From Verrucomicrobiota bacterium (GTDB lineage Bacteria > Verrucomicrobiota > Verrucomicrobiia > Verrucomicrobiales > DEV007), in the NCBI GenBank assembly GCA_030625775.1, contig DAOUQC010000055.1:1-34679 (forward strand): a stretch of DNA of 34,679 nucleotides, given 5' to 3'. A program made the translations under genes and the position numbers. Within the stretch, counting starts at the first letter, position 1, and each line of letters starts with the position of its first letter. Shown here in pieces: positions 1-34,679 of the stretch. The notes under the pieces are model-generated. The model saw only the letters and a program-made list of their open reading frames with translations, was not told the DNA's origin and did not search any database.

Positions 1-19
1 GGTCTGGCAGCATGTGCGT

Positions 20-478
20 ATGACAGAGAGCAACGATAGCAGCCGACTCGACATCTGGCTTTGGGCGCTGCGTTTTTACAAAACGCGATCTCTGGCGGCT
101 GACGCCTGTCGCAAGGGTTGGGTGATGATGGGTGGTCAGCGGGTCAAACCTGCTCGCGGGATCCGAATCGGGGACGAGCTAAATATTCGTCATCAGAACA
201 TCGATAAGACAATCGTTGTGCGAGGATTGTTGAAACGCAGGGTAGGGGCGAAAGTGGTGGATCAGTATTGCGAAGACCGCACGCCACCTGAAGTGTATGC
301 TCAGGCGGAGGAGCAGAGGAAACTCAATGCGACGGCTGATTTGATCAGGGACCGGGGAGCCGGACGTCCGACGAAACGGGAGCGGCGGGAAATTGAGGAA
401 GTGATTTTGGAGGCGGAACAGCGGGAATCGGTGTATCGGAAATGGGATGAGGGCTTTAGAAAAGGAGGTAGGAGGTAG
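20..478 (+). CDS. hslR: S4-domain RNA-binding protein, Hsp15 (HslR)-like
   Basis: Small basic protein of about 152 residues. An S4 RNA-binding domain occupies roughly residues 8-70: the opening RLDIWLWALRFYKTRSLA is the classic start of Hsp15/RqcP-type S4 proteins, followed by GWVMMGGQRVKPARGIRIGD. The charged C-terminal tail is rich in Arg, Glu and Lys. Hsp15-family proteins bind ribosomal RNA or stalled 50S subunits carrying peptidyl-tRNA; the role here is inferred from family. The ATG at 20 is preferred; an in-frame GTG at 14 would add two residues. The last codons (KGGRR and the TAG stop) lie inside a 7-bp tandem repeat at 463-490, so the extreme C-terminus appears to be repeat-derived. 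Confidence 0.85.
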   Translation: MTESNDSSRLDIWLWALRFYKTRSLAADACRKGWVMMGGQRVKPARGIRIGDELNIRHQNIDKTIVVRGLLKRRVGAKVVDQYCEDRTPPEVYAQAEEQRKLNATADLIRDRGAGRPTKRERREIEEVILEAEQRESVYRKWDEGFRKGGRR

Positions 479-490
479 GAGTCAGAATAA
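463..490 (+). repeat. 7-bp degenerate tandem repeat (four units)
   Basis: Four consecutive heptamers AGGAGGT, AGGAGGT, AGGAGTC and AGAATAA span the end of the S4 gene and the short gap before the next gene. The phase resembles the repeats at 8383-8410 and 16417-16444. It also contains a strong Shine-Dalgarno-like AAGGAGG, but this lies too far from the ATG at 498 to be a normal ribosome-binding site. Confidence 0.6.
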
Positions 491-497
491 GAACAAT

Positions 498-944
498 ATG
501 AGAGCGTGTAGAATTAAAGGGAATTGGAAGGAGGCTCGTAGAGCTTGTCTGTGTATGATGTTGTTTGGCTTGGTAATTCTCGGGGCGCAAGCTGCGGACA
601 AGGAGGTAGTGACACTGCCCCTGTCTGACAATCTCATTATTTCGGCTGAGACGGTGTCTCCTGCGATGGATGAAAAAAGCGGGGATTTGATTGGTTTGTC
701 GGCATCGGGCCAGGTGTCGATTCAGTTCAGGCCAAAAGGCACGGAAAAGTGGATTTATGTGAGCTGTGGCGAACTGGTTTACGATGTGGACAAGGATGAA
801 ATTATTTTAAAACAAAGACCGCTGGTGAAGTCGGGCATGCAGATTTTGAAAGCGACGTCGGACAAGACTTTCGTGAGTGTGTCCCGTAAAACAGGGAAGT
901 GGGTGATCAAGGGGCCACACAAGATTCAGCTGAAACTGAAATAA
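498..944 (+). CDS. Secreted protein, LptA/OstA-like beta-strand domain
   Basis: Protein of 148 residues with a basic N-terminus, a hydrophobic signal segment (CMMLFGLVILGAQAA) and likely cleavage after GAQA-A, so it is predicted to be periplasmic. The mature part resembles the OstA/LptA beta-jellyroll family: a strand segment LIISAET, then SASGQVSIQF, a YDVDKDEIIL repeat step and a closing GKWVIKGPHKIQLKLK. LptA-like proteins bridge lipopolysaccharide transport; here the domain is short and no other lpt gene is adjacent, so transport function is only an inference. The ATG at 498 is chosen; an upstream in-frame ATG at 447 would overlap the S4 gene by 32 bases, and ATGs at 555/558 would shorten the signal peptide. 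It converges with the peroxiredoxin gene, leaving only 6 bases between. Confidence 0.65.
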   Translation: MRACRIKGNWKEARRACLCMMLFGLVILGAQAADKEVVTLPLSDNLIISAETVSPAMDEKSGDLIGLSASGQVSIQFRPKGTEKWIYVSCGELVYDVDKDEIILKQRPLVKSGMQILKATSDKTFVSVSRKTGKWVIKGPHKIQLKLK

Positions 945-950
945 AAAAGC

Positions 951-1475
951 TCAGGAGTTTTCTTTAGCTGCAGCGATGGCGTCCTGGGCCTGGGTGACAG
1001 GCTTGGCTTTCAGGTCACGCCAGACAATTTTGCCATCTTTGATCAGGAAGCTCTGACGGGAAGCAAAGCCGGGGCCCCGGGTGGGGACACCGAAGGCTTT
1101 GATGACGTCGCCCTTTTTGTCAGCCAGAAGGACAAAGGGGAGTTTGAATTTTTCTTTAAATGCCTTCTGGGCTTCAGGGCCGTCATTGCTGACTCCGAAA
1201 ACCTTAATGCCCGCCTTGCTGACGGCAGTGAATTCATCCCTGAGATTACAGGCCTGTTTGGTACAACCGGGGGTATCGGCTTTGGGGTAAAAATAGACGA
1301 GGGTGAATCCGCTCTTGAGTTCTTCTCCGAGATCAACAGCTTTGCCATTCTCATCAAGGGTTTTCACTTTGGGAGCAGCTTCACCGACGTTCAATGGCTC
1401 GGCCAGAAGGCTGGGGACAAAAAGGTAGGAAGCGATCAGGGTAAGAACAATAGCAGCAACAATCAGTGTTTTCAT
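951..1475 (-). CDS. Peroxiredoxin, BCP/AhpC-TSA type, exported
   Basis: Thiol peroxidase of 174 residues. The N-terminal hydrophobic stretch MKTLIVAAIVLTLIASYLF is a signal peptide or membrane anchor, placing the enzyme outside the cytoplasm. The active-site motif YPKADTPGCTKQACNLRDEF gives peroxidatic Cys71 and a second Cys at 76, the five-residue spacing of BCP/PrxQ enzymes with an intramolecular disulfide. The downstream GVSNDGPEAQKAFKEKFKLP and FLIKDGKIVW segments are typical of the thioredoxin-fold core. It reduces hydroperoxides using thioredoxin-like donors (family knowledge). The ATG at 1475 is preferred over an upstream ATG at 1544 because it starts directly at the signal peptide. 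It appears monocistronic and converges with the LptA-like gene. Confidence 0.9.
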   Translation of the reverse strand: MKTLIVAAIVLTLIASYLFVPSLLAEPLNVGEAAPKVKTLDENGKAVDLGEELKSGFTLVYFYPKADTPGCTKQACNLRDEFTAVSKAGIKVFGVSNDGPEAQKAFKEKFKLPFVLLADKKGDVIKAFGVPTRGPGFASRQSFLIKDGKIVWRDLKAKPVTQAQDAIAAAKENS

Positions 1476-1580
1476 AATGATTGAATAAAGGCTCGCAGCG
1501 TGGAATGTGCAAACATCAAGTATAAAATTTCCAGAATTTTGCACTTCCCAGATGAGTAGGAATCGGCCATTGTCTGAAGC

Positions 1581-3362
1581 GTGGTGACAAGGATCAGAGC
1601 AGGGAAAAATTCAAATCAGGCTGGCGGGGGCTGCATGATTCTGTTCGGCCTGGTATTTGCCGGCTTTGGCTTGGTTTTCATGTTTGTCCTGGGCAAGCAG
1701 GCAGTGAATGAAGCCCAGGTCTATCAGTGGGAAAAAGTTCCCTGTGAAATCGAGCGGTGCGAAATCAAAACGTCGAGGTCGAGGGATGAAAATCCTTTTC
1801 AACTGGAAATCAGGTATCGCTATTCTTTCAATGGTCACACACACAAATCCACCCGTTACACGCTGCAGGAGCATTGGGTAGCTGATTACGAAAAACTGGC
1901 CCTCAAGCGCAAGACGCTGTTGAACCAGTCTGAAGAGGTTTGTTACGTTAATCCAAGAGACCCGGCCCAGGCGGTGATGAGGCGTGAGGGTCTGGGAACC
2001 GGGCTGATGATACTGTTTCCTTTGGTCTTTGTGGTGATCGGGGGAGCGATCGCCTGGGGAGGGGTTTATTCATTACGGAAGAAAAAAAATCTGCAAGATG
2101 GAGGAACGGAATCAATTTCACAAAAGGGATCCAGCTCGAAAAAGGCGGGTTGGAAATTCATGCTGATTTTTGGAGGGATTTTCACTCTGGTGGGTGGCGG
2201 TGTTGCGATTCCGCTGGGGTTTATGCCGGTTCAAAAAATGATGGCATCACAGGGATGGGAGGAAACTCCGTGCAAAATTATCTGGAGCCGGGTACAGCGC
2301 CATGAAAGTACCAGTGATGGCAAGACGAGTATCACCTACAGTGTGGATATCTTTTACGAATACTCTTTTGCGGGCCAGAGTCAGCGGTCGAACAGTTATG
2401 ACGTATTTGCAGGCTCGTCGAGTGGGCGGTCTGGAAAAGTTGAGGTTACGAAACAATACCCCCAAGGATCACAACAAATTTGTTATGTTGATCCCAAGCT
2501 GCCGGAGAGAGCTTTGTTGGTAAGGGGGTTCAGCTGGCAGGTGTTATTTGGCTTGATTCCCCTGGCATTCCTCTTTGCAGGTTTATTGATCATGCGTGCC
2601 GGTATTCGCGCAAAGCAGAAAACCGGAGTGAAAAAAAACGAGGGGGGACGATTTGCTGATGCCTATGCAAGTTCTTCAGGCGGGGACAGGGAGAGAAGTG
2701 GGAGATCAGAGCAAAAGGGTGCGATTTTCGGTGCTAAATCAGCATTGGATTCAGTCTCCGGGGAGAGTAGAGAGCTGAAACCTGGTAAAAAGCGTCTCGG
2801 GGGAGCAGTGGTGTTATTGGTTTTTGTTCTATTTTGGAACGGCATTGTGTCGGTGTTTTTTTTCGAGGTTCTCGAGGGCTGGCAAAGAGGCAAGCCTGAG
2901 TGGTTTTTAACTCTGTTTTTAATCCCCTTTGTATTGGTCGGCTTGGTTATGGTTTTAGTGTTTTTCTATCAATTGCTTGCCCTGAGCAATCCCAAACCAG
3001 AGATCACCTTGAGCCCTGGCATCCTGCGTCCTGGACAAAGTTTTGAATTGTCATGGAAGGTGGCTTCCAAAGCTGATCGGATAAAGAACATGACGATTGT
3101 TTTGTGGGGGATTGAATCCGCCACCTATCAACGTGGAACCAGTACCCACACCAGCCACGAGGTGTTTTTCGCCCGGACTTTGGCTGATGCCAGCTACCAC
3201 TCGGATATCCGGTCCGGGCAGGTTCAAATTGAATTGCCATACGAGCTAGTTCCCAGTTTGGAAACAGGGAGCAATGCGATCAAATGGGAGATTCGCGTAA
3301 ATGCAGATATTCCTCGTTGGCCGGATGTTCAGGACACCTATAAGGTAGAAGTAAGGAGATAG
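1581..3362 (+). CDS. Membrane protein with two DUF3592 domains and a beta-rich C-terminal domain
   Basis: Protein of 593 residues with about six membrane segments (near 20-40, 140-163, 190-212, 318-342, 403-428 and 440-466). Two extracytoplasmic loops (about 45-135 and 220-315) are DUF3592-like repeats: each has W-E-x-x-PC (WEKVPCEIERC; WEETPCKIIWS), a central YxYSF strand (YRYSFNGH; YEYSFAGQ) and ends in a CYV[ND]P motif (CYVNPRDP; CYVDPKLP). After the last helix, residues 470-593 form a soluble beta-sandwich-like region beginning ITLSPGILRPGQSFELSWKV, reminiscent of arrestin-like folds. The GTG at 1581 is chosen because DUF3592 proteins commonly carry a basic, Gly-rich tail (here QAGGGC) before the first helix; an ATG at 1635 would delete it. 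It is followed after one base by a partner gene. Function unknown. Confidence 0.8.
   Translation: MVTRIRAGKNSNQAGGGCMILFGLVFAGFGLVFMFVLGKQAVNEAQVYQWEKVPCEIERCEIKTSRSRDENPFQLEIRYRYSFNGHTHKSTRYTLQEHWVADYEKLALKRKTLLNQSEEVCYVNPRDPAQAVMRREGLGTGLMILFPLVFVVIGGAIAWGGVYSLRKKKNLQDGGTESISQKGSSSKKAGWKFMLIFGGIFTLVGGGVAIPLGFMPVQKMMASQGWEETPCKIIWSRVQRHESTSDGKTSITYSVDIFYEYSFAGQSQRSNSYDVFAGSSSGRSGKVEVTKQYPQGSQQICYVDPKLPERALLVRGFSWQVLFGLIPLAFLFAGLLIMRAGIRAKQKTGVKKNEGGRFADAYASSSGGDRERSGRSEQKGAIFGAKSALDSVSGESRELKPGKKRLGGAVVLLVFVLFWNGIVSVFFFEVLEGWQRGKPEWFLTLFLIPFVLVGLVMVLVFFYQLLALSNPKPEITLSPGILRPGQSFELSWKVASKADRIKNMTIVLWGIESATYQRGTSTHTSHEVFFARTLADASYHSDIRSGQVQIELPYELVPSLETGSNAIKWEIRVNADIPRWPDVQDTYKVEVRR
3353..3358 (+). 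promoter_or_regulatory. Ribosome binding site of the 3364 gene
   Basis: AAGGAG lies 5 bases before the ATG at 3364 and inside the last codons of the DUF3592 gene. The stop TAG (3360-3362) and next ATG are separated by one base, indicating translational coupling of the two genes. Confidence 0.75.
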
Positions 3363-3363
3363 G

Positions 3364-3780
3364 ATGGCAGAGCTCAGCATAAAAACAGAATTGGATAACC
3401 TGGCTTATACTCCGGGCGAAACTCTTCGTGGCGAAGTAACATGGGAGATCGACGTGATGAAAAATTCCGACGGAGGGGAGATCCGCTTGTTTTACTACAC
3501 CTCGGGAAAAGGGACGCAGGATGTTGAGATGATCAAAACACTGGCTGTTGATGCAAGGGAACCAGCAGGCAGTCAGAAGTTTGAGTTTCAATTGCCAGCA
3601 GAGCCCTATTCTTTTTCCGGCAAGCTGGTGTCCTTGATTTGGGCTTTGGAATTCCAAATGCTTGAATCCGATGAAACAAAACGTTTGGAATTTATGATGT
3701 CGCCGAGCGGGCGGGAAATAGATCTCTACGCCCATGCCGAAGGGAAATTGCCTTCGTATTCAAATTTGAAAATCGGGTGA
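3364..3780 (+). CDS. Small beta-rich protein coupled to the DUF3592 gene
   Basis: Soluble protein of 138 residues without signal peptide or membrane segment. It starts AELSIKTELDNLAYTPGETL and contains alternating strands such as RGEVTWEI, GEIRLFYYTSGKG and QKFEFQLPAEPYSFSGKL. The pattern (a strand, then xPGExLxGxVxW, then a later FEFQLP segment) parallels the C-terminal domain of the upstream protein (LSPGILRPGQSFELSWKV ... VQIELPYELV), so both are probably the same immunoglobulin- or arrestin-like fold. Coupled translation suggests the product works with the DUF3592 membrane protein, perhaps as a cytoplasmic partner. No enzymatic motif is visible and the function is unknown. Confidence 0.8.
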   Translation: MAELSIKTELDNLAYTPGETLRGEVTWEIDVMKNSDGGEIRLFYYTSGKGTQDVEMIKTLAVDAREPAGSQKFEFQLPAEPYSFSGKLVSLIWALEFQMLESDETKRLEFMMSPSGREIDLYAHAEGKLPSYSNLKIG

Positions 3781-3828
3781 TGAGTTTTGGTGAAATTGAC
3801 ATAGAGATAAAACCTTTAAAGGTAGAAC

Positions 3829-3881
3829 GGATTGACAATCCGCTTATTGAAAATTGTCAGAAGCCAACGGAATGTCATTCC
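3829..3881. repeat. Pair of REP-like 13-bp palindromes, 40 bp apart
   Basis: Two perfect odd palindromes occur: GGATTGACAATCC (3829-3841) and GGAATGTCATTCC (3869-3881). Both sit in the shared context AACGGAWTGWCAWTCCGC with centres exactly 40 bp apart. The substitutions are compensatory (T/A in one arm matched in the other), as expected of selected hairpins or dimer-binding sites. They lie in the gap between the 3364 gene and the P-loop gene. Confidence 0.65.
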
Positions 3882-3903
3882 GCGCTACGTTTTCTTGCTC
3901 TTT

Positions 3904-4539
3904 ATGACCGGGGCTGATCATCAGATGATGAAAACACGGGCGAGAGAAAATCCTTTTGCCAGTGAAAGGGTGGAGCGCCTTTTGGTCTTCGAGCCGGAAT
4001 GGATCGATCTAAATTGGTCGCAGGTGATGAAACGCCTGGAGGACTTGGATTATCGCGCAGCAGTGGTGGGGCCACATGGTTCGGGTAAGACAACTTTGCT
4101 GAGGAAATTGAAAACTGACCTTGTACAGCAGGATTTTGTGGTGGAGTCCGTTTTTCTCAATGAGCAAAAAAAGTCTTTGGATGAAAGTGTTTGGCAGAGG
4201 CTGGCGCGGATTGATGGGGATTCGAATAAAAAGGTGATGGTGATGCTCGATGGAGCAGAACAATTATCGTGGAGGGAGTGGCGACGTTTTCGCTCAGCGG
4301 CATACCGTCACGATGGTTTATTAATCACCCGGCATAGTGCAGGTAAGCTTCCCGTCTTGTTGGAAACTGAGACAAGACTTGAGATGTTTATGGATTTTAC
4401 CAGGCGGCTGGCACCTGATGTGGGTTTTGAGGATGTGGTTTTAAAACGGATTTTCACGTCGACACAAGGAAATATGAGAGAGGCCTTGTGGCAATGTTAT
4501 GATTTGCTTGCAGAGGGATCAGTGAGTGGGGCGGGTTGA
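3904..4539 (+). CDS. Small P-loop ATPase (AAA/STAND-like NTP-binding protein)
   Basis: Cytoplasmic protein of about 211 residues. A Walker A motif GPHGSGKTTLL lies near residue 55 and a Walker B-like strand KVMVMLDGAEQL near residue 115; a following strand HDGLLITRHSAG fits a sensor position. The N-terminal ENPFASERVERLLVFEPEW resembles the lead-in of ATPases that recruit partners by an extended N-terminus. No helicase or transporter signature is seen. Start choice is uncertain: ATG 3904 is used here, ATG 3925 or 3928 (MMKTRARENPF) is equally possible, and a TTG at 3832 is rejected because the extension would translate the palindromic repeat. It may be monocistronic; the next gene starts 33 bases later with a possible own promoter. 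Specific role not recognised. Confidence 0.75.
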   Translation: MTGADHQMMKTRARENPFASERVERLLVFEPEWIDLNWSQVMKRLEDLDYRAAVVGPHGSGKTTLLRKLKTDLVQQDFVVESVFLNEQKKSLDESVWQRLARIDGDSNKKVMVMLDGAEQLSWREWRRFRSAAYRHDGLLITRHSAGKLPVLLETETRLEMFMDFTRRLAPDVGFEDVVLKRIFTSTQGNMREALWQCYDLLAEGSVSGAG

Positions 4540-4566
4540 CAATATTCGCATCAGGTAGTTTCTTAT
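4536..4566 (+). promoter_or_regulatory. Possible long-spacer promoter for the metal-efflux block
   Basis: TTGACA (4536-4541) and TCTTAT (4561-4566) are separated by 19 bp, the long spacing used by MerR/CueR-controlled metal promoters. The -35 overlaps the stop codon of the P-loop gene. I do not see a clear dyad in the spacer and the -10 lies only 6 bases from the ATG at 4573, so this is weak. Confidence 0.22.
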
Positions 4567-4572
4567 CAGGAA

Positions 4573-4989
4573 ATGATTACGAAACTTACAGCGGTATTGA
4601 TGCTGGCATTGCTTGCTCTGCCCTCTTGCTGTTGTTTGAACTCAGATGCTGGCAAGGCACCTGTTGGGGGCAAGGCCCCGGTAAAGTCAGAATCAAAATG
4701 CTGCCCATCAGTTGAAATTTCTTCACCGCAGTCTGTTCCTTTTGAAAAAGAAGACGACCCCTGTGATTGTGAGCAGATGGTTCAACAGGTCCTGGGCTTA
4801 CCGGAGGATGCCGTTTTGGTGGAGTCCGGAACTTGGAAACGAAGTCTTTCTACTGAGTGGTTCGAAGTCCGGGCAACTGAGTTCACTGGGGACAAAAAGG
4901 TAAGGCCGACACTTCATGCATTTTCTTCATTTTCCTTTCTTCCCGCTGGTGGGCATTCCCAGCAGGACTATTGTGTCTATCTGATTTGA
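4573..4989 (+). CDS. Cys-rich putative lipoprotein upstream of the RND metal pump
   Basis: Protein of 138 residues with a hydrophobic signal segment ending LLALPSCCC; L-P-S-C19 can act as a lipobox, though Pro at -2 is unusual. Eight cysteines are visible: C19-C20-C21, C43-C44, the C64-D-C66 pair and C134. A short direct repeat GKAPV occurs twice around residues 28-36. The CCC, CC and CDC clusters, and its place directly before the cus-like genes, suggest a periplasmic metal-binding or sensing role, which is inference. Small Cys-rich secreted proteins of this kind often open RND metal-efflux operons in PVC and Bacteroidota genomes. The ATG at 4573 follows a weak AGGA. The next gene begins 156 bases downstream; I see no further gene in that gap. 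Confidence 0.7.
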   Translation: MITKLTAVLMLALLALPSCCCLNSDAGKAPVGGKAPVKSESKCCPSVEISSPQSVPFEKEDDPCDCEQMVQQVLGLPEDAVLVESGTWKRSLSTEWFEVRATEFTGDKKVRPTLHAFSSFSFLPAGGHSQQDYCVYLI

Positions 4990-5145
4990 CGGAGACTTTT
5001 TCTTCTCTCATTGCGAGAGTGACGGCGGTTCGTGAATTACAGAATCGTATTTCAGTCAGGTCTGTGCAGAATTCGGTCTGCATGGATTCAGTACCCGCAT
5101 CTTTTATAGGCTTGCCTGTGCCAAAATCGAATTTTAAAGCAATTA

Positions 5146-6435
5146 ATGAAAATACAATTTATGTCTCCAATTAAAAATGGTGGGCTGGTCGTTTTTATGG
5201 CAGTCATCAGTTTGCCAGGCTTTGCCCAGGAGAAGGAGCTTTTGCCGAAGCAACCGACTCTTACGGATTACCTTCGCGTGGGAATTGCCGGCAATCCCGG
5301 CTTGCGATTTCAATATGAAAGACATCAGGCCGCTTTGGAACAAATCCCCCAGGCAAAAAGCCTGCCCGATCCAAAAATCATGGCATCGAGTTTTGTCCGG
5401 GATATTCAAACTCGAACCGGGCCACAGCGAGGGCAATTGGCAGTGGGGCAAACCTTTCCCTGGTTTGGCAAGCTGCGACTGCGTGGGGAAATAGCATCAA
5501 AAGAAGCGCAGGCGATTTACCACCTTTACGAAAACAGTCTCTTGTCCTTGCATCGGGATATCAGCCTAGCTTATTACGATTACGCCTACTTGGCGAAGGC
5601 GACAGAGATCACTGAGAAGATCATCACTCTACTGGAGCGTTTGGAGCCCAGTGTGAAGGAAAAAGTGCGGGTGGGAAATGATCTCGCTTCCTTGCTGCGG
5701 TTGCAGGTGGAGATTGGGAAAAACCGTGATGTGTTGCAGGCGCTTAAAAAAGAGCGGCAACGGCAAAGCTCTGCCATGAGTGCTCTACTTGGCCGAAGAG
5801 ATGGCCGTTCGCTTCCCTGGATAAAGCTGGAGGAGTCTAAGGATTTACCTGCAGGCAGGGTGAAGTTGGTTGAAGCTTTGTTTAAGGGAAATCCTGAATT
5901 GAAAGCGATCGAGATGAGAATCGCTAAGGCGGAGAAGGCGGTGAAGCTGTCAAACCTCAGCCCGATTCCGGATCCTACGATTGGAGTGAATTATTTCGAC
6001 ACAGGATCTGCCTTGAATCCCGGAACTCCCGGTAGTGGAGACGATCCCTGGGGGGTCACACTCAGTTTCAGAATCCCACTTTGGTTCGGAAAATACAAAG
6101 CGGAGAAAAAACAAGCTCTAGCTAATCATCGTGCGGCTGAAGCCATTTTGACTGATCGCCAGAATACTTTGATTGCCGAGTTGGAAAGAGCGCTGGAAGA
6201 TTTTCAAGAAGCTGATGAGCGCATCGCTTTATATACCAAGACTTTGCTGCCGGCAGCGCGTCAGGCAGTCGAGGTATCCGAGGAAAGTTACAAGGCAAAT
6301 CGTTCGACGATTCTGGATGTGATCGACAGTGATCGCACCTTACTTGAATTGGAAAAAACTTATTGGAGAGCGGTGGCTAATCGCCATTCGAGTCACGTTA
6401 GGCTCAAAGCTCTGGTGGGTAAACGGCAGGAATAA
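5146..6435 (+). CDS. TolC-family outer-membrane efflux channel (CusC-like)
   Basis: Protein of 429 residues with an N-terminal signal peptide (GGLVVFMAVISLPGFAQ) and the helical repeat organisation of outer-membrane efflux proteins: LTDYLRVGIAGNPGLRFQYE, AALEQIPQAKSLPDPKIMAS, then, in the second half, the structurally repeated AVEVSEESYKANRSTILDVID. PDP motifs (SLPDPK, PIPDPT) mark the two halves. It should trimerise as the outer-membrane exit duct of the tripartite pump encoded by the next two genes. It is 14 bases upstream of the adaptor gene, so the genes are an operon. Compared with E. coli CusC (about 460 residues) it is slightly short and no lipobox is seen. Confidence 0.9.
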   Translation: MKIQFMSPIKNGGLVVFMAVISLPGFAQEKELLPKQPTLTDYLRVGIAGNPGLRFQYERHQAALEQIPQAKSLPDPKIMASSFVRDIQTRTGPQRGQLAVGQTFPWFGKLRLRGEIASKEAQAIYHLYENSLLSLHRDISLAYYDYAYLAKATEITEKIITLLERLEPSVKEKVRVGNDLASLLRLQVEIGKNRDVLQALKKERQRQSSAMSALLGRRDGRSLPWIKLEESKDLPAGRVKLVEALFKGNPELKAIEMRIAKAEKAVKLSNLSPIPDPTIGVNYFDTGSALNPGTPGSGDDPWGVTLSFRIPLWFGKYKAEKKQALANHRAAEAILTDRQNTLIAELERALEDFQEADERIALYTKTLLPAARQAVEVSEESYKANRSTILDVIDSDRTLLELEKTYWRAVANRHSSHVRLKALVGKRQE

Positions 6436-6449
6436 GGACACAGCTTATT

Positions 6450-8378
6450 ATGAAAAAATACATACTGTATGCGATCACGCTGATCATCGGATTGGTGGTA
6501 GGCGCTTTTATATTCGGCGGTGGGAAAGAAGTCGGTGATAGCGGGGCGATGTCGCATCAGCATGCTAAGTCGACGGATTCCACCAAGTGGAGCTGCCCGA
6601 TGCATTCGCAAATACAAAAATACAAACCTGGCAAGTGCCCGATTTGCAATATGGATCTCGTTGCACTGAAAAAGGCTTCAAAAAAGGTGCTGGGGCCGCG
6701 GGAATTGGTGATGTCCCAGGCGGCAAAAGATCTGGCACGTATCACAACGGTGGAAGTGAAGCGACAACTCGTTGATGCGAGAATTGAACTGGTGGGTAAG
6801 ATCGACTACGACGAAACCCGCACGAAGACCATTGCCGCCTGGTTTCCTGCTCGGATTGATCAGTTGTATGTCGACTATACCGGTGTCGATGTGAGGAAGG
6901 GGGATCATCTGGCTTACGTTTACAGTCCCGAACTCTTAACTGCCCAACGTGAATTGATCAGTGCGATCAAATTTAAATCGACGGACATTGATACAATCAA
7001 AGACAAATTGCGCCTGTGGGGATTATCAGAAGAAAAAATACGTTCCATTGAAGCAAAGGGGAAGATTGATGATCACATGGACATCGATGCGCCATTTGGT
7101 GGTATCGTGATTCATAAGGGAGTTGCCGAGGGAGATTATGTGAAAACCGGAGAGCCCTTGTTCAAGATCGCTGATCTTAGCAAAGTGTGGGTTCAATTGG
7201 ACGCTTACGAATCTGATCTGCCGTGGTTGAGATATGGGCAGAAAGTTGAATTCAAGGCAGAGGCGGTGCCGGGAAAAGTATTTGAAGGCTTGGTGACGTT
7301 TATATCGCCAATTCTGGATCCGAAAACACGAACGGTTAAGGTTCGGGTGAATGCGGATAATGCTGACTTTGTTCTGAAGCCGGAAATGTTTGTGCGCGCC
7401 ACCGCTTTTGCAACTCTGGCCGGAGGAGGAAAGGTGATCTCCCAGGACCTGGCGGGGAAATGGATTGGTCCGATGCATCCCGAGGTGCTGCGCGATAAAC
7501 CCGGCAAGTGTCCGATTTGCGGAATGAAACTGGCGAAGGCTGAAGATTTGGGATACTCCGTTGCCAAGCAAACAGCAAAACCACCGCTGGTGGTGCCTAC
7601 CTCAGCAGTGTTGAAGACCGGCAAACGCTCGGTGGTTTATGTGGAGGTTCCCGAAGCCGAGGAGCCGACTTATGAGGGGCGGGAGATTCTGGTGGGGCCG
7701 AGAGCGGGAGGGTTTTATATTGTCGAAGAGGGTTTGATGGAGGGGGAGCGGGTTGTGACCGAAGGGAGTTTCAAGATCGACTCAGCCCTCCAGATTCTGG
7801 CCAAACCCAGCATGATGAATCCGGAAGGCGGAGGAAGTGGTGGAGGACATGATCATGGCGGGATGAAAAAAACGGGTTTGGAAAAAATGGATCACTCGGA
7901 AATGAAAATGACCACTTATGAAGTGTCAGATGAATTCAAAAAACAAGTGGTGCCATTATTTGATGAATTTTTTAAAGTGCAGTCAGCTCTTGCCAATGAT
8001 GATTTGAAAGGTGCGACCGGAGCGACGGAGGCGATGCTTAGAGCTTTGGGTGGAATAGATATGAAGCTTCTTAAGGGAGATGCGCACATGGCATGGATGG
8101 GTGACGTCTCGTCAATCAAGGATGATATCGGAAAAATAGCCTCAGGGAAAGACATTGGAGCGCTGCGGAAGACTTTTGAAAACTTGTCCAAAACCATGAG
8201 CAAAGTCGCGATGAGTTTTGAGATAAAATTCGACATGCCTGCCGTGATTGTACATTGCTCGATGGCCTTTGATGGCAAGGGGGCGAATTGGTTGCAATCT
8301 GGGGAAGACGTGCGCAATCCCTACTTTGGCAAGGCGATGGGTGCTTGTGGTGAGGTGAAGATAGCGTTGGGGAAATAG
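6450..8378 (+). CDS. RND periplasmic adaptor (CusB-like) with two metal-binding domains and a DUF3347 tail
   Basis: Protein of 642 residues, much longer than E. coli CusB (about 407). In order: N-terminal membrane anchor (5-24); a first heavy-metal-binding domain at 47-73 (WSCPMHSQIQ ... GKCPICNMDL); the adaptor core (about 105-320; barrel-sandwich GGIVIHKGVAEGDYVKTGEP and beta-barrel segments); a second heavy-metal-binding domain at 337-363 (KWIGPMHPEV ... GKCPICGMKL) inserted before the membrane-proximal part; a Gly/His/Met-rich linker at 457-488 containing GGGHDHGGM; and a DUF3347 domain at about 495-640 ending HCSMAF ... NPYFGKAMGACGEV. The CPMH/CPICxM motifs and DUF3347 Cys/Met/His positions point to Cu(I)/Ag(I) capture and hand-off to the pump. 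In the second domain the first Cys is replaced by Gly (GPMH). It is co-directional with the outer-membrane and pump genes. Confidence 0.92.
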   Translation: MKKYILYAITLIIGLVVGAFIFGGGKEVGDSGAMSHQHAKSTDSTKWSCPMHSQIQKYKPGKCPICNMDLVALKKASKKVLGPRELVMSQAAKDLARITTVEVKRQLVDARIELVGKIDYDETRTKTIAAWFPARIDQLYVDYTGVDVRKGDHLAYVYSPELLTAQRELISAIKFKSTDIDTIKDKLRLWGLSEEKIRSIEAKGKIDDHMDIDAPFGGIVIHKGVAEGDYVKTGEPLFKIADLSKVWVQLDAYESDLPWLRYGQKVEFKAEAVPGKVFEGLVTFISPILDPKTRTVKVRVNADNADFVLKPEMFVRATAFATLAGGGKVISQDLAGKWIGPMHPEVLRDKPGKCPICGMKLAKAEDLGYSVAKQTAKPPLVVPTSAVLKTGKRSVVYVEVPEAEEPTYEGREILVGPRAGGFYIVEEGLMEGERVVTEGSFKIDSALQILAKPSMMNPEGGGSGGGHDHGGMKKTGLEKMDHSEMKMTTYEVSDEFKKQVVPLFDEFFKVQSALANDDLKGATGATEAMLRALGGIDMKLLKGDAHMAWMGDVSSIKDDIGKIASGKDIGALRKTFENLSKTMSKVAMSFEIKFDMPAVIVHCSMAFDGKGANWLQSGEDVRNPYFGKAMGACGEVKIALGK

Positions 8379-8382
8379 AACA

Positions 8383-8410
8383 GGATTAAGAGTTGGAAGT
8401 CAGGGATCGG
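8383..8410 (+). repeat. 7-bp degenerate tandem repeat (four units)
   Basis: GGATTAA, GAGTTGG, AAGTCAG and GGATCGG follow each other in phase (roughly RRRTYRG) in the 46-base gap between the CusB-like and CusA-like genes. The divergence is high, but the periodicity matches the repeats at 463-490 and 16417-16444. Confidence 0.4.
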
Positions 8411-8424
8411 AATTTTTCGCTGAG

Positions 8425-11400
8425 ATGGAAAAAGAATATACAACAGATTCAGAAACGGAAGCGGGGCCTGTACCGCTGTTGAATCGCATCGTGCGTTTTT
8501 GTCTGGAGAACAAGTTGATCGTTTTTCTCCTGCTGCTGATGTTCATTGTGGGTGGAGTCATGGTGGCTCCCTTTGACTGGAATACAGGCAGATTACCGCG
8601 TGATCCGGTACCGGTGGACGCGATTCCTGATATTGGAGAGAACCAGCAAATTGTTTTTACAGAATGGATGGGGCGATCACCGCAGGATGTGGAGGATCAA
8701 ATCACCTACCCTTTGACCGTGGCCTTGCTGGGGATCCCGGAGATCAAGACGATCCGCTCTTATTCGTATTTCGGATTCTCTTCTATTTATGTGATTTTTA
8801 AAGAGAAGCCGGAGTTTTACTGGACGCGAACCCGGATTCTGGAAAAACTCAACAGTTTACCTGCCGGAACCCTGCCGGAGGGGGTGTCGCCCTCTCTCGG
8901 TCCTGATGCCACTGCACTTGGACAAGTATTTTGGTACACGCTGGAAGGTCGCGATAAGGATGGTAATTCGGCTCCGGGTTGGGACCCTCAGGAGTTGCGT
9001 AGCATCCAGGATTGGTATGTGCGTTACGGATTGATGGCGGTGGACGGAGTTGCTGAGGTCGCTTCGGTTGGAGGTTTTGTGAAGGAGTATCAAATCGATG
9101 TCGATCCCGATGCGATGCGTGCTTACGGCGTGAATTTGGATATGGTTTTTAATGCGGTGCGCAATTCCAACCTCGATGTAGGAGCGCGCACCATCGAGGT
9201 GAACAAAGCTGAATACATTATCCGTGGTTTGGGCTTCATCGAGAACCTGGATGACTTGCGTCAAACGGTTGTCAAAGCGAGCGGCAATGTTCCGATCACA
9301 CTTGATCAGATTGCCACTATACAGAAGGGGCCGGCCCTGAGGCGTGGGGCTCTGGATAAAGAAGGTGCCGAAGCCACAGGTGGAGTGGTCACCGTTCGAT
9401 ATGGGGCAAACCCCTTGGCGGCGATCCAGGGAGTTAAAGAGAAGATCAAGGAGCTTGAGGCGGGTTTACCGGAGAAAACTCTGGAGGACGGTCGGATCAG
9501 CAAAGTGACGATCGTGCCATTCTATGATCGAACGGGATTGATCAACGAAACTCTGGGCACCTTGAACACGGCTTTGAGCGAAGAAATCATGGTGACCTGC
9601 ATAGTGGTTATTCTTATTGTGCTGCATCTTCGCAGTTCATTGCTGATTGCCATGATGCTACCGATGACGGTGTTGGTGACTTTCATCGCGATGAAACTTT
9701 TCAAGGTCGACGCCAACATTGTTGCCTTGTCAGGTATCGCGATTGCAATCGGGACGATTGTCGACATGGGGATTGTCGTCTGCGAAAATATCCTGAAGCA
9801 TCTGGAGCGAGCTAGTCCAGGAGAGAGCCGTCTTGAAATAATTTATCGCGCTACCTGTGAGGTGGGCAGCGCGGTGCTTACAGCGGTAATGACGACGGTT
9901 ATTAGCTTCCTTCCCGTATTTTTTATGATCGGGGCAGAGGGGAAGATGTTTCGACCACTTGCTTTCACAAAGACGTTTGCGCTGATTGCATCGATCATTG
10001 TAGCGCTGACTTTGATTCCGCCGATTGCCCATGTGTTGTTTTCCGATCGTAAAGGTAGGGGATCCTTGTTGAGTAAGGTATGGCCCGTGATGATGATCCT
10101 TGTTGCCGTGAGTCTGCCCTTCTTTGTAGACTGGATCCAGTGGTGGATGAGTGTGGTGGTGGTGATTTTGGGGCTTTACCAGATATTGCAGCGCAAGCTT
10201 CCCGAGGCCTTGCGGGTAAAAATTGTCTATGCTTTTAATTTCCTGGTGGCCTTTATGGTGGCGATCATGCTGGCCAATCACTGGGCACCACTGGGACCCG
10301 AGAAGGGTATTTATAATGTTGTGTTTGTCGTGGGGCTGATTGGTGGATTGCTTTTGTTTTTCATGGGGTTCATGAAAATTTACGCATCCTTGCTGGGTTG
10401 GTGTTTGAGGTATAAACACGTTTTTCTGAGTGGGATTGTCTCTCTGGTTGTGGTGGGAGTCGTGATCTGGTTGGGCTTGAATCGCGTGTTTGGCTTTATG
10501 CCGGAGTTTGCCCGGAACAACCGGGTCTGGATCACGGCATCGGAGATGTTCCCGGGATTAGGTAAGGAGTTTATGCCTGCTCTGGATGAGGGTTCTTTCC
10601 TCTTTATGCCCTCGACGATGCCTCATGCTTCGATCGGGGAAGCGATGGATGTGATGCAGTTGCAAGACAAGGCTATCAAAACGATTCCGGAAGTGGAAAG
10701 TGTTGTGGGAAAACTGGGACGGGTTTCCAGTTCTCTCGATCCGGCGCCTATATCGATGTTTGAAACCATCGTGCTCTATAAGTCTGAATACATCAGTAAT
10801 AAAAAGGGGGAACGGTTACGTTTTCGATTTGATAAAAAACGCAGTGAGTATGTGAGGGATGAAGGAGGGAACTTGATTGCTGATAAACGAGGACGTCCTT
10901 ATCGTCAGTGGCGGGATGAGATACGATCGCCGGATGATATTTGGGATCAAATTGTCGAGGTGACGGAATTGCCGGGAACCACTTCGGCGTCCAAGTTACA
11001 GCCAATCGAGACGCGGTTACTCATGTTGCAGACAGGGATGCGGGCGCCGATGGGCTTGAAAGTATATGGCCCTACTTTGGAGGCGATCGAAAAAGTGGGC
11101 CTGGATATTGAGCGTTTACTAAGAGAGGTGCCGGCAGTTGATGCGCCCACAGTGTTTGCCGACCGCATTGTGGGAAAACCCTATGTGGAAATCGATATTG
11201 ATCGCAAAGCGATTGCCCGATACGGCATCAGCATCAAGGATGTGCAGGACGTGATCGAGGTGGCCGTCGGGGGACGACAGATTACGATGACCGTGGAGGG
11301 ACGGGAGCGATACCCGGTTCGTGTGCGCTATCAGCGGGAACTGAGAGACAGTATCGAAAGTCTGGGGGGAATTTTGATTCCGGCGTCTGATGAAGCACAG

Positions 11401-12234
11401 ATTCCTATGCGCCAACTGGCGGAGATCAAATATATAAGGGGGCCACAGGTGATCAAGAGCGAGGACACTTTCAAGGTCGGCTACGTGGTGTTTGATATGA
11501 AAGAAGGTTTTGCAGAGGTAGAGGTGGTGGAATCCGCCAAGCGATTTTTGGAGAATAAAATTGAGTCAAAGGAATTGGTGATTCCGAAGGGAGTGAGCTA
11601 CAAATTTACCGGTAACTATGAAAATCAGATTCGTGCGGAGGGGACCCTGATCAAAGTGGTACCCTTGGCTTTAATACTGATTTTCATTGTCATTTATCTG
11701 CAGTTCAAAAGACTGTCGACCACCTTGCTGGTATTCTCTGGCATCTTCATGGCCTGGTCGGGTGGTTTCATCATGATCTGGTTGTACAATCAGCCTTGGT
11801 TTCTTGATGTGGATATTTTCGGGGAGAATTTGAGGCAACTGTTTCAAATTCGTCCGATTAATCTGAGTGTGGCGGTGTGGGTTGGCTTCCTTGCTTTGTT
11901 TGGGATTGCTACCGATGACGGGGTATTGATGGGGACATATCTCAAGCAGTTGTTTGGGGAGAGGAAACCGAAGAGTATCGAGGCTATTCGGGCGACGACG
12001 ATTGAGGCGGCAGTGCGTCGCAACCGACCTGCGATGATGACAACGGCGACGACTATTCTCGCCTTGTTGCCGGTGCTGACATCGAGCGGGAGAGGTTCGG
12101 ATGTGATGATTCCGATGGCGATACCAAGTTTTGGAGGAATGCTGCTGGCGGTGGTGACGGTGTTGGTGGTGCCGACACTTTATTGTTGGATCGAGGAGCG
12201 TAAGGTGAGAAGAGGGGGGGGCGCAGTCGAATGA
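8425..12234 (+). CDS. cusA: Heavy-metal RND efflux pump (CusA-like)
   Basis: Inner-membrane proton antiporter of 1269 residues, the engine of the tripartite pump. HME-RND hallmarks are present: NRIVRFCLENK start, PVDAIPDIGENQQIVFTEW, GRSPQDVEDQITYPLT, a TM4 motif GTIVDMGIVVCEN with the proton-relay Asp at residue 447, and LGKEFMPALDEGSFLFMPST in the second half. It is about 220 residues longer than E. coli CusA (about 1047). Two visible insertions explain most of this: residues about 545-650, rich in hydrophobic helices, and a charged insertion at about 785-845 in the second periplasmic porter domain (KKGERLRFRFDKK ... RGRPYRQWRDE). The LLMLQTGM segment aligns with the E. coli region that carries a metal-binding Met. 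Near the 3' end is an 8-G run (12214-12221). Confidence 0.93.
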   Translation: MEKEYTTDSETEAGPVPLLNRIVRFCLENKLIVFLLLLMFIVGGVMVAPFDWNTGRLPRDPVPVDAIPDIGENQQIVFTEWMGRSPQDVEDQITYPLTVALLGIPEIKTIRSYSYFGFSSIYVIFKEKPEFYWTRTRILEKLNSLPAGTLPEGVSPSLGPDATALGQVFWYTLEGRDKDGNSAPGWDPQELRSIQDWYVRYGLMAVDGVAEVASVGGFVKEYQIDVDPDAMRAYGVNLDMVFNAVRNSNLDVGARTIEVNKAEYIIRGLGFIENLDDLRQTVVKASGNVPITLDQIATIQKGPALRRGALDKEGAEATGGVVTVRYGANPLAAIQGVKEKIKELEAGLPEKTLEDGRISKVTIVPFYDRTGLINETLGTLNTALSEEIMVTCIVVILIVLHLRSSLLIAMMLPMTVLVTFIAMKLFKVDANIVALSGIAIAIGTIVDMGIVVCENILKHLERASPGESRLEIIYRATCEVGSAVLTAVMTTVISFLPVFFMIGAEGKMFRPLAFTKTFALIASIIVALTLIPPIAHVLFSDRKGRGSLLSKVWPVMMILVAVSLPFFVDWIQWWMSVVVVILGLYQILQRKLPEALRVKIVYAFNFLVAFMVAIMLANHWAPLGPEKGIYNVVFVVGLIGGLLLFFMGFMKIYASLLGWCLRYKHVFLSGIVSLVVVGVVIWLGLNRVFGFMPEFARNNRVWITASEMFPGLGKEFMPALDEGSFLFMPSTMPHASIGEAMDVMQLQDKAIKTIPEVESVVGKLGRVSSSLDPAPISMFETIVLYKSEYISNKKGERLRFRFDKKRSEYVRDEGGNLIADKRGRPYRQWRDEIRSPDDIWDQIVEVTELPGTTSASKLQPIETRLLMLQTGMRAPMGLKVYGPTLEAIEKVGLDIERLLREVPAVDAPTVFADRIVGKPYVEIDIDRKAIARYGISIKDVQDVIEVAVGGRQITMTVEGRERYPVRVRYQRELRDSIESLGGILIPASDEAQIPMRQLAEIKYIRGPQVIKSEDTFKVGYVVFDMKEGFAEVEVVESAKRFLENKIESKELVIPKGVSYKFTGNYENQIRAEGTLIKVVPLALILIFIVIYLQFKRLSTTLLVFSGIFMAWSGGFIMIWLYNQPWFLDVDIFGENLRQLFQIRPINLSVAVWVGFLALFGIATDDGVLMGTYLKQLFGERKPKSIEAIRATTIEAAVRRNRPAMMTTATTILALLPVLTSSGRGSDVMIPMAIPSFGGMLLAVVTVLVVPTLYCWIEERKVRRGGGAVE

Positions 12235-12448
12235 AGTGAGACAGGCAACCTGAAAGGTCAGCAAAGCGTCCAAATGAACACTGATGAAGAAGAGGGTCTC
12301 GCAAAGTTGCAAAGATAGTAGGGGAAGAAAAATTTGGAAAAGAGTGAAAAAAAGATGAAGAGATGGAGAAGTTTGAAACTATCATGAGGAAGGAGATGGC
12401 CTGCGGTGTTGTATGAAATTTGATAAATAAAACTAAATAAACAAGAAA

Positions 12449-12865
12449 ATGAAAAAAATATTAATTACAATCATCGGTGTCTTGTTTGCCTGTGTTGTGT
12501 CACCTGGGGCAGCAGAAAAGGAGTCTTTGCTGGTGGTATATACAAAAGTATCCAAGGCATTGAGTCAGGATGATCTAGCGGCAGCAAAAATGGCGGCAGC
12601 CACCATCGTGGCAGATGGAGGAGATAGTTCATTGGCTGAATCAGCCAAAGAGCTTTCTAACTCCAAATCCCTGGATGAAGCCCGCAAGAACTTCAAAATC
12701 CTGAGTAAAAAGGCGATCAAGTTGGCTAAAGGGCAGGAAGGTTTCTACTTGATGCATTGCCCGATGGTCAAGGGTGGCGGCGGTGATTGGCTACAGACCA
12801 GTAAGAAGGTGGCCAACCCCTATTTTGGCGCCAGCATGTTGACTTGCGGCGGGATCAAAAAGTAA
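12449..12865 (+). CDS. Secreted free-standing DUF3347-like copper-binding protein
   Basis: Protein of 138 residues with a signal peptide (ILITIIGVLFACVVSPGAA) and a helical domain ending YLMHCPMVKGGGGDWLQTSK followed by NPYFGASMLTCGGIKK. This ending matches the C-terminus of the CusB-like protein in the same window (HCSMAF ... ANWLQS ... NPYFGKAMGACGEV), including His, Cys, Met, the NPYFG motif and the last Cys-Gly, so the two are duplicated modules. DUF3347 proteins are thought to bind Cu(I)/Ag(I); this one probably serves as a diffusible periplasmic metal carrier in a CusF-like role, which is inference. The 214 bases before it are purine-rich with no gene or clear terminator that I can see; it may be expressed from its own promoter. 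Confidence 0.82.
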   Translation: MKKILITIIGVLFACVVSPGAAEKESLLVVYTKVSKALSQDDLAAAKMAAATIVADGGDSSLAESAKELSNSKSLDEARKNFKILSKKAIKLAKGQEGFYLMHCPMVKGGGGDWLQTSKKVANPYFGASMLTCGGIKK

Positions 12866-12978
12866 GGACAAAGCAAAGATCTTTTCCCAAACAGAGCTGG
12901 CCAGGTTTACCCTCGGGTCGTAGTTGTGTTGGAAGGTAGAAGGGGGGGGAACCACTGATATGAAGAAGGGGATTTAAG

Positions 12979-14841
12979 ATGATAGATAGGAAAATGAAAA
13001 ACATCATTATTGTTTTGTTGGTTTTACTAGGGATCCAAATGCCACTGCAGGCAGCGCCTTTGGATAGCTGTCACATTGTCGACGCCAAGTGGCACCACGT
13101 TCGTAATGTGGAGCCGCGGGAGTGGTCGCATCATCCAGAGAAGGCGGAGGCGAAGGAGTTGGTGGTGGAATTTGATTTGGCGGAGCCGGAGAAGTTTAAG
13201 TTGATTACGCTGAGGCAGAAGGAGACGCAGCAGGTTTGGGTGGTGGTTTTAAATGATAAAAAGATAGGGACCCTGATTCGTGATCATAATCATCTGGAGC
13301 ATGGGATTGCGATTCCGGTGGGATTGTTGAAAAAGTCTGGCAATCGTTTGGTGATCTCGACAAGTTCGGAGAAACCGGACGATATTCTTGTGGGTGAGTT
13401 TGTGCTGAACAGCACTATTCAGACGGAGTTTGAAGGATCGCTGGATGCTGAGGCTCTTTACAAAAAGCGTGGATATCGCTCGCCGCGCCCGGAGTATGGG
13501 GCGGAGTTGAAATTGAGTTGTGTGGATGCGGATTCAGGGGAGGCGATTCCAAGCAGGTTCACTATTGTTGATGCAAAGACAGGTGCTCTGGTATTGCTTG
13601 GTGCGGAATCGAATGATCGTCAGGCGGTAAGGGCAGGTGTGGTCTATTCGCTTGATGGGAAATGCTCGGTCAAAATTGCAGCCGGTCGATCATACCAGGT
13701 TTACGCGGGCCGTGGATTTGAATACGGGCTGGCGTCGGCAAATGTGAAACTCAAACAAGGGGCCAAGGAAAGTGTGAATCTCAAGATTCGGCGTGAAGTT
13801 CCAACGCCGGGTTTGGTTGCCAGTGATACGCATTTGCATACCTTTGAGTTTGATCGTCATGGGGATTGTGATCTGAGTGAGCGTCTGCTCAGTGTTGTTG
13901 GCGAAGGGATTGAGCTGCCGATATCCACAGGGCATGACAAACATATCGACTATCGCAAGGAAGCGGATCGACTGGGCGTGTCACGCTGGCTCACTCCAGT
14001 TATTGGTTGTGAGGTCACCACTAAAGAGGGGCACTTCAATGTTTTTCCGATTGCGAATGCTGATGTGAAACCGGCCCAACATAAAGAGCTTCCCTGGGCG
14101 GAGGTTTTCAAGAACATTTATGCTACGCCGGATGTAAAGGTTTGCATTTTGAATCACGGTCGCGATTTGCACGGCAAGCTCATTCCGCTGGGTCCAAAAA
14201 CCTTCGATGCTGAAAAAGGCATTTTCCTCGACGGACGCGAACTTGAAGCCAACGCGATGGAGTTGATCAATTCGGGTGCTCATATCAGTGACCCGATGCA
14301 AATCGTGCGTGATTGGTTTGCACTGGTCCGCAGTGGGCATAAGATTGCGGGTATCGGCAGCAGCGACAGTCACACCGTGAATTTTGCGATACCTGGGCAG
14401 GCGAGGACTTATGTGGAGTGCGCCGATGAAAATCCTGGCAAACTGGATGTCAAAGTTGCGATCGATTCCTTTGTTAAACAACGGACTTGGGTCAGCTTTG
14501 GTTTGTTGGCTAGACTGGATAAAACAGAGGAAGGAAAGTTCAAGGCGAAGGTGCTGGGGCCGAGCTGGAGTCAAGCCAATGAGTTGAAAATTTTCCGCAA
14601 TGGAGAAGAAGTGAAATCGATACACATTTCTGAGTCAGCGGGTAAAAAGCCAGGGGAGAAAATGACCGCGATTTTTTCCTTGGATGATCTCGATGCAAAG
14701 CCCGACGACTTCCTTTGTGCCGTTGCGACGGGGCCGGGTATCACTGGAGTCTGGTGGCCGGGAATGGTGCCTTACCAGCCGACCTCGCCAGACTGGAAGC
14801 CGTTTGTGATGGGGATCAGTCCACTGGTGTGGGTGAAGTGA
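12979..14841 (+). CDS. CehA/McbA-family PHP-type metallohydrolase, secreted
   Basis: Protein of 620 residues with an N-terminal signal peptide (MKNIIIVLLVLLGIQMPLQA then AP). An N-terminal beta-rich region (residues about 30-270) precedes a PHP-like metal-binding domain. Metal-ligand motifs run in order: SDTHLHTFEFD (near 281-291), STGHDKHIDYR, GCEVTTKEGHFNVFP, CILNHGRDLHGK and GSSDSHTVNF (near 458-467). This HxH, Asp/His, Glu, His and DSH series is typical of the PHP superfamily and the CehA (carbaryl hydrolase) group; substrates of most members are unknown. The C-terminal part (about 510-620) appears to be a beta domain. ATG 12979 follows AAGAAGGGG; ATG 12994 (MKNIII) is an alternative. It lies 113 bases after the DUF3347 gene and may not be functionally tied to metal efflux. 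Confidence 0.85.
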   Translation: MIDRKMKNIIIVLLVLLGIQMPLQAAPLDSCHIVDAKWHHVRNVEPREWSHHPEKAEAKELVVEFDLAEPEKFKLITLRQKETQQVWVVVLNDKKIGTLIRDHNHLEHGIAIPVGLLKKSGNRLVISTSSEKPDDILVGEFVLNSTIQTEFEGSLDAEALYKKRGYRSPRPEYGAELKLSCVDADSGEAIPSRFTIVDAKTGALVLLGAESNDRQAVRAGVVYSLDGKCSVKIAAGRSYQVYAGRGFEYGLASANVKLKQGAKESVNLKIRREVPTPGLVASDTHLHTFEFDRHGDCDLSERLLSVVGEGIELPISTGHDKHIDYRKEADRLGVSRWLTPVIGCEVTTKEGHFNVFPIANADVKPAQHKELPWAEVFKNIYATPDVKVCILNHGRDLHGKLIPLGPKTFDAEKGIFLDGRELEANAMELINSGAHISDPMQIVRDWFALVRSGHKIAGIGSSDSHTVNFAIPGQARTYVECADENPGKLDVKVAIDSFVKQRTWVSFGLLARLDKTEEGKFKAKVLGPSWSQANELKIFRNGEEVKSIHISESAGKKPGEKMTAIFSLDDLDAKPDDFLCAVATGPGITGVWWPGMVPYQPTSPDWKPFVMGISPLVWVK

Positions 14842-14868
14842 GGGGGAAGAAAACCGCGAATAGTTTTC

Positions 14869-15237
14869 TTATGGCAGGCCCTTTAAGCCCTGACGATAGC
14901 TTTGCCAAATTTTAGCTAAATAGTGCCCGACAATGTATGAATTTATCGCTAGGATTAAGAAAATTCCCCAGCACCTAGGTAATGATTCGGGTGGCATTAA
15001 TAGTAAGGATAGGTAACCCAGTGGAAATGCAAAAATCCAAAGAAAAAATTCTTCTATAACCTGTGCTGTCGAAACAATGCAGGAGGTGGGTTTATAGGGG
15101 AGATTAAAACTTTGAAGGATGCTTAGCAACTTGTTAAAAAAGTAAAACCCAACTATAAAAAAGTGAATAAGGGAAATGCGGCCACCTAGTGAAATTTGTT
15201 TTGGGTTCAGAGTTTTAATAAAATGTGGGCTTGGCAT
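14869..15237 (-). CDS. Small hypothetical membrane protein, low GC
   Basis: Predicted protein of 122 residues with three hydrophobic segments: SLIHFFIVGFYFFNKLLSIL, FFLWIFAFPLGYLSLLLM and IFLILAINSYIVGHYLAKIW. I do not recognise a family. In favour of a real gene: coherent hydropathy, a Lys/Arg-containing cytoplasmic-type start, co-orientation with the operon upstream of it on this strand, and no competing frame. Against: its base composition is clearly poorer in GC than its neighbours and I see no strong ribosome-binding site. A hairpin terminator at 15299-15330 separates it from the isomerase gene, so it should have its own promoter. It could be a recently acquired gene. Confidence 0.55.
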   Translation of the reverse strand: MPSPHFIKTLNPKQISLGGRISLIHFFIVGFYFFNKLLSILQSFNLPYKPTSCIVSTAQVIEEFFLWIFAFPLGYLSLLLMPPESLPRCWGIFLILAINSYIVGHYLAKIWQSYRQGLKGLP

Positions 15238-15298
15238 TCTGTATTTGCTTTGTCAAAATTTTATCAATATTTGATTGAGGTGGCTAGCTAGAAAACAA

Positions 15299-15330
15299 AA
15301 GAAGCCGCACTCTTTCGAGGGCGGCTTCTT
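15299..15330 (-). terminator. Hairpin terminator of the dhaK-dhaL-lsrF-like operon
   Basis: Perfect 10-bp arms AAGAAGCCGC (15299-15308) and GCGGCTTCTT (15321-15330) with a 12-base loop. Read on the minus strand, the stem ends in TTCTTTTGTTTT, a T-rich tract typical of Rho-independent termination. It lies 54 bases past the stop codon of the isomerase gene. Confidence 0.85.
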
Positions 15331-15351
15331 AATTTAATGATTTCTTATTAG

Positions 15352-15367
15352 TCCCGCGGCCGCGGGA
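15352..15367. repeat. 16-bp perfect GC palindrome
   Basis: TCCCGCGGCCGCGGGA is a perfect 16-bp palindrome without a loop, 17 bases past the isomerase stop codon and upstream of the terminator on the minus strand. A zero-loop palindrome is a poor hairpin but could bind a dimeric protein, or may be chance. Confidence 0.4.
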
Positions 15368-15384
15368 TGCATTCGTAGTTCTCT

Positions 15385-16410
15385 TCAATCCCAACCGTGT
15401 GCGTCACGGACTTTGACCATCGCACCAAGAATCGTGTTCCAGGTTTCTTGTTTTTCGAGAACCTCATTCGGGAACATGCAGCCATCCCAGCAGATGTGTT
15501 TGATGCCACGATCGGGCGCATCTTTCAGCCAGTAACCAGCGGCGCTGGTGATATCCATGCGGCCGTTGGGGTCATCTGCCTGGCAGTGACGTCCGGTTTT
15601 GTCATGTGATCCGGTTCCATGAACGGAGCCATCATTCTGTGCGACGTGAAAATCAATCGTCCACGGACGCAGGGCGTCTGTCATGATGGTGTAAGCGGCG
15701 TGGAATTCCTCGTCGCTGTAACCGTCCTTGAGCAGCGCATCTTCCGGCGCGTTGTATCCGAGCAGGTAAAGGTAGGTGTGTGCCATGTCTGCCTGGAAAC
15801 CCACGGTTTCCGGCATACCGACTTCTTCAAGCAGGTTGACCATGTTTTTCCATGAGTGCATTCCTGCCCAACAGATTTCACCTTCGGCGGCGAGACGCTC
15901 ACCATTGTCTGCAGCGATTGCTGCTGCTTCGCGGAACGTCTGGGCGATCAATTTGGTGTTCGCTTCGCTGTCGCTTGACCAGTTTTCCGGGCTGTCAGCG
16001 GAGTCGATACGAATGACTCCGTATTGGCGCACTCCGTGCTCGTTGAATATTTTTCCGATGCGACAGGCTTTCTCAACAGCCAGCACAAACTTCTTTCTCG
16101 CTTCCGCATCTCCCATGGCGGAATCACCAACGGTGCCGGGCCAGATGGGAGCGACCAACGAGCCAATCGCCAGGCCGTGTTCGGCAATATTGTCGGCCAT
16201 GGCCTTCAGATCATCATCGCTTGCATCCGGATCGGTGTGCGGGTGGAAGAGGAACAGATCAACGCCGTCGTATTTTTGTCCGTCGACTTCGGCCTTGGCG
16301 GTCAGCTCGAGCATACGGTCGAGACTGATCGGTGGCTCGGCGCCTTCTTCGTCGCCGCCTTTGCCAACGAGGCCGGGCCACATGGCGTTATGGAGTTTGG
16401 GTGAGGTCAT
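15385..16410 (-). CDS. TIM-barrel sugar (phosphate) isomerase/epimerase-like protein
   Basis: Cytoplasmic protein of 341 residues resembling the xylose-isomerase-like TIM-barrel family (D-tagatose 3-epimerase/IolE/IolI type). Segments in barrel order include [82 protein letters not shown] and [11 protein letters not shown]. The Glu of AEGEICW, Asp of QADMAHT, His of DFHVAQND and the terminal acidic CWDG position are plausible divalent-metal ligands as in this family. It is the last gene of the operon with the kinase subunits and LsrF-like enzyme, so it likely interconverts an aldose/ketose or epimers feeding the kinase. The start ATG is preceded on its strand by pyrimidine-rich repeats rather than a Shine-Dalgarno site. 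Exact substrate unknown. Confidence 0.82.
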
Positions 16411-16416
16411 GGTGGA

Positions 16417-16444
16417 AGGAGTTAGAAGTTAGGAGAAAGGAGAT
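16417..16444 (+). repeat. 7-bp degenerate tandem repeat (four units)
   Basis: AGGAGTT, AGAAGTT, AGGAGAA and AGGAGAT fill most of the 42-base gap between the lsrF-like and isomerase genes. On the coding (minus) strand this is a pyrimidine-rich leader directly before the isomerase ATG, leaving no Shine-Dalgarno sequence. Confidence 0.6.
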
Positions 16445-16452
16445 ACAATGGA

Positions 16453-17409
16453 TTAAGCTTCGTTTTTGAGATCGTTGTACAATTGGAAGGCTTCAGCTGG
16501 TTTCATGCCTTCGTGCACGACGCCGCGAACGGCTTTCATCATTGGCACCGGAGCGTCAGCCTGGAAGATGTTGCGTCCCATGTCCACTCCGCTGGCTCCT
16601 TGTTCGCAGGCGTCGTAGGCCATTTGCAAGGCGTCGAGTTCAGGGCGTTTTTTGCCGCCTGCAATCACGATAGGAACTGGGCAGCAAGAGGTGACGGTTT
16701 CGAATTCTTCATCGGTGTGGTAACACTTAACAATATGGCAGCCGAGTTCAGCCATGATGCGGGTCGCCATGCGGAAGTATTTCGGGGTGCGTGCCATGGC
16801 GCGTCCGACAGCGGTCACTCCCATCACGGCGATGCCGTAACGTGCTGCAGCATCAATGGTTTTGGTGAGGTTTTGCAACGAGCGGCGCTCGTGTTGGCTA
16901 CCGATGAATACCTGCACTGCCAAAACCGAAGCATTGAGTCGGATCGCTTCTTCGATATCCACAGCGGTGTCTTCGTAGGAAAGGGGCTCGTAACCAGGGC
17001 GACCCAGTTTGAGCGCCTTGCCGTCCAATTCGCCTTCCCATTCGTCCATTGGGCTGATCATCGAAGTTCCGCCGGATGAGCGCAGAGCAATCGCTTTCTG
17101 GGTGCTGGCAGGGATGATGCTGCGTTGGATACCACGGGTCAGCATCAGGCAGTCACAATGAGGTTCCAGAGGAAGAATGGTCTGATCGACACGTTCGAGG
17201 CCAGTGGTTGGTCCCATAAAATAACCGTGGTCAAAGGCCAGCATGATGGTGCGTCCTGTCTTCGGGTTGAAGACTTTGGATAGTCGGTTTTTCAGTCCCC
17301 AGTCGTATTGGTGGGAGCCCTTAAGGAAAAAATCAGGAACCTTTTGAGGAGTGTCAGTGAAGTATTCCTTGTCCTGTTTGTCTGCTGTTGAGGTGTCTAG
17401 ATCGGCCAT
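16453..17409 (-). CDS. LsrF-like class I aldolase-fold enzyme
   Basis: Protein of 318 residues matching E. coli LsrF along its length from memory of that sequence: MADLD start, RLSKVFNPKTGRTIMLAFDH, GPTTGLERVD, LTRGI, PIVIAGGKK and GASGVDMGRNIFQ. The Asp60-His61-Gly62 motif and Lys228 in GCHIVKCYH (position of the LsrF catalytic Lys in QIIKTYY) are conserved. LsrF transfers an acetyl group from phosphorylated AI-2-derived dione to CoA, giving acetyl-CoA and DHAP; relatives are DhnA/FbaB-type aldolases. About residues 119-150 hold a segment roughly 13 residues longer than in LsrF, near the active-site side strands, so the substrate may differ. It is third in the operon, after dhaL. No lsrACDB transporter, lsrK or lsrR is in the window. 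Confidence 0.88.
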   Translation of the reverse strand: MADLDTSTADKQDKEYFTDTPQKVPDFFLKGSHQYDWGLKNRLSKVFNPKTGRTIMLAFDHGYFMGPTTGLERVDQTILPLEPHCDCLMLTRGIQRSIIPASTQKAIALRSSGGTSMISPMDEWEGELDGKALKLGRPGYEPLSYEDTAVDIEEAIRLNASVLAVQVFIGSQHERRSLQNLTKTIDAAARYGIAVMGVTAVGRAMARTPKYFRMATRIMAELGCHIVKCYHTDEEFETVTSCCPVPIVIAGGKKRPELDALQMAYDACEQGASGVDMGRNIFQADAPVPMMKAVRGVVHEGMKPAEAFQLYNDLKNEA

Positions 17410-17456
17410 TTTTTTATTTTAGTTAAAGTGTGTAAAGTCGGATGGTTCTTTGATTA

Positions 17457-18092
17457 TTAGCTATTTATGAAATTTTTCATTGTATTCAAAATGATCGCAA
17501 TGGAAACGGCACCCGCATCGGGGTGGCCGATGGATTTTTCGCCAAGGGTTTTGGCTCGTCCCATAGTGGCGATCATCGCCTTGGAAGCATCGCGGCCTGC
17601 TTCACCGGCGGCGGCTGTTGCGTTGATTGCTTCAGGTAAGGATTGGTCTGCGGCAGCTTGGGCTGCAGTGGCGGCCGGGTCAAGGGCGTCGATCATGGTT
17701 TTGTCGCCCGGTTTGGCTCCGCCCCGATCCATCACGCTCTGTGTTCCTGACGTGATAAGTTCTGCAAGTTCTTTAGAACCAAATGTTCCGGAATCCTTGA
17801 TGCTCTTTCCACCAGCTCTGAAGAGAGTTCCGAAGACAGCGCCGGAAGCACCGCCCATCGAGCTCATCATCGCCATGCCAACATCCATGAATACCTTGCC
17901 GGCCGACTCATATTCGCTGGCTTCGAGTTTTTCCTTGATGGCATTCATGCCGCGTTCCATGCCGACCCCGTGGTCGCCGTCACCCAGTGCGCGGTCGGCA
18001 TCGGTGAGAATAGGTTCGGCTTCGATGATGGCATCGGCCACCTGAAGCATCATGGTTTTTGTTTCTGCGGGTGTGAGTTGTTCTTTAGCCAT
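17457..18092 (-). CDS. dhaL: Dihydroxyacetone kinase subunit DhaL-like (nucleotide-binding)
   Basis: Protein of 211 residues, the ADP/ATP-binding helical subunit of a dihydroxyacetone-type kinase. The signature ILTDADRALGDGDHG carries the three Mg-binding aspartates (D33, D38, D40) that match E. coli DhaL D30, D35 and D37. The later segments SSMGGASGAVFGTLFRAGGK, DRGGAKPGDKTMIDAL and LGEKSIGHPDAGAVS are all diagnostic. In PTS-type systems DhaM rephosphorylates the bound ADP; no dhaM is in the window, so ATP may be used directly or the donor is encoded elsewhere. It is second in the operon, with 42 bases after dhaK and 47 before the LsrF-like gene. The partner sugar may be a ketotetrose or ketopentose rather than dihydroxyacetone. 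Confidence 0.92.
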   Translation of the reverse strand: MAKEQLTPAETKTMMLQVADAIIEAEPILTDADRALGDGDHGVGMERGMNAIKEKLEASEYESAGKVFMDVGMAMMSSMGGASGAVFGTLFRAGGKSIKDSGTFGSKELAELITSGTQSVMDRGGAKPGDKTMIDALDPAATAAQAAADQSLPEAINATAAAGEAGRDASKAMIATMGRAKTLGEKSIGHPDAGAVSIAIILNTMKNFINS

Positions 18093-18103
18093 GGTTTGGA
18101 AAT

Positions 18104-18134
18104 AATTATGAATTATGAAATGGGGAATTATAAA
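18104..18134 (+). repeat. 7-bp AT-rich tandem repeat
   Basis: AATTATG, AATTATG, AAATGGG and GAATTAT run in phase in the 42-base gap between dhaK and dhaL, ending at the dhaK stop codon. The first two units are identical. The length and location parallel the purine-rich heptamers in the other gaps of this window. Confidence 0.55.
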
Positions 18135-19175
18135 TCAAGCGCCCTGGGCGCCTTCGAGCTTGGTGTAACAGATAGATTGACAGGCCATGTTCCAGTGCTG
18201 TTTCAGTTCATCATCCAGTTTGGTGATGCTGAAGGAGATACCGGTCATTTCCTGACAAGTGACCAGAGGACCGACGATGACATCGTAAATTTTGATGCCG
18301 CGTTCGCTGAGGATCTGTTTAGCTTTCCGCAGCGCGATGAGCAGTTCCATCATGGTAGTGGCACCGAGACTGTTGACAAATAGAATGACTTCATCACCTT
18401 CACCGAGAGCAGCCACGTCTTCATCGGCTTCGAAGTCTTTGAAGAGGTAGTCGAGCATCTGTGGAACCAACTCGTCTGTGGTGGTCATGGGGATTTCACC
18501 TACCCCCGGTTCGCCATGGATCCCCATACCGAGGCCGATTTTGTCGGCGTCGATGTCGAAAGTGGGTTTGCCGGTAGCCGGGATTGAACCCGGTGACATG
18601 GAAACACCGATCGAACGGGTCATCAGACAGGCTTTTTTAGCTGAGATTTCCAATTCATCGAGACTGCAAGCTGTCTGGGAAGCAGCTCCAACCAGTTTGA
18701 CAATGGGCACCAGTCCGGCGACTCCGCGGCGATTTTGTTTTTCTGTAGGCGGGGCTGAGGCCACGTCGTCACAGATTAGAACTGTGCGCACGTCGATATC
18801 TTCATCTTCAGCCAATTCAGCTCCAATGTCGAAATTCATTACGTCACCGGCGTAGTTGCCGTAGAGGTAGAGAACGCCCTTGCCTTTATCGACCGCTTGC
18901 GTGGCTTCCAGCACGATGCCCGGAGGCGGTGCGGCAAAGATGTCACCGCAGGCAGCCCCGTCGGCGAGATTTTTTCCGACCAGACCGTGGTAGATAGGCT
19001 CATGGCCGCAGCCGCCACCGACGAGCAGGGCGACTTTTCCGTCGGGAATGTTTTTCAAAGCCAGTGAGCGCTGTCCGACGTGGACGCATTCTCCGTTGTA
19101 GGCGTCGACAAGTCCTTCGACGAGTTCGTCAGCGACTTTAAGCGGGTCGTTGATGAGTTTTTTGAGTTCGCTCAT
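18135..19175 (-). CDS. dhaK: Dihydroxyacetone kinase subunit DhaK-like (substrate-binding)
   Basis: Protein of 346 residues. Catalytic residues known from E. coli DhaK (His56, Asp109, His218) are all visible at equivalent places: GGGCGHEP with His58, NYAGDVMNF with Asp111 and GMGIHGEPG with His220, the residue that binds the ketone covalently as a hemiaminal. The usual GGGSGHEP has Cys in place of Ser here. With DhaL it phosphorylates a short ketose such as dihydroxyacetone; related kinases act on erythrulose and other tetruloses/pentuloses, so substrate is not fixed by sequence alone. First gene of the minus-strand operon, divergent from addB with 184 bases between; a possible promoter is noted at 19218-19248. 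Confidence 0.93.
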   Translation of the reverse strand: MSELKKLINDPLKVADELVEGLVDAYNGECVHVGQRSLALKNIPDGKVALLVGGGCGHEPIYHGLVGKNLADGAACGDIFAAPPPGIVLEATQAVDKGKGVLYLYGNYAGDVMNFDIGAELAEDEDIDVRTVLICDDVASAPPTEKQNRRGVAGLVPIVKLVGAASQTACSLDELEISAKKACLMTRSIGVSMSPGSIPATGKPTFDIDADKIGLGMGIHGEPGVGEIPMTTTDELVPQMLDYLFKDFEADEDVAALGEGDEVILFVNSLGATTMMELLIALRKAKQILSERGIKIYDVIVGPLVTCQEMTGISFSITKLDDELKQHWNMACQSICYTKLEGAQGA

Positions 19176-19217
19176 GGGTAAGTCAGGGATAAGGTCGTTG
19201 CTTGGTGATTGTTGGCA

Positions 19218-19248
19218 ATAAAAGGCCGTGGAAGCGGTGATTTGTCAA
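19218..19248 (-). promoter_or_regulatory. Candidate promoter of the dhaK operon
   Basis: On the minus strand a perfect TTGACA (19243-19248) precedes TTTTAT (19218-19223) with a 19-bp spacer, about 43 bases before the dhaK ATG. Spacing is longer than the 17 bp optimum, so it may need an activator. No clear operator dyad is visible in the 184-base divergent gap. Confidence 0.35.
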
Positions 19249-19359
19249 TAATTAAAGGAAGCGATTTAGGCTTTGGGCCTCTTAGGCTGTAGGCTGAAAA
19301 AAAGAGGCATGGAAGGGCTTGCATCGTTTTGGCTTCGCTGATATTGAAAATCAGATCAC

Positions 19360-22300
19360 ATGGGAATAGATAAAGAGCAAACTCGGCCAAAACGATTTTT
19401 TCTTGGATGGGATCGGCCAGTGGTGGATTTGGCAGTGGAGCATTTATTGGCTCGTATCGATGGGGGACAAGGGGAGGCGTCGTGGGTGGACTTGTCAGAT
19501 TTGCTGGTGGTGGTTCCGACTCGCAATGCGGGGCGACGTTTGCGGGAGGCCCTGGCGATTGCCGTATCGGACCAGGGCGGCGCTTTGCTGCCTCCTCAAG
19601 TCCGTGTACCAGAGGATTTTCTCAGAGCGGAAAAGGGGAGCACCAAGGTGGCGGGCCCGACGGCGGCACGTCTGGCATGGATTGAGTGTTTGCAGGAGAT
19701 TAATTTGGATGAATATGAGGTATTATTTCCGGTGAAACCTCCGGAGCAGGGTTTTGCCTGGGCGACAAAAGTTGCCGGGGAGCTGGCGCATGCGCGCGCG
19801 GCTTTGGCGGAGGGAGGGATGTTGGTTCGGGATTTGCTGGGTGGTGAAATGGGCGAAGCTCTGCCTGAAAGAGAACGATGGGAAAATATAGCCAGGCTGG
19901 AGACCCGGGTGAGTGAAGCTTTGGACCGGGTGGGACTGGCTGAGCCGGAAGGGGCTAAGATCAAAGCGGCCCGGTCATGGGAAATGTCTGACGAGGTGAA
20001 GGGAATCATTCTGATGGTGGCGCCGGATCCTTTGAATTTGGCGATTGAGGCCATCAAACTTGATAGTCAACGACGGCAGGTGAAAGTTTCCGTCTGCATT
20101 CATGCACCGGAATCATTGGCCGGGGCTTTTGATCCATGGGGTCGTCCAGAGGCTGAATTCTGGCAGCAACGGATTTTGCTGGAACCCGGGGAGGAGCATA
20201 TTTATCTGGCGGCTAATCCGGAAGGCCAAAAGGAAGCCATGCTGGCTTTTTTGCGCAAGCGAAGAGAGCAAGAGAAAATGGCCAGGCATGCGGTGGCGGT
20301 GGGTTGTGCGGATGGGGATGTTTTACCGCTGCTGAGGCGTGGTTTACAACAAGCCGGGGTGGCGGTGTTTGATCCGGATGGGGAGGCATTTCGCAAGCAC
20401 ACGCTGTATCATTTTCTCGCTAATTTTTCCAAACTGCTGAGGGATGGCAGATTCCGGGATTTTCTTGAGATGTTGAGAAACCCTGCCTGGTTGGATTCGC
20501 TGGAGGGACAATTTAAAGAAACGAAAGTGCCAAACGCAGAGGGGCAGTCAACTGCAGAAGAACGAGCTCGTTTTGATGTCGCACATATTTTGCAGGCTTT
20601 TGATTCGCTCTATGAGCGTGTTCTGCCGGGCAGCTTTGACGAGGCCCTGGAGGCTTTGCGTCGTGATCGGGATCAGGACAATGAACACAGGCGACCATTG
20701 CCGGGGCAGTGGTTGGTGGGGGATGCGGTCAAAGTGATGTTGACGCGTTTTCATGACTTGCCCCTTGCGGATGCCTTTGCTGCTTTGCTGGCTGATTGGT
20801 TGGGGAAAAGGCAGTTGCGTCCGGACGAAGCTGATGCCCACTTACTGCTCACAATTGCAGAGCGCAGTCGTTTCCTGGCTGAGGAAATGAGTCAGGTGAT
20901 CGAGGGCAGTGCCCGAATTGATCCCGCTGATTTGTTTGAGCTTTTACTGGAGGACCTGGCCGAGCTTCGTTATTATCCGGGAGACCGCCACGCGAGTGAT
21001 CTCGAGTTGCAGGGTTGGTTGGAGTTACCCTGGGAGAGTGCGGACGATCTGGTGATCTGCGGTTTTAATGACGGACTGCTACCTGCGTCGGTGGTGGGAG
21101 ATATGTTTCTGCCGGAATCAGCAAGGCGCTTGCTCGGATTGAAAAACAACGAAGATCGGTTTGCCCGTGATCTTTACCTCTTGGAATCCATGTTGACCTG
21201 GCGTCTGCAGCGAGGAAATGCAGTGAGGCTGGTGGTAGGAAAGGTGACGGGTAGTGGAGATCTGCTCAAGCCCTCACGCTTGTTGTTTCAGTGCGGAGAT
21301 AGTGATTTGCCACGACGTGCTTTGCGTTTGTTTGCGGAAGACCCCGATTTAAGCGGCGAGGAGGAGTCGGTTCCTGCCTGGAATTTGGCATGGAAACTGC
21401 AGCCACCTTTTGACCGTGCCAGACTGGTAGACAAAGAGCCGACAACGTTGTCCGCAACGACTTTTTCGTCTTATCTGGCTTGCCCTTTTCGTTTTATTTT
21501 GAAGCGTATCCTGGGCATGGAGGAAGTGGATACGAAAAAAATGGAAATGGATGCACGGGATTTTGGCAGTCTGTGTCACAGTGCGCTGGAGGTACTGGCA
21601 GCAGGTTCAAATCTGGCTGTGGAGACAAATTATGAAGAGGTTTGCCAGGCACTTGTCGAAGCATTGGGGGAGGTCGTCAGGCAGCATTATGGACCCCGGC
21701 CTCCTGCGACCATACTGTTGCAGGCGGAGGTGGCTGCCAATCGTTTAAAATTGGCGGCACGTTATCATGTGGATGCCCTAAACGAGGGCTGGCAGGTGGT
21801 GGCAACTGAAAGGGTTTTTGGCAAGGAGGATGGAGAATGGTTGGTGGCAGGGATGCCCCTTACCGGGATGATAGACCGGATTGAGAAAAATACTGAAGGC
21901 CGGTATCGTTTGATCGATTATAAAACATCGGGACGGGCAAGTTCTGCTTTTGAGGCTCATTTGCAGATTTTAAAACGGACGGAATCTGCTCAGGATTTTC
22001 CTGATTGGATGCTCTATGAACTGCCGGAAGATGGGAAAACCTACCGCTGGATCAATCTGCAATTGCCAGTGTATTGTTTGTGGGCTGAGCAGCATCTGGC
22101 AGGGGAGGGCAAGGTGGATTGTGCCTATGTGAATCTGCCCAAGGCTATGGGTGATGGGGGATACAGTCCCTGGCAGGGAGGGATGGACGGGCCCTTGTTG
22201 CGCTCGGCCAGACGTTGTGCCGAGGGGGTAGTTGGACAGGTGCAAAAAGGGCACTTCTGGCCACCGACAGAAAAAATAAAATATGATGATTTTGAAAAAC

Positions 22301-22395
22301 TGGGCTTCCCCGGTTTTGTGGACAGCCTGGATGAATCTGCATTTGAAAAAGTATTTGCCGCATCTCCTGATAAACAGATAGGAGGGGATCAATGA
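19360..22395 (+). CDS. addB: AddB-like PD-(D/E)XK nuclease subunit
   Basis: Protein of 1011 residues. The N-terminus has UvrD-like but degenerate helicase architecture (LLVVVPTRNAGRRLREAL without a Walker A motif), as in AddB subunits that recognise sequence rather than move DNA. A RecB-like nuclease domain closes the protein: TTFSSYLACPFRF, GSLCHSALE (His), GMIDRIE (Asp) and LIDYKTSG (Asp-Tyr-Lys), all intact. With AddA it forms the helicase-nuclease that resects double-strand breaks for RecA loading. Unlike Firmicute AddB, I see no CxxCxxC cluster after the nuclease motif (the tail runs KYDDFEKLGFPGFVDS), so the iron-sulfur staple is probably absent. Start ATG 19360. It overlaps addA by 4 bases (ATGA). 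Confidence 0.88.
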   Translation: MGIDKEQTRPKRFFLGWDRPVVDLAVEHLLARIDGGQGEASWVDLSDLLVVVPTRNAGRRLREALAIAVSDQGGALLPPQVRVPEDFLRAEKGSTKVAGPTAARLAWIECLQEINLDEYEVLFPVKPPEQGFAWATKVAGELAHARAALAEGGMLVRDLLGGEMGEALPERERWENIARLETRVSEALDRVGLAEPEGAKIKAARSWEMSDEVKGIILMVAPDPLNLAIEAIKLDSQRRQVKVSVCIHAPESLAGAFDPWGRPEAEFWQQRILLEPGEEHIYLAANPEGQKEAMLAFLRKRREQEKMARHAVAVGCADGDVLPLLRRGLQQAGVAVFDPDGEAFRKHTLYHFLANFSKLLRDGRFRDFLEMLRNPAWLDSLEGQFKETKVPNAEGQSTAEERARFDVAHILQAFDSLYERVLPGSFDEALEALRRDRDQDNEHRRPLPGQWLVGDAVKVMLTRFHDLPLADAFAALLADWLGKRQLRPDEADAHLLLTIAERSRFLAEEMSQVIEGSARIDPADLFELLLEDLAELRYYPGDRHASDLELQGWLELPWESADDLVICGFNDGLLPASVVGDMFLPESARRLLGLKNNEDRFARDLYLLESMLTWRLQRGNAVRLVVGKVTGSGDLLKPSRLLFQCGDSDLPRRALRLFAEDPDLSGEEESVPAWNLAWKLQPPFDRARLVDKEPTTLSATTFSSYLACPFRFILKRILGMEEVDTKKMEMDARDFGSLCHSALEVLAAGSNLAVETNYEEVCQALVEALGEVVRQHYGPRPPATILLQAEVAANRLKLAARYHVDALNEGWQVVATERVFGKEDGEWLVAGMPLTGMIDRIEKNTEGRYRLIDYKTSGRASSAFEAHLQILKRTESAQDFPDWMLYELPEDGKTYRWINLQLPVYCLWAEQHLAGEGKVDCAYVNLPKAMGDGGYSPWQGGMDGPLLRSARRCAEGVVGQVQKGHFWPPTEKIKYDDFEKLGFPGFVDSLDESAFEKVFAASPDKQIGGDQ
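22380..22385 (+). promoter_or_regulatory. Ribosome binding site of addA
   Basis: AGGAGG lies 6 bases before the addA ATG (22392), inside the last codons of addB. The stop and start share ATGA, so translation is coupled and the two subunits are made in matched amounts. Confidence 0.75.
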
Positions 22396-25300
22396 GCACT
22401 GCAATGGCGAAAATATCGAGTGAGATTATCGAAGCTTCGGCGGGATCGGGTAAGACTTATGCGCTTACCAATCGATTCATCAAATTGATGGTTTTTGGTG
22501 TTCCTGCAGATCGAATAGTGGCACTTACTTTTACCGTCAAAGCAGCGGGGGAGTTTTTTGATGCTATTCTGGAAAAGCTGGCGGAGGCTGCAGGCAGTGC
22601 TGATAAAGCCGCTAAATTGGCGGAAGAATTAGCTAGGCCGGATTTTTCTCAAGCAGATTTTTTGTCGTTATTGAAGGATTTAACACGAGGCATGCATCGT
22701 TTGACACTGGGCACCCTGGATAGCTTTTTTGTCAGGGTGGTCGGGGCTTTTCCTTTGGAGTTTGGTTTGGGAGGAGACTTCACCATGATAGTGGAGCAGG
22801 CTGAAATTGAAGAGATGCGTGCCCGCATTGCTGAGCGTGTTTTTCGTGAAGTGGTTAAAACGAAGCAGGGTTTGGATGAATTTTTGGAAGCCTTCAAACA
22901 AGCGACTTTTGGAATTGAGGAGAATAGCTTTTTTAGAAATCTGGATAAATTTGTCGAGGATTATCAGAGATTGTATCTGGATGTTCCCGAGGGAGAAAAT
23001 TGGGGGAATGCTGCGGCGATCTGGCCTAATGGAGAGTGGGGGGTAAAGGGGGATGGTCGCAAAGAGCTGATTCAAGCGACAAGTCAACTAGTCTTACTGG
23101 CTCCAGATCTCGGGCCGGAGGAAAAACAGCAAAAACGCTGGGCTGATTTTTTTGAAGATGCCAAAAAGATAGTGCCTGGCATGGCTTTGCCAAAAGGGGT
23201 GGCTTACCTGACAGGGAATTTTTTAAAAGTGTGGCAAGATTTGAGAGAAGGAGAAGCCGTCATCACCATTGAGCGCAAGAAGATTGACTTCGATGCCGTG
23301 GCTTGTCAGGCGGCGGTAGATTTTGTCGAAGCGATAATCGCGATGAACTTTGCCGCAAAGTTACTGCGAACCCACGGGGTATGGAAAGTAATTGATGCTT
23401 ATGAGAAGTGTTATGACGAAAGTATTCGCCGCCGGGGGCAATTGAGATTTGAGGATGTGGCGCGGGTGATGGGAGGTGAGAACGGCCTGGATGCAGGGGC
23501 GGGAAATGGCGTGAATTTTGATCTGGCTTATCGACTGGATGCGCAGTTTGATCACTGGTTGTTGGACGAATTCCAGGATACCAGCCGGGTGCAGTGGAAG
23601 GCGATCAGGGAACTGGTTGACGAAGTGGTGCAAGACGGCGAGGGCAGGCGTACCTATTTCCAGGTGGGGGATACCAAACAATCAATCTACGGTTGGCGCG
23701 GAGGAGATCCCAAGTTGTTCAATGAGGTTCTAGAGCAGTACCGGAAGGGAGTGGAACTGCGTTCACTGGCTGTTTCTTATCGCTCTGGCCAGGCAGTGAT
23801 CGATTGTGTGAACCAAGTGTTTGGGGGGCGGGAAATTTTGAAGGGAAAGTTACCTGAAGAAGCCGTGGAGGCCTTTCATTGGAAAGATCATGTTTGTTCG
23901 GGTAAGACTGAAAACCTCTCTGGCTATGCGTCGCTGTGGCATCCGGATGTGGAGAAAGCGAAGGACGAAGATGTGCTGGATTTGATGGTGGAGACTGTGA
24001 GGGAGGTGGATCCCATCGGACGGGGACTTACTTGTGCCATTTTATGTCGGGGCGGCACAATGGTGGGTAAGGTGATGGATCGCCTGCGTGATGCGGGAAT
24101 CGATGAGGTGGATGGAGGAGCCAAGTTATCAATAGCTGAGGATAACCCCGTGACCTTGTCCTTGCTGTCTTTGATCAAACTGGCCGGGCATCCCGGGGAT
24201 CGTTTTGCCTCGGGGCATATCAAAATGACACCGATCGGAGCTTGGATGGTGGCCGATGGAATGTCGCAGCGGCGCTTGGGGATGGAGACTTTGGCTTTGA
24301 TTCATAATGAGGGTTTTGAATCCCTGGTGAAATTGTGGCAGGGGCGTTTTGAGGAATCGGGGGATTTGACGGATGCCTTTGCGCAGTCCCGTCTGCACGC
24401 TTTCCAGGAAATGGCGCGTATTTTTGATGAACGGGGGGATTGCTCCGTGGACAGTTTTCTCAATTTTGTCCAGGGACAGAAAGTGAGCGAATTATCATCA
24501 GGCAATGCGATTCAAGTGATAACGATTCACGGTTCAAAGGGACTGGGATTCGATGTGGTGATTCTACCCGAGTTGGCAGGCAGGAGTAAAAGTCTGCTGC
24601 ATGTGGATGGGGGCTTGAGTCAGGGGGGTGATGAAGAGCATCCCTGGGTGATGGATTTGCCCAACAAGGAATTTCAAGAACTGGATCCGGTATTAAAACA
24701 TCACCGTGAGCAATTGCAGGCAGCGGCTGGTTTTGAGTCTTTGTGCGTGCTCTATGTAGCGATGACGAGGGCGAAGCAGGCTTTGTATATGTTGTCACCG
24801 GAGTATGGGAAATCGAAGGCATTGAATTTTCTGGCGCTGCTAGAAGCAACTCTGAGTGAATATGATGAGGAGGGGGATCGCTGTTCGGCATCTATCGGTA
24901 ACTGTGACGTGCTTGTCAGTTATCAGGGGGGGGAGCGTCACTGGTTTGAAGAAAAGGCCCTTGTCATGGAAGGAGCTGATGAGAGCACCGGTGCTGAAAC
25001 TGAGAAGAGGGAAGGGCCGATTGAATTAGGTCTGGAGGGGAAGAGAGAGCGACATCGTACCGCATCGGAGCATGAGAGTAAAAATTTGGATGCTCAGAGC
25101 TTATTCTTCTCGGGAGGATCTGCCTCGCGGGATTTTGGCAATGAAGTGCATGCGGTTTATGAGCAGATTGAGTGGCTTTCAGGTGAGCAGGATTTGCAAA
25201 TGATTTTACAGGGGATTTTTGCCAGTGAAGAAATACTGGAGCATGTGAGGGAATCACTGAGTGAACCAGGTATTCTGGCGCTATTCACAAAGCCGGATAG

Positions 25301-25616
25301 GGTGACGGAGCTTTGGAGGGAGAAAGCTTTTGAGATACTGATGAATGATCAGTGGATCTCGGGGGTATTTGACCGGGTGGTACTGGTGAAAGATGAGAAA
25401 AGCGGACAAGTAAGCAGCGCGCAGATTATTGATTACAAAACCAGTCGAGTCGAGGGGGCGGAGGACATTGCTGTAGAAGCAGAATATTACCGCTCGCAAA
25501 TGGAAGTCTATCGTGAGGCTCTGGCTAAATTAACAGGCTTGGCCAAAGAAAAAATTCAATGTTATCTGGTATTTACCCAGCCGAAAGTGGTGCTTGAGAT
25601 TAAGTATGAGGGGTAA
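22392..25616 (+). CDS. addA: AddA-like UvrD helicase-nuclease (exonuclease V beta type)
   Basis: Protein of 1074 residues. Superfamily 1 helicase motifs in order: Walker A ASAGSGKT at 15-22, VALTFTVKAAGEF (motif Ia), GTLDSFFVRVVG, LLDEFQDTSRVQW (Walker B, motif II), YFQVGDTKQSIYGWRGGD (motif III), YRSGQ (motif IV), ITIHGSKGLGFDVVILPEL (motif V) and CVLYVAMTRAKQALYML (motif VI). A C-terminal RecB nuclease domain has FGNEVHAVYE, GVFDRVV, IIDYKTSRVEG and QMEVYREA, so the nuclease looks active. It is the motor and one nuclease of AddAB. The gene contains an 8-G run at 24926-24933, where slippage would truncate the nuclease domain. The pair is not joined by a recC/recD homologue. Confidence 0.93.
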   Translation: MSTAMAKISSEIIEASAGSGKTYALTNRFIKLMVFGVPADRIVALTFTVKAAGEFFDAILEKLAEAAGSADKAAKLAEELARPDFSQADFLSLLKDLTRGMHRLTLGTLDSFFVRVVGAFPLEFGLGGDFTMIVEQAEIEEMRARIAERVFREVVKTKQGLDEFLEAFKQATFGIEENSFFRNLDKFVEDYQRLYLDVPEGENWGNAAAIWPNGEWGVKGDGRKELIQATSQLVLLAPDLGPEEKQQKRWADFFEDAKKIVPGMALPKGVAYLTGNFLKVWQDLREGEAVITIERKKIDFDAVACQAAVDFVEAIIAMNFAAKLLRTHGVWKVIDAYEKCYDESIRRRGQLRFEDVARVMGGENGLDAGAGNGVNFDLAYRLDAQFDHWLLDEFQDTSRVQWKAIRELVDEVVQDGEGRRTYFQVGDTKQSIYGWRGGDPKLFNEVLEQYRKGVELRSLAVSYRSGQAVIDCVNQVFGGREILKGKLPEEAVEAFHWKDHVCSGKTENLSGYASLWHPDVEKAKDEDVLDLMVETVREVDPIGRGLTCAILCRGGTMVGKVMDRLRDAGIDEVDGGAKLSIAEDNPVTLSLLSLIKLAGHPGDRFASGHIKMTPIGAWMVADGMSQRRLGMETLALIHNEGFESLVKLWQGRFEESGDLTDAFAQSRLHAFQEMARIFDERGDCSVDSFLNFVQGQKVSELSSGNAIQVITIHGSKGLGFDVVILPELAGRSKSLLHVDGGLSQGGDEEHPWVMDLPNKEFQELDPVLKHHREQLQAAAGFESLCVLYVAMTRAKQALYMLSPEYGKSKALNFLALLEATLSEYDEEGDRCSASIGNCDVLVSYQGGERHWFEEKALVMEGADESTGAETEKREGPIELGLEGKRERHRTASEHESKNLDAQSLFFSGGSASRDFGNEVHAVYEQIEWLSGEQDLQMILQGIFASEEILEHVRESLSEPGILALFTKPDRVTELWREKAFEILMNDQWISGVFDRVVLVKDEKSGQVSSAQIIDYKTSRVEGAEDIAVEAEYYRSQMEVYREALAKLTGLAKEKIQCYLVFTQPKVVLEIKYEG

Positions 25617-25684
25617 GCAGTTCCCTGGGAATCAGCTATCGAAAACCGCAGTATTAAATAACATTTCTCTATTTGCATATAGTC

Positions 25685-25714
25685 TTGACAGGGGGCTCAA
25701 TAACTTTCTAGATT
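25685..25714 (+). promoter_or_regulatory. Candidate promoter of the DUF3604-sulfatase cluster
   Basis: TTGACA (25685-25690) and TAGATT (25709-25714) are 18 bp apart, about 35 bases before the DUF3604 ATG at 25749. A small dyad GTGAT-TT-ATCAC (25728-25739) sits just downstream and could be an operator. The flanking gap (25617-25748) holds no gene. Confidence 0.4.
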
Positions 25715-25748
25715 GCAGCAACTCAAAGTGATTTATCACCACATCATC

Positions 25749-27662
25749 ATGAAAAAAACGGCTCTCTTCCTTTTCCTTGCATCTTTTTCCTTGTCGGCTG
25801 TTGCACAAATTCCGGCCCCTCCGGATGCCAAAGAAGTTCTTTCGAAAGCTTACACGGGCAAAGCCTATTCTCCCTATGCAGGACGGAGTGTTCGCCGACC
25901 TTTATGGGGAGACACCCATCTTCATACGTCGATATCTTTTGACGCAGGTGCTTTTGGTAATCGGCTTGGCTTGGATGCTGCGTATCAATTTGCGCGAGGC
26001 GATGAGGTGATTGCATCATCGGGTATTCCTGCGAAGTTGTCACGTCCGCTGGACTGGCTGGTGATTGCTGATCACTCGGACAACATGGGGATGTTTACCG
26101 ATTTGCTTGCTGGAAAACCCAACATTCTGGCAGATCCAAAAGGTAAAGACTGGTATAAACGACTACAGGCAGGTGACGGAGTGAATGTGGCGCTTGAACT
26201 CATTGGCGATTTTTCCCAAGGCAAACTTCCCAAGGCTTTGACTTATGGTCCGGATACCGCGGCGTACAAAACAGTTTGGAAAGAAATCGTCGATGCGGCG
26301 GAGAAATATAATGACCCTGGCAGGTTCACTGCTTTCATCGGTTACGAATGGACTTCTTTGATCAAGGGCAACAACATGCATCGGGTGGTGATGTATCGTG
26401 ATGACGCCAGTAAAGCTTCGCAGATGGTTCCCTATTCGACCACTCCGCCGCTGGGCAGTAACAATCCACGGGACCTCTGGAAATGGCTGACCGACTACGA
26501 AGCGAGAACCGGGGGGGATGTTTTGGCCATCGCTCATAACGGTAACCTTTCCAACGGCATCATGTTTCCACTCGAAGCACAGTTTGACGGCAATAAGTTC
26601 GACGAAGAATACGTGACACAACGTGCCAAATGGGAGCCTGCTTATGAGGTGACCCAGATCAAGGGAGACGGGGAGGCTCATCCATTGCTTTCACCCGATG
26701 ATGAGTTTGCGGATTACGAACAGTGGGATGTGGGTAATCTGGATATCTCTGCTGCGAAGACCGATGATATGTTGGCAGGTGAATACGCTCGTGAGGCACT
26801 GAAAAGAGGTTTTCAAATTGAATCCAAGCTTGGAATCAATCCTTACAAGTTTGGAATGATCGGGTCTACCGATAGTCATACGTCCCTGGCCACGGCGCAG
26901 GAGGATAATTTCTTCGGCAAGCATACAGGTTATGAACCGAGCCCCAAACGTATGGAGCATATCATGATGGAGACAAAACTTGGCAAGCTCGATGGCTGGC
27001 AGCTCGTTGCTTCCGGGTTGGCTGCCGTGTGGGCAACCGAGAATACGCGCGAGTCCATTTTCGATGCGATCGCACGCAAGGAAATTTATGCCAGCACTGG
27101 AAGTCGAATGGCCGTGCGGCTTTTTGGTGGTTGGAACTTTACCGATGAAGATATGAATAGTCGCAATCCGGCCTTTGCGGGATACAGCAAGGGAGTGCCA
27201 ATGGGGGGCGATTTATCAGGCAAAGATAAGGGGAAGAGCAAAGCTCCGTCTTTTATGGTTTACGCACTCAAGGACATTATTGGAGGCAATCTGGATCGAA
27301 TCCAAATGGTCAAAGGCTGGATGGACAAAGACGGTAAAACTCACGAGAAAGTTTATGACGTGGTCTGGTCCGGTGATCGCAAACCGGATGACAAGGGAAA
27401 ACTTCCGGCAGTCGGGAATACCGTTGATGTGAAAAACGCAACCTGGACAAATACCATTGGCGCTTCAGAACTCGCTACGGTGTGGAGTGATCCTGATTTT
27501 GATCCAGCGCAGAAAGCTTTTTATTACGCTCGTGTGCTTGAGATTCCGACACCGCGCTGGTCAACTTATGATGCTTTCCGTTTTGGGGTGGAGATTCCTG
27601 AGGGGGCGCCGACATCGGCTCAGGAACGCGCCTATACTTCTCCGATCTGGTATACGCCCTGA
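25749..27662 (+). CDS. DUF3604 protein (secreted PHP-like hydrolase), first copy
   Basis: Protein of about 637 residues starting MKKTALFLFLASFSLSAVAQ, a signal peptide cleaved after AVA. A series of metal-ligand-like motifs follows: WGDTHLHTSISFDAG (near 55-69), VIADHSDNMG, FIGYEWTS then NNMHRVVMYR, AIAHNGNLSNG and GSTDSHTS (near 371-378). This HxH, DH, E...H, H and DSH series is the pattern of PHP/amidohydrolase-like metalloenzymes and is conserved in the second copy downstream. The C-terminal end EIPTPRWSTYDA ... ERAYTSPIWYTP is also shared with that copy. Substrate unknown; DUF3604 genes commonly sit beside sulfatases. The ATG at 25749 is chosen since the signal peptide starts there; a TTG at 25713 is only an upstream open frame. 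Confidence 0.88.
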   Translation: MKKTALFLFLASFSLSAVAQIPAPPDAKEVLSKAYTGKAYSPYAGRSVRRPLWGDTHLHTSISFDAGAFGNRLGLDAAYQFARGDEVIASSGIPAKLSRPLDWLVIADHSDNMGMFTDLLAGKPNILADPKGKDWYKRLQAGDGVNVALELIGDFSQGKLPKALTYGPDTAAYKTVWKEIVDAAEKYNDPGRFTAFIGYEWTSLIKGNNMHRVVMYRDDASKASQMVPYSTTPPLGSNNPRDLWKWLTDYEARTGGDVLAIAHNGNLSNGIMFPLEAQFDGNKFDEEYVTQRAKWEPAYEVTQIKGDGEAHPLLSPDDEFADYEQWDVGNLDISAAKTDDMLAGEYAREALKRGFQIESKLGINPYKFGMIGSTDSHTSLATAQEDNFFGKHTGYEPSPKRMEHIMMETKLGKLDGWQLVASGLAAVWATENTRESIFDAIARKEIYASTGSRMAVRLFGGWNFTDEDMNSRNPAFAGYSKGVPMGGDLSGKDKGKSKAPSFMVYALKDIIGGNLDRIQMVKGWMDKDGKTHEKVYDVVWSGDRKPDDKGKLPAVGNTVDVKNATWTNTIGASELATVWSDPDFDPAQKAFYYARVLEIPTPRWSTYDAFRFGVEIPEGAPTSAQERAYTSPIWYTP

Positions 27663-27717
27663 TATTCTACTAAGCGGGAGACTAGTTTATATTTATATAA
27701 GTCCCTGCAGCATTGCT

Positions 27718-27749
27718 AAGCAGTTAAGCAGTTAAGCAGTTAAACAGTT
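27718..27749 (+). repeat. 8-bp tandem repeat AAGCAGTT, four units
   Basis: AAGCAGTT occurs three times exactly and once as AAACAGTT, head to tail, in the 135-base gap between the DUF3604 gene and the outer-membrane protein gene. It lies immediately upstream of a TTGACA element at 27760. Confidence 0.9.
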
Positions 27750-27759
27750 AATAAAGGCG

Positions 27760-27791
27760 TTGACACTCAGATTGGGCAGTGGCAGGAATAT
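27760..27791 (+). promoter_or_regulatory. Possible promoter downstream of the octamer repeat
   Basis: TTGACA (27760-27765) is followed by GAATAT (27786-27791) with a 20-bp spacer, just before the ATG at 27798. The spacing is poor and the start codon very close, so this is only suggestive; transcription may instead continue from the promoter at 25685. Confidence 0.2.
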
Positions 27792-27797
27792 GAACTT

Positions 27798-28769
27798 ATG
27801 AACTCACCGTTATTCCGCTACCTATTATTTACCCTAATCTCCGTCTCGGCAAACTTCGTAACTCAAGAGGCTGCGATCGCCGAAGAAGGTGGATCCGGGC
27901 ATTATCTTCCGGGATCGATGAGCTCCTTCATGGACGGTGTGTCAACGGAGGAAGCCTTCATCGCACGTTACAATTTGCTTTGGTATGACGGTTCCATCAA
28001 TGCCCAGCGAGCGATCCCGATAGCCGGTCGGTCGGCTTTCGGCGTGGATGCCACCTCCTGGGCCAACGCATTGACTTTGTTCTGGCGACCGGCTTCTTTT
28101 GAGATCGGAGATAATTTGAGCTTTGCCATGAGCACAACGATTCCCTGGGTCTCGATGGATGTGTCTGCTAGTGCCGGGGCCAATGTGGGGGCAGTTCGTC
28201 GCTCGGACAGCATTGAAGGAGTGGGGGATATCGTGCTGATGCCGTTCATGTTGAATCAGAAAATTAGCGATGATTTCAGTATCAATTACCGTCTGGCTAT
28301 TTATGCGCCGACCGGAAAATACAAGGTGGGGCGTTTGGCGAATACCGGTAAGAATTTTTGGACCTTTGAGCCAGCTGCTGGATTTATGTATTTCGGACAG
28401 AAAAATGGTATCGAAGCCTCGGTTTTTACCGGTGCTGATTTTAATACACAAAATGACGACACCGATTACAAAACCGGCACTCAGATTCATGTCGATGGCA
28501 CGCTGGCGCAACATTTGCCGCTGATGGGGGGGCTGGCGGGACTCGGAGTGAATGGTTATTGGTATGAACAGGTGACAGGAGATAGTGGGTCGGGTGCGAC
28601 CTTCGGTGACTTTAAAGGACGCACAGCAGGCTTTGGTCCAGTTTTGTCTTATGCAGGAAAACTGGGAGAGGTGGACGTGATTGCAGAGCTGAAATGGCTG
28701 CACGAATTCGAAACTCAGAAGCGTCTGCAAGGGGACTACGTGTGGTTCAAGTTGATGTTTAAATTCTAG
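27798..28769 (+). CDS. Outer-membrane beta-barrel protein, COG4313/MetA-pathway type
   Basis: Protein of 323 residues with a signal peptide (YLLFTLISVSANFVTQEAAIA) and a motif GSGHYLPGSMSSFMDGV near the mature N-terminus, typical of the COG4313 family (annotated as protein of the meta-pathway of phenol degradation, also SphA-like porins). The rest alternates amphipathic strands (WANALTLFWRPASF, SINYRLAIYAPTGKYKVG, FEPAAGFMYFGQKNG) and ends in a C-terminal aromatic KLMFKF, the outer-membrane insertion signal. Family members are thought to admit hydrophobic or aromatic compounds across the outer membrane. It stands between the first DUF3604 gene and the sulfatase, 14 bases before the latter, so the three products probably act on one substrate class. 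Confidence 0.82.
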   Translation: MNSPLFRYLLFTLISVSANFVTQEAAIAEEGGSGHYLPGSMSSFMDGVSTEEAFIARYNLLWYDGSINAQRAIPIAGRSAFGVDATSWANALTLFWRPASFEIGDNLSFAMSTTIPWVSMDVSASAGANVGAVRRSDSIEGVGDIVLMPFMLNQKISDDFSINYRLAIYAPTGKYKVGRLANTGKNFWTFEPAAGFMYFGQKNGIEASVFTGADFNTQNDDTDYKTGTQIHVDGTLAQHLPLMGGLAGLGVNGYWYEQVTGDSGSGATFGDFKGRTAGFGPVLSYAGKLGEVDVIAELKWLHEFETQKRLQGDYVWFKLMFKF

Positions 28770-28783
28770 TCAAAAACGAAAGT

Positions 28784-30364
28784 ATGAAAATCAATCAGGT
28801 CTATAGTATTCTTTTGGGGCTCAGCCTCGTCACATCAATCGCCCATGCAGGCCTCGATCGTTCCGTGCGCACGGCGGAAAACCGGGAACCCGCCATTCCA
28901 CGTCCGGAGCAGGACAAAGTGGTCGTGGCCAAGCTCGCCGCATTGGAAAAGAAAAGCGGCAAAAAGCCGAACATCCTCTGGATCGTAGTCGATGACATGG
29001 GATACGGCGATCCTGGCTGTTATGGTGGGGGTGCGGCGATCGGTGCAGCGACTCCGAATATCGACGACCTTGCGCGTGGAGGACTCAAGCTCACTTCCTG
29101 TTATGCTCAACAAACCTGCACTCCGACACGGTCGGCGATTCTAACTGGCCGCATTCCGTTTCGCACTGGACTTACCAGGCCGATCCTGTCAGGTGACAAA
29201 TTGACAAAAAACCCTTGGGCTGACGAACTCAGTCTGGCCAGGTTATTAAGTGATGGTGGATATTACACTTTGCTCACCGGCAAGTGGCATGTCGGAGAGG
29301 CAGAGGGCATGCGTCCTCATGATGTTGGCTTCGACGAATATTACGGTTATTACTCAGCTCAAAAGGAAATCTCCCAAAGAGTGGATCCGCGACGTTTCCC
29401 TGACCTGGTAAATGATCCCGAAAAGTTCAAGGCTTTTGAATCGATCGCCTCGGATGATCATCTGGTGCGTGGATTCAAGGGAGGTAAAACCGAGGAGGTT
29501 TCCCAAGTCAAATCCATCGAAGACATGGGGCGTGCTGACAAGGTGCTCGCTGATTTTACGATCAAAAAAATCAAGGAAGCCGCTAAAGACGATAAGCCCT
29601 TTTTCATCGAGCATTGTTTCATGAAAGTGCACGCAGACAACTTTCCTAATCCTGATTTGGGTTCGCTCAGTGCAGCTAAATATTATTACAAAGAGGCTGT
29701 TGCAGAAGTGGATTTTCACGTGGGTGAATTTATGAAAACTCTCGACGAAGCAGGTGTGCTCGAAAATACCTTTGTGTTTTTCACTTCAGACAACGGGCCA
29801 CAAATGGATGCCTGGCCTGACGCGGGATACACTCCCTTTCGTGGAGCCAAAGGCACCACCTTTGAAGGCGGTGTGCGTATTCCGGGTATTGCCTACTGGA
29901 AAGGCATGATCAAACCCGGACGTGTGAGCGATGATTTGTTCGACCTGATGGATCTTTTTGGAACCAGTCTTAATCTGGCCGGGGTCTCGACAGACAAACT
30001 GCCGAAGGATCGTTATTATGACTTTATCGACCAGACGTCCTTTTTGCTCCACGACGAAGGCGAGTCAGCGCGGGAAGCGGTTTATTTCTGGTGGGGCGGT
30101 GAGCTGATGGCTTGTCGTATGCGTGAATACAAGGCGCATGTGAAAGTGGTGCTGCCGCAATCAACCCACATGCAGATCGATATGTCCGTCCTTCAGAATG
30201 TGGGTCTGGCTCCGTGGCTTTTTAATCTTTATATTGATCCGAAAGAACAGTTGCCCGTGGGTCACCGCCGTAATGCCTGGTTGGCGACAGTGGTTGGCAA
30301 ACTCAAGGCTCACGGTGCTACTTTTAAAAAATACCCACCAAAGGACATTGGCTTGGGTATGTGA
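28784..30364 (+). CDS. Secreted arylsulfatase (FGly-type)
   Basis: Protein of 526 residues with a signal peptide (YSILLGLSLVTSIAHAG). The sulfatase core starts NILWIVVDDMGYGDPGCYGG; D70-D71 are calcium ligands. The signature TCTPTRSAILTGR places Cys112 in the C-x-P-x-R motif, so it is converted to formylglycine by an FGE- or AtsB-type enzyme, neither of which is in this window. GKWHVG and FTSDNGPQ are further family motifs and the length is normal for an S1-family enzyme. About 40 mostly charged residues precede the core and are not found in all relatives. A C-terminal segment (YIDPKEQLPVGHRRNAW) is unusual for carbohydrate sulfatases. Substrate unknown; the neighbours suggest a non-carbohydrate or lipid-like sulfate ester, by inference. 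Confidence 0.93.
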   Translation: MKINQVYSILLGLSLVTSIAHAGLDRSVRTAENREPAIPRPEQDKVVVAKLAALEKKSGKKPNILWIVVDDMGYGDPGCYGGGAAIGAATPNIDDLARGGLKLTSCYAQQTCTPTRSAILTGRIPFRTGLTRPILSGDKLTKNPWADELSLARLLSDGGYYTLLTGKWHVGEAEGMRPHDVGFDEYYGYYSAQKEISQRVDPRRFPDLVNDPEKFKAFESIASDDHLVRGFKGGKTEEVSQVKSIEDMGRADKVLADFTIKKIKEAAKDDKPFFIEHCFMKVHADNFPNPDLGSLSAAKYYYKEAVAEVDFHVGEFMKTLDEAGVLENTFVFFTSDNGPQMDAWPDAGYTPFRGAKGTTFEGGVRIPGIAYWKGMIKPGRVSDDLFDLMDLFGTSLNLAGVSTDKLPKDRYYDFIDQTSFLLHDEGESAREAVYFWWGGELMACRMREYKAHVKVVLPQSTHMQIDMSVLQNVGLAPWLFNLYIDPKEQLPVGHRRNAWLATVVGKLKAHGATFKKYPPKDIGLGM

Positions 30365-30416
30365 TTCGTTATTTTCGAATAAGCATTATTTTTAAATTTA
30401 ATATTAATAAAATTTC

Positions 30417-32204
30417 ATGAAAAAAGGATCCGCTCATTTTGCCATTGTTTTTGTGTTTTGTGGACTTCTTTCAGCACAGGCAGCAGACGAACGCCATGCC
30501 TATTTTGGCGAAACCCACTTGCACACGTCCTATTCACTGGATGCCTATCTTGGTGGCACCCGATTGACGCCATCCGACTCCTATCGTTATGCCAAAGGCG
30601 AGGCGGTGACGGTTAATGGGAAGGAAGTGTTCCACAAGCGCCCCTTGGATTTTGCTGCGGTGACCGATCACGCTGAATACATCGGGGAAATGTATTCGAC
30701 GCTCAATGAAGGGGCTCCGGGGCATGATCAACAGCTCTTGAAAGATCTGCGTTCGATGACGGATCTCGAAGAACGACAGAAGTGGTTCATGAAATATGTG
30801 GTCTCAGCCAATCGGGGAGCGAATCCCCAGCACCCACCCTTTTTTGCCGGGCAGGAAACGGTGAAGAGCGCGTGGCAGATCATCATCGATGCAGCAGAAA
30901 AACACAATGATCCCGGCAAGTTCACTGCATTGATAGGCTTTGAGTGGAGTGGTGCTCCCAAGGGCGGCAACCTGCATCGCAATGTCATTTTCCGTGATGC
31001 CAATGTGCCGGATTCTCCAATAAGTTATATCGATGTGAATCGTGAGGACGGCTTGTGGCAATGGATGCGGAAACAGGAAGCGAAGGGAATCAAAGCTCTG
31101 GCGATTCCGCACAATTCCAATGCCAGCAAAGGCATGATGTTTCCCTCAAGCAATGCGGCCGGTGATCCGATGGATAAGGACTACGCTCAGACACGTCAAC
31201 ACTTTGAACCGCTGATCGAGATGATGCAGGTGAAAGGGAATTCTGAAGTGCATCGCAAGTTCTGGGAAGCCGATGAATTTGCCAATTTTGAGAATGCGGA
31301 TTCGATTCAAAATTCGAGCGGACGAATTTTTAAGAAGAAGGATTTTGTGCGTGAGGGTTTGAAAATCGGATTGGGCTTTGAGCAGAAGCTTGGGGTGAAC
31401 CCTTTTAAATACGGTTTTATTGGAGGCACGGACAATCACAACGGCCTGATGTCAGATCTGGCGGAGGACAGTTTCATAGGAGCGCACGGGCCGGAGGATG
31501 GTTCTGTGGAAGTTCGCAGGACGGGTAATGTGACCGGCTGGATCGACGGCAAGGATCTCAGTATTGGATCGATTGCTGGAGTGTGGGCCACGGAAAATAC
31601 TCGGGCTGCGATCTGGGATGCGATGAAGCGACGTGAAACGTTTGCCAGCAGTGGGCCGCGGATCAAAGTGCGTCTGTTTGGCGGCGTGGATTTGCCCGCT
31701 GACCCGGCTGACGCTAAAATCCTGGTTCGTCAGGGTTATGAACTTGGCGTGCCAATGGGAGGAGATCTGGGATCAATTGGTGCCGCGCCGACCTTCACGG
31801 TTTACGCGATGAAGGATCAGGACGGAGCGAATCTGGATCGGATTCAGATCATTAAGGGCTGGGTGGACAAGAAGGGGGAATTGCATGAGAAGATTGTCAA
31901 TGTGGTGTGGTCAGGTAAGCGGACGGTAGGAAGTAATGGGAAACTTCCAGTTGTTGGCAATACGGTAGATTTAAAAACAGCGAAGTTCCAAAACACCATT
32001 GGCAATACGGTGCTGATGGGAAGTTGGAAGGACGAGGGTTTTGATTCCGAGCAGCATGCATTTTATTATGCTCGCGCAATTGAGATTCCTACCCCACGTT
32101 GGAGCACCTATGATGCGGTGCGGAATAATTTACCCTTACTCAAGGATGTTCAGGCAACAATTCAGGAGCGGGCCTGGACTTCACCGATTTGGTATGCACC
32201 ATGA
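30417..32204 (+). CDS. DUF3604 protein (secreted PHP-like hydrolase), second copy
   Basis: Protein of 595 residues, signal peptide FAIVFVFCGLLSAQAA. It is a paralogue of the DUF3604 protein at 25749. Metal-like motifs are conserved in the same order: FGETHLHTSYSLDAYLGG (near 31-48), AVTDHAEYIGE, LIGFEWSGAPKGGNLHRNV, AIPHNSNASKG and GGTDNHNG (near 336-343; Asn replaces Ser of the first copy's TDSH). The ends are almost identical in pattern (NVVWSGKR, EIPTPRWSTYDAV, ERAWTSPIWYAP). Two divergent copies in one cluster suggest different substrates or consecutive steps. It lies 52 bases after the sulfatase and 46 before the DUF2092 gene, consistent with one operon. Confidence 0.9.
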   Translation: MKKGSAHFAIVFVFCGLLSAQAADERHAYFGETHLHTSYSLDAYLGGTRLTPSDSYRYAKGEAVTVNGKEVFHKRPLDFAAVTDHAEYIGEMYSTLNEGAPGHDQQLLKDLRSMTDLEERQKWFMKYVVSANRGANPQHPPFFAGQETVKSAWQIIIDAAEKHNDPGKFTALIGFEWSGAPKGGNLHRNVIFRDANVPDSPISYIDVNREDGLWQWMRKQEAKGIKALAIPHNSNASKGMMFPSSNAAGDPMDKDYAQTRQHFEPLIEMMQVKGNSEVHRKFWEADEFANFENADSIQNSSGRIFKKKDFVREGLKIGLGFEQKLGVNPFKYGFIGGTDNHNGLMSDLAEDSFIGAHGPEDGSVEVRRTGNVTGWIDGKDLSIGSIAGVWATENTRAAIWDAMKRRETFASSGPRIKVRLFGGVDLPADPADAKILVRQGYELGVPMGGDLGSIGAAPTFTVYAMKDQDGANLDRIQIIKGWVDKKGELHEKIVNVVWSGKRTVGSNGKLPVVGNTVDLKTAKFQNTIGNTVLMGSWKDEGFDSEQHAFYYARAIEIPTPRWSTYDAVRNNLPLLKDVQATIQERAWTSPIWYAP

Positions 32205-32250
32205 ACAATAGCCTTGTAGATAAGTAGAAATAATAATAAATTTTAAACAC

Positions 32251-33036
32251 ATGAACAGATACATAAAACCCAAGTTCTTATTTCTGACGGCCTTGGCAGG
32301 CCTGGTGACCTCACCGTTTTATTCGTTTGCTGAAGACAAACAAGAAGGATCCGCCGTTGATCCGATGGCGGCAAAAATCATCAAAAGGGCGGCGGATCAT
32401 CTGGCAGCAGCTAAACAATTCTCCGTCTCGGCAGAAATCTGGCAGGATCTAGAAGAAGAGGATGGCACGATGCTCCAGTTTACTAAACTCGGCGAAATCA
32501 AAGTCAGGCGTCCTAATGGATTCCGCATCGATATCAAAACTGATGTGCCCAAGCGCAGCTTTTATTACGATGGCAAGAGTGTGAGTGTTCAGGATCACCA
32601 GAAAGGGTTTTATGCCAGTGCTGCCGCACCGGCGACGATTGATAAAATGCTCGATGCCATTGATGAAAAATTTGATATGACCATGCCGCTTGAGGATCTT
32701 CTGGTCAGTAAGCCTTTTGGTGGAGCTGCAAAAAATGCCAAGTCAGGGCAGTATCTCGGTAAGGAACCTGTATTGGGAAAACTTTGTCATCATGTCGCAT
32801 TTCAGGGAGAGCACGTCGATTGGCAGGTATGGGTGAATGAAGGAGCTGTTCCGACCATTCGTAAAGTTGTGATCAGTTTTATAGAGGAAGAAGGTGTGCC
32901 TCAGTTCACTGCGATATTTTCCAAGTGGGACACAACGACGGCATTGCCCGCTTATGTGTTCACTCACGAACCAGCACCTGGTGCGGTTAAAATCGAATTG
33001 CTGCCGGCCGAAAAAGAAGCGGAATCTGCTAAATAA
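32251..33036 (+). CDS. DUF2092 protein, periplasmic LolA-like fold
   Basis: Protein of 261 residues with signal peptide (FLFLTALAGLVTSPFYSFA). It shows the DUF2092 layout: KIIKRAADHLAAAKQFSVSA, then RRPNGFRIDIKT, RSFYYDGKSVSVQDHQKGFY, DQ-like DLLVSKPFGG and HHVAFQGEHVDWQVWVN, ending in strands about AIFSKWDTTTAL. The family resembles LolA/LppX-type lipid-binding beta sheets, so a periplasmic hydrophobic carrier role is conceivable. It is co-transcribed between the second DUF3604 gene and the DUF6515-like gene. Function is inferred from family and context only. Confidence 0.85.
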   Translation: MNRYIKPKFLFLTALAGLVTSPFYSFAEDKQEGSAVDPMAAKIIKRAADHLAAAKQFSVSAEIWQDLEEEDGTMLQFTKLGEIKVRRPNGFRIDIKTDVPKRSFYYDGKSVSVQDHQKGFYASAAAPATIDKMLDAIDEKFDMTMPLEDLLVSKPFGGAAKNAKSGQYLGKEPVLGKLCHHVAFQGEHVDWQVWVNEGAVPTIRKVVISFIEEEGVPQFTAIFSKWDTTTALPAYVFTHEPAPGAVKIELLPAEKEAESAK

Positions 33037-33058
33037 TTAATCCTCAAATAACAGGAAC

Positions 33059-33646
33059 ATGAAAATCAGTAATAAAAAATCGAAGAAAGTATTCACGCTT
33101 TGTACCGTCGCAGCGCTTGGTGCTTCACTCATCAGTCTTGATGCCCGGGGACGTGGAGGTGGGCGTAGCGTCAGCCGAAGTCGCAGTGTAAGCCGTGGCA
33201 GTGTTCACCGCAGTAGTAGCAGCGTGCACCGCAGCACAAGTGTGAACAGGAACAGCAATGTGAATGTTAACCGAAACGTCAATCGGTCTCGTCATGTCGA
33301 TGTTGATGTCAATCGGCACTATCATAGGCGAGGAGTTGGTGTAGGGGTGGCTGCAGGACTTGTGACGGGAGCTGTGATAGGTGCCGCAATCGCAACTCCG
33401 CCAAGGGGTTACCGCACGGTCTATGTGAGTGGCGCTCCCTATGCCTATTACGGAGGGGTGTATTACCAACCCGCTGCGACCGGTTATGTGGTAGCGGCAC
33501 CCCCGATTGGTGTAATTGTTCCCACCTTGCCTCCTGGATCAACCGCGACCGTGGTCGATGGGGTGACCTATTTTGTATTTAATGATCTTTTTTATAAACC
33601 TGTGATGGTGGGAGGGGTTACTCAATATCAAACGGTTCAGCTTTAG
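33059..33646 (+). CDS. DUF6515-like secreted protein with Ser/Arg/Asn-rich linker
   Basis: Protein of 195 residues. After a basic start and signal-like segment (VFTLCTVAALGASLISLDA), residues about 30-90 are low complexity: SRSVSRGS and NVNVNRNVNRS repeats rich in Ser, Arg, Asn, His and Val. A Gly/Ala hydrophobic stretch (GVGVGVAAGLVTGAVIGAAIA) follows, then a conserved C-terminal part with GAPYAYYGGVYYQP, VIVPTLPPGSTATVVDGVTY and FNDLFYKPVMVGG, which matches DUF6515-type proteins. It probably sits in the periplasm or outer membrane. It starts 22 bases after the DUF2092 gene and is the last gene before the sulfurtransferase. No enzymatic motif seen. Confidence 0.82.
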   Translation: MKISNKKSKKVFTLCTVAALGASLISLDARGRGGGRSVSRSRSVSRGSVHRSSSSVHRSTSVNRNSNVNVNRNVNRSRHVDVDVNRHYHRRGVGVGVAAGLVTGAVIGAAIATPPRGYRTVYVSGAPYAYYGGVYYQPAATGYVVAAPPIGVIVPTLPPGSTATVVDGVTYFVFNDLFYKPVMVGGVTQYQTVQL

Positions 33647-33690
33647 AAAAATTGACCCTGTGAAGCGACAAACAACGGGTTAAAAGGCTT

Positions 33691-34518
33691 ATGACAGAAC
33701 TAGGATTCCCCGGAAACTTGGTATCTGCAGACTGGCTGCAGCAGCATCTGCAAAATGACAATCTGGTTGTTCTGGATGCCTCCTGGCACTTGCCTGCCAA
33801 AGAACGCAACGGTCGAGAAGAATGGGAGAGTATGCGCATTCCGAGCGCTGGTTTTTTTGATTATCATGATGAAATAAAAGATCATGATACGGATTTGCCG
33901 CACATGTTTCCGGAAGAGGAATTGTTCGCCGAGTCGGTGCGGAATCTGGGGGTGAATGACGATAACCTGGTGGTGGTATATGATGCCAATTCTATGTTCT
34001 CGAGTCCCAGAGCCTGGTGGATGTTTCGTGCCATGGGGCATGAACGGGTAGCGGTGCTCGATGGTGGATTGCAGGCATGGCAGGAGGCGGGGCATCCGGT
34101 TGAGACTGAACGTGTAAATGACCCAGATAAGGGAAATTTTATGGCGGAAAAAAATGAGCGTTTTATCAATTCTGAAGATGTCATGAGTCGTTTATCCTGT
34201 GAAGATACGAGGATTCTGGATGCACGTTCCGATGACCGATATGCCGCAGGGCGTATGCCTGGTGCAAAAAACCTGCCCTATGCGGAATTACTTCAGGACG
34301 GAAAGATGAAGTCGGTGGAAGAATTGAAACGCATTTTTTTGTCAGCTGTCGATGGGCGGAAACAATTGCTCTGTTCCTGTGGTTCTGGTGTTACTGCCTG
34401 CGTCCTGGCTTTGGGTGCAGAGCGTGCTGGTTTTGAGAATGTTGTTGTTTATGATGGCTCTTGGACGGAATGGGGAGCGAAGGGGGCGGGTTTCCCGATT
34501 GAGGGGGCCGCTGATTGA
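33691..34518 (+). CDS. sseA: Sulfurtransferase, 3-mercaptopyruvate type (SseA)
   Basis: Protein of 275 residues made of two rhodanese domains: an inactive N-terminal domain (VVLDASWHLPAKER, IPSAGFFDYHDE, VVYDANSMFSSPRAWWMF, VLDGGLQAW) and a C-terminal domain with RILDARSDDRY, RMPGAKNLPYAEL and the active loop CGSGVTA at Cys230. The CGSGVTA loop favours 3-mercaptopyruvate over thiosulfate as sulfur donor (thiosulfate enzymes usually have CRKGVT). Cytoplasmic, no signal peptide. It lies 44 bases after the DUF6515-like gene in the same direction. A link to the sulfatase through sulfur metabolism is possible, but not supported beyond proximity. Confidence 0.92.
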   Translation: MTELGFPGNLVSADWLQQHLQNDNLVVLDASWHLPAKERNGREEWESMRIPSAGFFDYHDEIKDHDTDLPHMFPEEELFAESVRNLGVNDDNLVVVYDANSMFSSPRAWWMFRAMGHERVAVLDGGLQAWQEAGHPVETERVNDPDKGNFMAEKNERFINSEDVMSRLSCEDTRILDARSDDRYAAGRMPGAKNLPYAELLQDGKMKSVEELKRIFLSAVDGRKQLLCSCGSGVTACVLALGAERAGFENVVVYDGSWTEWGAKGAGFPIEGAAD

Positions 34519-34593
34519 ACGAGAATAGGGAAAGATGTCAAAAAATCAATCCCCACAGTTTACTGCCAAATTTATAACTGAAGGGACTTTATT

Positions 34594-34679
34594 ATGTTGG
34601 ACATAATGGGTCAGAACAACGGTCGTCTTTGTGACGGTGTTTCCCGTCGGGACTTTTTTGCATTGGTGCTTTGGGTAGG
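34594..34679 (+). CDS. DUF1501 protein, 5' fragment cut by the window end
   Basis: The first 28 codons are present, giving MLDIMGQNNGRLCDGVSRRD and then FFALVLW. The GRLCDGVSRRDF pattern is the typical twin-arginine start of DUF1501 (sulfatase-like fold) proteins, which are abundant in Verrucomicrobiota and Planctomycetota and usually pair with a DUF1549/DUF1553 gene. An AAGGGA ribosome-binding site lies about 8 bases before the ATG. The rest continues beyond the window. Confidence 0.75.
   Translation, partial: MLDIMGQNNGRLCDGVSRRDFFALVLWV

Follow-up and report, generated by a model that had tools for sequence, protein, structure and literature searches.

Several characterised pathways resemble the locus studied here. 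D-apiose and tetritol pathways use ketose kinases and TIM-barrel isomerases and lead to DHAP-type products, as is proposed below; to our knowledge, they involve no partner of the LsrF family and no class II aldolase/short-chain dehydrogenase fusion protein (hereafter aldSDR). The Lsr system (LsrK, LsrG, LsrF) combines LsrF with a kinase of the FGGY type, LsrK. A characterised relative of aldSDR, RhaEW, has the same domain fusion. In its description (PMC3870299), RhaEW is presented as a rhamnulose-1-phosphate aldolase joined to a lactaldehyde dehydrogenase, a rhamnulokinase and an isomerase are thought to act upstream, and neither DHAP nor lactate is formed without NAD+. In related lineages, a planctomycete and verrucomicrobial microcompartment route degrades the methyl pentoses fucose and rhamnose, also to DHAP; its aldolase is AraD-like, and lactaldehyde is processed within a protein shell (PMC8857213). 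Among open-licence PubMed Central papers, no published account of a DhaKL-LsrF gene set was found.

The window, that is the whole stretch of 34,679 nucleotides analysed, comes from a Verrucomicrobiota genome that is 96.39% complete and is labelled G000. It contains four genes in the order dhaK-dhaL-LsrF-TIM barrel, with gaps of 42, 47 and 42 bases (Table 1); the ORF coordinates, all on the minus strand, confirm the arrangement given in the original prediction. The Pfam matches of all four proteins exceed Pfam's cut-offs. A single terminator had been proposed for the operon, and RNA folding indeed gives a strong hairpin about 54 bases beyond the TIM-barrel stop codon, with a folding energy of -21.7 kcal/mol as compared to a mean of -7.99 for shuffled sequences (z -6.23; 0/200 shuffles equal it). 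This hairpin is absent from the list of a simple consensus scan, which returned 5 sites in the region against a shuffle mean of 6.0, i.e. no excess. Upstream of the operon lies an AddB-like gene on the opposite strand and downstream, beyond the terminator, a 122-aa ORF (14869-15237) with no Pfam match; thus, as had been stated, neither a transporter nor a regulator adjoins the operon. A Pfam search covering 26 window ORFs recognised an AcrB/CusB-type efflux set at 5146-12234; no sugar transporter, FGGY kinase, transcription regulator, lsr transporter, lsrK, lsrR or microcompartment shell gene was found, the last of these setting the locus apart from the microcompartment route.

Table 1. Operon features and their positions in the window
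Feature	Coordinates	Strand	Description
dhaK-type substrate-binding kinase subunit	18135..19175	-	346 aa; operon's first gene; Dak1 341.2 bits, 5.7e-102
dhaL-type nucleotide-binding kinase subunit	17457..18092	-	211 aa; Dak2 172.4 bits, 1.1e-50
LsrF-family thiolase/aldolase	16453..17409	-	318 aa; DeoC/LacD 66 bits; PRK08227 415.5 bits
PF01261 TIM barrel (sugar isomerase/epimerase fold)	15385..16410	-	341 aa; operon's last gene; AP_endonuc_2 46 bits
Intrinsic terminator	15299..15330	-	10-bp stem, short inner stem, U-rich tail; RNA fold

The distribution of these families was examined in 112 genomes of the same order and in a phylum sample of 288 genomes. Within the order, DhaK occurs in 77 genomes, LsrF in 78, the TIM barrel in 87 and aldSDR in 76. 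LsrF and DhaK share 75 genomes, DhaK and aldSDR 74. All four families are present in 71 of the 112 genomes and none in 22. The association exceeds chance; its p-values are overstated, since genomes from a single order do not count as independent and genus g2, with small genomes, accounts for most of the listed absences. In the phylum sample, LsrF (E 1e-20) was found in 33/35 genomes having DhaK, one of which (G071) has merely a partial match of 34%, versus 12/253 genomes lacking DhaK. Physical linkage is rarer. The dhaK-dhaL-LsrF-TIM run recurs in two genomes (G327 and G351), G320 carries a single run DhnA2-aldSDR-DhaK-DhaL-LsrF-TIM, and two Opitutales MAGs (loci L251 and L253) show a different order, TIM-IolE-AraC-aldSDR-DhaK-DhaL-LsrF. 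However, in the majority of the order's genomes these genes are not adjacent: LsrF, DhaK and TIM lie mutually within 10 kb in just 4 of the 71 genomes with all four families, and pairs at this distance were counted in 12/75 genomes for LsrF-TIM, 10/75 for LsrF-DhaK, 5/74 for DhaK-aldSDR and 1/73 for LsrF-aldSDR. The expectation that relatives keep the four genes together therefore holds at the level of gene content and, for most genomes, fails at that of physical linkage.

Outside the phylum, a Shinella plasmid carries an LsrF-aldSDR pair (52.8% and 47.8% identity) next to an ABC transporter, an FGGY kinase and a GlpD-like enzyme. Two other rhizobial plasmid loci, H23 (L244, with a class I FBA-like gene) and H43 (L245, with DhaKL), are sugar/polyol loci with no annotated LsrF or aldSDR. 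Sulfatases flank the distant operons on both sides in L251 and L253, and a sulfatase occurs with GH95 in L112. Sulfatases are common in these genomes, with one in the window as well, and are weak evidence on the sugar.

Co-distribution and linkage in relatives support the original idea that the four genes serve one pathway, and the four of them together with aldSDR very probably form one functional unit. The pathway is, on the other hand, not self-contained, since aldSDR is co-distributed with the operon and joins its genes in a single run in G320, L251 and L253. In G000, aldSDR is encoded on another contig, C134, where it adjoins a second DhnA-family aldolase. The co-distribution, the G320 and Opitutales runs and the Shinella pair indicate a real catabolic system, of which the window contains one half. 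From the observed gene content, co-distribution, linkage and active-site residues, we infer a five-protein ketose-catabolic pathway whose aldSDR half lies on C134, and we give this reading a probability of about 0.45. The TIM barrel would isomerise or epimerise a sugar to a ketose. DhaKL would then use ATP to phosphorylate C1 of the ketose, the CH2OH adjoining the C2 carbonyl. The NAD-dependent SDR part of aldSDR would oxidise the C4 hydroxyl, giving a 2,4-diketo-3-hydroxy 1-phosphate. Finally, the LsrF-family enzyme would cut between C3 and C4, releasing DHAP and an acyl product (acyl-CoA if the cleavage is thiolytic). The earlier scheme, a kinase followed by LsrF-type cleavage to DHAP, provides a reasonable core for this pathway and misses the oxidation by aldSDR. 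We favour oxidation before cleavage at slightly under even odds. The substrate of E. coli LsrF, which we take to be 3-hydroxy-2,4-pentanedione 5-phosphate, would formally be a C4-oxidised 5-deoxypentulose 1-phosphate, so that LsrF chemistry would transfer directly.

The aldSDR protein of G000 scores 853.1 bits with the aldolase/SDR model PRK08324.2-4 (cut-off 831) and, in a difference from RhaEW, falls under the cut-off of TIGR02632 (413.7 versus 567.75 bits). It carries the motifs DHTHAD and MNHGIF, with the class II metal-binding His residues, and YSCAK, the SDR YxxxK motif (L223). Among 29 long aldSDR proteins aligned, 26 keep the class II His residues; those of L028, L251 and L253 have lost them, retain YSCAK and have LsrF in the same locus, so LsrF is likely the cleaving enzyme of these runs, replacing the class II site. 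In the order of the window, all three class II His residues are kept in 21/21 aligned loci (L223-L243), the window genome's included. With the adjoining DhnA-family aldolase, there are therefore up to three candidate cleaving enzymes. As compared to the RhaEW pathway, DhaKL stands in place of the rhamnulokinase and an LsrF-type enzyme is added.

The LsrF-family protein exceeds the cut-off of the NCBIfam LsrF equivalog PRK08227 (297 bits; Table 1). It aligns with 3gkf, 3glc and 4p2v and keeps, as had been claimed, the catalytic Lys, where the E. coli entry 4p2v has Ala; this Lys is the invariant K207 of an alignment of 24 sequences (A1). As compared to E. coli LsrF, about 21 aa are inserted in the window protein after residue 121. 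Archaeal class I FBP aldolase has a YPRG motif whose Tyr is the proton donor; in the alignment, the window protein has Val at this position. An archaeal-type FBP aldolase is thus an unlikely identity for this gene, given the PRK08227 score and the missing Tyr. An LsrG-like ABM protein is encoded directly after DhaK in L112 and in the same cluster in L113 and L117, the only three loci, distant from the window, where such a gene was recognised; the best NCBIfam match of the L112 protein is LsrG (7.3e-6), yet its 26.4 bits fall short of the cut-off of 135. We regard LsrF as probably the cleaving enzyme of the pathway.

A close rival, which we consider rather unlikely, differs in the order of the last two steps. 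After isomerisation by the TIM barrel and phosphorylation by DhaKL, LsrF would act as a plain class I retro-aldolase yielding DHAP and an aldehyde, lactaldehyde in the case of a 6-deoxyhexose, which the SDR part of aldSDR would oxidise, as proposed for RhaEW. LsrF does belong within the DeoC/LacD aldolase family, and the class II loss in L028, L251 and L253 fits equally well with LsrF having assumed aldol cleavage. However, the Val in place of the YPRG Tyr does not suit a retro-aldolase, the class II residues, retained beside LsrF in the window's order, would be redundant, and the LsrG-like neighbour weakly indicates a dione. The description of RhaEW itself bears on both sides: its two activities are those of the rival scheme, whereas the requirement of NAD+ for DHAP formation would be odd if the aldolase were independent (PMC3870299).

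Concerning the kinase, the window DhaK aligns with His-56, Asp-109 and the covalent His-218 of E. coli DhaK, in agreement with the claim that the ketone-binding His is kept, and DhaL aligns with the GDxDHG motif; the two proteins are in this respect like those of DhaKLM. DhaL passes its NCBIfam equivalog, TIGR02365 (179.4 bits, cut-off 138.3), and DhaK misses TIGR02363 (320.9 versus 406.25 bits). The DhaM-type EIIA-Man domain (PF03610) had no match in G000, 5/14 control genomes being positive, and an ordinary PTS-dependent DhaKLM was rejected on this ground. The window DhaK also differs in having Ala at the position of E. coli Ser-80, a residue that we assume to have a role in the E. coli enzyme, although a literature search, passages of PMC6429413 included, gave no such role. 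In the tree set, the 23 DhaK rows whose genomes have a clear LsrF all carry Ala-80 and the 6 others Ser, as a changed DhaK substrate would predict. The Ala-80 sequences group together with support 79/91, so the replacement may have a single origin and perhaps reflects one event.

Alternatively, DhaKL could be an ordinary dihydroxyacetone kinase, rescuing free dihydroxyacetone released by an aldolase from an unphosphorylated ketose, with an indirect link to LsrF. Dihydroxyacetone is the textbook substrate of DhaKL and every compared catalytic residue is conserved in both subunits. Nevertheless, DhaK without LsrF is rare (2/35 DhaK genomes of the phylum sample, 3/35 discounting G071), the TIGR02363 cut-off is missed and Ala-80 tracks LsrF. 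Moreover, an FGGY kinase replaces DhaK in L133 and L134, LsrF loci of DhaK-less genomes with that kinase in the cluster, as well as on the Shinella plasmid, so that this explanation appears improbable. Rhamnulokinase-like FGGY kinases (E <1e-100, none above the family cut-off) occur in 12/112 genomes of the order, and DhaK in only 2 of these 12.

The AP_endonuc_2 match of the TIM barrel (cut-off 31.1 bits; Table 1) is accompanied by no NCBIfam match, no sequence match in the PDB at E 0.1 and no match in the plasmid collection. The AlphaFold2 model of the protein (pLDDT 86.3) resembles IolE, IolI and tagatose 3-epimerase structures with Z about 23, the top matches being tied within 1 Z unit; the top Foldseek match is AtHYD, at 14% identity. 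The barrel is widespread without LsrF, in 13/27 TIM genomes of the phylum sample. Among the best 80 TIM loci in named genomes, LsrF was in the fetched stretch, some stretches being short, in 5, and an unrelated family, c9, was the commonest recognised neighbour (28/80). These figures would suit a pathway of DhaK, DhaL and LsrF, with aldSDR, to which the TIM barrel does not belong, being a sugar enzyme that stands in the operon by accident. Against this, TIM stands beside LsrF or in an aldSDR/DhaK run in several lineages (f1: L175, L180, L181, L182, L224; f3: L029, L206, L207; Opitutales: L251, L253; also L028, of the same class as the window) and occurs in 74/77 DhaK genomes of the order. We hold an accidental presence to be fairly improbable.

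The candidate substrates listed originally included a tetrulose and apiulose, which the data neither favour nor disfavour, and an AI-2-like dione. With DhaKL replacing LsrK, the operon could process AI-2, or such a dione, imported from other bacteria; it shares with Lsr the LsrF family, a partner kinase and, in L112 after DhaK, the weakly LsrG-like protein, and its LsrF exceeds the curated cut-off. However, LuxS was detected in 0/112 genomes of the order, G000 included, as compared to 5/14 control genomes, which makes AI-2 an unlikely substrate and reduces its turnover to a minor rival. There are further differences from Lsr: the kinase has two subunits, the Pfam search of 26 window ORFs revealed neither a sugar-type transporter nor a regulator or FGGY kinase, and the linkage is instead to aldSDR, sulfatases and further TIM barrels. 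We consider this explanation very unlikely.

Returning to the pathway with oxidation by aldSDR, our best guess for the substrate, a tentative one, is a 6-deoxyhexose of the L-fucose/L-rhamnose type, giving DHAP and lactoyl-CoA or lactate. A more specific version, which we offer as speculation, is a shell-free and lactaldehyde-free methyl-pentose route in Verrucomicrobiota in which DhaKL would be a 6-deoxyketose kinase, aldSDR would oxidise C4 prior to cleavage and LsrF would convert the dione to DHAP and lactoyl-CoA. If this were true, the LsrF that acts on AI-2 would have branched off from an older retro-Claisen enzyme of sugar catabolism, and the same cause would explain why RhaEW needs NAD+ before DHAP appears. 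More generally, if the proposed pathway is right, it would give a function to a gene set present in 71/112 sampled genomes of one order and extend the range of DhaKL past dihydroxyacetone. LsrF, known from the turnover of a quorum signal, would belong also in ordinary sugar catabolism, and these bacteria would have a second way, besides microcompartments, to avoid toxic lactaldehyde during growth on fucose or rhamnose.

The window carries dhaK, dhaL, an LsrF-family gene and a gene for a TIM-barrel protein (TIM, PF01261) as a single run, with gaps of 42, 47 and 42 bases between the open reading frames and, at its 3′ end, a strong hairpin followed by a U-rich stretch. The four-gene operon of the original prediction is real. 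Judged from sequence, the assignment of the four proteins to their families is certain, and the catalytic residues of DhaK, DhaL and LsrF match those of solved structures in alignments. In the window LsrF, about 21 extra residues follow residue 121; this insert is also found in loci L128 and L130 and is absent from most rows of the LsrF alignment (a residue or two at this position in L029).

Genes of the window, of the aldSDR contig of the same genome (G000) and of two genomes with paired LsrF genes
Feature	Position	Strand	Remark
dhaK	window 18135-19175	minus	Dak1 (Pfam)
dhaL	window 17457-18092	minus	Dak2 (Pfam)
LsrF-family gene	window 16453-17409	minus	DeoC/LacD (Pfam); LsrF model PRK08227, well above cut-off
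TIM barrel gene	window 15385-16410	minus	AP_endonuc_2 (Pfam)
AddB-like PD-(D/E)XK protein	window 19360-22395	plus	upstream neighbour of the operon, opposite strand; AddAB-like pair with the next
UvrD-helicase/PD-(D/E)XK nuclease protein	window 22392-25616	plus	after the AddB-like gene, overlapping
CehA/McbA-like metallohydrolase	window 12979-14841	plus	71.6 bits, cut-off 80
Outer membrane efflux protein, CusB/HlyD-type fusion protein with heavy-metal-binding domains, AcrB-family pump	window 5146-12234	plus	probable metal efflux set
Two DUF3604 proteins, phenol-degradation-type outer membrane protein, sulfatase	window 25713-32204	plus	DUF3604 proteins lie on either side of the other two
aldSDR	C134:69487-71481		separate contig from the operon
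DhnA-family class I aldolase	C134 (L223:11037-11912)		directly upstream of aldSDR, at contig end; below every NCBIfam cut-off
Paired LsrF genes, G304 (f3)	G304:C1:842286-849740		near-equal score, opposite orientation, about 6.5 kb apart
Paired LsrF genes, G340 (f3)	G340:C11:52167-59566		as in G304

A fifth member, a class II aldolase/short-chain dehydrogenase fusion (aldSDR), was found among the neighbours of distant DhaK-LsrF loci. Searches with each protein covered 112 genomes of the order to which the window belongs. They gave LsrF in 78, TIM in 87, DhaK in 77 and aldSDR in 76, the latter tracking DhaK (74 genomes with both). LsrF and DhaK occurred jointly in 75 genomes (phi 0.90), and none of the four proteins was found in 22, though the absences listed fall mostly in g2, a single genus whose genomes are small, and the counts therefore do not represent independent events. 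Across a broader set of 288 genomes from the phylum (LsrF threshold E 1e-20), DhaK was present in 35 and LsrF in 45; both were present in 33, including G071, whose LsrF match is partial (34% identity). By genus, 19 of 21 DhaK genera also had LsrF, and coordinates place the two genes a few kilobases apart on the same contig in 24 of the 33 genomes. At phylum level TIM follows this pattern less closely, with LsrF in 14 of 27 TIM genomes.

The complete dhaK-dhaL-LsrF-TIM run recurs in G327 (locus L175; same genus) and G351 (locus L180; same family). Partial arrangements are LsrF with TIM (L181, L182), DhaL-LsrF-TIM (L029, L206, L207) and LsrF-DhaL-DhaK (L178, L179). A second, distant LsrF-DhaL-DhaK subtype (L110, L116, L118-L122) has no aldSDR recognised within the fetched stretch. 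Among order genomes with both genes, distances of 10 kb or less were observed for LsrF-TIM in 12/75, LsrF-DhaK in 10/75, DhaK-aldSDR in 5/74 and LsrF-aldSDR in 1/73. The co-occurrence of families expected in related genomes is kept at the genome level, with LsrF, DhaK, TIM and aldSDR all present in 71/112, but LsrF, DhaK and TIM lie mutually within 10 kb in only 4 of these 71 (G000, G320, G327, G351). Within the order, joint presence is therefore the rule and physical linkage the exception.

A search of G000 for an EIIA-Man domain gave no match, so DhaKL likely uses ATP. We take Ser-80 of E. coli DhaK to be a substrate-pocket residue. In the DhaK tree set, this position is Ala in each of the 23 rows whose genomes encode a clear LsrF and Ser in the remaining six: L142 (from G071), L143 and L144, which come from genomes of the phylum without a clear LsrF, one rhizobial protein, E. 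coli and L. lactis. The tree permits a single origin of the Ser-to-Ala change (support 79/91), which argues that Ala-80 is the mark of a subfamily and not an adaptation that arose repeatedly.

In TIM, acidic and His residues are conserved. Its AlphaFold2 model (pLDDT 86.3) matches IolE, IolI and tagatose 3-epimerase structures equally well (Z of about 23), and the top Foldseek match is the hydratase AtHYD. A role in supplying the ketose to the kinase suits TIM, because DhaK or a strong rhamnulokinase-like kinase is present in 83 of the 87 TIM genomes of the order. TIM also occurs in other contexts: among the best 80 of 582 loci in named genomes, mostly titled as Verrucomicrobiota or Planctomycetota groups, the fetched stretch contained LsrF in 5 and c9 in 28. 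The c9 protein (about 430 aa; L246, L254 and others) is the commonest recognised TIM neighbour there; the member scanned had no Pfam or NCBIfam match.

Several loci connect aldSDR to the operon. Relatives of the G000 DhnA-family aldolase lie beside or near aldSDR in G327, G347 and G320. In G320, a single minus-strand run reads DhnA2-aldSDR-DhaK-DhaL-LsrF-TIM, where DhnA2 is a second DhnA-family aldolase and the LsrF slot is taken by a subtype less close to the window protein (49%); an alpha/beta hydrolase and an IolE-like TIM barrel diverge from it. Two Opitutales MAGs (L251, L253) have one run, TIM-IolE-AraC-aldSDR-DhaK-DhaL-LsrF. Outside the phylum, a Shinella plasmid encodes LsrF (52.8% identity to the G000 protein) and aldSDR (47.8%), with a sugar ABC transporter, an FGGY kinase and a GlpD-like enzyme downstream. 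This kinase scores best as xylulokinase and second as AI-2 kinase, both below cut-offs. LsrF loci L133 and L134, from genomes without DhaK, have FGGY kinases of one cluster, that of L133 being rhamnulokinase-like (346.9 bits, cut-off 527.95). We read LsrF and SDR as one pathway core, for which the kinase is DhaKL in some loci and an FGGY enzyme in others. The original prediction of a self-contained four-gene pathway was sensible as to its core but missed the oxidising partner aldSDR, encoded elsewhere in the genome.

SDR relatives accompany LsrF in 14 fetched loci (L028, L112, L113, L114, L117, L126, L127, L133, L134, L145, L146, L147, L174, L224). In seven (L126, L127, L133, L134, L145, L146, L147) the SDR, of 257-406 aa, is too short for the aldolase part, the L146 copy sitting at a contig end. 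A separate class II aldolase gene lies near the SDR in L133 and L134, so that class II activity is not necessarily missing there. The class II metal-binding His residues are present in 26 of the 29 aldSDR proteins above 500 aa that were aligned. In L028, L251 and L253 all of these residues are gone while the SDR motif YSCAK is retained; in these runs no intact candidate for C-C cleavage other than LsrF is left. In the window's order the class II residues are present in each of the 21 loci aligned, an apparent redundancy with LsrF.

E. coli LsrF converts 3-hydroxy-2,4-pentanedione 5-phosphate and CoA to acetyl-CoA and DHAP. This substrate is formally a C4-oxidised 5-deoxypentulose 1-phosphate, so that a dehydrogenase oxidising a ketose 1-phosphate at C4 would supply an LsrF-family enzyme with a substrate of its type. 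Oxidation first is suggested by the recurrence of SDR as partner, by an LsrG-like ABM protein in L112 and by the NAD+ dependence of the aldSDR relative RhaEW. In simple ORF calls the ABM protein immediately follows DhaK, and L113 and L117 have proteins of the same cluster; its sole NCBIfam match is LsrG (7.3e-6, far below cut-off). In the RhaEW study, neither DHAP nor lactate was obtained from L-rhamnulose 1-phosphate without NAD+, which its authors interpret as one domain depending on the other (PMC3870299). Aldol cleavage followed by oxidation of the aldehyde accounts for the same genes and is also compatible with the sequences. Separately, a protein of 103-106 aa (cluster c10) lies beside DhaK in six distant loci (L108:9950-10267 and five others); one member scanned had no Pfam or NCBIfam match. 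From its position, the same as that of the LsrG-like protein in L112, it is a candidate isomerase.

Circumstantial evidence points to a 6-deoxyhexose as the sugar: aldSDR resembles RhaEW, rhamnulokinase-like kinases seldom occur with DhaK, and sulfatases, in one locus with a GH95 enzyme, lie near some of the distant operons. Strong rhamnulokinase-like kinases, none above the family cut-off, were found in 12/112 order genomes, just 2 of which have DhaK. Sulfatases flank the operon on both sides in L251 and L253, and in L112 the operon is followed by a sulfatase and a GH95 enzyme. The G320 run is followed by a ribulokinase gene, and a pentulose is also a possible substrate.

We regard the system as a variation on ketose-splitting pathways already known. 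In the known fucose and rhamnose route of related lineages, lactaldehyde is made inside microcompartments (PMC8857213). An oxidation-first route, if true, would avoid lactaldehyde and, in a bolder reading, would link the breakdown of sugars with the chemistry of AI-2.
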